Assembly: GCA_003194525.1 (NCBI GenBank)
Contig: NBIV01000148.1
Coordinates: forward strand, 1-64,000
Length of the DNA stretch: 64,000 bases
Direction: 5' to 3'
From: Gracilariopsis chorda
Taxonomy: Eukaryota > Rhodophyta > Florideophyceae > Gracilariales > Gracilariaceae
The notes under the pieces are model-generated. The model was given only the letters and a program-made list of their open reading frames with translations, was not told where the DNA came from and did not search any database. Position 1 is the stretch's first letter. Every line of letters starts with the position of its first letter. A program made the position numbers and the translations under genes. Shown here piece after piece: positions 1 to 64,000 of this stretch.

Positions 1-410
1 ACCACCGCCATGTACGACAGGAAAAAGTCCTGTCGTACATGCGCGCAGTGGTCGCTCGACCACTGGCGCTCCACAAATTACAATTTTTTAGCCTGCAGTG
101 GTCGAGCGACCACCACCACCATGTACGACAGGAAAAAAGTTCTGTCGTACATGCGCGCAGTGGTCGCTCGACCACTGGCGCTTCAAGAAATTACAATTTT
201 TTAGCCTGCAGTGGTCGAGCGACCACCACCGCCATGTACGACGGGAAAAGTTCCTGTCGTACATTCGCGCATGGTCGCTCGACACTGCCTCCCAAAACCT
301 TTACAGTTTTTTAGCCCCAATAGTCGAGCGACGCCACCGCCATGTACGACAGGACAGTTACCTGCGGTACATACCTGCATTGGTTGCTCGACCACTAGCG
401 GCCCAAAAAC
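1..410. repeat. Tandem double-hairpin repeat array (left)
   Basis: About four units of roughly 105-110 bp. Each unit holds two palindromes. One has arms ATGTACGACAGGA and TCCTGTCGTACAT around a short A-rich loop. The other is built on CAGTGGTCG and CGACCACTG. They are joined by a spacer containing AATTACAATTTTTTAGCCTG. The first three units are well conserved; the fourth (about 330-410) is degenerate. The short ORFs across the array are by-products of the repeat. The same family recurs at 10013-10190 and 23283-23475. Confidence 0.9.
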
Positions 411-2248
411 CGCCTTATTACCCAACTGCGGTCGGCGCGCAGGATGTATTCCTGACGTTCAAACCCCTAAGCCTCCGTCTTCACCTCCCTTTCCCCTAAG
501 CGATTGTTTCACGTTCCGTATCCCTACGCTTCCCAATCTTTCCTTCCTTTCCTCCTCTTTTTAACAGTGATGTACTTCACAACCGTTTCGAGACGATTCT
601 GTATTACGCACCAACGCCTGCTCCGTTTACGGATATTTGAGCTGCTTCCTTTTACGCTTGCGAACCCTGTTGGTAATCAGACGACCGCTTGCTCACGAAT
701 TTCTCACGTATATAAACGTGAAGATCGTCGTACCAGGTGCTCATTCAACAGGCTGCGAAACGCAATTTTCATAATGTGCAACTACACGAGCACCATCTTG
801 GCCTGTTGGAGCTACGCGATGAGTATGCGCGTGAAGGAACGCCAGGCGATCGTCCTAGGAACGCCAAGTACGCCACTCTCGTGGATCACGCGATTCGGGT
901 GCGAAGGAACTCCACTGCTGCGCGCGAGCTCTGCTCCCAAGCAACCAACACCCCGAACGTGTCTACTTTCGGGAATGAAGAACTACGCCGAGCGTTGTTG
1001 TCCACTTCGAATACCACTCGCAATGCGTTCCAACAAACGCACCAAATTGCGAAAGTGATCGACCAAACAGACACCGAAAACGAATCAAGGGTGAAGGACT
1101 ACCGCGTATGCAACGCACGTGGTATAAACTCCACAATTCACTTCTTGCTCAGCGACTTGATCAAATCGCCGGTCACGGGCATTAATACGCGCAAGAACAA
1201 ACGCAACGATGTCCCAACAGAACGCGCTTCGCGATTCGAGGTGTTGATTTACATGACGATATTCGTACAGTTGTCTCGCCAGCGCGTAGCTTTCTCTGCA
1301 GAGCGAAAGCGAGGACCACCCATTCTGGGTGCTCAGACAACGCCGACCACCCTTAGGAACTTCAATACGGTTGACCTGCAGCCGAGGTGCATACGGTGTG
1401 CAACAGGTGACTCGCTCGTGGGATTGCTTTGCCACCTTTCTTGGACTCCCTGACGTTGAGAGCATGGTCTGTACCCGTATATCATTTTCGATCCGGACAG
1501 CTTGGGGTTTGAAGTAATAGGCATCGTTAAGATGGCTTCTCTCCACTCACGCAGCCTAAAATGCTCACACAGGACCTTAAATCATGCACCGACCCATCCC
1601 AAGTGGACTCCAAAGCGTTCGGACAATCGGACGAGGTGGACTCAAGCCTCCGCGCACTGAGTGAGGAGTTCCTTAGCGATGTGGTCAGCGTCGTCTCACA
1701 TCCCCGACTGTACGAGGCGAACTTGTTGCCCATGGCAGTTGCTGCTAGAGTTGCTTCCTACGACAAGCGTAAGGCAATCGAATCCCAGCATTCCCAGCAG
1801 CGTTCGTTCCCCCAACGGTTCGAAAAGCTGAGTGCGCAGCTTTGGAAACCCATTCGTGAGAGTCAACACCCAACACACAACGCGCACGCCTAGTGCCAAA
1901 TTTGCCACTACTGCTGCTGAGCGTCCCGCCACTTCCGCCATACAGTAGACGTCATAGACTTAGTACAAGAACCCACCAGCGCAGCAGTAGCAGCGGTGGA
2001 ACCACGGGCATCAATTCCAAAGCGCCCCACCCCCCCTCCTCGCTAGGCCCGGACCCACAGAGTACAGTAGAGCGCGATCTTCCCTACAGCAAGGAGTAGG
2101 CGGACATCATTCCCATAGACCAGCTGGCCGACGTACACGTGCTCAATGCGTTGGAATTAGTGCAGGAGCATATGATGAAACACTACGTAATGTATTGCTG
2201 CGGCTTTGACGACCTAATGCATGTGCACAACACATTGCGTGTCCCTGA
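411..2248 (+). other. Poorly resolved, probably decayed coding region
   Basis: Two + frames look protein-like: 737-1453 (238 codons, basic, no recognised domain) and 1561-1893 (110 codons, acidic then Gln/Arg-rich). Neither has a convincing ATG in context. They are in different frames from each other and from the methyltransferase that follows. Given the shared strand and the frameshifts downstream, they may be remnants of the N-terminal part of the methyltransferase-SET gene. I do not recognise any family. From 411 to about 736 I see only pyrimidine-rich sequence. Confidence 0.25.
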
Positions 2249-3928
2249 CTCCCTGCATGTTCCCAGGCCCAATTGGTATTGACAGACCCCCCTTACGCCA
2301 TTCGCTCAGTGCATGGCAGGCCGAACAGCGACTACGACACCCTCACCGTCGCCGACATGAAAGGGGTTACAATAACAATGCGTCGCTTCTTACGTGCTGG
2401 TGGCCACTTCGTCATTTTCTGCTCGCTTGAACAGTTCCCGCGTTGGCATAAGCTGTTGAACAGCGCTGATCCCAGGGAAGCCGATGGTACCGTTGCCCCA
2501 ATGTTCCGCGTGGACCACTGCCCATTGCAAATGATCCGTGCACCGGGTAACAACACCGTGTCGCTGGGCGAGCATTTGGAGAGTTGATACCCATCACCCA
2601 ATACGGGGAGCATGGCGTCAAAACAGGTCTCACTCGGGCGCAAGAGGACAAAAAGGTGAACTACACCAACTTCAGTTATGTCCCGTCCACGGTCACCGCG
2701 TACAAGAACGTCATCGACCGTGTTCCGGCCGTCGATGTGGATGAGCTTCTCATGTGGTCCCTCTACACAGACAGCGGATATGTGAAGCGTGAGGCTGTTC
2801 GTCCAGAACAGAAGCCGATTCGACTCAACATGGAGCTCATTGCCAGGTTCTCCCAACCGGGTGATACGGTTCTTGACCTGTTCGGCGGCACCTTCTCAAC
2901 AGTGCTTCCCTGCATGTCTTTTAAGAAAGGCGAAGCACGCAGATTCGTCGGTTGCGAGAAGGACGAAGCATGCTTCCACCACGCCAGACATTACGCAGTG
3001 AAACAATTCTCAAGGCTCATCGCCGAGAACGTTGCCAGCGTTACCGTCACGCAAGGTTTGGGGGATGCAGCTAACGCGGTGCACAACTACTTTAAGGGAT
3101 ATCTGCGTCCCTCTCGGACTTGGGCAGCCGTGCCAAACTTCCCTCAATACCAAACGCTGCCGGAGCACATAATGTTGTATTGTACCTCTAAATGGCGCGC
3201 ACAGGACTTCGTCAGCACCGGCCTTCACATGGACCTCTCCCAATGGCCCGAGAAGTACCAAGGACTCTTCAACCTAATGAGCGTGAACGAGCTCCGCGCT
3301 CATGAGGCTTCAACGCTACGCCTTATTGTGGCTGAATCAACCATTGTGCACCCGTCTGCTGGGGTTGGCGTTTTTTGCAGGCTGTACGTTCGCAAGAGAA
3401 GAGACAGTCTGCCACTTTTACGGCATGTTGGTATATCACGACATGTCTCAGCGAACCGAAATCCACAAAACATACGGCTCCGGCTTGATGGGCGTTACCT
3501 CACAGGATTTCCGAACGTATTGTATGCAAGTGGACCTCAGGGCTCCGGACTTCAACTCCCTCATCGGACTGAACAAGGAAAAGAAAATACCAAGCGTTTG
3601 GATCTCGCCAGCCCCCTTTTGCGTAGGAGGACTCATCAATGACCCAAGGTACCTCCAGTTGGATCCTGACGCGCAGCCCGTTCGTGATGGTTTCAAACCC
3701 AAACGAACAGCCAATGTCTACGTTGATTGTTCTGCGATATCTGCGCTTAAATTACGTAAGCACCTCGAGCCTTACACTCTGATAACAAACAGAGCTTCCC
3801 GCCGTATAGAACGTGGAGAGGAACTCTTCATCGACTACGGTACTTCTTACGATTGGACCAATAATCTTGGTACCCCTTCGCCCCAAACACCGTCTTCGAC
3901 TTCTACAAAACACAATAAAAACCCCTAA
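2249..3928 (+). pseudogene. DNA methyltransferase (DPPY class) fused to a SET domain, frameshifted
   Basis: The frame opens after a TGA at 2246-2248. DPPY, the catalytic motif of amino-methyltransferases that modify adenine N6 or cytosine N4, lies at 2285-2296. The S-adenosylmethionine-binding motif (VLDLFGGT) follows near 2869-2892. DPPY before the binding motif is the beta-class order. Further on the protein continues into a SET lysine-methyltransferase domain: a GVGVF motif near 3366, GGLIND near 3630, and NRASRRIERGEELFIDYG near 3787-3840. Three frame changes are visible: near 2262 upstream of DPPY, near 2580, and in a T6 run near 3375 where dropping one T restores the SET frame. The run could also be a sequencing error. 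The SET part ends at TAA 3926-3928. The predicted role is DNA and possibly histone methylation. The fusion is seen; the function is inferred. Confidence 0.7.
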
Positions 3929-4486
3929 AAACCCTCTCTCTAACGGTGAAACCTCCTAAACAAATTCCTCAAACCTGCTCCTTTGCATGTGCGTAAGAAC
4001 GTATTACGTAGTCCTGTGCCGTATTGTGGTGTGCACCGGCTCATTGCCACTGTGCGCGTGCGCATGCGCATGTGTATCACCCCACACACAGCACACCTCC
4101 CACCTTATCAAAAAGGCAATTACAGTTTGTGTATGACGTCATGTGTGAACCTAAACGCACGCCCACATATCTCCAGCCGCGCCACCCCCGTTTTCTCTCT
4201 GCACCTCATGGTGTACATGTTTGGCGAGTATTAGTCCCATAGCCTATGCGAGCTCATACTTCCGACGCTGTATGAGCGCGCCAAAAAAACCCACATTGCG
4301 GCGCTTATGCGCAAGCCCCCTCACAATCATCACTACAAAAAGCCCACCAACCTGCCCCTAGTAAACCAATTCCCATCTCTCCCTCTACCCCCACAAACGC
4401 CTACAACTCAACTGCACGCCAAAACCCATCTCTATCTCTCGCTCTGCCTTTCTTCTTATTTCCTTCCCTTCTGCGAGCATACCAAT
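3929..4486. other. Intergenic spacer between methyltransferase-SET and helicase genes
   Basis: Starts with AACCCCTAAAAACCC-type words and runs through AC-rich and CT-rich sequence. I see no supported gene here. It presumably holds the promoter of the gene that starts at ATG 4487. Confidence 0.4.
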
Positions 4487-5137
4487 ATGGACAACCTCAC
4501 TTTGCATAACCACTCCATAGGAATGGACTCTATCCAGCCTGGTCCGGCTCTAAACGCGAACACACCACAATCCAACCGTCCCAACCCCAACGCTACCGCC
4601 ATTACCTCAACATCAGCCGGGCAGATCGCGGATAAAGAACGAAATGCATCTCCCTCCTTCACCAACCTGCTCGACACCGTTATCAACCTTGCCATTCACT
4701 CCATCGGCTTCTTCTTCCTGTGCATCAACTGCGAATCTGGCAACCCCTCGCGACGTGCCGTGCGCTATCATCTCAGAAAGGCACACTTCCTCCACCAGGA
4801 AGAGGCTCGCAAAGCATCCGACATCATGTGGTCCCGCAGAACCGAAATGCTTAAGCAGAACAACCTCCCCCCGCTATGGAATTCGTATGGTCCGGAAGCG
4901 CCGAGCCAAAACGTGGCTGTTCTGCGTCCAATAGCGGGGCTGCAAATATTGAATGGCTACCGCTGCGCGCAGTGCACCTCCTGCTACATTGACCTTCAGC
5001 GTCTCTATTATCACATCACAAACACACATTCCAATCACGCGCATTCGGTTTCTTGGCTAATAGAACAAACATCGAAGCAAAGCACCATAAAAGTGCAAAC
5101 CAAATTCGGCGCCCTCGTTGTCTACTGTTTGCGGTGA
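4487..5137 (+). pseudogene. Part 1 of zinc finger-recombinase-RecQ gene: DUF3505-like C2H2 zinc fingers
   Basis: I chose ATG 4487 because the stretch from 4307 is a low-complexity pyrimidine run that does not look like protein. Two zinc-binding clusters follow. One has the form C-x2-C then H-x4-H (FLCINCES ... HLRKAH). The second is GYRCAQCTSC with a spaced H ... HITNTHSNH. Between them PIAGLQILNGYRC matches my memory of the fungal DUF3505 (orsD-type) family, which occurs N-terminal to RecQ-like helicases. The frame stops at 5137, and the conserved part resumes in another frame downstream. Either a frameshift or a short GTGAG...CAG intron (about 5135-5207) could explain the break. The family call rests on remembered patterns. 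Confidence 0.5.
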
Positions 5138-6682
5138 GCTCCGCCTCCCCCGTTGGAACCATAAGCAAACACCTTCAACTGCCTATCCGAGCGGTAAACA
5201 TTCTGCAGCAACCCCTTCTACCCCAAAACCTCCAGTCCCAACCCCCGGCACCGATACTGCCACAGCCCAAGCAACCCCCCAACCCGAACATAAACTCCAG
5301 ACACCGACAAATACTGCAACCGGAACACAAAACCGAAAAAGCAGTGAACAACTTCTTCACAAGCTTAAGCACCTCACATATCCAAACCAATCATCTGCAT
5401 CTGCAACCACAAGCACAAGAAAACCCAACTTCTTCATTGCGTGTACCAAGCTAGACATCATACCCCAGTCTGTTTCTGGCAGCCTCAAGGACGCAACCAT
5501 ACTCACAAATCCCACATGTGCAAGTGACATCGATGCAATGGCTGCTATGACCAACGATGTTTTCATGTACCTCACCAAAGCTCCATTTCTCATGTGCACC
5601 ATTCCGCCACTCTTTCTCCAAAAGCTCAACCAACGCTCCGACAGCAACTTCCGCAGCGTCTCGAAGGACACGCTCAAACGCTACGCCTCTGATATTGCCA
5701 GTCTCTTGCTATTCACAAAAAAGGGCCACGAGCATGACGTCAACCTGGTTTCATAAGCGCAAAACACTACGGCCTACCTCCACAGCGTTAGCCTAAGACC
5801 TACACTCCTACACAGCGCGCTCACTGTCCAGCTTTGGAGACGCTTCCCCCGTATGCATCTACGCATACAATCACTGTGGGCAACTTCATTGCGGCCGCTT
5901 CTGTGCTGGTTCACAACGCCGAAGATGCCATCAACCAACATGACGAGCGCTACCGCTATGCTAGTGCCGACGAGCTCACCCATCTGCTCGCCGCTGTCCA
6001 ATACGGAGTCGCAGCATGCGCCATCCATCACGTGCATAACCTCACCAAGCAGCAAGGAAAAACCCCTCATCAGCCTACTTCCGAGATGCAGCAAGTGGAA
6101 TTGTCGGTTGACGTGCAATCAAACAATGCTTTTTCTTTCTTCTGCAACACTCTCAGCTTTGCTATGAACATCGCCACTAAAGAAAGCATCAACGTATCGT
6201 TCTTGGACTGCGATATGCACCCGCACTGCGGCATCGTTCGCGATATTCACTTGGGTCTGCCCGCGCTCGGCTCTATCGTCAAAAAGCTCCATGCCGAAAT
6301 TCAAGACATCATCATTGATGATCTGCTATTGGGATCTCCCTTCCCCCCTGCATTCTCGAGCCACATCCACGCACTAAAAGACCAACCATCAAACAAAAAC
6401 CCCGGGTTTTCCTTCCTCCAACACCCGCACAATGGCTCCTTTCTACACACCTGCTTGCAGTATGTACTGCAATGCCTAAAGAACCCATCCGGAAACACAT
6501 CGCACCATTCGCTCAAAGCTCCCTCGCCACCACCCAACGATACCCCCACAGTCCTTATTCCTGGTATCCACTTCTACACATCTGCTCACCCGCTGGCTCG
6601 CATGCGCACAAAAAGTCCAGGAGCGCCTCCTCGTCGTTCTCCACCTTGCCTCCGGATCCCCAGCTCGCGGAACCGAGATTGA
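5118..6682 (+). pseudogene. Part 2 of zinc finger-recombinase-RecQ gene: linker and N-terminal recombinase region
   Basis: Two frames continue the gene: 5118-5756 and 5834-6682. The first begins in Pro/Thr-rich linker, then becomes helical (LTKAPFLMC ... TLKRYASDIASLLLF), and ends at TAA 5754-5756, after which the same frame stays open. The second holds a long helical region and a PGFSFLQHPHNGSF motif near 6400-6441. From memory that motif is shared with the fungal DUF3505-RecQ proteins just upstream of their recombinase-like core. The frame changes again between about 6480 and 6594. At least two frameshifts lie in this part unless introns are involved. Confidence 0.4.
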
Positions 6683-9260
6683 GTCGTATCGTCTGCACAA
6701 CGATTTGTTCCACCAACGCTGCCTCATACTTCTCGACTCTCAACCAGTTCTCATCACGCGTTACCTCAAGACTTAAAACGCTAAAGGAGGCGATCGCCCA
6801 ATTCCACGCTTCCCAGATCCAAAGACAACTGAACTCCTTCGCACTTACCTGAAGCTCATTCGCCCGCTCGAAACCTGGTTCGTTTCGGCTATACACGGCG
6901 AAACCCATGAACAGGCACACTGGCGTATGTTGTTCTCAACCCACGGCATGCCCCTGGACGCTCGAAACATTCACCGAATCATCAGCTCCACTCTGTTCGA
7001 CGCTGGGTTTGAACTCACTTTTGCCGACTACCGCAACTTCACAGTAGGAATCACCGCTATCATGTCCTCCACAGCCGCAAACGACATTGACAAAACGCTC
7101 CCCAAGGCCATCCTGGAAGAATTCATCTCCACCGCGCACAATGAAGCTGGGCACACGACACACACTGCGGAGCTCATGTACGCACGCACCCCACACGACG
7201 TCAGTGGAATGCGACACACCGAACTGAGCAAGTACAAAGAATGGTCCACCAAATGGCACTCACTACTCAATTTGAGCAAACACGCCGCAAAGAAGCGCTC
7301 TTGTCGTGACACTCCTCAACACCAGAGCACCACCCCTCCCGCCAAGCGCCTCATTCCCGCATCACAACCCATCTCACCTCCACACCGCCCTTACAAACCG
7401 CCGAACGACGTGTTTGCACCCCTGGCCCGCCCATCTTCCCTACTCCACAGCCGCCCAACCACATCCGTGCACCCAAGAGGTGGTGTATCGCTCCATACAC
7501 GCCCACCGCTCAATTACGAACAAAGACTCGGCATGTTCCTCAACGCACTCCGACAAATGCTTGCCAATGGCTCCTCAGTGTTTAAATCACCTCCGCATTT
7601 TACTGTTACGGTGGCGGTGTTTGAAAAGCGGGGAAACATGCTTATGCTCACTCCCACCGCCTCCGGAAAAACATTGTCTGTACTGCTCCCGATGTACATG
7701 GAGAAGGGCTCATATTCCTCCATCATTATCGTTCCTCTCAAAGCCCTCCTTACGGAGTACGAAAAACGTGCGGCAGCCTTTCAGCTTCAGAGCAGCACAT
7801 CCCCGCACACCAATGGCGGCACGGAAACATTTGCGGATGTCTATATATTGTCAATCGAAGTGCTTGACTCCGCCTCTTTCAACTCCCTTCTTCAACGCTT
7901 GTTGCACAAACAAAAACTGGCCCGCATCGTGGTGGATGAAGTGCATTTATTACTGTTTTGGCAACACTTTCGCCCATCCCTTGCACACATCCACAATGCA
8001 CTTTCCATGGTACCCCCCCATATACCCCGTGTCCTGCTCAGTGCCACCGTGCCGCCCCGCGATCGTCCACTCCTGCTATCACAGCTCTCAATACCAACAG
8101 CTTACCTGTATACCACTTCCACCACCCGTAACAATATCCACTTCTCCGTGTACGACGCTTCCCCAAGCGTAAAAGCCCCTCGAATTCGTACTGCCGCAGG
8201 TACCTATCAAAGCTTGTTACAACATCTGCTTAAGACAGGCGTCCCGTACTTCCAAAAACAAGTCTCAACATTGCTCACCGCAAGTACTGAATCCTTGGTC
8301 CGCATCATCCTATTCACACTCACACGCTCAGCTAAAGAACAACTACGCCGCGTCATTCACCAATATGTACAAGGAACATTATCTCACCAGTTCCCTTCTA
8401 CATCTTTCATTTGCCTCTTCTATGATGCCGGATTATCCGACCACGAGAAGGATAAAACACACGAAGACTGGCTCCATCGCTTCTCCGTTCCGCCATCCGC
8501 TGCCGTACCCCAAACCGTTATTTTCATGACTTGCACTTCCGCGTTTGGAACAGGACTCGACACTCCAAACGTTCGGCTAGTGCTACTTTTTGGAGGATGT
8601 GCCAGTCTGGCCGACCTTGCCCAGCAGGCCGGCAGAGCGGGTCGTGACGGCCGAAACGCGCGCTGCATCACCATGTACTCAAAGCCGTACTTCAAAATGA
8701 TACAAGATCTTCTTTGCTCTACAAACAACCAAAACCCCAACTACATCGCCCGTTCTTATGTCGAATCGCTTGCCACAGACCGCTGGAACCAAGTGAAGAC
8801 GTGGATGGAACTGACGCTCGTGTGCCGCCGTAACGCCCTTTACGCCCACATTGATGGAACCGAACCAGGCGTTTGCTTATTCACCGAAGACGCTGTGAAC
8901 TGTGACATTTGCGAAAAGAACTCCGCAATTTCCAACCCGTTTCCCACCGCACCTACCCAAAACACTTCTACCCTAAAAACACCATCACAGCCTGCAAAAC
9001 CCACACCCTCCCCTCCAAATCAGACACCTATATTCTCCACAGGTACCACCTCTCTTGACATGTCACCCTTCATCCTACCGGAGCCAAGCACAAACCTTCA
9101 GATGCCGTCATACAATGGTTCTCTACCATCGCTAAAACCACTCCCTTCGGCGTCTGCAGCCGCCAATTCAGTCAAACGCCTAAACAACAACCTCCTCTCG
9201 TCTTCGCCGCCCTTCATCACTTCTTTCTCTTCTTCAGAGCGGCACACCAGCTTGCTTTAG
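6549..9260 (+). pseudogene. Part 3: tyrosine-recombinase-like core joined to RecQ-family helicase
   Basis: A single frame from about 6549 carries LHLASGSPARGTEI with Arg at 6666-6668, then RYLKT and an in-frame TAA at 6774-6776 where related proteins have a polar residue. It continues with DYRN (Arg at 7032-7034) and AGHTTHTAELMY (His at 7152-7154, Tyr at 7179-7181). This R ... R ... GH ... Y layout is that of tyrosine recombinases; the usual His after the second Arg is Asn here. From about 7600 the same frame encodes a superfamily 2 helicase: Walker A TASGKT near 7662, DEVH near 7935, SAT near 8040, and the RecQ-type motif VI QQAGRAGRDG near 8620-8650, followed by a short NCDICEKN zinc-type cluster near 8900. 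The frame meets TAG at 9258-9260. The helicase call is firm. The recombinase call is my own motif reading. Confidence 0.75.
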
Positions 9261-9842
9261 TCTAACATTTCCGCTTCCTTTTTTTATCGGATCAACTCCA
9301 TTCCCCCCGCTGGTATTGTGCGCCACATTCAGGAGATAGCACGCCGTCTCCACTCTTTATGCGTTCCGTGTCTTTTCCAAGTTCAAACTCCCGTAACCAA
9401 GGAAAACCATGTATGCTCCTATGCATCCATTCGATGCTATCGATGCTTCTCGGACTCGCACCACGCGGTTGAGTGCCCACACAACAAGAACCCACCCAAG
9501 ACCTGCTACAAGTGCCATATGGGATACTGCAAGGGACTCAAGACCCATTCAGATCCCAAAACATATGGTACTCGGGCATGTGAGTTTATCCCACAGCGCC
9601 AGACTGCATGGCTTCTCTGGCGCAAACACCCAGATATGCGCAACACCATTGCACTCAACCTCTTTGACGAAGAACGCAACTCTCAGTTCAACAATATTTC
9701 TACGAGCAGTACATCCGAATCCGCTAAACTACAGCAACGAGACCAACTTTTCCACTCCTGGTTGACGACAACAGACCGCAGGGCTGTTCCCAACCTTATA
9801 CGCGTCATCACTTGGTACAAATCTACAACTGATCATGTATAG
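9261..9842 (+). pseudogene. Part 4: C-terminal zinc-knuckle region of the RecQ gene
   Basis: This stretch is in exactly the same frame as the helicase and is separated from it only by TAG 9258-9260. It encodes a CCHC zinc knuckle (CYRCFSDSHHAVEC, spacing C-x2-C-x4-H-x4-C) near 9438-9480 and a second Cys-rich stretch (CYKCHMGYC) near 9510. A polar C-terminus follows, ending at TAG 9840-9842. Continuity of frame across the stop suggests it is the tail of the helicase protein rather than a separate gene. A separate small nucleic-acid-binding protein is possible but there is no good ATG. Confidence 0.55.
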
Positions 9843-9867
9843 CTTTGCGTGAAACCATGGTGATAAC

Positions 9868-9873
9868 AATAAA
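9868..9873 (+). terminator. Candidate polyadenylation signal AATAAA
   Basis: AATAAA lies 26 bases after the last stop of the helicase gene, a normal position for a eukaryotic polyadenylation signal. The hexamer is common by chance, so this is weak support. Confidence 0.3.
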
Positions 9874-10012
9874 TTTGTGGCCATAAGCTTCACATGTTTC
9901 TATTCGTTACGTATAAAAACCCCCCACACATCCTCACACGTTGAGAAACGCGCATGTGCGACCAAAACGAAAAACACCTTCCGCTTCCTTCTACTGTATT
10001 CTCATCTGTATT

Positions 10013-10190
10013 ATGCATATACAACAGGAAGAAGTCCTGTCGTACATTCACAGGGTGGTCGCTCGACCCCTACCCTCCAAAAAAACTACTATTTTTTTGC
10101 TGCAGTGGTCGAGCGACCACTACGGTCATGTACGACAGGAAAACTTCCTGACGTATATCGCCGTGGAGGTCGAGCGACCCTAAAACACCC
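10013..10190. repeat. Double-hairpin repeat (right copy)
   Basis: About one and a half units of the family seen at 1-410: an ACAGGAAGAAGTCCTGT hairpin, GTGGTCGCTCGACC, an A/T-rich spacer, then GCAGTGGTCGAGCGACCACT and a second ATGTACGACAGGA hairpin whose right arm is decayed. It lies 170 bp after the end of the helicase gene. Confidence 0.85.
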
Positions 10191-11364
10191 CAAAGTCTCC
10201 GAGTTCGGTATTCCCATAGCCACGCCACTATCTTCTAAACTTAGCACAGCACTACTTCCTAATGAACACCGCCTACAGCGGTGCACATCGAAGCATTCCA
10301 ATTAAAAACCCCTAACACAAACCGTGCTCTGCATACCACTGCACACGTCTGCAGCACACAACGCCCACCCCCTAAAGTCGAAAAAACCCCTTCACAACAG
10401 CACATGATACGCAAGACAATTCTGTTTCTGTTAACATTCTGCAACCCCTAGAAACCCTTAAAACACTAATAAAATAAAACCTAGGAATCTAAGTGCAACC
10501 CCCAAAGTGTCTAGAAGTAAAACCCCTAATACCAATATACCCCCTAGAAAACGCCTAGACTCAATCGCAAAAACGCCCCTAAAACAAAACCCCTAAATAC
10601 AAAAATTGGGTAGAACTTGCATTTCTTAAGTGTACGGCCAATCACAATTTCTTTAAAAACATTAAAACTCCCCTCCACGGAACACAAAACACCAAAATCC
10701 AATACCCGCAACACAAAACGCCAGAACCCACTAAAACTAAAAATAACGTTTACAAAAACCCCTAAGACGTTCTAATCACATTTTTCTACGTCTAGAGAAC
10801 AAGGCCATATACACGATTTTTTACATCTTGCAATTTTCATTATTCAAAGTCCAACCTTTAATACTCTGACACATCCATAATCAAGAAAAGTGCAGCTTAC
10901 CAGGACGGAAGCGGCTAAAACCTTGCCAAGCGAACAAATATACAACCCTAGCACCATGTAGTGCTAATCCTTTAAAACGACATCCCTGCTCCCTAAAACC
11001 CCTAATAGGGAAAACGTTCTTATCAGTTTTAACCCCCCCACGGTACCTCCATACAAAAATTTTGTACCTCTCTTGTTTTTCTCCAACTGCACCTAAAACA
11101 ACTAGAACCTCCTAACATTGCCATAGCAAGGGAATACAATAATATATAACATTTCCTAATGCTAATATATTCCCGTAAACACACTTACATTTAAAAACCC
11201 TAAACTTTATTATGAATGTCCTTACAATAACATAAAACCTTTCTTAATGCTAAGAACGCCAAGGCATAAACCGCTAGATTTGAAACCCCTATTTTTTAAT
11301 ATCAAGGCTCTTCATTCTTTCTCCGAGGCTCCCTAATAAAAGTCGGCTTCGTCTCATTTGTTCC
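10191..11364. other. Non-coding zone with scattered CCCCTAA words
   Basis: I see no gene. AT-rich sequence is studded with at least ten copies of ACCCCTAA or close variants (for example near 10303, 10366, 10444, 10525, 10574, 10750, 10993, 11172, 11284), always on the same strand. They are not in tandem. They resemble degenerate plant-type telomere repeats (CCCTAAA), but the periodicity of a true telomere is missing. Confidence 0.5.
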
Positions 11365-12090
11365 ATGTGCGTAAACATGCCCGCAATGCTTCGTTTGGGC
11401 AAATATGACCAGTACTGCAAACCCCTAAACATTTGTCAAACATTCAAAAAAACCCATTCCTTCGTTTCCACAAATCTCCTCAAAACCAAGCGCTTTCGCC
11501 CTTTTGCACAATATGCGTTAACATGCCCGCATTGCAAGGTTTTAGCAAATGTTGCAAAAACCAAGCGCTTTTGCAGTCTTGTACAATGTGCGAAAAAATC
11601 CACGCTTTGCTTGGTGTCTCACCTAAATGGTCTAAAACTAAGCGCTTTCGCATATTTCTACAATGTGCGAAAAAACCCCGGCATTGCTAGGTTGCGTGAA
11701 TGTGCCCAAAACCAAGCGGTTTCGATCATTTGCACAATGTGCGTAAACGTGCCCGAAATGCTTGCTTTGGGCAAATGTGTCCAAAACCAAGCGCTTTCGT
11801 ACATTTGCACAATGTGCAAAATATTCACGTGTTGCTTGGTTTCTGCAAGGCAGTCCAAAACCAAGCGCTTTCCCACATTCAACAAATGAGCCAAAAAACA
11901 TCCCACGCGCTTGGTCTGCGAAAAGCTGGCTAAAACCAAGTGCATGGAGCATGCGACCATACCTTGCCAAACCAGCTCAGAAAACATCCTTCCAAAGCCT
12001 CCGACACGCACACATGCGCGCGCGCGCACTTTCAGGACCTCCCTACAAGGCTCTGACAAATCATGGCTAAAACCAAGCGCTGGGACACCC
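11365..12090. repeat. Minisatellite, ~75-bp unit with GCACAATGTGC palindrome
   Basis: Units start with AAAACCAAGCGCTTTCG and recur near 11483, 11558, 11634, 11708, 11783 and 11857, a spacing of 74-76 bp. Each carries the palindrome GCACAATGTGC or a variant, followed by a TGCCCGCATTGCTTGG-like stretch. Later units (11932, 12068) are degenerate. The overlapping ORFs on both strands are translations of the repeat and are not called as genes. Confidence 0.85.
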
Positions 12091-12119
12091 TGCATTGGCG
12101 CGCTAAACCTTTAAAAATG

Positions 12120-12450
12120 TGCCCAACTACGCTACTTATACGACATGCACGCGGCACGTGCCATATATGGCTTAAACCAAGCGCAAACGGCGATGTCAAA
12201 TCCTAATTTTTTGATGTATGTGCTTGGTTTTTAGCCGAACCAAGCATTCTATAATATTCAGCCAGGTTTTCTGAGCTCAAGCGTTTGTTTTATAACCGGC
12301 GCACAGCGCTTCGTCATTTACCGAAGGCATGAAAAACGTACATACAGCGATTCCTCCACTCGTTCAACGTTTTGCGTCAGAACCAAGCGCTTGCCGACAC
12401 CCCTCAAAACCAAACGCAAACCCACTCTTACATGCAACACTACTATAAGA
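12120..12450. repeat. 330-bp dispersed repeat, copy 1
   Basis: Runs from an ACGACATGCACGCGGCAC core through AAACCAAGCGCAAACGGCGA, TTTTAGCCGAACCAAGCA and CGTACATACAGCGATTCC to a CACTACTATAAG end. A clearly related copy in the same orientation is at 20820-21145, on the far side of the Helitron. A more diverged partial copy ends at 13147. Confidence 0.8.
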
Positions 12451-13149
12451 CGTTAAAACCTGTAGCATACATAGGACACCATGTAACCGTAAACTTTCAA
12501 AGCCAATGTAAAAGCCCTAAACTCTATTATAAAATCCGCTACTATAGAACTGCCTCCCTTCCGAAGCGTAATGAAAGCTAAAACCACGTATCCAACATGA
12601 ACAAGCCATTCTTATCCCCCTAAAAAAACGCAAAGTGCTAAGAACACTCTGCAAAGCCCCTTATGTCTCAGAAGCGAAGACAAACGCAGCTCAAATGGAG
12701 CATTTGCGATTCACTTACACACGCATAACCACGTGCACGCGTCTGACGGAATACGCGAAAAACGTTGTCCTAGAGCACGTTCATTTTGGCACGGAGCATG
12801 CCTTTACGTACCTCGCAAACCCATTTCTGTGGTGCACGCACCAGGCACGTGCCAAAGCCTTCCAAAATCATGTCCTAGGGGCGGTGGAAAATATTAACTT
12901 TTTGAACCCAGGACAATGTTTTGCAAAATGCTGTCCTGTATAATCTGTGTCCACATTTTTCAGCCCGTCCGGAATGTATCATACAGTGCCCACAGGACAA
13001 CGTCCTCCACACAAGGGGTCAAAAATGCACATACACGCGCATACAGCGTTTCCATCACTACGTGAACGTTCTGTGTCAGTACCATGCCCAAGCCGACACC
13101 GCCTAAAACGCTGTCCTAGCCCATACTTACAAGTAAAACTACTATAAGC
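12451..13149. other. Non-coding spacer before the Helitron
   Basis: No supported gene. The last ~120 bp (about 13030-13147) is a diverged copy of the 3' part of the 330-bp repeat, ending in ACTACTATAAG. Several short inverted stretches built on AGGACA/TGTCCT occur near 12910-13010. Confidence 0.5.
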
Positions 13150-14710
13150 GGCACTCTACATTCATAAGACCAAGGTCCATGTAGCCACTCTCATCGACAT
13201 TATCCGAGTCAAACAATCGATGGAGGACATTTCGGTTCTCGCCTTCAGCTTCAAGACGCTGTTGTCGATCAGCTGTGCTCTCGAGCTCTCGTTATGCCTG
13301 TCTAGATTTTCTGTCAGAGTGACAGCGAGAATGTTCAGCAGCGGGGTCATCCTGTTGCCTTGCAGCACGATGGGCGTCACGATCGTTTGCCTGACGGTTT
13401 GCGCGATTATGTGGCGTCTCTGAAGCTCGTGCCGAAGCAGTGGTTGTACGCTCGGCCTCACGAACATCATCAGTGTGCGCAGCGGAAACTAAAGCACTAC
13501 TTCTTCGCGCACGTTCCTTATTAAATGCTCTTCGTGCTTCACGCTGTTTCTCAGTTTCATTTGCCCTCCGTAGGGGTGCTCGCTCTCTATCACGACGTCT
13601 CCTCTCTGCCTGTTGCTCACTGGACTCTGCTCGACGTCTTGCAGCAGTACGTTGACGGTTCTGCTCACGTCTGGCATCGCCTGAAGCACTGGGCTGAGTT
13701 GGAGGCATGGTAAAAAGAACGTAAGCACTCCACACAAAAGGATAACTGTCCAAAGACCGGCAAAGCAAAAAAATAAAAGAAAGAAAAAAGAAAGAAAAGG
13801 ATATGGTCGAGAACATTTGTGCTACGGGCTGCCAAACCCTTTTATGCACCTAGCACCGAAGTTGTGGATCGTTGCAGCGAAGATAGAATATCTTGACCAC
13901 AAAGAAACCGCCTAGATTGGGAACTGACCTGTACAGAGTGAACAGGGGGCCGTGCGTGGAGAGTCTGCCAGGACTGCGAGATTTACAATACCAAAATCGC
14001 TAGGCAGCTCTGTGCTGGACGTACTTTTGTCCGAAGACCGTTTCCCCTTAACAGTTCCTTCGATCCAGACAGAGCCGTTGTTGCTCGACTCGTACTCTGT
14101 TGTCCCCTTTCTAGACTCATCAAGGGCTACTCCTTCCGCGCAAAGCACGTTTTGTGGGGAGCTATCGTACCTCACGTGAAGGCCACCCAGAAATAGTTGC
14201 CGAACCAATTAAATCTGGATGACGAACGCGTTGTTTGGTGAGAAAGTTAAACTTAACAGATCCCACCGGTACCGCCAGCGTACCTTTTTCAGACGTTCTG
14301 ACTCGCCCAGAGTGCTAGAACCCACACTGTAGGTTAACCACAGCGAAGGAGAACGCGAGTGCTCAGTGGGCAGGTGCATTGCACGCTTTTGTATAGCGTG
14401 CAATGCGATTGGTGCACATGACCGTTGAAAAATAGTAATTAAAACGGTCATGTGCACTGCACTGCAACGGCTCGGTTACTGTAGTGTAACGGGTGTGCTA
14501 CTGTAGTCAAATGGCTAGGCTACTGTGGCGTGCAAACGGCGCCAGGTGGAAAGGTGTCCCATCATGCGGTGCAAGATGCCTCTTGGAGCGCATAAAATGC
14601 CACGTTTCCACTTGGCAGCCTCCTTGGCGATTTTTCAGCCAATGAGTGGGCGTTAGCTGACAGACACACAGACAGACGGACAAACATTGTCTTTAGTATA
14701 AGTGGGGGGA
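13150..14710 (-). mobile_element. Truncated Helitron copy (5' part only)
   Basis: About 1.54 kb matches 19235-20775 at a constant offset of 6085 bp with no indels. I counted about nine substitutions, or roughly 0.6%. It carries the Helitron 5' end, reading TCCCCCC...CTAAAG on the - strand from 14710. It also carries the first part of the RepHel ORF (13292-13849) up to the same in-frame TAA found in the long copy. It stops abruptly near 13150, so the Rep and helicase domains are missing. Its 5' end abuts the 3' hairpin of the long copy, giving a head-to-tail arrangement. Confidence 0.8.
14376..14456. repeat. Pair of strong hairpins in Helitron 5' region
   Basis: Two perfect stems in succession: GCATTGCACGC (14376-14386) with GCGTGCAATGC (14396-14406), and TGCACATGACCGTT (14413-14426) with AACGGTCATGTGCA (14443-14456). 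The identical pair occurs in the long Helitron copy at 20461-20541. They lie about 250-330 bp inside the 5' end, upstream of the RepHel start. Confidence 0.85.
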
Positions 14711-14724
14711 CAAATGGCTCCATT

Positions 14725-14739
14725 GCGTGCTTCGCACGC
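14725..14739 (-). other. Helitron 3' terminal hairpin
   Basis: Stem GCGTGC / GCACGC with loop TTC, read identically on the - strand with loop GAA. It lies downstream of the RepHel stop at 14901 and 14 bp from the start of the next Helitron copy. Confidence 0.65.
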
Positions 14740-14900
14740 GTTAAGGAGTGAAAGAAGCATTAGAGTGAAAGAAGTATGTGGGTAGCGTGTTTTGGGTAGT
14801 TGTTTTGTAGAATGCAAGTATTTTTGGGGAGTAAGAAGGGAGAAGAAAAGAAAAAAGTGAAAGAAAAAAGAAGAGGTTTACTTAAAGCTATCAAGTTCGT

Positions 14901-17900
14901 CTACAAAAAAAATTCGGGGTACACTACATTATTGGTAGAGGTGCTACCGGCAGGGAGACAGGCCACGATGTTGGACGGGTTGGTGGTCCGAGAAAAGGGG
15001 ACGTACAGCTGGCCATGCGTGAAACAGCCATCACGCAAATCCAGTCCGATGTGACCACTATACGACTCACCCTGTGCCTTATTGGTAGTGATGGCAAAAC
15101 AGACACGTACTGGGAACTGGGTGCGAATGAAGTTGGGAACCGGAAAGTTGTCGTCTCCAGGTCCACAGGGCATGCGCGGCAGGCATAGTGCGTTGCCACG
15201 ATTTACTCCAGAAGCGAGTCGAAGAAACAGTACGTTGCTTTGCATGTCTTCTACGGTATAGATGGCACCATTGACGTGGCCGTTTGAGGGATCCAAGTTG
15301 GGAAGGAGCATAACCACAAAGCCCTTTTTGAGTTTGAAGCGGTGGTCGGGCAGCGCTGACCCGGCAGTCAGAGTGTTGAGCATCTCGACAGGGTACTGCA
15401 GCGCGGCACCATCGTCGTCGCTCACTTTGTCCGCATTGAGGTACGTACGATACGCTCCAGGGTTCATGTGGCCTACATAGTCGTTGCCCTCTGGTAGGCG
15501 ATAGTTTCGTGCGGTTATAATCACTGTTGACGTTAGCCAGTCTGTATCTATGTACCTTTGAGCGATACCATGAAAGACCATACGGACCATGGTGCGGAAC
15601 GACTCCACACATTGTACGGACTCTGGCAGGGTGAAGGCGTGCTTTGGCGGGACAGTGCCTGGTAGTCGGCCCTCTCCAATCTGCAAGAGCGTGTTTGGAA
15701 ACTGCAGTGCCTCCTGTGTCGCTGTGGGGTCTCGACAGAGCGCAGAAAGGCGCATGTTCTCAGTAAATCTCAAGGTGCGAAAGTGAGAAAAGAGACTTGA
15801 GCGTTTGATGCAGGCGTTGACGATCACTGGTCGAGAGCCGCCACGAACAACGGGGAGAATCTGCCGAAAGTCGCCAGAGAGCAATACGAACTTGCCTCCA
15901 AAGGGGAGCTGCGAGCGCGTTATGTCACGGAGAGTGCGGTCTACGGCTTCAACGCAGAAGCGATGACACATTACGATCTCTTCCCAGATAATGAGGTCGA
16001 CGTTCCTCATCCAAGTGGCCAGGTGGGAGTTGACTGGGATGTTGCACGTGCTCTCAGTGGTGGCTGGGATGGGAATCCTAAACACGGAGTGGGCCGTCCG
16101 ACGGCCCTCAAGCAGTATGGCTGCTACAGAAGACATGGCTACCGTATGGACGGGCTTGCCACGAAGGCGTAACGTGGCTTGAATTGCCTTGGAGAGGAAG
16201 GTCTTGCAGGTTCCACCCGGAGCATCCAAGAAGAAGACGCGAGTGGTTGGCTGCGTTGGCGTAGAAGGACCACCAAGACTCTGCAAGCTCTCCGCGGACA
16301 CGCCAGGAAGGATGGCCTACACCACGGTATTAAACGCCAGACGCTGACGCTCATTGAAGAAAGGGAGGGTAGCTTGCCCATTGTCGTTCAGCTCCGACTG
16401 GACTTGCTGTGGAGACCGAGCTGGAGCGCGCATTTCCGGTAGGTCCTGCATGGGTGTCCGAAGACCGTACGATGACAGAGACGCCAGTGGGCCACCCATT
16501 TCTTGCAATGCCTTTTGTAATTCTAAGAGAACGTAAGAGCTGGCTCTTTCGTCGTCGGCCAGTGCGTGCATCATGCCGCGATGTCGAGCGCGTATATCCT
16601 GCAGGAACATCGATATATGCTGCTCCCACAGAGAACGGGGGTCCGACCGCTCGCAGTAAAGCAAGATGGTGGAAAAGAAATGAGAGAGCGGAACCAATGA
16701 GGAGCGATAGGAATCGCGTAGTGCCTGTGTACACTCCCTGTCGTCGGCGAGAAGGCCCATCTTGAAGCAGGCCTCCCTGAGGCTACCACACTGCTGACCA
16801 TTCACGTTGCGGAGATGCTGAAAGGAAGTAGCACCCGCTTTGTGGGTGAAGAGTAAGCAGAGGTAGTACCGCTCACCCTCTCGTGGACTGGCAGTGTAAA
16901 TGCGCCCAACTACATGCGCACCGCGGCCTGTAAAGTCGTATAGATCGGCTGCTGCAGCGGCCGCTGAGGAGGAGGTGGGCTGGCTTCGAGACACCGAACG
17001 ACGTCGGAGACATGCACGCGGCTTCCAGCATTTTTTTGATGTTTTCCAAGTAAAGTACCTCTGGAACTGGGCATAAGGGATATGCTGTCCACCGGGGTAC
17101 CTTTGGTTGGCCACAAACCACTCATTCAGCTTGGTTCCTGCCCGCTCTCTGTTAGCAGCAGAGTGCTCGTCGCCTTCTCGGAAGAACACCGTATGGTGGC
17201 CTTCCAAGTGTACTTCAAGCCACACGACGGGTGGATTGGGATCGACAATGTCGAACGCATGCATCCGCCACACTGCTTCAGAGGCTGACACATACCGTGC
17301 GTCCTGGAAGTTCTGGATCTCGTCATGGCGGTAGTTCTCATCTACAATCTCCATGGTGACTCTGTCGGAACCCTTGCACACATACTTGAAGAGTTTCTTG
17401 ATACCGCCAAGTCGCGATACGCATAGCTCAACGTTGATGTGGCATGCAAACTGGCAGAGACGCTCTGGGCAATGTGAAACCACCCACGAATTGTCCGACG
17501 TCATTACGCGCTGTCGACAGCCGACACTGTAGCTTCGTTCCACAGACACCCTGCCCTCGAAGGGAGCGCGTCTTTGGTAGCTGATGTAGTACTCATTCTC
17601 AAGCCGTGCAGTTTCGGAGTGAAAAGGCTTCGGAAAGTGCTTCAAGCAGGTCAGCTCGCACATGCAGAGCACTAACCGGTTGCCTGCACCGCACGGAGTG
17701 TGAATCATGTGCCTGAGCACCAACTCTTGTAAGTTGGCGTCGGAGGAAGGAGGAATCTCAGCTGAGATGAGCTCGTCAATGTGAGCAGGGTCTCGGAGCT
17801 GATGCTTTGCATCTTCGTTGAGGAAGAAGATAATGTGTGCGTACGGTAGGCCTCGCTTTTGGAACCCAATTACCCGCACGTGAACAAGAACGGCTGCAAA

Positions 17901-19793
17901 GAACTGTTCATCAATGACAAATGACATCAAGGCTTCCATCTTGAGACGAAACACTCGAGCACAGAGATTTGGTCGATCGGGAGTGTGCTGACCATCGAAC
18001 AGCGCCCTGTTTATCTCAGGCCAGTTCGGATTGCACGTCATCGTGAGAAAGATATCCTGGTGCCCAATGGTTTCGGATATGGCAATGATGTCGTGCATTT
18101 GCTTTCTAATGTATCGGTCACCTCCAACAAATGTGGAGGGCAACACGAGCATTCGTCCAGCGCGAACAGCATCGGCCTCATCCACGCCCAGCAGAGAGTC
18201 ACCCAGGCTCTCCCGCAGAGATGTATAGTACGCAGCTCGAAGTGCTTATTGGTTGTGTGGTAAGTAAGACAAACGCTCCGACTCAACCTTGCAGAACTGG
18301 TCGAGCATGTAATGCTGGAAGAGCCGTTTGCCGCGTAGAATCGTACTGAGCTTGGTCGGTCTCTCGAAAATCTGCCACGAATAATACATCAGCGGAGTCG
18401 CCTTCTTCTCTCGCGAGGCGTTTGGTGGGCAATGCCTCATCTCAGGGTGCCATCCGTCCTGGCCACATGGGAACAAAAGAACGTAGCTCAAGGGATCGTA
18501 CGATCTGTGACTGACCGAGATAGTGTCTAGCACCTCATCACCATTTACAGTCAGCTCTCCACGCCTACGCACAACAATATCGCGCGTCCCAGTCTCGCCA
18601 TCCTCATTCCCTGGAATGATGGTGGCTACTTGCAACGCCTCGGGCCCGTTGTAGCGACGAACATGCTCGCCGCGGGGCCGTCAATCAGCATGAATCACTA
18701 TCTGATACGTAGTTGCTGACGTATTGGTGATAGCCCACTCGCGCAGGATGCAGAATGTCTTCACGTTTGGATTTCCCGTGTGCAGCATGGCTGCCAACTG
18801 AGACAGGAGTTCCGGTTGAAGGTGGGGCAGCAACCCCGCTCGCCTCGCAGACTGTGCGTCATAGTCAGTGTCATGGATGTACACAGACAGAAATTCGGGC
18901 TGGACACCCTGAGTGGGAATGAGGAGACCCATGTAGTGATAGATCTGTCCCTCCATGGTGATCGTAGGATTGAAGGTAGAGTCTCCTGAACCACGGCTCA
19001 CCCACTTTGCCTTGACGGAAGCCATAGACATAGCGGTGTTGTAGGCACGGATCTCAGCACGAAAGTGGTTCTCTTGGGGCCCAGTCGCAGTCAGCAGTTG
19101 GCGAAGAAGAGGCGGAGGCTCCAGAAGTGCAGGGACGCTCAGATGCCCCTTTGCGATGCACTGCAAGAAAAGAGGTTGCGAGTGGGAGCTGCTCAAAACC
19201 TATTCCTCTTTGTAATGCAGAGCCTTGCAAAAGCGGCACTCTACATTCATGAGACCAAGGTCCATGTACCCACTCTCATCGACATTATCCGAGTCAAACA
19301 ATCGATGGGCGACATTTCGGTTCTCGCCTTCAGCTTCAAGACGCTGTTGTCGATCAGCTGTGCTCTCGAGCTCTCGTTATGCCTGTCTAGATGTTCTGTC
19401 AGAGTGACAGCGAGAATGTTCAGCAGCGGGGTCATCCTGTTGCCTTGCAGCACGATGGGCGTCACGATCGTTTGCCTGACGGTTTGCGCGATTATGTGGC
19501 GTCTCTGAAGCTCGTGCCGAAGCAGTGGTTGTACGCTCGGCCTCACGAACATCATCAGTGTGCGCAGCGGAAACTAAAGCACTACTTCTTCGCGCACGTT
19601 CCTTATTAAATGCTCTTCGTGCTTCACGCTGTTCCTCAGTTTCATTTGCCCTCCGTAGGGGTGCTCGCTCTCTATCACGACGTCTCCTCTCTGCCTGTTG
19701 CTCACTGGACTCTGCTCGACGTCTTGCAGCAGTACGTTGACGGTTCTGCTCACGTCTGGCATCGCCTGAAGCACTGGGCTGAGTTGGAGGCAT
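14901..19793 (-). pseudogene. Helitron RepHel protein (HUH Rep plus PIF1-type helicase), five in-frame stops
   Basis: One uninterrupted frame of about 1630 codons from ATG 19793, with an Arg/Glu/Ala-rich N-terminus. A Helitron zinc region follows (CRFCKALHYKEE near 19203-19240), then the Rep domain with GLPYAHI near 17836-17856 and a KYVCKG motif near 17380. The first His of the HUH motif is Tyr. The PIF1-like helicase has Walker A GGTCKT (normally GGTGKT) and a degenerate Walker B (IIWEEI). The C-terminus is of the SRTTNPSN type. In-frame stops: TAA 19377-19379, TAG 19200-19202, TGA 18681-18683, TAA 18246-18248, TAG 16317-16319. No frameshift is seen. The protein would nick and unwind DNA for rolling-circle transposition; this copy is inactive as written unless stops are read through. 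Confidence 0.85.
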
Positions 19794-20460
19794 GGTAAAA
19801 AGAACGTAAGCACTCCACACAAAAGGATAACTGTCCAAAGACCGGCAAAGCAAAAAAATAAAAGAAAGAAAAAAGAAAGAAAAGGATATGGTCGAGAACA
19901 TTTGTGCTACGGGCTGCCAAACCCTTTTATGCACCTAGCACCGAAGTTGTGGATCGTTGCAGCGAAGATAGAATATCTTGACCACAAAGAAACCGCCTAG
20001 ATTGGGAACTGACCTGTACAGAGTAAACAGGGGGCCGTGCGTGGAGAGTCTGCCAGGACTGCGAGATTTACAATACCAAAATCGCTAGGCAGCTCTGTGC
20101 TGGACGTACTTTTGTCCGAAGACCGTTTCCCCTTAACAGTTCCTTCGATCCAGACAGAGCCGTTGTTGCTCGACTCGTACTCTGTTGTCCCCTTTCTAGA
20201 CTCATCAAGGGCTACTCCTTCCGCGCAAAGCACGTTTTGTGGGGAGCTATCGTACCTCACGTGAAGGCCACCCAGAAATAGTTGCCGAACCAATTAAATC
20301 TGGATGACGAACGCGTTGTTTGGTGAGAAAGTTAAACTTAACAGATCCCACCGGTACCGCCAGCGTACCTTTTTCAGACGTTCTGACTCGCCCAGAGTGC
20401 TAGAACCCACACTGTAGGTTAACCACAGCGAAGGAGAACGCGAGTGCTCAGTGGGCAGGT

Positions 20461-20541
20461 GCATTGCACGCTTTTGTATAGCGTGCAATGCGATTGGTGC
20501 ACATGACCGTTGAAAAATAGTAATTAAAACGGTCATGTGCA
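20461..20541. repeat. Pair of strong hairpins, long Helitron copy
   Basis: Exact counterpart, at +6085, of the two hairpins at 14376-14456. Confidence 0.85.
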
Positions 20542-20819
20542 CTGCACTGCAACGGCTCGGTTACTGTAGTGTAACGGGTGTGCTACTGTAGTCAAATGGC
20601 TAGGCTACTGTGGCGTGCAAACGGCGCCAGGTGGAAAGGTGTCCCATCATGCGGTGCAAGATGCCTCTTGGAGCGCATAAAATGCCACGTTTCCACTTGG
20701 CAGCCTCCTTGGCGATTCTTCAGCCAATGAGTGGGCGTTAGCTGACAGACACACAGACAGACAGACAAACGTCCGCTTTAGTAAGGGGGGATGTCCAAGC
20801 ACCCATGAAAATCCGAAAT

Positions 20820-21145
20820 GGCTAATTACACGACATGCACGCGGCACATGCCATATATGCCTAAAGCCAAGCGCAAACGGCGATATCAAATCCTAATTTT
20901 TGAGGTTTGCGGTTGGGTTTTAGCCGAACCAAGCAATCTATAAAATTTAGCCTCGTTTGTTGAGCTCAAGCGTTTGTTTCATGACCGGTGCGGAACGCTT
21001 AGTCATCCACTGAACCCATGAAAAACGTACATACAGCGATTCCACCACTCGTTCAATGTTTCGCGTCAGAAGGAAGCGCTTCCTGACACCTCTCAAAACC
21101 AAGCATAATACCAAACGTACTTGCACCACTACTATAAGCATATCA
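20820..21145. repeat. 330-bp dispersed repeat, copy 2
   Basis: Related to 12120-12450 over its whole length and in the same orientation, sharing CATGCACGCGGCAC, AGCGCAAACGGCGAT, TTTTAGCCGAACCAAGCA, CGTACATACAGCGATTCC and the CACTACTATAAG end. It starts about 30 bp outside the Helitron 5' end, so the Helitron pair lies between direct copies of this repeat. Confidence 0.75.
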
Positions 21146-21188
21146 AGGGAAACGTGTGTGAGTCCGATGGCGGGCTGCTCCTCAGAAA

Positions 21189-21944
21189 TCATTTCAAAAA
21201 CCGGTAGAAGGGCAGACACTCCTGCTGGTTTAGACTCAAATCAGCAAAACGACGAAACTGACGTGTGTCTAACCTCCCGATCACCTCGCTCGACTTCAAT
21301 ACACCCGCCAATTGTGAAGGGCTAATTTCTTCCACAACCACTCCATATTCTACTTGTACAGTGCCTACCGTGCTGATTGTGGATTGTACGCGATCTGCAA
21401 AGCGCGTCCTCAGCACGGCTGACGAGATATCATTCATTAATACTCCAAGACGAAGAATCTGACTTGGAGTGAGGTCCTTACCATCTTGCCTGTTCCACAT
21501 CAACACGCTCAAAACTTGCGAGATCTGCCGCCACAACTCCGATTTAGCATGCCAAAGCCGATGTGTAATTCGACGGTACCTGCCATCAACGAGTTCAACA
21601 CGTCAAACAATGCGCCTGTTCTCCACTAATCCGTTCTCCAAAAGACGCACGTCAGTGTCTACCGTAAAACTCATCATTCCACACGAATACAGCAAACCCT
21701 TCGGTTCAAAATGCTCTTCCAGTTGCTGCAAATGATTCTCACTTACACCACACGGACTGAAGTGAGGATCATCAATGAGGTCTAGATCAATTGTATATTC
21801 CTGTACTTCATAATCACTAAAGCTGATATGTTCGTACACATTGCAGGTGCCTATATCCACCAATGGCTCAACATCGCCTTCGCTGTACAAAGAGCGTGGG
21901 TTCACACTACTCTCCGGCGCCACCGTCACCGCCAAAGTTTCCAC
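21189..21944 (-). pseudogene. Unrecognised protein, one in-frame TGA
   Basis: One frame of about 250 codons runs from ATG 21944 (METLAVTV...) to the stop at 21189, broken only by TGA 21603-21605 (NRRIV-stop-RVELVDG). The part after the stop is as protein-like as the part before. It is acidic at first (YEVQEYTIDLDLIDDPHF), then mixed helical. I recognise no domain. Its start overlaps the end of the next upstream ORF by 19 bp in another frame, so the two could be parts of one spliced or frameshifted gene. Confidence 0.45.
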
Positions 21945-22963
21945 CTTATCACTTCACCTCTCTGGTGCGCAGTACCTCGCCCAGAACTACAGAGAGCAGT
22001 ACCAGGTGACGCGAATGACATGCGCTCCAGTTGGGATTCGTCTTCTCCATCCCCTCCACGCACCATTGCTGGCAACGAAAGCGGTGGCATGGGCGGTAAG
22101 GTGTTGGTGCTGGCTACACCAGGCGCACGACGCGAGGTGACTGCACGGCTCATACTGCCATCTGCAACGCTATAGAATCCAGTGGCCGGCCTACGTGCCG
22201 AGTGTGTCCCAGCATCCCGACCAACCGCACTATAACTCGACACTGGCGCTATTTTTGATGTGCGCATCATAGCGTGTGACCCATAGAACGGCGCTGTACA
22301 AGACTTTGATAAGGAACGCGTCGTCGAACTTTTCCACTGTACAAAAACGGTGCGGGCTGGATTCTTCATGATTGAAGGTCGAGTACCCGTATTAACACTG
22401 CTTCTAACATTCGCTCTCGTGCCACTAGCCCACAGGGATTCCGACACAAAACTTCCGCCTGATACCGCTCTCTCTGAACTACTTGCCTTCGTAATTTGAG
22501 TTTTCAATGCCACAGAACCTGATGAACTTCGAGGCAGACGCATCAACTTTAAATCGCACGCCACAAACAGTCTACCATGGATATCAGACAAATGCTTTGG
22601 TAGTTCTTCGCATCGCTTGAAGGAATAAAGGTACTCTGTGCCACGGAAGTCTGATATCCTAACGGGGTGCATAACCACCAGATCCTCGTTTGGCTTCGAG
22701 ATCTCCGAAATAGCATGCTCATGGAGCGTACGTCTAAGCTGCCTATCACGCCAGAACAAAACGACCTCACCAGCAACCTTCCCATCCGCGAAAAGCAATG
22801 TCACTTCTTCGCTGGCCCTGAAGGCGTGTGCATTTTGGCCGTATTCAGCTCGCTGGGTTTTCGTTTCAACTTGAAGTACAAGAAAAAAGGACAGTTTAGA
22901 ATAGGGGGAAAGAGGCGATACAGGGAATACGGATCGATACCCAGTTAAGAGAACAACAAACAC
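21926..22963 (-). CDS. Unrecognised protein with Ser/Arg-rich C-terminal half
   Basis: A 345-codon frame. The first ~30 residues are hydrophobic and may be intron or upstream sequence. Residues ~35-140 look folded, with beta-rich segments (GEVVLFWRDRQLRRTL, DLVVMHPVRISDFRG). Residues ~145-345 are low-complexity Ser/Thr/Arg-rich. No catalytic motif is recognised. It lies between a Cys-rich ORF upstream (22945-23262) and the 21189-21944 ORF downstream, all on the - strand, suggesting one gene in pieces. Confidence 0.4.
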   Translation of the reverse strand: MFVVLLTGYRSVFPVSPLSPYSKLSFFLVLQVETKTQRAEYGQNAHAFRASEEVTLLFADGKVAGEVVLFWRDRQLRRTLHEHAISEISKPNEDLVVMHPVRISDFRGTEYLYSFKRCEELPKHLSDIHGRLFVACDLKLMRLPRSSSGSVALKTQITKASSSERAVSGGSFVSESLWASGTRANVRSSVNTGTRPSIMKNPARTVFVQWKSSTTRSLSKSCTAPFYGSHAMMRTSKIAPVSSYSAVGRDAGTHSARRPATGFYSVADGSMSRAVTSRRAPGVASTNTLPPMPPLSLPAMVRGGDGEDESQLERMSFASPGTALCSSGRGTAHQRGEVIRWKLWR

Positions 22964-23262
22964 GCGGCGAAGTTGTAGAATGTGGCGACTGGTTGCAACT
23001 CTCGAAAGCCATCCACGAGAAGTTCATGGCGCCCGCAGTTTTTAATCTCACATTTACAAATCTCAAAGGCAGCTGGCGCACTGCAGAACGGTGTATAGTA
23101 AACGGTTATGTCCCCTGCCACGTAATAATGGCTCCTCGCAAAATTCATGCCACACGCTGCGCATTCATAATCAAACAAAGGATAGAAAGCCACGGTACAA
23201 TAAGACCTGCTTCGTATGCCTTTGAGCCCTGAATTTCTGTAACAGCCCTGAACAGCGCTCAA
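22945..23262 (-). CDS. Cys-rich ORF, unrecognised
   Basis: About 105 codons with paired cysteines (YECAACGMNF, then CSAPAAFEICKCEIKNCG) that could bind zinc. There is no good ATG at the start; an AG acceptor near 23250 would allow it to be an internal exon. It overlaps the start of the 21926-22963 ORF in a different frame. I do not recognise the family. Confidence 0.35.
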   Translation of the reverse strand: MSAVQGCYRNSGLKGIRSRSYCTVAFYPLFDYECAACGMNFARSHYYVAGDITVYYTPFCSAPAAFEICKCEIKNCGRHELLVDGFRELQPVATFYNFAACLLFS

Positions 23263-23282
23263 TCATTCGCCCACCTCTGCAC

Positions 23283-23475
23283 GTTCGCACATGTACGACA
23301 GGAAAAAGTCCCGTCGAACATGGCTGTGCCGGTCCCTCAACCACTGGCGCCCCAAAACAAATTGTAATTTTTTAGCATGCAGTGGTCGAGTGACACCCAC
23401 GGCCATGTACGACCACTGGCGCACCGAAAAAATACAAATTCTTAGCCTGTACTGGTCGAGCGAGGCTCAACCTCA
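23283..23475. repeat. Double-hairpin repeat (third cluster)
   Basis: Nearly two degenerate units of the family at 1-410: ATGTACGACAGGA with a partly decayed right arm, AATTGTAATTTTTTAGCATG, GCAGTGGTCGAGTGAC, then a second unit lacking much of the first hairpin. It lies just outside the group of - strand ORFs at 21.2-23.3 kb. Confidence 0.8.
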
Positions 23476-23775
23476 GTTGCACTCGGCTACGTGGCATACG
23501 TTGGTGCCAGCCCTAGTGGCATGGCCCCACGCCACAGTAGCGGGGTGTCAATACCTATCTAAAATAGATAAATAAATTAGTAAACTATTTAGTTAGCCAC
23601 TGTAACCCACATGGCACACTCACCAATTGGTCCAGCACGCGTTGCACTGTTCAGGTGGTCAGATCCCAGTGTATCCCATACGACAGCGTGCTACACTGCG
23701 GAGAGACGCTGAAGCAAAGAGCGATGGAGGTGGGAACGTGGATGAAGAGCTCTCGGTGAAGAAAAAAAGCCGAGC
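23476..23775. other. Spacer with no clear gene
   Basis: Contains an AT-rich stretch (ATAGATAAATAAATTAG near 23563). An ORF at 23627-23833 may be an out-of-frame remnant of the accessory protein that follows. Confidence 0.3.
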
Positions 23776-24018
23776 GTGTCCTCTGGGTCTTTGTCGCTCG
23801 AGGATGAGGCTTCCTTGTTTACAGCAGCAGTAGAGTTGGGAGACTCCAGACATTTAGCTTTAGAGGAGGAGAAGCTGAAACTCGAGGGAGAACGATTTGA
23901 AGCACTACAGAAGGAAAACGTTCTAGACAGAGAAGAGCCTTTACGAGAAAGGCGTAAAGCACAGCAGCTAGAATTTCAGAAGTTCCATCTCATGATGTAT
24001 GTCATAAAGGGAATCTAG
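23776..24018 (+). pseudogene. C-terminal coiled coil of a PIF/Harbinger accessory (SANT-type) protein, remnant
   Basis: Eighty codons of charged coiled coil (LALEEEKLKLEGERFEAL ... QQLEFQKFHLMMYVIKGI). The ending closely resembles the C-terminal helix of Myb/SANT-like accessory proteins carried by PIF/Harbinger transposons. The DNA-binding part is not preserved upstream. It faces the transposase remnant at 24185-25095 in convergent orientation, as is common for the two genes of such elements. Confidence 0.45.
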
Positions 24019-24184
24019 AATGCTGATAATGCTGCAACAGTTTCTCCCAGCACATCTGCACTGCCACAAACAGCACCGTCAGTTTCCGTGGACCACAGCC
24101 TATCTGAGAAGACAGAATACCGTACGTTGGAATTCGGTAGTGATGAGCAGCGCCACGTGGCTCATCAAATTAGTGCGCTTCGTT

Positions 24185-25095
24185 GCTGTCTTTTGAGACC
24201 GGGTAGGCCTGTAACGATGGAGGTGTACAATCAAAATACTTCGATACTTGATTCCTGTAAAAGCAAGTGCGCATATTCATGGGTAGAAGTGCGGTAAGAT
24301 AAAGGGACCCAACAGGAGCCTGCAGAACTCTCAATTTCTTACGAAAATCTGTAACGCTCGAGTACAACTTGACTTCTTCAAACATCCACTTCACTGTTGT
24401 GCGTCCGGTAGCCATCGCCGCATTCTAAGCGTTGTGGACTTCGCTCAATTCCTACCCTTGAACGGAGAGTGGTAAAAATTCTCTCTTGTTGTATCCGCTA
24501 TCTCCATATATGCAGTACTGTTTTCTGTCTATCATCAGTGTAGATTCCAGCTGTTGGTCTATATCTGACCTAAGGTGTAGAGTTCAGTGATGTCGGCGGG
24601 CTGAGACAGGGCCGTACGCATGCATGATGATACCATCCGGCGTAGTCACAGCTTAATACTTCAACACATGTGAGATTTTGTGCCCATTGTAAACTACATT
24701 TTATAGCCCATCGTCGCTAGGCCTGGCAATGTTTAGCAAAGTTCCATCTGTAAACCCAATGCAGTTTTCTAAAGCCTCTGTTTTTTCCTGTACTGATATT
24801 TCCCACCTTTCTGCATTCTGGGCGATATACCTGTGATGCAAAGTACCAGTTAAAAGTGTTTCGTAGTCATCGAGAAAAGTTTCCACAGCTTTTCAGAATA
24901 TCTCACTCAATTGCGACGCATCTTTCCGAAAGAATACTTCAAGACCGTCCATCGATATGGCAAAGCCATCCTACTTAGACATACACAATTTGGTAAGAGG
25001 TAAGTTGTTCGGTATCTGTTGCGATCTGCTGCATACTCCGTTGCACAGTTTGCTACTGATATGAGCTTTAGAACGTGTGATTTCATAATGTAAAG
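24185..25095 (-). pseudogene. PIF/Harbinger-like DDE transposase remnant
   Basis: Family landmarks survive in order: an N-terminal helical part (LSRMALPYRWTVLKYSFGK near 24920-24980), GFTDGTLLNIARPS near 24720-24760, VVYNGHKISHVLKY, AVTTPDGII, AYGPVSARRHH near 24580-24610, IYGDSGY near 24500, and VKWMFEE near 24390. Catalytic Asp of TDGT is present; the usual RRHD is RRHH. Breaks include a frameshift near 24915 and in-frame TAA at 24701-24703 and 24653-24655, TGA near 24590 and elsewhere. Two TAAs sit where the family has Gln (before NVVYNGHK and in KY-x-AVTTPDG). Confidence 0.75.
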
Positions 25096-25800
25096 TGCGA
25101 CAGACAATATTGATATGTCAAAATACTAAATAAGCAAAAAGTAGTAAAAGAGATTATCTGGCTTCGCAAGTCTTCACTGTAAAATGTGTTGTAGAAGCAC
25201 TGAAACTGATTGTATGAATGAATTAAGTAAATAAAAGGAATTGCAAAGGTGTGTTGACGGCATCTTGTGAATGTCATGGTTATCGTTTTTCACTTTTTTT
25301 GCAAGTGCGTGACATTTTATTTTTGTGGTTGGCAAGGGAGCACTTGGAGGTCATGTTGAGTCTCTTGCTTTCCCGAGATGGGAGAGATACGCGGGAACCT
25401 ACCTACACGAAGCAATAAAACTATAAAAGCTGAATATTGCACGGCGTAAGATCATGTGAGCCAATTGTAGTTACAGAATTCTCTACTGTGAAATTTAGTG
25501 AAGAAATATCGAAGTGCTACGGAATATTTGTTTGCGTAAATTCACTAATCTACCCATTTTTCACTACACAACATGGTAGTTTTCACAATAGAGAATATAC
25601 GCAAAACAAAATCTCATGCGTGTTTCTCGCAGCCACCCATGCCACGAAATATACCTCCAGTTTGCACGAAAAATGTGAAAAACACTTTACGCACTCAAGC
25701 TGGCACATCTGTTCCAACATTACTCTGGTTCCATATGTCTAAGCTTCCATCTCCACTGGTACGACAGAAACACAACGTACCTTAAAAGATCCAGACATTT
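25096..25800. other. AT-rich spacer between two transposase remnants
   Basis: No supported gene. The ORF at 25437-25742 has no recognisable features. Confidence 0.35.
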
Positions 25801-26939
25801 ATGGTACGCCAAAGCGACTACTCAATGGGAGCCGCGCGCTCTCGTCTTCGCTCTGGTATTCACATTGTACTTCTTGCACAGTACATCGATAAAAACTCAC
25901 ACCTATCTTTGGCACTCTGGCGTCGGGTAAGACAAGTGCAGAAATACATCAAAAACATAACTCTTCGTTTGCGTTTCATTCGTAACAACCAGTTTAACAT
26001 TAATGCGTTCTCAGAACAGCAATGTTTTTACAACTTTCATTTTCGGCGAAACGATATTGGAAGAATTTCCAAGGTATTGGGATGGAACTTGAACCATTCT
26101 GCACGAAACCGATATCGAAGTGATGCTGTCACTGCTGCTTGAATTTTATTTAAGCGATTGTCATCTGGACATACATCATTTGACATGGAAACTATGTCTG
26201 GAATGCGGTACAGTTATATCAGCAAAGTTTTCTGGAACGCCATAGAGATATGTGTTGAGTGTAAGGGTTTTCTAGTAACGAACTTTCAGTCAGAACTGAT
26301 GCAATCTCGTGCAGAAATCTATTCTAACGCAACAGAAGGAGGCGGAGCTCCTTTGCCGAAATTTGTCGGCTTCATTGACCGCACCAATTTTACACTGTGC
26401 CACCCAGGAGGTGATGCGAACAATCAAAGAGCCTGCTTCCCTGGTCAAACTCGCAAACATTGTCTAAAGTACCTAACAATATCGACGCCAGATGAACTCA
26501 TTTTCTATATCTTAGGACCACAGGAAAGTCGTCGCCATGATATGACGGTGTCAAGGAGAAGCAACCTGGAGAGCAGTATGGAAACATTTATGAATATAGA
26601 AGGCGTGCCGTATTATGTTTATGAAGACCCGGTTTTGGTCTGAGACCATGGTTACAAACAGCCTTTGACAGGGAGATTGCTACAGAAAACGAGCGGAAGT
26701 ACAACAGTTCGATGAATGCAACTCGTACTTCGGTAGAGTGGAACTACAAAGATCTGAAGCATATATGGAGAAAAAAATCGTTTTCGAGACTACTATGTGT
26801 GAGACGATTTCCAGTTGCACTTCTCTACTTTGCGTATGCGTTGTTGCTCAACCTCAAAATCTGCATTGAAAATGGAGGACAAGCCAGTCATTACTATGGA
26901 TGTAATGCTCCAAGTTTTGAGTCCTACTGCCTTTTATAG
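25801..26939 (+). pseudogene. PIF/Harbinger-like DDE transposase, broken by one stop and one frameshift
   Basis: The N-terminal part (25801-26142) ends in RNRYRSDAVTAA and TGA 26140-26142, and the same frame continues with ILFKRLSSG. The core holds GFIDRTNF (first catalytic Asp, near 26370), GGDANNQRACF, LGPQESRRHD (second Asp, near 26535) and, after a one-base frame change near 26640, NATRTSVEWNYKD (Glu near 26735). All three acidic residues survive, unlike in the neighbouring copy. It ends at TAG 26937-26939. It is related to but distinct from the remnant at 24185-25095 and from the element at 36178-37640. Confidence 0.75.
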
Positions 26940-27170
26940 CTTCGCTTGTGTTGCTGTTTCTAACTGTCGTGTACTACAATGCAATCCGCTCCAACCCCGT
27001 GGAGCTTTCGTTTGATGAGTTATCGGCGTTTGAGAGGCAAGTCACAACGCTTGGAAACTGATCCATCTACTTGGGCGATGCGCTTCGTGAGGACGACATG
27101 CTCAAGACGCTTGAACGACACGAATGGGCCGAATGGAAGTAGCCTCCAAAGTAGACTATGTTGCGTCGGT
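26940..27170. other. Spacer without recognised gene
   Basis: Short region between the transposase and the next - strand ORF. Nothing recognised. Confidence 0.3.
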
Positions 27171-27782
27171 TTACGATGAGCTGAATCGAACGAGAAATCC
27201 GTAGAAAACCACAGGGGTTGGTTGAAGTGGTTGAAAACGAACTTGCGGTGCGTTTGTGCGATATCGATCTGGGTACGGAGGGGTGCTTCTTGGTCTTCCG
27301 TAGTAGTCTTCTCTTGGTCTCGGCATTTGCTTTGAGGGAGGCATCGCGATGTTTTGGGGTGGTGGTGAAGGGAGAAGTCTCTGATTGCCAAATATGGAAG
27401 AGCACTATCCTTTTGCTCGACCTGGAGGCGCTGGACCGTCACGAAAGAGTTTATGCTCTCGACGCATCGGATGCTCTCTCCTAGAACGTTCGTATGGCGC
27501 TTCATAGCCAATATCGTCGTATAAAGAACGGGATGATTTTGGCTGAGGTGGTGGGGGATTTGGGACTTGATTCTTACAAAATTTGCACTTGTACTTTAGC
27601 CATAGCAGCTCCCGTAGACCTTCGCGGTCTCTCTTGTCGGGCTCCAGGAATTCGCGGCTGTCCCAGACTGCAAGAAACGTTTGGTTGGCCACGTCAGAAG
27701 TGGCGCGTGAGATTACGAAGCTGGTGAAAACCATGGAGCTATATTCATAAAACTCGAATGGCGATGAGGAACGGTCCTTCAT
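27171..27782 (-). pseudogene. Unrecognised Pro-rich protein with CxxC motif, one in-frame TAG
   Basis: Starts at ATG 27782 (MKDRSSSPFEFYEY). After ~45 ordinary residues come KYKCKFCKNQVP, a run of prolines, and Arg/Pro/Tyr-rich sequence. TAG 27405-27407 interrupts it (GRAKG-stop-CSSIFGN), but the same Pro/Arg/Tyr-rich composition continues (PPPQNIAMPPSKQMPRPRE) to TAA 27171-27173. I infer one protein of about 203 residues with a nonsense codon. No family recognised. It is divergent from the + strand ORF at 27787. Confidence 0.45.
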
Positions 27783-27786
27783 TACG

Positions 27787-28290
27787 GTGAATATCACATC
27801 TAGAGACAAGCTTGGAACGTTTCAGTATTACTTCGGTTCGGATCAATTCACAACTGGTGTGTTTATCCACTGGCTATCAGATTCTCCAATTAAGTGCTTT
27901 GGCTCTGTTTACGGCTGTCATGGCGAGGGAATGATGCGAGTGATGGTGATTGCTTGCACCAACGGTTTCATGAACAAAATCTCTCTTGCGTACGCACAGG
28001 GTACTGGGTTGGTGGAGATGGACGTGAAATACATTGGAACGGAATGGAGCACGTTAGTAGCTGTAGAAAGTCGGCGCAGAGTGCATCCGTTTGCTAGCGG
28101 TGTGATAGAAGAAGAGCCACAAGCTAGCATTGTTGCTTACGCCGTCTTCCTGGCTCTGTCGAGAGCACAGGGGAAGATCAATTTGAACGAGTATACAATG
28201 GCATATCGTAACTGCGCGAAACTTTCGCTTCCATCCCGAGATGGAGAACAATGGAAGGAAGTTCTTGAAGTGAAAGGTTCTCAGCAGTGA
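27787..28290 (+). CDS. Unrecognised ORF, 167 codons
   Basis: Open from about 27751 to TGA 28288-28290 with no ATG before residue ~49, so the start is uncertain and an upstream exon is possible. The composition is protein-like, with beta-strand segments (VMVIACTNGFMNKISLAY, VDVKYIGTEW-type) and a helical C-terminus. No motif is recognised. It abuts the - strand Pro-rich ORF head to head. Confidence 0.35.
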   Translation: MNITSRDKLGTFQYYFGSDQFTTGVFIHWLSDSPIKCFGSVYGCHGEGMMRVMVIACTNGFMNKISLAYAQGTGLVEMDVKYIGTEWSTLVAVESRRRVHPFASGVIEEEPQASIVAYAVFLALSRAQGKINLNEYTMAYRNCAKLSLPSRDGEQWKEVLEVKGSQQ

Positions 28291-29004
28291 AGCACTGCTA
28301 CTGTAGAGCTCTGCGCTATCACCCTTGTCAGTAGTTGGGTGCTATTCCTGATGGCAGCGCGATTTGCTGATCATGGAATAGTGGATCGGAAGGGAATGCC
28401 AAAGAGATTGTTCGGTGAGCAGGGGATGTTGTGCCTTTGGTTGCAAGAGAAGGATAGGCAAAAAGATCTCGAATTGGGTGATAATTGTGTGCCGAGATGC
28501 AAGAGAGGGAGGGTACTTGTCTGTGGAGGAAGGAAGTTTCCAAGACTACGTTACAGCGAGAAAGCACTCGAGAGATATGCACCGTGATCGAATGAAAAGC
28601 TTCAAATATATCACAGAATTAGCTCTCCCAGCGTACCAAAGGTAGGAACGCTTCCACCTAACGAAAAGCTTGCGAGGAAGGAAGCTTGGCCGCGGAAAAC
28701 TTTCGTCAGATAGCGCGTCTTTTCGTTACTTGTAGTTGTGCAAGGGTCTGAGTCTCTCCCTATATATGATCTGCGTGGCGAATTTCTCGACTCCCTGACG
28801 GTATACTACTTCGTCTTCCATGTGACAGATACTCCGACGCAAAACAGTTGTACGGCATCTTCAACAAGTGTGCAATTAGTTTGCAGCTCAAAATACGTGC
28901 AGCTCACCACTGTTACCCAGAATGGAGACCCTACTTACGCGCCCCACAACTCCTACTTCCAAATAATTCCCTTTCTGCGTCACAGGCATTGCGTCGACAC
29001 ACTT
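28291..29004. other. Region without a supported gene
   Basis: Several ORFs of 76-98 codons on + (for example 28738-29034) show no recognisable features. This is downstream of the truncated end of the polymerase pseudogene; polymerase-domain sequence does not continue here. Confidence 0.3.
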
Positions 29005-30605
29005 TCAAAGAGTCAGTGCTACACTGGTACGTAAGAGTTTGCGCAGTTCACCGACTCCATCATTTTCATTCCCTCCAGGGCCTCCAAATACGTGATCGTT
29101 GTTTGCGATACCAGTCTCCTTCTTTCTCAGCTTGCTTTGCTCGTTTTCATACATTTGAAGCAATTTCTCTCGCTCACTGCGATTAAGCTTGTCGGTAAGT
29201 AGCAAATTAGCACCTACATTACCTGCAGATGCAGCGTTACCTCCAATCCTCGAGCCGAATAACTTGAATTCATGGCATAGAAGATATTCGATGCGTTCAG
29301 TCCTGGATCCGCGCAGAGAATGTGACCAAATATTACCGCTGATGCAGGTCAGCTGTTTGGTCAAAGGCAGAACACTAAGGTTTGCTGCAAGGCGACCAGA
29401 AGTCCTGGCCTCCATAAGGCATTCCGAGGAGAGTTGACATAAAGATACAGTCTTCTCAAATGCCCTCGAAACCTGAAGGACATCAGTGCTGCTGCGTAGT
29501 AAATGGTTTGAGGCTCCAGGGTTCGAACAAGCCAGAACAGCTTGGGAAAAAGGCACTAGTATTTCTCTTTCGGAAGCAAGTCTTTTGCATGCTTATGGGT
29601 GTTCAACATCAATCGCCCCGCACGTACATCGCTCTTGAACCAGGAAATATTTCATTGTTGAGATGAATGGCCCTAGATAGATTGCGCCTTTTAATCAGGT
29701 GACCGAAACGACTCCATTCCTGACAAAGATTTGTGTTCATGCGGGTAAGAAGCACATCGAGCCCCAAACCCAATGGCCTGTGGCCGATGATCAGATCCGG
29801 ATCAACTCGGAGAAGGAGAGTAAGGAAGTTGTTCAGAAGAGCGGACCCACTCGATAACACTTCAACCCCGCCACTACGAGCAAGCACAGATCTAGCATGG
29901 TCAGAAAACCCGAACGGAAGGCTCATGCCATCTGGCTGTCGAACCAAGACAAAATCCCTTGTGCCACAAGCACCGCCTGGTTCCAAAGCAACAAAATAAA
30001 GAGGTCCATTTAGGGGAACCTCTCGAACAAAAGGACCAGGGATCATGACGACTTCGTGTGCTCCTGTCTTACTGTTCAGCACCGTTTTCGTACTCACACA
30101 TAACGCGGAAAAAGGTGGAGGATTCTACGCTGCTAAATCGAACGGAACGAGCAGATCATCAGGAAAAGCAATAGAGATGGTGAACTTCGCATGCGAGACT
30201 GTAGCCTGCGACGGAACGGCATTTTTAAGCTGGATCCATCCACATCCGTGGAGCTTCCACTTCAGGCACAAAGCCTCTGAAGAGGATGTATTAATACCAT
30301 ACAAGGGGCTGAAACTCGCGCCACTGGAGTCCTGGTAGAGACGGAGCTATTTGTCTCACGGTACCTTCACCTTAAGGTAATTGGTTGGTTCTTGAGAGGC
30401 ATGTGTATCACCATATGGACAAGAACGCACCACTTTCTTTGCTTTGAAGTGGGTCGGCAGATTGGAACCAGACCGTATGGCTGCAGCAGCAAGTCGCATG
30501 CATTTCTGTGTTTGGTAACCAAGTAGAATGTTTGAGACTTCATGATACACGTCTGGTATGATGTCTACTGAATCAACAGTTCTCTGTCCGTTTGGAGCAA
30601 GTTTT
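29005..30605 (-). pseudogene. POLA1: DNA polymerase alpha catalytic subunit, truncated pseudogene
   Basis: Reading down from 30605, the frame matches the N-terminal and exonuclease-fold parts of family B polymerase alpha: EPTNYLKVKVP, YGINTSSSEALCLKWKLHG, NPPPFSALCVSTKTVLNSK, DPDLIIGHRPLGLGLDVLL, CQEWSRFGHLIKRR, then LPLTKQLTCISGNIWSHSL and RTERIEYLLCHEF. It stops before the polymerase motif region, so no active site is encoded. In one frame I find TGA 30356-30358, TAG 30347-30349, TAG 30125-30127 and, after a frameshift near 29615, TAA 29593-29595. The stretches between stops remain well conserved, so decay is recent or limited. A functional gene is expected elsewhere in the genome. Confidence 0.8.
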
Positions 30606-31201
30606 GTTTAACGCGGCAACACATACAGCACACGCTGCATCCCCTTCACCTAAACGCAAACGCTAGCGACTTGCTTAGAATGGATTGAACCCAAAAGGTA
30701 CCTTGCAAAACAGATACAGATGTTCACATCAGCTGTTTGTACTTCTTAAAATTGTACTTACTGTACCTTTTGACTCAAAAGCATTATGATACGACCCTTA
30801 GAGCAAATCTACCAGTGCTCTATATCCCCAAAAAATCCTAAAATATCGCGCCCTGGGCGATTTTGGCATCCCTACCAGCGTTGTTATTGCCATTTCTCGT
30901 TGCCATATCCGCCTGGTGATTTCTTTTTTCATTTCAGTACGGGGAAAATATAGAAATGAAATTAGACACCATGCTTTCAAATTTTAATGGGTTTTGAGGA
31001 CTTCATTGACCTATCAGAGCACTTTTTCTATATCAAACAGTTTTCTGGCAGGTAGAATGCGCGGGAAACAAGTCTTCGCGCCAACGAAAAGCATTTTCTG
31101 CTACAACCTCTATTTGTTCACAATTTGAAATCTTGCGTCAAAATGACTCCATCAACCTCTCCACCGTTTCTTAACCTTTCTTCAGCTTAACCCGCAAAAG
31201 T
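30606..31201. other. Spacer without recognised gene
   Basis: AT-rich. No supported ORF; the ORF at 30798-30980 (-) is short and featureless. Confidence 0.3.
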
Positions 31202-32365
31202 ATGGCTGCAACCACATTTTCAACGTGCAAGGCGTCCAATTGCAATAACCAAGAAGCAGAGCACACAACGGAATACATATTCGCTCTAAGATACTCCTGT
31301 GAAAAGAAGGACAACCAACAACAATCGTCAGTCAGCAAATCAAAACAGTACGATCATACTTTATTCAGTAATGTAGATCGCGAATCAAGCGATAAAGAGG
31401 GTAGCACTGATATGAACGAAGGCACACACAAACCAGACAGACGCAGTGGTAGAGGAAAAGGTTTTACACAAGATGAGACATTGTTTCTTGCAAATCCTTG
31501 GATTGAACAGTCAGCAAAGGGTTGTAATCAGCGCGACAAGACAATGTGGGCTGGAGTAGAAGACATATGTTGAAGGAAGTACAAAATGGATCGCAGCTCT
31601 CCGTCTCTAAGAAGCACTTGGCATAGGGTAGCCAGAGAAACGCAGCACTTTCTGGCTGCATGGAGTAGGGTGAAGTTAATGAATATATCAGGGGCAAACG
31701 ACGAGTTATTGGACGACATTGTGCAAGAACAGTATCGAAAGAGAGCAGGCAGAAAGGCTAAAGATGGAATAGTTGTGTATGCGGCGCCGTACAAATGGAT
31801 TTCTACTGCAGATTATCTCTCTGAGCAAGATAAGTTTTCGGATGAAGCCAGAAAGAAAAAGACGAGGTCAAACTCAACAAAAGAGAGTACATTAATTAGA
31901 ATGGAAGCAGTTGGTAAAGAATGCGCTGATGAGCGTTCACAAACTCAACCTTACATGGATAAGAATGTCTGTGTGGCGAAGAAAAGGGAAATCGAGGAAG
32001 CGTTGCTTTCCAGCGATGAAGAAATACGCCCGAAAGGAATAAAAGAAAGAAAACTAGAAGAGAATAGCGCTAAAGAAGAATCAAAGGTACCGGACACTCT
32101 ACGGGGAATTCAAGCAATTCTAGTCGAGGGTAATAGGATCTTGAGGCAAGAAACGGAGCGGTCAGAATTGGAAAGGCAGGAAGTAGAGGATGTGGAACTG
32201 CTTAAACTCTTGGACCCTAAATCTTCTGAGGTCAAGGAGATCATGGCGGATGTGATGAGCCACAGGCGACGGAGGGTAAAGAGGTACACGACCGGAAGTA
32301 AAAAGAGCACGGTGCCGCGCATCAGAAACGATTGTGGTGACGGTGACGGGGGCAAGATAGAATAG
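31202..32365 (+). pseudogene. SANT/trihelix (NAM-associated-like) transposon accessory protein, one in-frame TGA
   Basis: ATG 31202 opens a frame of about 387 codons, interrupted once by TGA 31571-31573. The DNA-binding part spans the stop: GKGFTQDETLFLANPWIEQS, TMWAGVEDIC-stop-RKYK, then RSTWHRVARETQHFLAAW, the W-spaced three-helix pattern of Myb/SANT-like proteins. It then has SGANDELLDDIVQEQYRKRAG, a basic linker, and a C-terminal coiled coil (RQETERSELERQEVEDVEL). Such proteins accompany PIF/Harbinger transposases and are thought to target transposase to DNA. Which transposase it served is unclear; those at 24.2-26.9 kb are the nearest. Confidence 0.6.
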
Positions 32366-32459
32366 AGTCTAAGTAAAAAGGAATCCTTTGGAGTAGACTT
32401 AGCCAAATGATAACCTTCATCTGTCATTGTCGCTTCTGGCGAGGGTGGTGCCCGTGTGT

Positions 32460-33035
32460 CTACGTAACGCCCGAATGGCTTCTATCGCGTCGCTCCAGTG
32501 AACAGCGAGCTGCGTCTTGAAATCGGTTCACGGCATCTATACGAACGAAAAGAGGATAATTGCGGCTTTTATCGCGTTCATCAGCGCTGCAATCGGCACT
32601 AACCTTAGCACTCCGCTCACTCTCATTGTTCGGCACATGCTTTCTTCTCCGATAAACAATAATAGCCTTAACCCCCGACCACAAAGCCGTAGCCACGCTA
32701 TCCTGCACATCAGTGTTGTCCACGATGGCTTGAACCGCCTCAGTATGAGAAACTAAAGCACTTTCCTTACTCTTGTCCTTCTCAAACACGGCCGAAACAT
32801 ATTCAGATCTCTGTTGTATAACATTATCCCACTGCAAAGCGTCATTGAACACGCGGGCAGTTTATTCCACCGCACGTTCACAACAGTGATCATCCTGCAA
32901 CAAGCCAAGCACAGCTTGCGTCAAAAGCGCCTGAACTTGTTCGACAGTAGGCCTATCTTGCATCAAACCTCTCACCGTAACAGACGCCTGCATCTGCAAT
33001 TGCTGCTCCGGAAAGGAAGCCACCGCAACCTCCAT
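32460..33035 (-). pseudogene. Unrecognised acidic/helical protein, one in-frame TAA
   Basis: From ATG 33035 (MEVAVASFPEQQLQMQ) one frame runs to the stop at 32460, broken by TAA 32862-32864 (ERAVE-stop-TARVFNDAL). Predicted mostly helical with a basic patch (IIVYRRRKH). No domain is recognised. Confidence 0.4.
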
Positions 33036-33289
33036 GCCTTCAACCGCGTCTCACCTCTTGACTCGCGGCCAACAACCCACCACGCCCCCCAACAGCAGCA
33101 GCGCGCCGCGGATGATAACGCGCGCGCGGTTCAAGCCGCGCTTTTCCAGCGCCCTTTCCAGGTCGTGATAAGAGAGTAGCAGACGCGCTCGCGGGTCCCT
33201 TCCCCACGTGACCGGGTCTTCGTGCAAGTGCACGCCGCCCTACACGCTCGCGCTGGCCTTTCGTGCGGCGTTGGCGTGGGGGGATGGCA

Positions 33290-33440
33290 GTGGCGAAGCG
33301 AAAGCGAAAGCGCAGTGCGTTGCGAAGCGAAAGCGCAGCCAGCCGTCAAGCGAAAGCCAAAGCGAAAGCCAAAGCGCAGTCAGGCGCGAAGCCAAAGCCA
33401 AAGCGCAGTCAGGTGCAAAGCAAAAGCGCACTCCGCGGGA
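33290..33440. repeat. Short tandem repeat, GCGAAA/GCCAAA hexamer type
   Basis: About 150 bp of imperfect hexamer units (GCGAAA, GCCAAA) with interspersed GCGCAGTCA. It produces Lys/Ala/Arg-rich ORFs in three frames, none of which I accept as a gene. Confidence 0.8.
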
Positions 33441-33597
33441 AGCGCAAAGCTCAAACAGCCGCTTCCATACAGCAACCAAAAAGCACCACCAGCGACAAAC
33501 GAGAAGCGCTCAAAAATAACACAAAAATAAAGCGAACAGTCACAGACTGCTGTCGCCACCCACGGCGCGCGGCGACTCGAGCACGGCATCAGCACCG

Positions 33598-35340
33598 GTG
33601 GCGCGTTGCGCTTCACGCCGCTTGTCCACCGCAGCGCTCATCTGCAGCTCGCGCAGCTCTCCCCTCATAGCCAGTCGCACCTGCTCGCCCGTCTGTGCTG
33701 CAGCACTGAGTTGGTCCCTCTTCGGATCGAGATCAAGCTTTCAGAAAGTCGCTGACGCAACCATTGACAGGTACGAGCTGCCACCATTAACTACGGCGAA
33801 TGCAGCCAGAAGGTGCAGACCGCGTCGTCTTGTCACGGAAGGAGCAAAGAACAAGAACCGTGAACTCCCCGTGCTCAATCTGAACAATATACGATATCAA
33901 CAACTCGATTCACATGGCTTTGACTTCCCTCGAGTGTCTCAAATCCCGTTGTGCGTGTTCCTGTGCATGCTACTTGGGAGTATTTGTGCTGTTCTATATA
34001 GCCTATCTGTGGAACAAGGTACAAGCGTCATGGAATCCTGTTTTCAGCGGGTAATGAAGAAGACGACAGAAAAGGATGGTGCGTACTTTACGGAAGCCCT
34101 GGGAATGGGCCGCCTATGGACCGTCGGAGGCATGTTCGTTGCCGTTTTAGCGACTTCGGTGTCGTAAAATCTACTCCGAGCTTACGGGATTGGTCTATTT
34201 GCCCTTGGAATGCTGTGAAACATGGATCCTGTGCTCGCAATATGCTGTGTTGGCCGTATCATGGAAAGTGCACATGCCATTAACGAACTCTGTGGATTAT
34301 CAGGAGTCGGTATGGATGACAATTCGAAGCTAAAGGGCTTTACGCAAGACTTCTGGACAATGTGAGCGGCTTTGCTGGGAGTATGTGGGGTCATGTGCTG
34401 ATTGGTGTTGAAATGGGTACTGTTGCAAGAGACCGGGTTACTGTCGGGATCCCGCTCACTCGGAGGCACGAATACCTTGAGCCCGTCGAGGCACATCACA
34501 GATGTGGATATGATAGACATCTCAGAAAGACAGGTCTTCCTTTCCATGGGAGTTGGGGTTTGGGGGGCAATGTTGTTTATTGCAGCGATGATATTCGGCG
34601 CTCACCACACACGAGATGCAGTGAGAAGGAAGTGCCGACAGGGGTCTGGAACTGGGACAGCTGCAATTGAGTCTTCTGCAACCGAGTGGATACCTCGCGC
34701 GACCCAAGCCCGAAGAGAGGCCAGACTGGAGACTGTCGTAATCAGGCTTGTGGCAGTCATATGGCCCCTCGCCAGCGGTCTCGCCCTCGGACAACGTGCT
34801 CTTGCGGTGGCTGTGGTAGAGGCTATTGGTGTCTCGATTGGACTATCGACAGCGCTCCTCGTCCGCGGTGGCGTTGGCAAAGCTAGCCGCTGCGCCCATA
34901 ACCCCGACTTTGAACAAGGGCCATCTCAGGCAGCGGTGCACATTTTGGGGGATGTTGGGGACTCCATGCTGTGGATCGGGAACAGCTTGAATGGTGTAGC
35001 GAACTTCTGGTCTGCGTTTGCAGTCGGTTTTGTCAAACTGATGCGCATGGATGGCGTCAGGGGTTGGATTGGGGCGGTTCTGGCAGCCGAGGCCATGATG
35101 CTGCCTATCACTATAGTGGTATACCTCGCCCATCGTGCCAAGCAGAGTGAGGAAAGAAACCCGGGCATAAACTTCACATTCCGGGTAAACCCGGATGCTG
35201 TGTCGCCGTTCTTCTTGGCGGGTCCGGAGCTGAGGGCAGAGAATATTAGCCCGAAGAGTCGCCTTGGGGTGTTACGGTTGGAGAGTGGCTCCGACAGCTA
35301 CAACGATTTGTTTGCAACGGTGCTGGGTATAGATGAATAG
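33598..35340 (+). pseudogene. Multi-span membrane protein, four in-frame stops
   Basis: A single frame ends at TAG 35338-35340. Hydrophobic segments occur on both sides of each stop: IPLCVFLCMLLGSICAVLY, LWTVGGMFVAVLATSVS, then after TAA 34165-34167 GIGLFALGML, after TGA 34216-34218 MDPVLAICCVGRI, and after TGA 34363-34365 and TGA 34399-34401 further segments such as FLSMGVGVWGAMLFIAAMI and GWIGAVLAAEAMMLPITIVVYLA. The continuity argues that the stops are point mutations in one gene. Its true start upstream of ~33900 is unclear. I recognise no family; the C-terminus is soluble (NPGINFTFRVNPDAVSPFF). Confidence 0.45.
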
Positions 35341-35504
35341 GCTCGCGTAGTGTAGTGGTTGTAGCCATGTCCTTTTACGATGCCTTGGCAGCGTAACCAT
35401 CTCCTTACTCTAACTGAATCTTTGGAAAGCATATCAGAAGCGTAGATAAAGGGTTACGGGCTAGCCTTGTACACTACTTTCGCAATATCGCCATAGATGA
35501 TAAT

Positions 35505-36101
35505 TCATACTGGTCTTCTGCACTCGGACTTGCAGTGAACAGTTTCCTTGAGCTCCGCTTTCGCCTCGTCATACCCCTTCACGTCTCCAAATGTCGTTGC
35601 GTCCCCGATCTCTGGTTCAGGCGCCTTGTCCATGTTTATGCCCATTCCCCACAACATGCCGCGTTCCTCCATCATCATCCCTAGAACTCCCAGCACAAAG
35701 AACGTTACACCCAGTGCCCGATCTGTGCGCCATAGCTTACACGGCATTGACGGCTTTGCTAACGCCACATGTAGCGGAGTTGCTGCCGTTCCAGACATCA
35801 CACCCCCGTTTGCCCCGTTCGCCAATAATGCACCCGCACGTCCCCCCAGTGCATTAGCTACAGCAGAAGTGCGATTCGTGCCTGCTCCTAGACCTGCTGC
35901 ACCGCTAACCCCGACGCTACCGGAAACAGTGGCAAATGCAAACAAAACAGCATTGGCAGCCGTAGAGTGGGCCAAAAACGAAGCAGACCACATCCAAACT
36001 GGGTGCGTGAAGTCGACGCCAGGAGCCCAGATGCAGAAGCTATATCGGTTCGCACCGCCGCCCGCGTGAACACAAAGCGGAAACAGGGGGAACCCTCTCA
36101 T
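35505..36101 (-). pseudogene. YME1/FtsH-like protease N-terminal fragment
   Basis: ATG 36101 opens 198 codons. After an Ala/Gly-rich part and a hydrophobic segment (LGVTFFVLGVLGMM, probable membrane span) comes ATTFGDVKGYDEAKAELKETV. This is the conserved sequence just before the AAA ATPase domain of FtsH/YME1-type membrane proteases. Then homology ends and the frame closes within 10 codons; no Walker motifs or HEXXH protease motif follow. So this is a 3'-truncated fragment, cut at a point where homology is strong. Confidence 0.6.
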
Positions 36102-36177
36102 CTAATCTACTCTGAGAGGTTCCCTTTACTCCTACCAACTACAGGTGTAACAGAATATAAACCTACGCCAAGTTCTC

Positions 36178-37640
36178 TTACCTGCGTCTTCGTTCTTCCA
36201 TGCATCTAATGAGGTCCTTTCGTAGAGCATTGAAGGCAATTGGTGACGTAATAACGCTCTCCTTTATGTACAGCGCCTCTAAGTCCAATCCGCCGTGCAC
36301 CATGATTGCCTCTTTGGCTTCCTGTTCTTGTTGAAGTTCTTCTGTCCTTCTTTCCTGTAGACGGAAAGTCCCTTCATCGTGCAGTTCCGTAATGAGGTTA
36401 ACTCCTTGTCCCTCAGCTTGCGAATCCTCAACCAAAAAGCCCTCTTGATTCATGCGAACCAACATGTTGTGTAGTATAACACAGACCTTACTTACCATGA
36501 CCACGTTTTTCTTATACCATAAGAAAGATTCTCTTCGCAGTACCTGAAACCAAGCCTGTAGAACACCAAAAGCCCTTTCGATGTCCTTTCGTAATGATTC
36601 CTGTACTTTTGTATACTCCCCTTCGTCCACGCTCGCCGGAGAATGAATCGGACGTGCAAATATAGTCCAACGGGGATATATTCCATCCACGAGAAAATAA
36701 CCTAGACGCTTTTTCTGCGCATTACGATGCAGTCTGTAGTCAATGGGGAGATTTATATCATACGTACCGTTCAAGATAGAATTGAATAAAGGGGATACTT
36801 CTAAAATTGTTTGTCATTGTTTGTGCCACAACGACCCGCGAACCAATGCCACACAAAAAGATCCCTATCTGCCCATGCTTCGACAGCAATTGTAGCAAGC
36901 TTCCCTTCTTCCGTGTTGTGGTACTGTCCTTTCAGTGAGCCAGGGCAGTTTTTCCAGTGTATCTTGCAGCAATCAACGCATCGAATGCATCCCTTGAAAC
37001 CATCTTCACTGTATCTCTCTGATATGTCCTGTGGTTCGCTTTTCGTCGGTAGTCTGTTCAGGTACCTGTCTCGGTAGAAATGAATGATACAAGAACAAAA
37101 GCGGTAAAAGTAACTTCTGATAGTCTCTACACCCATTCAACACCCATCATCCAGGTCATCAAAAGAGCGAGCAGTTCCCAGTATTCTTAAGCATGCTAAT
37201 ATCTTTATTTCAGCAGGACTGCCTTTCGTTCCCGCTGCATTCTTTTGTTGCTTCCATATCTGTGGAAAAAAAGTCAAGTCGTCCAATACTTTTTTGAACA
37301 TGGCTCTGGGAACTCGAATACGACGCCGAAATGAACGCAAGGAATATGTTGGATGATCGCCAAGATAGTCGGCAATCCATGTGCTTTGACCTCGTTGAAT
37401 GTTTTTGGAACCAGGTTGTCTGCCTTTTTGTTTGTTCATCGTGCGTTTTCGAATCAATGATGAAGCTGCTAGAGCTCCAGCAACTGCTACGGTTCGGTTT
37501 CGCATAAAAACATGTAAGTGTCTCCTACGTTGTGCATTCATACCTCCAAAGTCATCAGCTTGTAACTTCAGTGCCAAGAGCGATCGAGCAGAGGCAAGGC
37601 GATCGAAGGGTGTCGTTCGAACATGTTGGCTGTGATTCAT
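36178..37640 (-). pseudogene. PIF/Harbinger transposase, one in-frame TGA and one frameshift
   Basis: ATG 37640 starts the protein. The N-terminal part ends ARSFDDLDDGC, then TGA 37137-37139, and the same frame continues MGVETIRSYFYRF, the usual helix-turn-helix region. Catalytic landmarks: GCIRCVDCCKIHWKNCP (first Asp, near 36980), ATIAVEAWADRDLF, then a one-base shift near 36803, FLVDGIYPRWTIFARPI and RKDIERAFGVLQAWFQ (Glu near 36570). The C-terminus is KVCVILHNMLVRMNQEG. It is nearly complete. It is the transposase of the element whose accessory gene was split by the Ty3/gypsy insertion at 37777-49476. Confidence 0.85.
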
Positions 37641-37776
37641 TGTACCTCATACAGGGCGCTTGGTTGGGTGCTGAATTGATTGGCTAGAATTTTGTGTATT
37701 GCAAACGGCTCGTACTCGTAGTAAAGCATATCGCACTGGACTGGTAGACTTGCATATTCTTTGGGATGCTAAATTG

Positions 37777-37781
37777 AATGT
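37777..37781. repeat. Target-site duplication AATGT (left)
   Basis: Five bases immediately before the left LTR, repeated at 49472-49476 immediately after the right LTR. Confidence 0.9.
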
Positions 37782-38606
37782 TGTGGTGCAATGCCCCAAA
37801 GGGGAAAAGCACCGAAAGACGTTCGGGATCTTCCTCTCACGAGGTGAACCCAGTTGGGTAGAGCCCTCCCAGAGGTGTCACGGCGAAGCCGGTTTGTAAG
37901 ACCAGGGACACCTGTCGCGACTCGCGCAGGGAGGTGAAGGCGAAGAATCGGTATCCGCGTGAGCGGGGTGTGGTCCTCACTAGAGGTATGTTTCCACGTA
38001 AGTGGGGGTGTGTGAGCGGATGCGCACACGAGGGCCGGGGATAGCGGGAGGTGCTACCCTAAAAAGGGGAAAAAGGAAGGGCGAAGAGGAGAAAAAGAGG
38101 GCGAAGTGAGTCGCGAGAGTGACGGGGACGAACGGAGATGCCGGTAACAATATCCCTATACAGGGCGAAAAACCAATGCAATTGGAACAATTATACTCCC
38201 AGTGATGGATCCCTTTAGATGTGCAAGGGGGTTAGATGTCCCGTGGTTTACGGCGTTTCCCTCCAAGGAGGAGTAGAGTACGCGCGCAAGCGGCAACAAC
38301 TAGAGCCAATTCCCCAGGTTGGGGTCCCTTGTTGGGGAAGTTTTACTGGTGCGACGGCAGTGCGCCGTCGCACTAAGTACTAGCTTCCCAGAAATGGGTG
38401 TGAAAATAGTAAATAATATTAACTAAAATACTCCACATTTCGTGGCAACATCCACTACTGTGGCCAACCGCCAATTGACCCAAAACCGTGTACCACGTGT
38501 CCATATCCACCATAGTGGGGCGTAGTTCATATACACACTACACAACCGATAATATCGGGAAAGCGTTCAAGTACCAAGAATCCCTCCCTGAGGGCGTTGC
38601 ACTTCA
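37782..38606 (-). repeat. Left LTR (element 3' LTR)
   Basis: 825 bp, starting TGTGGTGCAA and ending TTGCACTTCA on the + strand, imperfect inverted ends bounded by TG...CA. Aligns without indels to 48647-49471. Confidence 0.95.
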
Positions 38607-38618
38607 TATCCCCCCCCT
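38607..38618 (-). other. Polypurine tract
   Basis: On the - strand AGGGGGGGGATA directly precedes the LTR, the expected site and composition for plus-strand priming. Confidence 0.8.
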
Positions 38619-38662
38619 AAGACGGGAAAACGACCGCGGACGCGGAGGATTCCCAGACGAAA

Positions 38663-40450
38663 ATGGGTGATAAAAGCGCGTGCTCTGTCTCCGGTTCTCC
38701 GGTAAATCCCTCTGCATCAGAGTCATCGAGCGCACAAACAACAACAACAGCCACCCTCGACAAGGGAGAAATGAACGACGACAACAACATCAACAACCAC
38801 AGCCAACCTCCGAGGCTTCTCGGGCGATACACCACCGGTTTGCGGTCAGTTCCCCTGCCTCAGGGCGATCGACATCCGGTACAACCGGGGAATATGGCTG
38901 CTGCAGCCGACCATCCCTTCGCACTACCACCTTCGGTGGTGTCCTCCGGAACCACTCCGGTGTCCAACTGGCCAACCTACAACACCCTGGTGGGGCTCAA
39001 CCCGATGAATCGGAATCACGCGTCGCGCCTGCGCCTTGCCCCGTAGTTCCACCCGGTCGCTGTCCTCAATGAGGGATTGGTCACCGCTTATGCGGATGGC
39101 TCAGACACCCTTCCGCGGGATCTGCCCAGAGCAGTCACCACATCGTGGGATTGGCGTCACCGGATTGCGATTCCGCGTCACCACCTCCGAAGAAATTCGG
39201 GCGATACCGTCGCTGCAGCGCAGACCGCGTTGACGCGCATTGCGTACCAATGGCAGAGCCGGGATCCATTCGATGTACCGGTCCCACCGGAGTTTGGCTT
39301 TGACGTTAGCTACTTCCGCACTCGCGGGGAGATTAGGTACGGCGAGAACCTGTTCCGCCTCGAGACCCTCGCTTGGAGGAATTTCCCCGCACCGCGGCAA
39401 GAAGCCCTTTGCTGGGAGCGACCGATCATTCGGGCAGAGTTCAGGTACCTTCCCCGGCAATACCGGTCCAACTTTCTCCAAAACTTCATCCGCTACGAGC
39501 GGCGTTGGCGATCCCGATTCGGGTATTTTATCCCGTAGCAGAACGTGGAGATAGAGCGGATTGCGCCGCCTCACCGACTAGGTCGGTATGTAGCACTCCC
39601 CGAGTGGTGGCGCTTCCATGAAGCCTGCCGGGGGTGCTACATAGAACTCCCGCCGGTACTTACGTACCTCGGTTCGCTGCTCATGCAGGATCCCCGGTCG
39701 GGGTTGTGGTCGGTAGTGGTTACGGAGTGGGCAGCCCGCACTGCGGCTTATATCCTCAACGAGGCGTACGACCAGTATCGTCTCTGGTTCCTTCAACCGC
39801 GTGTGCGGGCAGCGATCCGAAACCTGGATCTTCGCATCCCCCTTGGGGGCCAGGCCAACAATGAAGAGGTCCTTCAATTACTTGGGTACATCGACAGCGT
39901 TAGCTGGAGTGAGGTCCCGCTGGAGCGAAGCGGTCGTCTGGATGGCGGCAGCGGTAACACCGGTGGTCCGGGAATCGGTAGAAACACCGCCCTTGCGGGG
40001 GATTTTAACTACTTCGACCCCTGGGAGTTCCGGGAAATTTCCTCCGAGGAGGCGCGCGAGCTTCGCGATACGCCCCGGCAGGTGCCGGAAGACCACCCGG
40101 TGGGGTACGTCGATTCTGACGACTACTACCGCGCATACGGCGGGGATGACCCAATGGTCGATAACGAACCGGAAGAACCCGGGGAGATGGAGGTAGAGGA
40201 AACCGGCGCTAGCGCGGAAGCTTTCCCAGAGGGGGTATCTCCGGCGGAGCCAGCTGCTGACCCTTCGGCGGCAAGTGCCGGACCTTCTATCCCCAGCGGG
40301 GTGACGGCGAATGAAAACGAGATCATCGCACGTTTTCTCCGGGGTGCCGGTCTGAGCGCTGCCGAGGTATCGGGGGATGTCACCACCATGGCGGACGCGT
40401 TGGCCTACCGCCTTGCTGGGGGTTACGCCCCGGACGATGGGGGTGAGTGA
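38663..40450 (+). pseudogene. Antisense ORF of the Ty3/gypsy element, two in-frame TAGs
   Basis: On the opposite strand to gag-pol, one frame of about 595 codons runs from ATG 38663 to TGA 40448-40450, interrupted by TAG 39044-39046 and TAG 39536-39538. The first third is Ser/Thr/Asn-rich. The middle is Arg/aromatic-rich and looks folded (EFGFDVSYFRTRGEIRYGEN, WWRFHEACRGCYIELPPVL). The last 110 residues are acidic (EPEEPGEMEVEETGASAEAF). No family is recognised. Large antisense genes between pol and the 3' LTR are known in some plant Ty3/gypsy lineages; whether this one is related is unknown. Confidence 0.55.
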
Positions 40451-40641
40451 AACCTCTAGTCCAGTTTCCTGGTTCTTCCTTCCCTAGCTATGCCAGTTAG
40501 TGTAGTGTAGTATTGTGGGGAGCTAGCTGCTCCCTTAAATAAACGTTCCCGTTTAGAACGGTGCTTCTCGGTTGAGTTCCCCGTCTTCGACGGACCTTGC
40601 CTTGTTATCCTTTCCTTTCGCTCTCCGCTCGCGCGGCAACG

Positions 40642-41217
40642 TTACCCAACTTGGGCATTAACCAGCGTGGCTGGGGCTGCGGTTCCGGTTTGACGGTGGT
40701 ATCGCAGGACCTGCGACCGTGGGAGGTGTTCAACTGGCTCCCACGTATCCCCACTGGGGTCGTACCCGTACCAGCGGACGCGGTATTGTAGAATACCATC
40801 CTGGTCCCAGGTGTGTCCGACAAGTCGGTCTACTACGAACTCTCGTTCGTACACCTCCCGGCCGTGCCGGATGGTGGTTGTATTTCCGTGCGGGGGCTGC
40901 CCGCTGTGCGGTATAATGTCCCTTAGCAGGGTGTTCGGCGATAACTCCGGCGTTGCCGTGCGCTGTGATAGCGGCCGCTGCTCATGCGGGAAGATATCCC
41001 TCAAGAGGGTGTGTGGTGCCACGGTTTTCACCGGCAAGTCATTCCCCATTGGGGCAGGTTCATTTCCGCTTTCGCGGTATTGCGGGCGAACCGCCAGTCG
41101 GCGGGGGACTTGGGCTCCGCCTTCGCGGTTGAGCTCACGAACCGCGAGTTTGGGGGAAGATGACCGCTCCTGCGGAATCGGCATTTCCACAATCCCCTGG
41201 GGGGTCCCGTGCGACAC
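40642..41217 (-). CDS. Chromodomain at the end of Ty3/gypsy integrase
   Basis: Residues ~120-175 form a chromodomain: EREFVVDRLVGH, LQYRVRWYGYDPSGDTWEP, HLPRSQVLRYHR. The aromatic cage positions (Tyr/Phe near the start, the WYGY and W of DTWEP) are largely present. In chromoviruses this domain directs integration towards marked chromatin. The preceding ~115 residues hold repeated HTLLRDIFPH-type segments. It should be the C-terminus of the integrase polyprotein; the link to integrase is broken by frame changes at 41.2-41.8 kb. Confidence 0.8.
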   Translation of the reverse strand: MSHGTPQGIVEMPIPQERSSSPKLAVRELNREGGAQVPRRLAVRPQYRESGNEPAPMGNDLPVKTVAPHTLLRDIFPHEQRPLSQRTATPELSPNTLLRDIIPHSGQPPHGNTTTIRHGREVYEREFVVDRLVGHTWDQDGILQYRVRWYGYDPSGDTWEPVEHLPRSQVLRYHRQTGTAAPATLVNAQVG

Positions 41218-42578
41218 GGTGATTGGGTGGCAAACCGCCTCCCTGCCAGGCGCACGAGCGCTCTACACCATACGTTCCGGCAATGCCGTGGTGTCCCCGG
41301 CTACTGACGGTTTGCCTGGGGCTAACTCCGGTACACCGGTATTTTGGTCAATATTCCCCTTTGGGGGGTGCCGGGCAGGTGCCGATGACACCCTTTTCAG
41401 GGGAATTGCCGCTAAGCGCGGTGCACCATCTCCATGAGGAGGAGCAGCGTCCGGTACGACCGGTTTCGAGCGTGCGATTGCGCGCGTTATTCCCGAGTTC
41501 CTCGGTTCTTCGCCGCAGCGTTAGGGGCGTTGGCGCCAATTATTCCCCGTATCGGGGGCTTCGATTCCGTCAACGACGGGAGGCGTGTCCGGTGCTTGCG
41601 AGCCAGGGCTTAAAGCTTCGACTGCGGCTTGGCTGCCTTTTTCCCCAAGAGGGGTGTGGGTATTTCCCAGCGGCGCTGGTTTATCTGGGCGCCTCTTCTC
41701 CGCAGGGCGCGGGTCTGATCGACCTGATTGAACCGCTTCCGCGGGGACTTCCGCCAACGGCGGCTTCTAGGCATCGCCCTGCTCAGGGGATTGGGGGCAG
41801 TCGTCACCGTACTCCCTCATCGGGGATCCTTCCCTGACAGGGGTGTGCGGTAGTTGCGCTTCAACTTCCCGTGTAGCACGTATATTTTCCGCGTTTGTGG
41901 CGATGCCTCCGGGGATGGATCGGGCGATTGCCTTTCCGCTGCTGCGGTATTGGAGTGAGGCTTCTCGTTTTCCCGTGACAAACGGTGTATTTGCCGCTTT
42001 TGCGGGGCCTGCGCGTCTGGTTCCTGTTGCACAGCACTGCCCGGGAACGGGGAATTAGTGTCGCGTGACATACTCCGTGCTCCACGGTCAGTGTTCCGTA
42101 TGTTACGGTGTGTTTCCCGTTGCGAAGGCGATATCGTTCCTCGAAAACGAGTGTTCTCCTCCCCCTCCTTAGACGGAGCGGCGGGATAAGGGATAACATT
42201 CCCCGCCTGGCGGGTATAGATGCGCGCCAGTGGGGCAGACGTGGTAGGGGCGGGCGCTGAGGGGCCCGAATTACCCGGCTGAGCCGGTGAGTCCGACAGA
42301 GTCGGTAGGTCTGAGAGTCCCCGGCTGGGGTGTGGTAGTACCGTAGGTCTAGTACTCCCGGATGGTTCCGGTGTTGCAGAGTCCGTAGAAACGGGGTTGC
42401 CTGGATCCAGGACTACCTCTGACGAGGGAGGAGGGGCAACGACAACACGATCACGGGAAATCCGTTCGTGCGTGTCGCCCATCTCTACCACGACAGTGTC
42501 GGTGTTAACAGAGATGACCTTGAAGGGTCCATTGGCCGCAGGCGAGAGTTTGTGACGCTTCTCCCGTTCCGGGTTGTA
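41218..42578 (-). pseudogene. Integrase C-terminal tail and low-complexity linker
   Basis: Directly after TAG 42579-42581 the integrase frame stays open to 41817. It starts with a typical integrase C-terminal segment (LSPAANGPFKVISV, VVVEMGDTHERISRDR) and goes on with Pro/Ser/Thr-rich linker. From 41.8 to 41.2 kb the frame changes and stops accumulate; the 41521-41757 frame is in phase with the chromodomain. The region also has long arrays of short palindromic GC-rich words. Confidence 0.5.
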
Positions 42579-43778
42579 CTACTCCTTACTGATGAAGATA
42601 TAGTTATTCGCCCGAATCGGGGACGGTTTCCCTCGCAAGCGAGCATCAAAATCCCGCTTGTAAGCGGCTTGGGCCCGTGCCATAGACTTCCGCGCAGCGG
42701 GGACCAGCTTGGAAAGCCATTGCTTGCATTGCTGCCGGTAGATACCCACTGATGTGGAATTGTCCAAGGTAGCTTGGGGTTCAAGCGCCACAGGCGGGGT
42801 TGTTCTAGATAGAACCAACTCGAATGGCGAAACTCCGGTAGTCCGGTGTACCTGCGTATTGTACGCGTAGGTTACCGCATCAGTGTACATGTACCAGTTC
42901 TTTGGGTGGTCTGTGACGTAGGAACGTAACGCCGCGAGTAACGTCCGGTTAAACCGTTCAACTTGCCCATTACACTGGGGGTGGTAGGTAGTCGTGAACA
43001 AGTTCTTGACATCCAGGATGCGACAAACATCCTGGAAGAACTTGCTCACGAACTGTTTCCCGTTATCGGAGAGCACCTCCACAGGGGGACCGTAGACGAA
43101 AATCCAGTGCGTCACCAGAGCCTGGGCCACCGTGAGAGCGGTTATCCTCCGAAGAGGGACAGTCCGTACCAGCTTAGAAAAGCGGTCGGTAATGACAAGT
43201 AGAAACTTGTTTCCACGTTTCGTGGTAAGTAGTGGTCCGAGAATATCAATCGCGATAAACTCGAGCGGCGCCCTTGCGGGGAATAGTTTCATCTTCTTCG
43301 CATTTTTGCGGAGTTTCACGCGATTCTTCGCGCATTCGCTACAAAACCGCACGGTTGCGTAGCAATCCACCGCCATGGCGGGCCAATAGAAATCCCTTCG
43401 CAGGGTTAGGTAGAGTTTCCTCCCACCTGGGTGACCTCCAATGGGGGCGTAGTGTGATAGATGTAACACCCGCGATTGCAGGGAATGTGGTACCACAATC
43501 TGTGGGCGGGCTTCGACCTTTCTTACGAGGTAGCCTTTGTCGTTTACCCCGAAAGGGAGATCTTCACCACCGTTGATACGGGCACAAATCCTCGTACAGA
43601 ATGGGTCGCCGAATTGTTCTCGGATCATTTCTTCCGGTGATACCCGTACAAAGTTTCCCGGCAACGGGTTCTCAGATTCATCTCGAGATGCGAGTAGTTC
43701 GTCAAAATCAGCATCCTCGTCCCAGGTTTCTGGCCTAGCCTCGACGGCATATTCCGGATCATCCGGGTCTATAGCCAT
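42579..43778 (-). pseudogene. Ty3/gypsy integrase
   Basis: Zinc-binding HHCC region (HLSHYAPIGGH ... CSECAKN), then the DDE core: FIAIDILGPL (Asp), VLSDNGKQF (Asp) and NGQVERFNRTLL (Glu). It is in the same frame as reverse transcriptase/RNase H, separated by TAA 43872-43874. It ends at TAG 42579-42581 inside the C-terminal domain (FISKE-stop-YNPERE). All catalytic residues are intact. Confidence 0.9.
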
Positions 43779-43871
43779 GTAACATGGGACTTCATCATCC
43801 TCCGTTGGGAGTGCTTCCCCACTTGTGGGTAACCGCGACAGAGCGTCGGCTTGGGTGTTCTGCGCGCCCTT

Positions 43872-46349
43872 TTAATAAATGACTTGAAAGTCATATTCCG
43901 CGAGGCGGAGTCTCCAGCGCATGAGGCGTCCCGACGGGTCGGAGATATTCATCAACCACCTCAATGAGGAATGATTCGTGTACACGGTGAAGTGAATTCC
44001 CATAAGGTAGGGGCGCAGAGTGGTCATCGCCCATACGACGGCGAGGCACTCTTTCTCCGATACGGAGTAGTTCCGCTCATGAACATTGAGCGAGCGCGAC
44101 CAATAAACAATTGGATGTCGTTCCCCATCGGGGGTGGTTTGAAAAAGAGCACACCCGACTTGGTAATCGCTCGAGTTTGTATCTACGGAGTATGGCAACC
44201 CAAGTTTTGGGAGATGTAGGATTGGTGCTGATGTGACAGCCTCCTTTAAGGAGTTAAAAGCTTCCGATTGCTCGGGCGTAAATGTTCCCAATTTTAGGGG
44301 GTTCCCCTTTCGCAGCAACGCGTTCAGGGGCGCCGCAGTATCCGAAAAGTTCGGGATAAACCGTCGATAGACGTTGACCAGCCCCAGAAAGGAGCGCAGT
44401 TCCGTTTGAGTACGGGGTTCTTTCGCCTCAACGAGGGATTTGACTCGAGCTTTCTCGATCGCTAACCGTCCACGACGGAAAATGTGGCCCAGATACTTCA
44501 CAGTATCTGTGAAAAACTCGCATTTCCTCAACTTGAGGGTAATTCCCGCATCGCGGAGTACGGTCAGCACGTCTCGGACGTGAGTGAGATGGTCGTCCAA
44601 CGAGTTGGAGAAGATGATAATATCATCAAGGTAGACCAGACAGCTCCGCCACTTAAAGCGGTTGAGTAGAATATCTACTGCACGCTGAAAGGTGGCGGGG
44701 GCGTTGGTTAACCCAAATGGCATCCGCTTGAAGCGGTACGTTCCTGCGTGGCAGGTGAATGCGGTTTTGTCGCGATCCTCCTGTCTGACAGGTACTTGCC
44801 AATATCCCCAATTGGCATCAAGGGCCGTGAACACGGTGGCGTCTCCAAGGTAGTCAATGCACTCGTCCATACGAGGGATGGGGTACGTGTCCCTAACGGT
44901 CACGGCATTGAGCCGGCGGTAGTCGACACAGAACCTCCAGGTTCCGTCGGCCTTTAAAGCCAGTACAACTGGGGATGCCCAGGGTGATTGAGCGGGCTCA
45001 ATCACACCTGCGCGGAGCATCTTGTCCACTTGGGACTGCTCCTCTTCCCGAGCTTTCGGACCTGCCCTGTAAGGGGGTTGTGCAACCGGTCGCGCACCGG
45101 GGATTAAATCGATCCGGTGTTCCGTTGCATTAATCTCGCCAAGCGAGCCATCCCACATTGTGGTGAATTCTAGTAATATTGTACGGAGTTTGTTGCGGTG
45201 CGACTCTGGCACGTGGCTGAAGTCCAGCGCTTCAAGTGCCTTTTCCGGATCAATCCGGTCGTTGCTCAATGGAGCATTGTCCTGTGGAACAGGTGTGGTT
45301 CGCAATTCCGAGTTACTCGGTATGTTCGACGCTGAACTAGCGGTTTCCTCCCCCTCCTTACACTTGAAGTCTTCGGACGGCGGGGAGAACTCCTCAGAAG
45401 AGGTGGTAACTCCAAGTACATCGGCGGCTGTCATCTTTGTTGGCAGCATTCCCATAGGATGGGGGGTTACACTCCCAACTACTTGGTGTTTGACCAGATA
45501 CTGGGGGTGTTTGCCAAGGTTGGCAACCAATATCCGGAGAAGAACCTCCGGGGAAATGGAAACAATTCCATTAGCCAGCGCCAGCTGGGATTTTTCGTAC
45601 AACGAGGCAAGGGGTTGTATAACCCGAAGACCGTGTTGACGGGAATTTACCTGCACCCAGACTTGGGACTCAGCCGGTATAGAAACCGAGGCAGCGACGC
45701 GGAGCTTGGTGGACTCGCGGGACGCGGGCGGTGGTTCCTGCGCAGCAGGGAGCGGAACTTGTTTCCGAGAGGACCGCTTTAGCGGGCGGCGAACAATCGG
45801 AACCGACGATCCGTCGTCAAGTTCTACACGCCTGAGGCGGGGCCTGATTGCGTCGACAAATCTGTCGCAGTAATCACATCCCAATATGACTGGTGCTGCC
45901 AATGAACGGCAAACGATGAAGTCCAACTTCACCACAGAGGTACCAAGTCTCACGACGAGGTCCACTGTGCCCACCGTTTGTAACGGATTGTTGTTCGCAT
46001 CCGAAATGTCGGGGACCGCGTCAGAGCGGATACGCGACCGCACAAGCGGGGGTAACAATGATTCCACAACAAAGTTGGGGCCTGCACCTGTATCCAGGAC
46101 GGTGAGAAACCTCACCATAAACTGGAGATCAAGGCCAAGGTTGGCATAGACCTTATAATTGCGTTTGGCCAAGACCAAGACTCTACCGGGAATCCGGGGA
46201 TTTTTACTCCGTATCCACGGGCGACACAACACACCGAGGTGCGCAGAGTCCGCGTCAGCGGTGTCTTTCCTCGAGAGGACTTTCACCGGGGAGCGAGGCG
46301 AGGACGCCTCGGGCGCCAACAGCCTCGTTCTTGAGGACGCCTCTCCCAA
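43872..46349 (-). pseudogene. Ty3/gypsy protease, reverse transcriptase and RNase H
   Basis: 825 codons. Aspartic protease motif LDTGAG near residue 89. Reverse transcriptase: FCVDYRRLNAVTV, TALDANWGYWQV, MPFGLTNAPATFQ and the catalytic YLDD. RNase H follows (VDTNSSDYQVGCALFQ, VYTNHSSLRWL), with Asn where Asp is usual in TDHSSL. The frame ends at TAA 43872-43874 in EYDFQVIY-stop-KGAQNTQADALSR, a conserved joint in these polyproteins, so the stop lies inside the protein. It is in a different frame from the zinc-knuckle ORF (46367-46942). Confidence 0.92.
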
Positions 46350-46366
46350 AAAGGAGACTCCCTCAG

Positions 46367-46942
46367 TTAGTTTTCCGCCTTCGGCGGTGGGTTGGTTTCC
46401 TCGACAACGAGTGCTTCATCCTGTTGACGGGGGTTTCTATCCGCATAAGCGGGGGTTGCAACGGATGGTTGTGTGATCTCCCGAATCAGGGTGTATGAAG
46501 CCTGCCGCGCACGCGGGGTCTGTGGTAGGGCGTGGGAAAAGTCCGTTTTAGCACGGAGGTAGGAAGCCGTCGGGACGGAACGTTTCTCTTCTGGAGTGAG
46601 GGCCTCATAATTTGCCACCACCTTGGCCATATCCTTCAGTGAACAAATACACTGAGGAGAGGTATGGCCATGGGCATAGCACAGGTGGCAAATGAGAGCC
46701 AGCACCGCGACACGCGGATTATTATTCCGAGTATCGGAGAAGCGAACCGCAGGGCGGGTGTCAGTCCATCCAGGCCGTTGATAACGGGATTGACAGTTTG
46801 AAAACGGGAGTCGTTGGGGTTGAACCCGACTGTTACCACTGTACAAAACGGGGTCTTCCGTTCCCGTATCACGGGTCATCTCCGTCGTTGACGGCAAATC
46901 ACTGGTGGGTATCGACAAACCATCCCCCTGCACTAAATGCAC
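46367..46942 (-). pseudogene. Gag nucleocapsid zinc knuckle region
   Basis: Contains one CCHC knuckle, CHLCYAHGHTSPQC (C-x2-C-x4-H-x4-C), then a helical segment. The frame is the same as Gag (47084-48541) and is separated from it by TAA 47084-47086 and TAG 46955-46957. A one-base change just before 46349 moves into the pol frame; a programmed frameshift at the gag-pol joint is possible here. Confidence 0.7.
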
Positions 46943-47083
46943 GGTATCAAACCCCTATCCAGGGTTCCCATCCACGGTGAGCGGGAGTGAGGAAGCTTCG
47001 CTTTCCAGCAACAACGCCTTGGCGGATTTAGACCGATTGTTCGGAGTTCTTGCACGAAGTGCATCCCCTTCCGCTCGGGCGTG

Positions 47084-48541
47084 TTAAACCAGCTCGAGGT
47101 AGGTGATCCTCCGCTTGTCCTCCCGATAATGGGTAACTAAACTCCGGATTGCCGGGTGAAGACCATCAATGAACATGGTACTGCGCTCCCCAGCAGGGTA
47201 TACGTTACCATATCTGTGGAAAGCCTTGTTAAGGCGCACCGAGTAATCGGTCTCGGTCTCTCCAGCACGCTGGCGTTTATCTCGCAAAGCGAGGATAGCC
47301 TGCTGAATAGCGGTGTTTGTGGCGTAGGAGCGCAGTAGATACTGCACAGCCTCCGGCCAGCAAGTAATTCCTCCCTCGGAGGCACGAGAAGATCCTCTGA
47401 CAGAGTTGTATTGGTCCTCCGCCACTCCCCGTAAGAAATACGGTAAGGCCAAATAGGCTTGTCCCTCATTCATACCGAGGATATCGGCCTCCGCTACAAA
47501 GCGGGATAGAAAATCCAGTACTAGGACTGGGTCCTCTCCAGTAAAATACTGGTTGCGGAGCGAGAGCTGCATTCGCTTAATGCATTCTCGCACCTTTCCC
47601 GTACCACGGGGCGTACGTCCAAGTGACGAATCTTCGAGCCGGTAGTACCGGTATGATAAAAGCTTCCGGTAATCCGGGTTGGTCGGTTTCAATTCCCGTA
47701 GAGCGGGGTGTCTTCTCCCCTTCTGGCGGGTTCGGACTACGCCTTCAGTGGCTGATGACCGCTTCGAGCGGGAGGAGTAGCCTCGCTTCTCTTCCTCCGA
47801 GTCGGAGTCCGAGGAGCTCGAGCTAACCGAACGGTTTCGGGATGAGTACGACGATGTCGAAGAATCGGAGTCCGGATATTTTCGGTGGTGTTTCCGTCGA
47901 TGACGGCGTTTCTTCTTCCCAGCAAGCTGGTCGTTGTGCGATGCCTCGTTTACCGGATCATCCAGGGATGGTTTGTCCATGAGGACGAACTGCTCCAGCG
48001 TCTCCAGGCGGGCACCAATCCGATCAAATTGGGCTTCAACTCCTTCGATGAAGGTGGCGGGTTGTCCCAAACTCTTCAACACGGAGTTGACGTCAGACCG
48101 TAAAATACGGAGTTCCTCGGCGACCTCCCTTACGGGGGTTGCCGAGACCACCTCTTGGAGGGATTTTAGTTCCCCTACAAGGGTGTCATGGGCGGTCCAC
48201 AGAGCGCAGACCTGGGATTCCAGGGAAGTCCCCTGGGGGATGTTATCGCCCGTTCCACCGGAGCTTGAAGCCGCGACAGCGGGAGCAGGCCGGGGTGCCT
48301 GGGGCACTGCGGCAACAGCCGGAGTCGATGCTGCATTCCCCTGTGGGGGTGATAACGAGGGCAAAAGGAGGTTCCGGGGTTCCCGGTCGGGGGTATCATT
48401 CCGCGATGAAGCGGCGCCAGCACGGCTGGAACTTGTCCGTATAGGGATACGGGGTACGAACCGAACTTCGGAAGTGTCCGCGTTGTCGCGGGAGCGACTA
48501 CGCGTAACCACTGGCTCCGCATCGGAGGGATTTCTCGACAT
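47084..48541 (-). CDS. Ty3/gypsy Gag capsid
   Basis: ATG 48541, 485 codons. Disordered Ser/Arg/Pro-rich N-terminus, coiled region, an Arg/Ser tract, then a capsid-like helical domain (residues ~330-485: LALPYFLRGVAEDQYNSV, GETETDYSVRLNKAF) ending in ITYLELV. TAA 47084-47086 follows, but the same frame resumes HARAEGDALRAR, so the capsid probably once ran into the zinc knuckle. Confidence 0.8.
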   Translation of the reverse strand: MSRNPSDAEPVVTRSRSRDNADTSEVRFVPRIPIRTSSSRAGAASSRNDTPDREPRNLLLPSLSPPQGNAASTPAVAAVPQAPRPAPAVAASSSGGTGDNIPQGTSLESQVCALWTAHDTLVGELKSLQEVVSATPVREVAEELRILRSDVNSVLKSLGQPATFIEGVEAQFDRIGARLETLEQFVLMDKPSLDDPVNEASHNDQLAGKKKRRHRRKHHRKYPDSDSSTSSYSSRNRSVSSSSSDSDSEEEKRGYSSRSKRSSATEGVVRTRQKGRRHPALRELKPTNPDYRKLLSYRYYRLEDSSLGRTPRGTGKVRECIKRMQLSLRNQYFTGEDPVLVLDFLSRFVAEADILGMNEGQAYLALPYFLRGVAEDQYNSVRGSSRASEGGITCWPEAVQYLLRSYATNTAIQQAILALRDKRQRAGETETDYSVRLNKAFHRYGNVYPAGERSTMFIDGLHPAIRSLVTHYREDKRRITYLELV

Positions 48542-48625
48542 GAGAAAATACCGTTACGACGGGAAACGATCACGGAACTTCCGGTGAATGAAAACAAACC
48601 TCGTAAGAGGGAAAACAAAAACCGA

Positions 48626-48643
48626 TTCTAGGTCGGGAGACCA
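48626..48643 (-). other. Primer-binding site
   Basis: Three bases inside the right LTR, the - strand reads TGGTCTCCCGACCTAGAA, complementary to a tRNA 3' end with CCA preceded by TCGGGAGA and a T-loop-like segment. I cannot name the tRNA from memory. Confidence 0.75.
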
Positions 48644-48646
48644 CTT

Positions 48647-49471
48647 TGTGGTGCAATGCCCCAAAGGGGAAAAACATCGAAAGACGTTCGGGATCTTCCT
48701 CTCACGAGGTGAACCCAGTTGGGTAGAGCCCTCTCAGAGGTGTCACGGCGAAGCCGGTTTGTAAGACCAGGGACACCTGTCGTGACTCGCGCAGGGAGGT
48801 GAAGGCGAAGAATCGGTATCCGCGTGAGCGGGGTGTGGTCCTCACTAGAGGTATGTTTCCACGTAAGTGGGGGTGTGTGAGCGGATGCGCACACGAGGGC
48901 CGGGGATAGCGGGAGGTGCTACCCTAAAAAGGGGAAAAAGGAAGGGTAAAGAGGAGAAAAAGAGGACGAAGTGAGTCGCGAGAGCGACGGGGACGAACGG
49001 CGATACCGGTAACAATATCCCTATACAGGGCGAAAAACCAATGCAATTGGAACAATTATACTCCCAGTGATGGGTCCCTTTAGATGTGCAAGGGGGTTAG
49101 ATGTCCCGTGGTTTACGGCGTTTCCCTCCAAAGAGGAGTAGAGTACGCGCGCAAGCGGTAACAACTAGAGCCAATTCCCCAGGTTGGGGTCCCTTGTTGG
49201 GGAAGGTTTACTGGTGCGACGGCAGTGCGCCGTCGCACTAAGTACTAGCTTCCCAGAAATGGGTGTGAAAATAATAAATAATATTAACTAAAATACTCCA
49301 CATTTCGTGGCAACATCCACTACTGTGGCCAACCGCCAATTGACCCAAAACCGTGTCCCACGTGTCCATATCCACTATAGTGGGGCGTAGTTCATATACA
49401 CACTACACAACCGATAATATCGGGAAAGCGTTCAAGCACCAAGAATCCCTCCCTGAGGGCGTTGCACTTCA
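48647..49471 (-). repeat. Right LTR (element 5' LTR)
   Basis: 825 bp, same ends as the left LTR; carries the element's promoter region for the - strand transcript. Confidence 0.95.
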
Positions 49472-49476
49472 AATGT
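49472..49476. repeat. Target-site duplication AATGT (right)
   Basis: Matches 37777-37781. Confidence 0.9.
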
Positions 49477-50338
49477 TATTTTCAAAATAAGTGTCTATAA
49501 TATAGAACACTGGTAGATTTGCTCTTACTTCTTTCTTCCATTCCTTGCATACACTCTCGCTTTTACAACTCAAAAAGTTTTTTGTTTTGATCTTTAAATA
49601 CCGTAAAGATTCTTTTTTCTGTACGTTTAATCGTTCAAGCTCCAGTTTGACGCGCTCTGCATCCAAAATTTAACTCAATTTTGCTTTTTAAATAAGAAAA
49701 TTGCCTACTGCGCCATCAGAACCGAATAGTTGTGCTCGTTTTGTTCGTATCCTTGGACGTACATTAGACTGTAGGGTCTCGTTACTGTCACTCTCATCTG
49801 TTTCGCTTGCAAGTTTTAAAGCTTTCTGCGTGATAGATTTTCCTGCTTCTATTAACCCATGTTCGTTTTCGCTTTGTTTCTCTCTCAAAACCACTGCAGC
49901 TTCTGATTTTAAATCCAGTTTTAAAATCAGATCATCCAGAAAACTTTTTTTCTCTATAAGTTCTTTAGTGATTCTAGATGTTGCAAGATGTTTTTTATTT
50001 GCAGCTGTTGGCATACTTATCAATTTCTTGAAAAGATCTGAAAGTGTTTTGGTAGACAGGTGATTCGTGCATATAGTCGTTGTAGACGGAATATGTTTCA
50101 AGAATGCTTCGAGCACTCTTTCATATGTCGGTTTAAGCTTGCTCCATTTCAGAATTTGAGCATTTAGTTTGCGCACAGCGCGCAAAAGAAAAAAAACCGT
50201 ATGCGTCCGTGAAGCGAAAGAATTTTTGTCATGTATTTGGTGCTGCGGTAAGCTTTCCTTGGTTTGGTTTCGTTTTGTTTTGAGTATCATGCTGAGCTTG
50301 TGAAGAGGAATCGTTGCCCTGCGCCCGGATTTCTGCAC
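49472..50338 (-). pseudogene. PIF/Harbinger accessory (SANT/trihelix-like) protein, split by the Ty3/gypsy insertion
   Basis: A - strand frame of about 280 codons. A helical W-containing N-terminal region (LKWSKLKPTYERVLEAFLKH ... TLSDLFKKLIS) is followed by a charged region and a C-terminal coiled coil (AERVKLELERLNVQKKE). In-frame TAA at 49688-49690 and 49670-49672 lie just before the coiled coil. The frame runs into the LTR at 49471. Removing the retrotransposon and one AATGT, it continues on the other side for about 27 codons to a TAG near 37690, just upstream of the transposase start at 37640. Gene order and strand fit the two-gene PIF/Harbinger plan. Confidence 0.6.
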
Positions 50339-50594
50339 TTCGTGATGCTAAAGGAGAAATGTTCATGATGCCCAAGCACGCTCCACAATGATTATCATGA
50401 CACCCATGTCGCCCAACGAACTTAGGAGATGCTCGTGAAACTCTGTGAGCAGACGAGATTTCGTATGCGTTTTTGTTACAATTCTCGTCCACGACATACA
50501 CGAGAATTTCGTGTGCGCTCTGAATTCGAGATTTACACGAGATTTGTCCTTGCGTAAATTCTCTAATGCCAAACTTCAAAAATTCCTCGCTCAT
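50229..50594 (-). CDS. Unrecognised ORF upstream of the accessory gene
   Basis: 121 codons from ATG 50594, in a different frame from the accessory ORF and overlapping its start. It could be the N-terminal part of the accessory protein after a frameshift. No domain is recognised. Confidence 0.3.
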   Translation of the reverse strand: MSEEFLKFGIREFTQGQISCKSRIQSAHEILVYVVDENCNKNAYEISSAHRVSRASPKFVGRHGCHDNHCGACLGIMNISPLASRSAEIRAQGNDSSSQAQHDTQNKTKPNQGKLTAAPNT

Positions 50595-51271
50595 AATATC
50601 GAAGGCTTTATTGACAGCTATGCAAAGAAAAGAGAGTGCAGCCTCGAGGTAAAACTCTTCTCTTCAACTTGGCGTCGCGAAGCCTTGCAAAAATGTATCG
50701 GGTTTTAATTCACAACGCTTTTGCTCACACACTTGAGAAGTACCTTTGTGTCTGGTTGCCAGACTCTGGTATGCTTCACTGGGAAGAAAGGGCATGTTTA
50801 TGCGTGTCACAATGTAAACGATCATAATCTACATTGTCACCAAAGGGAATGAAAGGTTCATGTAGTTCCGTGACTCAAGACCTCGAATTTGGAGCTTGTC
50901 ACCTTTCCATTCAGAAAATGACCCTGAATCTGTTCATTGGAAGACGATCTGTGAGACAGTTAAGAAGTGCAGAGGCTGCACTAACAGAACAGAACGTCCG
51001 AGCGAATGACTTGTTTAATATCACAACATTATTCGTCATGTAATTCAATATCGATGACCAGGAGCAACGTTCCTCCCCCCGACAACAGCTTTAGGCTCTA
51101 AGCTATCTCTTACGCTCTCAAAGTGTGATTTTTGCATTTCAAGAGTTCCGGAAATACCTATCCTGGAGTTTTTATGTTAGCATCCAGCAGTTTCCGATGC
51201 TCCTCTCTAAGACTTCGTGTGATCCAACAGAGCAAGTTGGAAATTACGACTATCATGAACACAAAAGTTCC
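50595..51271. other. Spacer without recognised gene
   Basis: Short + ORFs (for example 50834-51043) lack recognisable features. Confidence 0.3.
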
Positions 51272-51715
51272 TCAAAAAGAAGGAAGATCCTCGGCGGGTC
51301 GCACTTCGTAAGGATTGCCCATGCTACGCTTATCCCAGTGAGGATGAAACTTAACCGTATTTCCCCATCGCACCCAGTTTCGACCCTTGAGGCCCCAGTT
51401 AATCCATCCTCCATCGCCGGTGTTGGTTACCTGCATTTTAATGTGCGGCCTGGCAACATACACAGTGAACTTGATATCCCTGCCACCAGACTGTAACGTC
51501 AGATCGAATTGCCTTTCGTGTCCATGTGAAAGTGACGGCGGGTGTACCACAACAACGTTGTACCCTAACGAGTTAACATGATTGATCACGTTTTTGACGA
51601 AAGCATCACGGGCACCGTTGCTAGAGCCTGCAAAAGAACCAATCTCCAAGCCTAGCTGTGTCAAAGCGGCTGCTGCGGCAACCGCAGACGCCCCAGCTGC
51701 TACAGCTTGAGCCAT
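51272..51715 (-). CDS. Small intact protein, 147 residues, unrecognised
   Basis: ATG 51715 (MAQAVAAGASAVAAAAALTQ) to TGA. The Ala-rich N-terminus could be a signal-like or helical leader. The rest looks like a compact beta-sheet domain (YNVVVVHPPSLSHG, DIKFTVYVARPHIKMQVT) ending in a Trp/Gly-rich motif GDGGWINWGLKG and RWGNTVKFHPHW. The frame has no internal stop, in contrast to most ORFs in this part of the window. I do not recognise the family. Confidence 0.55.
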   Translation of the reverse strand: MAQAVAAGASAVAAAAALTQLGLEIGSFAGSSNGARDAFVKNVINHVNSLGYNVVVVHPPSLSHGHERQFDLTLQSGGRDIKFTVYVARPHIKMQVTNTGDGGWINWGLKGRNWVRWGNTVKFHPHWDKRSMGNPYEVRPAEDLPSF

Positions 51716-52706
51716 ATTTATTCTTGCTGATATAGGTCTACTGATGTGAGAAAGAACTTGGGAGCAATAGCTTTAGTGCAGGTCATTGAAAATGTCTGAG
51801 AAACAGAAGCCGGCTAAGATGACTCTTATACCCAGCAATTTGGAAAAAGTCTCTCCACCTTCCAGCATTAACGGCATCAAGGCGCTCACCTGGTATCCAG
51901 ATGTTCATTGCCAAATCGTTGCGTGGAGGGGTCTGCGCTCTTGATTCAGGTAGAGATGCCAGCTGTGTTGCAGTTGGCATGCTCAATGTGCATGCCAACT
52001 GTAACACAGATGGCATCAACAACACCAACTGTGTACATTCAAAGTTTGACTCAAACTTCGAATGTACACAGATGGTGCTATAAACTGAACTTTCAAACCC
52101 CACAATACCTTTACGTTGACCTCCGTATTCCGAAGCTCTCGACTCTCAGCGGTCGAGAATTCATTTTCATACCACACAAAAACGTTCGAGTTTGTTGTTT
52201 ATGTGCACGTGTATTCCCGTTCTGTAATCCCTGTGTGTGTGCACGAATACCATGGCACTACGTAACCCTTTACCCTTGGTACAAGTTGTTTCAATCCTGA
52301 CTCGCGGCTAAAGCAAGACCTGTATGGCGGGTTTTAATATGGACATGCATTGAGGCCTAACTTAGCCCTTGTTGCAAAGCATCGTGGGTTTGCGCGGGAA
52401 GCGTTGTTGATAGTGCAAAGTTACATGTGTATGTGCTATTCATTAGAGTAGAAGTACTGAATCACCTCAGCACACATCGACACGTCCGATACCACTACTG
52501 ATGACCCTGTCTGGAAAAAGTCAGGAAATAAGGGAGGCTCTCTTTTCTACATACGATTCGCTACGAGTTTGTCTGACAACTGTAGACTAGAGAAGCACAG
52601 ACCTGCAAAATTGATAAATCGAAAAGCTTCTGCGTCCTGTCTGTCCAGTAGACAGAAGAGGGAAGAATTTCTGCACACAGCAACTCCGGCGTGAGACTTG
52701 TGTACA
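51716..52706. other. Spacer without recognised gene
   Basis: Contains a short inverted region near 51960-52010 built on GTTGGCATGC / GCATGCCAAC and one near 52035-52070 (TCAAAGTTTGA, TTCGAATGTACAC with GTGTACATTCAAA). No gene recognised. Confidence 0.35.
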
Positions 52707-53090
52707 ATGATCTTCAAGTTTAAAGAAGACCCGCCGTCTGCTGCATATCTTCCAATACCGCAGCAAAAAATGGAAAGGCTTAAGACGGAGATGCACCGAG
52801 CGATTAACGCTTGCTCGGAACAAGCCATAGCCAGATATGAGCGGTCTTTGATGCTTATGGGGCAAAGGACACGGACTGAAGCGAGAGGCGGGCTGGAGAA
52901 TCTCGTTGCCTCTCTGGCACGATTAGATCTTACTTCCGGTGCTGCTTGTGGTGCGCTGTCAAAGGGGTCACTGCCATGGTTCACACCGGACTTGTGGCCT
53001 AGTGGTTTTGGTTATCACACTGCTGTTGAGAATGCTAGAGGGATTGGCTCAACTATTCCGGACAAATTACCTGGGCTATGCACTGCATGA
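52707..53090 (+). CDS. Unrecognised ORF, 127 residues
   Basis: ATG 52707 (MIFKFKEDPPSAAYL). Helical middle part (KMERLKTEMHRAINACSEQAIARYERSLMLM). No domain recognised. It overlaps a second + ORF (53078-53404) that encodes the palindromic repeat, and could be joined to it by a frameshift or intron. Confidence 0.35.
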   Translation: MIFKFKEDPPSAAYLPIPQQKMERLKTEMHRAINACSEQAIARYERSLMLMGQRTRTEARGGLENLVASLARLDLTSGAACGALSKGSLPWFTPDLWPSGFGYHTAVENARGIGSTIPDKLPGLCTA

Positions 53091-53245
53091 CCGCACCTGC
53101 ACGCCATATCGAGATTCATGTGAGCAAGAGTCGTTTTCTCGAAAATTTGCAAATAGAAGCCGCGACGTTCGATGGTCTTGACGTGAGTGAGATGTCCGAT
53201 GCGAGAGTGTCGTTTTTTATAGCAGTCGCGACACTTATGGAATCC

Positions 53246-53368
53246 AAAACCTTCGGCCGCTGTATCCATAATATGGACGGCCGCTGTATCCATATTATGG
53301 ACGGCCGCTGTATCCATAATATGGACGGCCGCTGTATCCATAATATGGATACAGCGGCCGAAGGTTTT
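53246..53368. repeat. 123-bp palindrome enclosing 24-bp tandem repeats
   Basis: Outer arms AAAACCTTCGGCCGCTGTAT... at 53246 and its reverse complement ending at 53368. Between them are four copies of a 24-bp unit (GGCCGCTGTATCCATAATAT + GGAC), each with its own small palindrome TCCATAATATGGA. In the 53078-53404 frame it encodes GRCIHNMD repeats. Confidence 0.85.
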
Positions 53369-53507
53369 GAAGGCCAGGAATATGGCAGTTACTTATTTTC
53401 ATAATCGAATCGCCACAAAACTGTGCGAATGCCACTTTCCGTTCTGGAAGAAGCCGGTTGTAAGTACGTACTGGCCAGTGGCATAGTATTCATAAAGCGA
53501 CGAACAC

Positions 53508-53726
53508 TTGAAAATCGAGAGTGTTCGCGACTCGGGTAGCATCAAGGAAATTCATCTGAGTGGGAGAGAATTCCAGTCCTCAGGTAGAGCGGAAATAGAG
53601 TATGAGGTGGAGTTGGAGAAGGGCATTGAATACTTGGTGATGGGAACCACGACTCCGAAAGCATTCATGGAGCACTGCCAATTTCGAAGGGATGTGGATT
53701 TCGAGAACTATGAACCATTCCCGTGA
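53508..53726 (+). CDS. Unrecognised small ORF, possibly a spliced exon
   Basis: 72 codons (KIESVRDSGSIKEIHLSG ... NYEPFP). There is no ATG at the start. Upstream at 53470 a strong donor-like sequence (TTGTAAGTACG) follows an open frame (CHFPFWKKPV), so it may be a downstream exon. No family recognised. Confidence 0.3.
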   Translation: MKIESVRDSGSIKEIHLSGREFQSSGRAEIEYEVELEKGIEYLVMGTTTPKAFMEHCQFRRDVDFENYEPFP

Positions 53727-53901
53727 CGGCAGAAGAAGAGAATAAGGAAGAGGCTGAATCGGAGGTGGGGCTTGTTAGTTGAAGCGACAAAATTACGATA
53801 TAATCTTCGCAGAATCTTTGTCAAATGCAAATGGAGAATGGAACATTGGTAACTACTTGTACTAGCCAAGCTGTGTAGTACACTGAGTCAGAGTACGATG
53901 C

Positions 53902-54447
53902 TCATCTTACGAGACGGACAGATGTCAACATCTCAACTGCGCCGGGCATTGGGCTCGGCGGGTCTGAGAGCTGAGCAGAAGGCGAGACCAGGAAGATAGG
54001 TACTGCATACCTTATGCGCAGCTCACGTAACGTCTCAGAACTTTCCGGTCCCAAAGCCGACATGGCAGCTAGTTTTGCTGCACGCACGTTCGTTATGATC
54101 AACAACTGTTTTCGGGTTGCCAGTGGACCTGTTTTGGATAACCGGGTATGCCTATTGTATTCTACCACAGGAGCCAGAGTGAAGTGCGGGTGTACGGCAC
54201 CAGACCACTCTCGGCGATATTGGCTGGTTGGCAGGCAGTTCCGCTGGCGAATGCGGTCTTGGATTCGAGCGGCGACGAATTCGAACTTGTGGAGGTGCAA
54301 AACGCCAACGGTATTGCTCACGCGAAGCGTCTCAATTACAATCGAATAGAATGTGCTGGGCCCTTGACGAACATGACCAAGGTCTATTGAGTTCCCTATT
54401 TTCTTGCGATGGAGACCAAGCAAAGGGTTATGGGTTACGTCACTCAC
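53902..54447. other. Overlapping ORFs on both strands, coding strand unresolved
   Basis: The - strand is open for 181 codons (GTG start). The + strand is open at 54148-54390 with a protein-like sequence (SEVRVYGTRPLSAILAGW). I cannot decide which, if either, is real. Confidence 0.25.
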
Positions 54448-54551
54448 AACAAAACATGCGCCTAAAGGGCATTCTTACCCGATGGACCTTGCACAAGCCT
54501 AAAACAGTAGCCGGTGTGCCTTGGGGGCAGGTTGGCGTACTTCTGGTGAAC

Positions 54552-54981
54552 TGATCTTCAGGAGATCGAAAGATCGTAAAGACAATCAATAGTGGCCTTC
54601 TGAGAACTCGGGAATGCCATCTTTCACCTCATCCACAAAGAATTTGCTTCCAAGAGCTACGAAGATGTGACTGCCATCTGTCTTAATGATATCTGGCCCT
54701 TCAGATTCTTCCATCTGCACGTTCTTCTTGAAGAAACCCACACCGACCACCAACTGGCGTGCCGTCGGTACTGCCGCTGATGCGACAATGCTCTAGCTCG
54801 CCCACAGCGCCCCGCTCTCCTTCGCAATGTTACCGACAAGGAGTGGAACAGTGCGGAAGCCGCCGCGGTAGAGCGTTGCTCTAGAGATAGCGCGGAACCT
54901 CGAGGCAGTAGTCGAAGTTGTTGAGCGAGATGGCATGAAGGTAGGGGAGGAGCATGGTTTAGGGGAGGACCGCCAGGACAA
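54552..54981 (-). pseudogene. Beta-propeller protein fragment (PF09826-like)
   Basis: The frame reads TVPLLVGNIAKESGALWAS, TAG 54793-54795, then FFKKNVQMEESEGPDIIKTD, GSHIFVALGSKFFVDEV and TGA 54586-54588. The NVQ...E..DIIKTDG.+IFVA stretch resembles the entry strand of the beta-propeller family I know as PF09826, mostly from secreted prokaryotic proteins. Only this short part remains. The assignment is from memory of one motif. Confidence 0.4.
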
Positions 54982-56483
54982 GCTTCACTACGGTGCTGGG
55001 CGGAGGTGGTGGTGAAGATGGTGGTGTGGTTGTGGACCATTGACGGGTGGTGCTAGCATGTGAGCGGTAGTGAAGCACATTGAGAGGAAAGCATATTTTG
55101 AAGTTGCCTGAGGCAGATATGCGGCAGCACTGAGGTACGAGTGCGAAGAGTTGCAGCTGACCCTCTTGTGTGCATCACATCTTCTCTGGAGAGGGAGGCG
55201 ACTAAGTGGCACAGACACTGAGCTTGTGTGTTCGTTCTCTACAGAGAAGCCTTGATGTTTTTCATGAACATGAGAGCGCGCGGCCCCGTAAGCATGGTGG
55301 CGCGCGTTGTTTGTGTGCTTATCCTTTCGCAGATACCAAGGGTATTAAGGTAAAGGGTTAGCGGTCAGAAAGGCTTAATTTGGAACACACTCATGACCTT
55401 AAAATATGTAAAATTTTGTGTAGCTTTTGGTACGCCAGCATCGATGGTAGACGACGAAGGGGTTAATTTGAGACGAAGATGAGCTTGGACTTTTTGTCGT
55501 CTCTTAAAACTTGCGTTCTGTTTGTCATAGTGGCACTAGCTCTTGTTAGTTTGAACCGCAATAGAGTGGAATATTGTAAAACTAACTTATAAGTTGCGGC
55601 AATGTTACGATGACGGACATTATTGCTTTCGTTAATGCAATGCAGGAGTAAAGACGTTTGGTCCGTGTATTGGGGAAAAAAGCCAACAGCTACACAATAA
55701 ATGTTTACCACTACTAATATGCTTCTTTATACAGCCGAACCGCTTTTCTTTCTTCCGCACAGAGGACGCACGAGCTTTTTCCTTTGAGTGCTTCACTTTC
55801 CAGTTTGCACGCCTTGGAAACAACTACATTTCTGCCGATTCTGGTACTTCCATAGACACAACGTTCCTGAAATGGACAATTTGAGAGGCAAGCACTAGTT
55901 TGGATCTGCGCTGAAGTCGCAATTTTACAAAACCAAAAATTGGCTAATTACAAAAACGAAAAACAGATTTGGCTCTACATCAGCCATCGTTTTGGCAAAC
56001 CATTCGTGTCAAATTAACCCATTTCTCAAATAAAGCCGGTGTGACCGCTACTTGTATGGCAGCATGCTGATGGCGCGAGCAGATGCGTGGCACGCGTACC
56101 CTAGTAGATACACTGCTGTGTGACCTGCCTGACAAATACGGTACTGTTCGGCAAGTTCGGGACTAGCCATGTCGCGTGATGTGACATCAAAGCGTTGTGT
56201 TCTCGACGGTCTTAAAGGAAGAATCACGTCTACGCTGTCCAGCGAAGCTATGCTGGTCAACAGCACCATATATTCTCATAGATATACAGAGAGCATCAAT
56301 ATTCATATCATGTTCGAAAGTGCAAGAAGCGACCCCTTCGCCTGGGGCTTCCTTCGGATCGCCTTCTTACCATTGTGCTTATAACATTTTAGCTTCAAGG
56401 GTTCCAGGAGACCCTGGGCTTCAGAAAGAGACTTTGGCAAGTTTTTTCCTCGTTCAGGCACCCCATTTTTTCTTCTTTACAAC
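54982..56483. other. Intergenic region upstream of the F-box gene
   Basis: No supported gene. The proximal ~150 bp before ATG 56484 is CT-rich and ends CAACATGG, a reasonable translation-start context. Confidence 0.4.
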
Positions 56484-58424
56484 ATGGCGAGCGATGTTAC
56501 TATTCTCGGCTCCCGCCCAGTCCTGAGCGAACTCAAACAAAACCCATTGCCAAACACATCTTCACATGGAGCACCGGTATTCTTGAATGAATGCCAGTCT
56601 CAAGCTGGTACCGAAACCGCAATAACACGCAAAACGTCTGTTGACCCAAAAACAATACCAACAAGAAGGCAAGCAACTGTTTCAAGCTGTTCATTTTCTT
56701 CACTCCCTCTAGATGTTCTGGAGCGCATAGTGAATTATCTCACACCTAAACCATGGACTAACGGTGTTTGGACATTGGTGCACCATGTTAGAAATGTGTT
56801 CCCATTGACATTGCTTTCTAAGCAGTTTTCTTTGGCAGTGATTAGGTGTTCTTCGACACCTCAGACTTCCCGACAGTTACTTCAACATGGCATGTTTTAC
56901 CCTTCCTTCGGCGCTTTAGAACGTCAGATCACCGTTGAAGCTACCAGAACAGCGTTTGCAGCATTACGACCGCCCAACGAATCTTGCCAAATACCACAGC
57001 TGGACATGATCGCCGGCCATGACGACGTTTGTTTAATGAACAGATGCTTGATTCTGATGCAGGTGCGCAAGATGAGCGACTTATATATTGCATGGGGGCC
57101 CTATCAACAATGTCCTTATCATGCCAACTCTCAGCATCAAGGTCACGATCTATGCAATGCTGTAACTGTTTCCTATGTACCACACCCACTCAAGCGTCTT
57201 TTTGTCGGAAACCTGACACCTTTCCCTACTAGGCGTGTCGCTCCAGTTCTCGCCTGCCTTCTTCGGGCTAAGCACGCAGCTCTCGAGAGCATTCATGTAA
57301 AACTTCCCTGTGATGCGTTCAAAATGGCTTTACAGGATGCTGACGTTTATTTATCAAACCTTAAGAAGGTCACACTGGATGGCTCTGACTTGTGCAGGAC
57401 TGAAGACTACGAACAAATTCATGATTTCTTCGGACCGTGTTCTTCTTTTCGACTTCGAAGCCCTTGCCTTTCACAGGTTTCGGTGGTGTTCAACCACCGT
57501 ACGCCGCCGATGATGCTTCCACCAGAGTCCTTGTCGAGATCAGTGAAGTGCCTAAGACTCGTCAACAACACATATGACATGGATGTTTTCAGATTTTATT
57601 CGCCTCTTGACAGTATTGAGTGGGAGAATCAGGTTTACGATCTGACAGACCTTCAGCAGCTTGGAAATGGAAAGAAAAGGTGTCAAATAGGCGCAGTTTC
57701 CATTCGAAACTGTAGAGTGTTGTTTCCTTCGCGACAGTGCAAGAAGCGCGAAGACAACAAAGGTGCACTTATCCGGCAACTGTACCTGAGAAAGGAAGCT
57801 TTGTTGACGAACGAAGGCACAGAGTATCTTTCCAAACACGTTCCGAATCTCAGAGTATTGAAGGTAGCGATGAAGCCGGATGTGGTGCCATGTCTGGCGG
57901 TGTACATCAACGGACTGAAGTATCTGCGAGTATTGGATTTGAAAGTCGAATTTGAGCACGGAAAGAAGCGAAATAGCGAATGGTATGAACAAGTGGTTGC
58001 AGGTTTACTAGGTTGTGATTCACCTTTAGAGTTCATTCGAGTTCCGAACTGTCGTGTGACGTTACCCACTCTAATTCGATTGATGAGGCACTTTGAGGGG
58101 AGTGTGCATTCATTGCAGTTGTGCTTGAGAAGGGTATACGAATTGGGAATATCGTTGTCGTGGTGCTATGCGCTGAGAAGTGATATATGTGAGGCGATTA
58201 CTACGGCTCGGAATCATTGTCGGCAGCTACGAACACTGTGTTTGCAATACAGGGAGAGGTATAGACAGGACGAAGAGACTGAATGGATGTTCGAGTTTTG
58301 TGACGATGAAGAAGAATACGAATATATGTGCCAAAGTAATAACGCGGGTGCGGATGAGATGAATGCGATTATGGATGGATTCAACGAGATAGCATTCCAC
58401 GAAGGGATTGAAGAATGGAGCTGA
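56484..58424 (+). CDS. F-box protein, intact
   Basis: ATG 56484 to TGA 58422-58424, 646 residues, no intron. After a ~70-residue polar N-terminus comes an F-box (FSSLPLDVLERIVNYLTPKPW, then LTLLSKQFSLAV; residues ~70-120), which would bind a Skp1-type adaptor in an SCF ubiquitin ligase. The middle and C-terminal parts have irregular leucine-rich segments (NLRVLKVAM, GLKYLRVLDLKVEFE, HSLQLCLRRVY), likely the substrate-binding part. It ends in an acidic tail (FEFCDDEEEYEYM). No in-frame stop over 646 codons sets it apart from the decayed ORFs to its left. Substrate unknown. Confidence 0.75.
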   Translation: MASDVTILGSRPVLSELKQNPLPNTSSHGAPVFLNECQSQAGTETAITRKTSVDPKTIPTRRQATVSSCSFSSLPLDVLERIVNYLTPKPWTNGVWTLVHHVRNVFPLTLLSKQFSLAVIRCSSTPQTSRQLLQHGMFYPSFGALERQITVEATRTAFAALRPPNESCQIPQLDMIAGHDDVCLMNRCLILMQVRKMSDLYIAWGPYQQCPYHANSQHQGHDLCNAVTVSYVPHPLKRLFVGNLTPFPTRRVAPVLACLLRAKHAALESIHVKLPCDAFKMALQDADVYLSNLKKVTLDGSDLCRTEDYEQIHDFFGPCSSFRLRSPCLSQVSVVFNHRTPPMMLPPESLSRSVKCLRLVNNTYDMDVFRFYSPLDSIEWENQVYDLTDLQQLGNGKKRCQIGAVSIRNCRVLFPSRQCKKREDNKGALIRQLYLRKEALLTNEGTEYLSKHVPNLRVLKVAMKPDVVPCLAVYINGLKYLRVLDLKVEFEHGKKRNSEWYEQVVAGLLGCDSPLEFIRVPNCRVTLPTLIRLMRHFEGSVHSLQLCLRRVYELGISLSWCYALRSDICEAITTARNHCRQLRTLCLQYRERYRQDEETEWMFEFCDDEEEYEYMCQSNNAGADEMNAIMDGFNEIAFHEGIEEWS

Positions 58425-59354
58425 CATGGTAGCATAAGTCAAAGACGATGCATGTATTGGATGCGGAATGGTCGGTTGGCGATGTTGGTCTTGGAGAGCA
58501 GTACGTGACTCGTGATTGAAGACAAGTTAGGTTTGGAAGCGAAAGTGATTGGCTGTAGCAAGGGGGATTGGTTTTTAGGTTGGGTTGATGTGGTGTTGGG
58601 CATCGAAGGGTACCAACGGTAGCAATCTAGCTTATCTGTTGGCGGGAATGGATGATGTGATACGTGTTCGGAAGGGGACCCTGAAGCGGAAACACGTTGA
58701 ATGGGGTGTGAGGAAGACGAGACAAGCGGGGACGGCAGGTGTCGGTTGCAACTAGGGCAGGCTGAGCGGGACGGGTGAACGGTGCGAACGGGGGACTGCT
58801 ATGATGAGATTTGTATCCTTACATAGACGAATGAATTCAGGTTCGACACATAGTGAGCTGCAGTGTGTATGAGCACGGAAGAAAACACGAGATGTGAGCA
58901 AAAAGTGCATGCGAGGTGTGTAGTATGGCGAGCAGGCGATGCACTGGACAGTTAAGAAGCAGTGCTGTTTGTGCTGCGTGCATTTGCAAAGCGCGTTGAA
59001 GCAATCGGAGTTGAGCACGACGGCGCGCGGAAAGCGAGGCGCGTTGATTCGACGACAAGTGACCCGAGCGCTCCAGCGTAGCAACTGGCGTGTATCTCAA
59101 AGTATCGAGAGCGAGCGCGTTGAACTGCACGCGCGCCAGCAGTTGAGGGTCTCAACTTGAGACTGCGCATCACCACCTCCGCACTTCAAACCCAAAAATT
59201 CAAACTGTCGCGAGCCGTTGCCGCCCCGCGGCCACCGTCCAAAAGGCACCCGTTACGCGTTGTCGCATCGCCCACAAATACGCTCCTCTGACGGTCACAG
59301 TCTGACCCCTCCCCAGCACCACCCAGCTCCACCGCCGGTCGACAGCCGCACTTC
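58425..59354. other. Intergenic region, no gene recognised
   Basis: Short ORFs on both strands (for example 58752-59084) have no recognisable features. Confidence 0.4.
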
Positions 59355-60068
59355 ATGCCCTTCAACGCATCAATCATGCATCGGCCCCTGCTTGGACCAA
59401 GTCCTCCAACGCCATCGCTCCCCCCCCGACCTGCGCTTCCTCCCCGACATCCGTTTCCGTCCCGACCGCCGCTTCCCCCACGCCCAGATTCTCCTCGTCT
59501 TCTCCAGAACTCCCGTTTTGCTGCCCAGGCACGCCTCAAACAACTCGTTGTCTGGCGTGACGCCGCGCAGGATACACGTGATCTTCACGCTCCAACCCAG
59601 CTATCCGAGCTTCCACAGCACACACGAAAGCGCTCTTCGACCGTACTACAACCCATTGACATCAACGCATTCGCCGATCTGGGCGTTACACACCCCAAAA
59701 ATCGACCGCCCGATCGAATTCGCCCCTCTTTGTATTCGCTATTTCAACCGCAATGTGATCCGCAACCACAGTCTTCTTCTTTCGGACTCATTTCGAGGAA
59801 AAGTCTCTTCAGTTTGTCCAAGTCCGCTGTCAATTCCGCACGAGCGCAGCAACACAACAAACCTCAACAACCGCCTTCCGCAAAACGCCCGCTTTTTCGA
59901 AGACGTGCCAGCATTCACAAGTACATGCGCATCGTCGTTGACCCGCTCAATCACCGTCGTCATCTCCACCAAAAACAACAACAACCCGATCAACTGGACG
60001 ATCTCATGCACGCATTACAAGCTACTCCGGTTATAGAAACCGCCCTTCCACAACCGTCCTCCACTTAG
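59355..60068 (+). CDS. Basic, Pro-rich hypothetical protein
   Basis: ATG 59355, 237 residues to TAG. First ~45 residues are Pro-rich. The rest is Ser/Arg/Gln-rich with short conserved-looking patches (SLYSLFQPQCD, SSSFGLISRKSLFSLSK, SIHKYMRIVVDPLNHRRH). Likely disordered. A competing frame (59218-60036) is open but less protein-like. No family recognised. The convergent - strand gene ends 24 bp downstream. Confidence 0.45.
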   Translation: MPFNASIMHRPLLGPSPPTPSLPPRPALPPRHPFPSRPPLPPRPDSPRLLQNSRFAAQARLKQLVVWRDAAQDTRDLHAPTQLSELPQHTRKRSSTVLQPIDINAFADLGVTHPKNRPPDRIRPSLYSLFQPQCDPQPQSSSFGLISRKSLFSLSKSAVNSARAQQHNKPQQPPSAKRPLFRRRASIHKYMRIVVDPLNHRRHLHQKQQQPDQLDDLMHALQATPVIETALPQPSST

Positions 60069-60091
60069 AAGTTAGCAACATAAACCACAAC

Positions 60092-60445
60092 TTACTCTTC
60101 ATCATCCGCCCTTGGCCGCGTCATCATGAATCGAATCAACACCCAAAGCAAAATCCATCCCAAACCAGGTGACATTACAACCATCATTCCTCCCGATCCG
60201 CCCTCTGTTCTGCTGTCGTACATAAATCCGGTGAATAACCATCGCAACGGCGCCCCAGCTTCACCCCGCCACATGCGTGTCGCTATCGCCGCGAACAAAA
60301 GCGCAACTGCAACCAACACTCGCTTGCGATATGCTGCGGGTATTGCAAACCGCCAACCCGTTCTCCTATCACCACCTCGCCGTCCCCCTTGCGCAACCGC
60401 CTCGTGTTCGTCATCGCGAGCCATGTCTTCCGCGCACTCGAGCAT
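60092..60445 (-). CDS. Small membrane protein
   Basis: ATG 60445 (a second ATG lies 7 codons in), 117 residues. Charged N-terminus, a basic patch (RRGGDRRTGWRF), then two hydrophobic spans (VLVAVALLFAAIATRMW and MMVVMSPGLGWILLWVLIRFM) with a Gly-rich loop, and an acidic end. No family recognised. Confidence 0.5.
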   Translation of the reverse strand: MLECAEDMARDDEHEAVAQGGRRGGDRRTGWRFAIPAAYRKRVLVAVALLFAAIATRMWRGEAGAPLRWLFTGFMYDSRTEGGSGGMMVVMSPGLGWILLWVLIRFMMTRPRADDEE

Positions 60446-60758
60446 CCAGCCTCACTCCTCTCTCCATGTCAACTCTGAAGCTCTGCAACTACAAAATAAA
60501 CCGTTCTCAGCACTATCTGCCGCGGCACGCGTGCACGTGTTACACCTCCATTGGCCTCATGCAAAAGAGTATCTTCCCACCCTATAATCCGCCTTCAGAT
60601 ATGCAAATCTTTGTTCAGCCCACCAACAAACATACTGTACAGTACAAAAAAAAGTAGCTCAACTAAAATGGTGTTTTACATCCTACCCACGTCTCAAACT
60701 GCATCTCCTTCCACATCCACTTCCCTCTGGCACAAACCTTTTATAACAATCACCAATA

Positions 60759-61406
60759 ATGCCTTCTCGTTCCACCATTCCGCCCTCCATGCTACTCCTT
60801 CTCCCCGCTCTGCTCCAACAGCAAAAACCTGCAAAAGCAGACTTCGAACCCCCTCGTCAGTCCTGTGCCCTCTACAACACCAGACGTCAACGAGCTGAAC
60901 ACGTTCTCACAATAGCCTCTGCCATCGAACCAAAGGAAACCGCCACAGCCCTTCGTCTCGCCCGTTCAAGTATGTGCAAAGCCCCGCTTAACCAAATCGA
61001 GCCTCAAGAACGCACCTTTCTAAGACATATAGTCAAAGAAGGAGTAGCACGTGGTCTCGCCTGTGCAGCAGGTGGAGCGGTCGCTTCTTACACTATTCTG
61101 AAAGTCGTTTTACTTGTCATTCCTTTAGTCCCAAGTCCGTTTCTCACTCGCTTCGCTATGTCCGCCGTGTCGTTTGGAGCCGCTGCTCTTGAACTGGCCG
61201 CTGTTCCGGATCTCGCTACGATTGAACTGTTGCTCATGAACGATAGTCTACTGGGGAGTAGTGCTCGCTCCACTATTGAACACTATAATCCGCATTTGTT
61301 GTTGCTGAGAACGCTTGACAGACACATGTTGCAGAATGACTCTCGCGTCCCCAGCCGTCCTTCGTCCGACTTTGAGTTACCATCCACCACTTCTGACTGG
61401 CTATGA
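60759..61406 (+). CDS. Hypothetical membrane protein, 215 residues
   Basis: ATG 60759 to TGA. A hydrophobic leader (MLLLLPALLQQQ, residues ~11-22), then a soluble helical part, then two likely membrane spans (GLACAAGGAVASYTILKVVL and VPSPFLTRFAMSAVSFGAAA, residues ~95-165). No family recognised. It converges on RRP41, with 119 bp between the stops. Confidence 0.55.
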   Translation: MPSRSTIPPSMLLLLPALLQQQKPAKADFEPPRQSCALYNTRRQRAEHVLTIASAIEPKETATALRLARSSMCKAPLNQIEPQERTFLRHIVKEGVARGLACAAGGAVASYTILKVVLLVIPLVPSPFLTRFAMSAVSFGAAALELAAVPDLATIELLLMNDSLLGSSARSTIEHYNPHLLLLRTLDRHMLQNDSRVPSRPSSDFELPSTTSDWL

Positions 61407-61525
61407 TCCCACTTTGCATTCCGTTCTCACTCACCCTTGCTCTGCACAAATCATCGTTGGATGCATGCAACTACACACGCATCATGCTCCAAGTGTACCA
61501 AACAAAAGCATACCCGATTCCCAAA

Positions 61526-62305
61526 CTATAACGCTACCATGCCACGAGAGTCAAGCAACCCAAGGCTGTACTTCTTCACTTCATATTCCAACACCTGAAA
61601 GATCTGTTTCGCCCCGGCGGTTGCGTACTGCATCGCCGACTCAAAGCTAGCATCATCGGCCAACTTACTCACCAACTGGCAACTACAGATCTTTCCCGAA
61701 TGCGGTGTGATCGCCAAAGTAAGTTCTGGTCGATCCGATCCACTCTCCAATGAATTGGGATCCGCCACAAATGTATTGTCCACGTAACCCACACTACAAG
61801 CCACCACATAATCCGACATGGCCACTCCAGCGTTAATCAAAGCCAAACAAGCCGCATTCACTGCCGCTACAAGTGTACCACCGTCATTCTGTAACACCTG
61901 CACGTATATATCGATCTGACATCGCGGATACTCTGCCAGTAAAATCACACCTTCGAACAATCGCTGCACCACAATTGCAGCTGCAGTACTCTTTCGATCG
62001 CCCTTCCATGTTCGTCGCCGCGCTGTTGAGGCAAACATTGCTGTGGAGAATTCGCATTTCACAATGGCCTTGTCGTGTTCAAAGTCGCGCCCGGTTGGCT
62101 CACGTGGTCCGTATACGGCGGCTAGTACGCGTGTGTTGCCTTGTTCGTAATATGCGGAACCATCCGCTCGGGAGAGGGTTCCAAGGGAGCATCGGATCTT
62201 GCGCACTTCGGTGTGCAGTCGCCCATCGACGCGAAGACCGTCTAACGAGATGTACTCGAGCCCCCTTGCACCACCACCACGCCCGCGCTTCGGAGGCGGA
62301 GCCAT
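61526..62305 (-). CDS. RRP41: Exosome complex component RRP41 (RNase PH-like)
   Basis: I chose ATG 62305 (MAPPPKRGRGGG) over the in-frame ATG nine codons upstream because the basic start leads straight into the family's opening LRVDGR motif. About 259 residues, ending at TAG. Conserved RNase PH-fold sequence: GLRVDGRLHTEVRKIRCSLG, GSAYYEQGNTRVLAAVYGPRE, KCEFSTAMF, DIYVQVLQNDGGTLVAAVNAACLALINAGV, DYVVACSVGYVD. RRP41 forms part of the nuclear and cytoplasmic exosome ring that threads RNA to the 3' exonuclease. The length is usual for the family. It is divergent from cornichon. Confidence 0.9.
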   Translation of the reverse strand: MAPPPKRGRGGGARGLEYISLDGLRVDGRLHTEVRKIRCSLGTLSRADGSAYYEQGNTRVLAAVYGPREPTGRDFEHDKAIVKCEFSTAMFASTARRRTWKGDRKSTAAAIVVQRLFEGVILLAEYPRCQIDIYVQVLQNDGGTLVAAVNAACLALINAGVAMSDYVVACSVGYVDNTFVADPNSLESGSDRPELTLAITPHSGKICSCQLVSKLADDASFESAMQYATAGAKQIFQVLEYEVKKYSLGLLDSRGMVAL

Positions 62306-62974
62306 TGTGATCGGGGTTGAGATACCGCACAAAGAGAGATGGCGAGCGAATAATTCGGGGCGGTACGAAAGGTCTACGATTGGGACAGAGATGGGAAGTC
62401 AATCCGGGAAGCTGATCTGCACTGGCTGCAGCTCTGTACCAACGGTACCAATGGTACACGATATGCTGCTGCAGGATTCCTGACCAGGCTCCCATTTCGG
62501 GCAATTTCGAATCTACCTTTGGGCAGAAGTCCATAAATCCAAAAAAAGGCTGGACAGCACATTTTCGCTCCTGAAGTTTATACCCTTGGTAGTCCATCTT
62601 CGAGAGTTTAGAAGGCAAGGGTTGAGTTACTTGCAAAGGATACGCACTGGTAAATACGCGCAACTCGCCAATTCATCGCTCTTGGCACTGACATCGTGCC
62701 CAATCATCGCCGTTTATGGTGTTCTACTACAATTCACAGGCGTGACCGGATTGGGAACCTTGCTAACTCTCAGACTGTATCGACGTCGATACTATAGTGT
62801 TCCGAGCGCCGAGATCTTCCACAGAACGATCTTTCTTCCATCTGGATCTGTTAAACTGCGTTTACCAAATTATCAAGAAGGTGTCGAAAGCCGGACGTTG
62901 GCGATCTCTTGACGCTTGTGCATCCCCAATCAACCTGCGGAGGAAAAGAAAAGAACAAAGGACAAGTGGCCGCG
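62306..62974. other. Divergent promoter region between RRP41 and cornichon
   Basis: About 670 bp; no gene supported. It should hold both promoters. The 62586-62912 ORF lacks a good start and features. Confidence 0.4.
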
Positions 62975-63388
62975 ATGGGCGTAATCGTTGAGGTGTTCTT
63001 CTGGGCGGCGGTGTTTCTCGGTACCGCAGCACTGCTGTTCTGTTCGGTTTACGCTCTCATTTTGTTTTCAGATTTGACCGTGGATCATATCAATCCGATC
63101 GAGTTGTGCGAGCTCATAAACCGCTTGGTCATTCCAGAGTACGTCGGGCACATACTCTTATCGCTGCTCATTCTACTCCGAGGATATTTCATCCCCGCAA
63201 TTCTCAACGTGCCGCTTATTGCATTTCACGTGTGGCGCTACAAGGAACGCCGCCATTTACTCGACAACACATCTATCTTCAATCAAGTCGAAAAGGAACG
63301 TAACATAAGCCAACTCAAACTGGCACATCACATGCTCATGTTCTTCATATACCTTTACTTCTTCATCCTAGCGCTCGTCTCCGACTGA
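62975..63388 (+). CDS. Cornichon family cargo receptor
   Basis: ATG 62975 (MGVIVEVFFWAAVFLG), 137 residues to TGA, the usual size. Family hallmarks: FSDLTVDHINPIELCELINRLVIPEY, FIPAILNVPLIAFHVWRY, then LLDNTSIFNQVEKERNISQLKL and a C-terminal hydrophobic span (MLMFFIYLYFFILALV). Three to four membrane spans. Cornichons select membrane cargo for COPII vesicles leaving the endoplasmic reticulum. No intron. It converges with the next gene, only 34 bp separating the two stop codons. Confidence 0.93.
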   Translation: MGVIVEVFFWAAVFLGTAALLFCSVYALILFSDLTVDHINPIELCELINRLVIPEYVGHILLSLLILLRGYFIPAILNVPLIAFHVWRYKERRHLLDNTSIFNQVEKERNISQLKLAHHMLMFFIYLYFFILALVSD

Positions 63389-63422
63389 CATCAGCACATC
63401 TGGATCCGCGCACCATCCCTTC

Positions 63423-63869
63423 CTACGCGTAGATAGCAGCTGCGAAGAACAAGGCAGCGGCCACAGAAACAATAGCAAGCATGCCAGCCGGCATGAACTT
63501 TTTCGTCTTCACTAAACGGACCGCAAACACTGCGGCAAGTGCCACAGCTGTTCCGAGTGCCACCGGCACGCTATCTTTGACGTATGCGGCGCCAAGTACG
63601 ATACCGGCAACCACCCCGGAGATTATACTCGGTTTCGATCCGCTGCGCAGAAAGGCGCCTATTCCTCCTGCAGCAATCACTGCTCCGTAGACTGCGATGG
63701 CGTTGCGCGCCACCTCCGGGGCGATCATGGTCGGAACTACGTGCCATGTTCTCGCGCGAGGCACCTTGGCGAGTTGTGCCGGCATGAATCCAGTTTGTGA
63801 TAGTGCTGGTCGAATGGTGTTTCGGGCATGAGAGAGCGGCATGGCATTGGCAAAGGCGATGCGATTCAT
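63423..63869 (-). CDS. TMEM14/FAX-like membrane protein with plastid-type leader
   Basis: ATG 63869, 148 residues to TAG. Residues 1-~48 are rich in Ala, Arg, Ser and Thr with few acids, like an organelle transit peptide. The remainder is a TMEM14 domain with four short hydrophobic, Gly/Ala-rich spans (AVYGAVIAAGGIGAFLRSGS, SIISGVVAGIVLGAAYVKD, VALGTAVALAAVFAVRLVKT, MLAIVSVAAALFFAAAIYA). Plant members (FAX1) export fatty acids from plastids. A plastid location is inferred from the leader; mitochondrion is the alternative. Confidence 0.85.
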   Translation of the reverse strand: MNRIAFANAMPLSHARNTIRPALSQTGFMPAQLAKVPRARTWHVVPTMIAPEVARNAIAVYGAVIAAGGIGAFLRSGSKPSIISGVVAGIVLGAAYVKDSVPVALGTAVALAAVFAVRLVKTKKFMPAGMLAIVSVAAALFFAAAIYA

Positions 63870-64000
63870 CGTTTTGTTGGTTTAGGGGTGGACGTGTTGG
63901 AGAAGTAGCGGGTTGTGGTGCGGCGAAGGCATCTGTAAGACGCGCATTACCGGACGCGGCGGGCGCGGGGATATCCGGCTACACACGGAGTAACGTTGCC

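Follow-up and report, generated by a model that had tools for sequence, protein, structure and literature searches.

The first 64,000 bases of contig C148 of the Gracilariopsis chorda genome, referred to here as the window, contain on the forward strand a gene in which a RecQ-like helicase follows a tyrosine-recombinase-like core. The locus raises the question of whether the core is a recombinase, whether the gene belongs to the host or to a mobile element, and what a protein of this composition might do. We addressed this question by searching the whole genome (91.3 Mb in 1081 contigs).

Layout and decay of the gene

The gene starts with a region (4487-5137) containing two C2H2 zinc fingers (4721-4786 and 4964-5029), and Pfam places an OrsD domain (PF12013, E 4.4e-7) at 4235-5137, upstream of the core. 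We take OrsD to be the domain formerly named DUF3505, and the DUF3505-like zinc fingers that a preliminary description of this DNA had placed before the core are indeed present. A middle part without Pfam domain (5792-6682) leads into the tyrosine-recombinase-like core at 6549-7260. Translation from 6549 yields the arginine of PARGTEI (within RxxE) at 6666, a lysine at 6768, the arginine of DYRN at 7032, the histidine of GH at 7152 and a tyrosine at 7179, so the R...R...GH...Y residues on which the preliminary description relied can all be read at their positions. One open stretch (6777-9260) contains both the last part of the core and the RecQ helicase, with the helicase motifs TASGKT, DEVH and QQAGRAGRD at 7656, 7935 and 8622, respectively. 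The assignment to RecQ is borne out by the DEAD and Helicase_C domains that Pfam detects in the ORFs of the window downstream of the core (PF00270, E 3.8e-16; PF00271, E 1.1e-8), and by phmmer matches of this part to the BLM, RECQ5 and bacterial RecQ chains of the PDB (best E 1.4e-22). The C-terminal part (9261-9842) has a readable CCHC knuckle at 9435, after the helicase; a CCHC region after the core had been described.

The layout is real, and the order OrsD/C2H2 fingers, R..K..R..GH..Y, RecQ and CCHC is kept in relatives, but the window copy is no intact gene. Its translation and ORFs reveal frame changes and two stop codons, of which TAA at 6774-6776 lies inside the core and splits the first arginine and the lysine from the remainder, and TAG at 9258-9260 falls between the helicase and the knuckle. 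The R...R...GH...Y layout had been placed in one reading frame, but the gene is not a single open frame; OrsD is in a different frame from the core, and the frame of core and helicase is interrupted by both stops.

Conservation of the catalytic residues

Two alignments of relatives from this genome were made, A1 (13 rows) and A2 (16 rows). According to how closely they match the window, the relatives form three rough subfamilies: A (mostly 82-90% identity), B (48-55%) and C (37-44%). The consensuses of all three have identical R, K, R, H and Y, with a glutamate three residues after the first arginine and the tyrosine nine residues after the histidine of GH. The histidine usually found three residues before the second arginine is replaced by Ala, Asn or Thr. 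As 66 of the 197 core columns are identical across the three consensuses, the probability that five given columns would all be identical by chance is ~0.004. Because the A1 and A2 rows had been chosen by a pattern requiring R, E, G/C-H/N and Y, we recounted the residues on 36 stretches not picked by motif. These were gathered by tblastn or by position, include the window copy and are in many cases decayed. They retain the first arginine in 29 of 30 aligned stretches, the lysine in 31/35, the second arginine in 33/36, the histidine in 32/36 and the tyrosine in 35/36. We therefore reject a chance motif. The preliminary description had named loss of the Arg, His and Tyr positions in homologues as an argument against its reading; in most of these homologues they are kept.

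Profile comparisons of the core

Database searches gave little help in classifying the core. Matches in Pfam, PHROG and the PDB are at chance level only, no relatives were found in viral contigs by tblastn, and the four phage records retrieved are all at chance level. A narrow profile of 78 viral integrases, selected by the motif LRHTFATH, assigns the core a Prob of 0.2, compared with 95 for lambda Int, 93 for Cre, 63 for one fungal element recombinase, 10 for TelN and 2 for another fungal recombinase; column shuffles equal the core in 32/60 local and 56/60 global alignments. The HMMER scores of 14 longer members are inside the range of 326 shuffles, as are those of TelN and L126, and hhalign of the core with TelN, Cre, lambda or two fungal recombinase sets taken singly gives no match. 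The confident match to tyrosine recombinases that the preliminary description looked for thus did not appear in the family, PDB and narrow-profile searches.

A combined profile, made from the 78 viral integrases together with Cre, lambda, TelN and fungal rows, behaves differently. Its local alignment with the core scores 29.6 (our primary figure; P 0.0019, Prob 14) over 134 columns and pairs both arginines, the GH and the tyrosine with their counterparts. None of 60 column shuffles reaches this score (maximum 22.6), and the reversed alignment scores 12.0; in global alignment the core scores 9.5, which 2/60 shuffles reach. Other parts of the protein score 14 to 20, 60 other viral ORFs (of 191) at most 25.0, and 40 shuffles at most 25.4. 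When one group is left out, the score becomes 22.8 (TelN), 31.6 (Cre), 39.3 (lambda; the best of six leave-outs), 28.0 and 31.3 (fungal), or 15.6 (the 78 viral integrases). Taken alone, subfamily A, to which the window belongs, scores 18.3, B 21.6 and C 31.5. Together with the conserved residues, the comparison lends moderate support to the core being a tyrosine recombinase, which we consider probable.

The repeated element and its 3' end

We considered and rejected the possibility of a unique host gene. A tblastn search with the core gives 57 matches in the genome, some being fragments of a single copy, and the DNA of 9000-9842 has 26 matches. The repeated unit is far larger than the gene. 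At its 5' side in the window is an array of a palindrome-rich 112-bp unit (1-409; GTGGTCGAGCGACCAC, and CATGTACGACAGGA separated by 5 nt from TCCTGTCGTACATG), and other copies of the element extend beyond the array on the 5' side. The palindromic unit recurs 3' of the gene in additional partial copies (10016-10179). The repeated element also includes an ORF with an N6_N4 DNA methylase domain (2551-3642; PF01555, E 3.6e-8), in a region repeated in other copies, and an ORF with a SET domain (3287-3928; PF00856, E 1.1e-4). Scattered CCCCTAAA-like repeats in left-telomere orientation were recognized at 10300-11350 by reading and by CCCTAA counts. All of these features are on the forward strand, as are the 3' ends, truncated remains and target copies of the window described below.

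The 3' end of the element is exact. In family A, most of the listed matches stop at or a few bases from window position 12449 (40 scored of 196 candidates), and 17 of the 20 stretches read there end in ACTATAAG, followed by differing DNA. The last 22 bases (12428-12449) constitute the terminal motif TTACATGCAACACTACTATAAG, which ends in TACTATAAG. The adjacent 3' block at 12455-13148, which is found near copies of another family, B, has its own terminal motif at 13127-13148, with the same final letters as family A. A further 3' end at 20821-21138, with its terminal motif at 21117-21138, is joined directly to the 5'-truncated remains of another copy (21139-23413). The window also contains a Helitron, at 14901-18245. 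Genome-wide, the pattern TACNNGNAANNCTACTATAAG has 51 exact occurrences, compared with 0 for the pattern reversed, and TTACNNGNAACACTACTATAAG with at most two mismatches is found in 91 places, compared with 2 for the control. Since the terminal motif is common to families that are otherwise different, among them that of a 9.8-kb tandem array in C140, the conserved 22-bp terminus is a candidate protein-binding site.

No fixed 5' end pairing with the 3' end was found in the copies read, the interior ones having been read short of their 5' ends. C378 and C49 begin alike at C378:5515, but we dropped this candidate 5' end because an open frame (L084, 4901-5599) crosses it. We also withdrew a 'composite block' with one common inner junction in C148, C133 and C193; C148 and C133 do not have the same A-to-B joint. 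The search of other copies for element ends and empty sites, proposed in the preliminary description, was thus productive for exact 3' ends and unoccupied sites, and yielded only one fixed end in the copies read. We reject a usual Crypton on this ground. A Crypton-like circle element with two fixed ends, truncated at the 5' side later by deletion and chromosome breakage, would account for a tyrosine-recombinase-like core and for the short bases shared with the target (see below). The missing partner for the 3' end, and the way in which the copies read pass into telomere repeats or other elements, speak against it, and we give this explanation very little credence.

Orientation at chromosome ends

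In 30 of 39 clusters of 3' ends, the contig end closer to the cluster is on the 5' side of the element (p 0.001); nine have the opposite orientation. Contig breaks in repeats could enrich the element at contig ends, but would not favor one orientation. Telomeres of the TTAGGG type were considered and rejected, with no match of three units; the repeat here is (CCCCTAAAAA)n. Three exact units of it occur in 115 places (control, 0), and among 100 listed places at least 61 are within 1.1 kb of a contig end of known length. We read 20 contig ends that lie on the 5' side of clusters, and seven of them start with this repeat. In C60, C232, C306 and C159 telomere repeats lead into a 5'-truncated element, and in C627 they are followed by sequence homologous to C378, where the 3' end (C378:24080) lies ~24 kb further on. 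C9 and C345 have telomere-adjacent sequence in common. In C355, counter to this polarity, telomere repeats adjoin an element in the opposite orientation. The cluster positions and these junctions fit the earlier remark that similar proteins are often found near telomeres.

Given this terminal position, the core might act in the manner of a telomere resolvase on the palindromes in the 112-bp array, so that chromosome termini are made or repaired. The drop of the combined profile score from 29.6 to 22.8 when TelN is removed is in line with this idea, as are the palindromes themselves and the distance of nine residues between GH and tyrosine in both the core and TelN. Nevertheless, the TelN profile alone gives no match, the (CCCCTAAAAA)n repeats at contig ends suggest telomerase, and among the joints compared only that of C236 is inside the array. 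We regard a resolvase as highly improbable.

The geometry is that of the Drosophila elements HeT-A, TART and TAHRE, which lie on chromosome ends in 5'-truncated head-to-tail arrays with the 3' end toward the centromere. Here too a fixed 3' end is directed centromere-ward (in 30 of the 39 clusters), 5' ends are truncated, and several contigs contain head-to-tail series of elements. An RNA of the element might accordingly be copied onto chromosome ends from its exact 3' end by a reverse transcriptase acting in trans, with incomplete copying producing the variable 5' ends, and two bases shared with the target could aid priming. On the other hand, none of the 18 ORFs (10 + 8) of the repeated unit that were scanned has a reverse transcriptase domain, and the 3' end has no poly(A) or simple tail in the stretches read; the enzyme could be supplied in trans. 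We consider such copying quite unlikely.

Joints and the AG target

To characterize the joint, we read 57 3' ends, a set that contains repeats (two identical C140 flanks and seven C435 joints that resemble one another); the loci L079, L081, L121, L122 and L125 contribute none, as the end differs or is not covered. Twenty-three of the 57 abut at once 5'-truncated element sequence, which starts at many internal points. In 31, two of them identical rows, the 250 bases beyond the end have no match to the (partial) element references. In the remaining three the element match starts later: after telomere-like repeats, from base 16, in C338; from base 31 in C343; and from base 130 in C165, where the match is weak and antisense.

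Extra copies elsewhere were found for 6 of 24 flanks tested (40 scored of 577 candidates). In the window, the flank adjoining the B end (13146-14698) has a second, unoccupied copy at 19231-20783 (99.2% identity over 1553 bp). The unoccupied copy reads GCAAAAG followed directly by CGGCACTC, and the occupied one TATAAG followed directly by CGGCACTC. This joint, five others with unoccupied copies and twelve element-to-element joints compared with intact elements make up 18 clear cases, in which C435 joints, being similar, are counted once, as are C193:137841 and C138:47380, which have the same position. AG directly precedes the joint in the unoccupied or intact copies of 14 of the 18, where about 1 is expected; G precedes it in 17 and AAG in seven, and AG shifted one or two bases to the left is found in none. 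With the window AG frequency of 0.058 the binomial probability of this count is ~1e-14, for comparison copies that were chosen by the analyst. Inclusion of four joints left out as ambiguous (C70:67790, C133:193962, C232:100320 and C148:12449) gives AG in 16/22. The four clear joints without AG are C70:69760, C59:8753, C96:180289 and C435; C59 and C435 were scored in this way despite mismatches in the first one or two bases of their flanks. The ends in C338 and C222 adjoin telomere-like repeats, the unit of which has no AG on that strand. Beyond AG, the target has only a weak purine excess at +1 (37/50).

These counts suggest that the joint nearly requires two bases common to the element end and the target. 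Site-specific recombinases require shared overlap bases, and the two bases could represent such an overlap; primer annealing could be another explanation.

Alternatively, the element may be an ordinary telomere-linked helicase repeat spread by homologous recombination or break-induced replication, its R..Y region being a conserved N-terminal extension without recombinase activity. Its subtelomeric position and the sequence searches that returned no recombinase are compatible with this view, and available excerpts report subtelomeric RecQ genes in several fungi, with OrsD noted for UTASb of Ustilago maydis and, in the portions available, no domain beside the helicase core for the subtelomeric RecQ of Agaricus bisporus var. 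burnettii (PMC7473861, PMC10532341, PMC4522978). Homologous exchange alone, however, would produce neither an exact edge joined to 31 stretches dissimilar to the element references nor AG directly before 14 of 18 joints, and we find this explanation unlikely.

Proposed mechanism

Given the analyses presented above, we propose that the window copy is a decayed chromosome-end element, whose recombinase-helicase would join the element 3' end to a chromosomal AG and replace the distal arm, a reading to which we attach slightly better than even confidence. The OrsD-recombinase-RecQ-knuckle protein would bind the conserved 22-bp terminus, and its tyrosine would cut after TATAAG and hold the DNA as a 3'-phosphotyrosine. 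A tyrosine recombinase leaves a 3'-phosphotyrosine, so the enzyme would join the element 3' end to the 5' end of the target, at AG, with the common bases serving as the overlap. RecQ helicases travel 3' to 5', and the helicase might open the element strand from this same 3' end. The element and its telomere would then replace all DNA telomere-ward of the target, through arm exchange or copying; multiplication of the element would require copying. A single event, joining at AG with loss or exchange of the telomere-ward DNA, would explain why the 3' end is exact, why a 5' end is missing, why older elements are cut off and why the telomere lies on the far side. We infer the chemistry of the joining step, and the gene and the junctions are linked by association in the sequence.

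The helicase-assisted tyrosine-recombinase element suggested in the preliminary description is therefore upheld in part. Catalytic positions kept in three subfamilies, moderate profile support, many copies, exact 3' ends and paralogous unoccupied sites agree with it; the element is unlike a usual two-ended transposon, and its window copy is broken.

Comparison with known systems

The element has the properties by which telomere-linked helicases are recognized, namely a RecQ helicase, multiple copies and a position near telomeres. According to the excerpts available, the fungal telomere-linked helicases (TLH; UTASa/UTASb) are likewise RecQ genes with many subtelomeric copies, OrsD being found in UTASb, and the two may possibly belong to the same gene family; the TLH descriptions in those excerpts, unlike our analysis of this element, mention neither a recombinase part nor an exact edge or target. 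Titles and abstract openings in open-licence PubMed Central yielded no description of an OrsD-recombinase-RecQ protein or of such junctions. Helicases of this kind are already known; to the extent of those sources, novelty appears to lie in the recombinase-like core and the exact edge, in AG as the target and in the reading as end replacement.

Crypton and DIRS are tyrosine-recombinase elements with ends defined on both sides, without RecQ and without telomere-ward polarity; the element shares with them the recombinase-like catalytic layout and a short sequence common at the joint. Starships, large fungal elements with DUF3435 captains, likewise combine a tyrosine recombinase with cargo genes, and differ in that the captain has no helicase, the element has two ends and insertion is internal. 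Helitrons encode an HUH nuclease, which forms a 5'-phosphotyrosine, and a 5'-to-3' Pif1 helicase. The present element resembles them in pairing a strand-cutting enzyme with a helicase and in that no target duplication was seen, but the polarity proposed here would be the mirror image. Neither Helitron Rep nor Pif1 was detected in the ORFs scanned, and the 150 nt before the 3' end, where a Helitron would have a hairpin, are not unusually folded (z -0.68).

An exact edge joined to many different sequences, in an element that tends to lie at chromosome ends, hints at a novel route by which mobile DNA could take over the tips of chromosomes. More broadly, this might be a class of elements that moves whole chromosome ends at AG by means of a tyrosine recombinase-RecQ fusion, a mirror image of Helitrons in polarity, from which the fungal telomere-linked helicases at large would descend; we raise this only tentatively, as a possibility we incline to doubt. 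Why RecQ genes lie beside telomeres in so many fungi is a long-standing question. If the proposal is true, subtelomere turnover, arm loss and telomere capture would gain a concrete enzymatic cause, and tyrosine recombinases a mode of mobility with a single fixed end. HeT-A, TART and TAHRE are retroelements that replace telomerase repeats, whereas here a recombinase-like helicase gene lies inside simple telomere repeats; the element would then be the DNA equivalent of the retroelements found on the ends of fly chromosomes.

Element-borne coding capacity

The element carries ORFs for an N6/N4 DNA methylase and a SET protein in the window (2551-3928), which may possibly represent chromatin cargo. 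A long copy of the element on contig C378 contains, in its far 5' part, a weak match to Ulp1 protease (L084:4169-4900; E 0.015, under the curated cut-off). The matching stretch may be cargo or a piece of another transposon.

Variant 3' ends and associated repeats

We identified a tandem array with units of ~9.8 kb on contig C140 (125783-175799) and also on C888, whose units carry TTACGGCCAACACTACTATAAG, a variant of the element's 3' end. A palindrome-rich unit of 112 bp is present both 5' and 3' of the decayed gene in the window (1-354, 10016-10179 and 23290-23413), and on contig C236 an array of this unit directly abuts a B-type 3' end.

The window also contains a Helitron on the minus strand (14901-18245), comprising Helitron_like_N (16317-18245) and PIF1 helicase (14901-16316) domains. 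Window sequence 13427-16000, which partly overlaps the Helitron region, is tandemly repeated in contig C144. An LTR retrotransposon with RT, RNase H and integrase domains occupies 37781-49474. Its LTR-like ends lie around 37781-38606 and 48647-49474, and a relative has inserted into the copy of the element on contig C49.

Telomere repeats

Element sequence adjoins telomere repeats at C355:1-1584, in an orientation opposite to that of the other telomere-element cases. The assembly lacks (TTAGGG)3. Across the genome the telomere repeat is CCCCTAAAAA, an unusual repeat in which the A run is of variable length.
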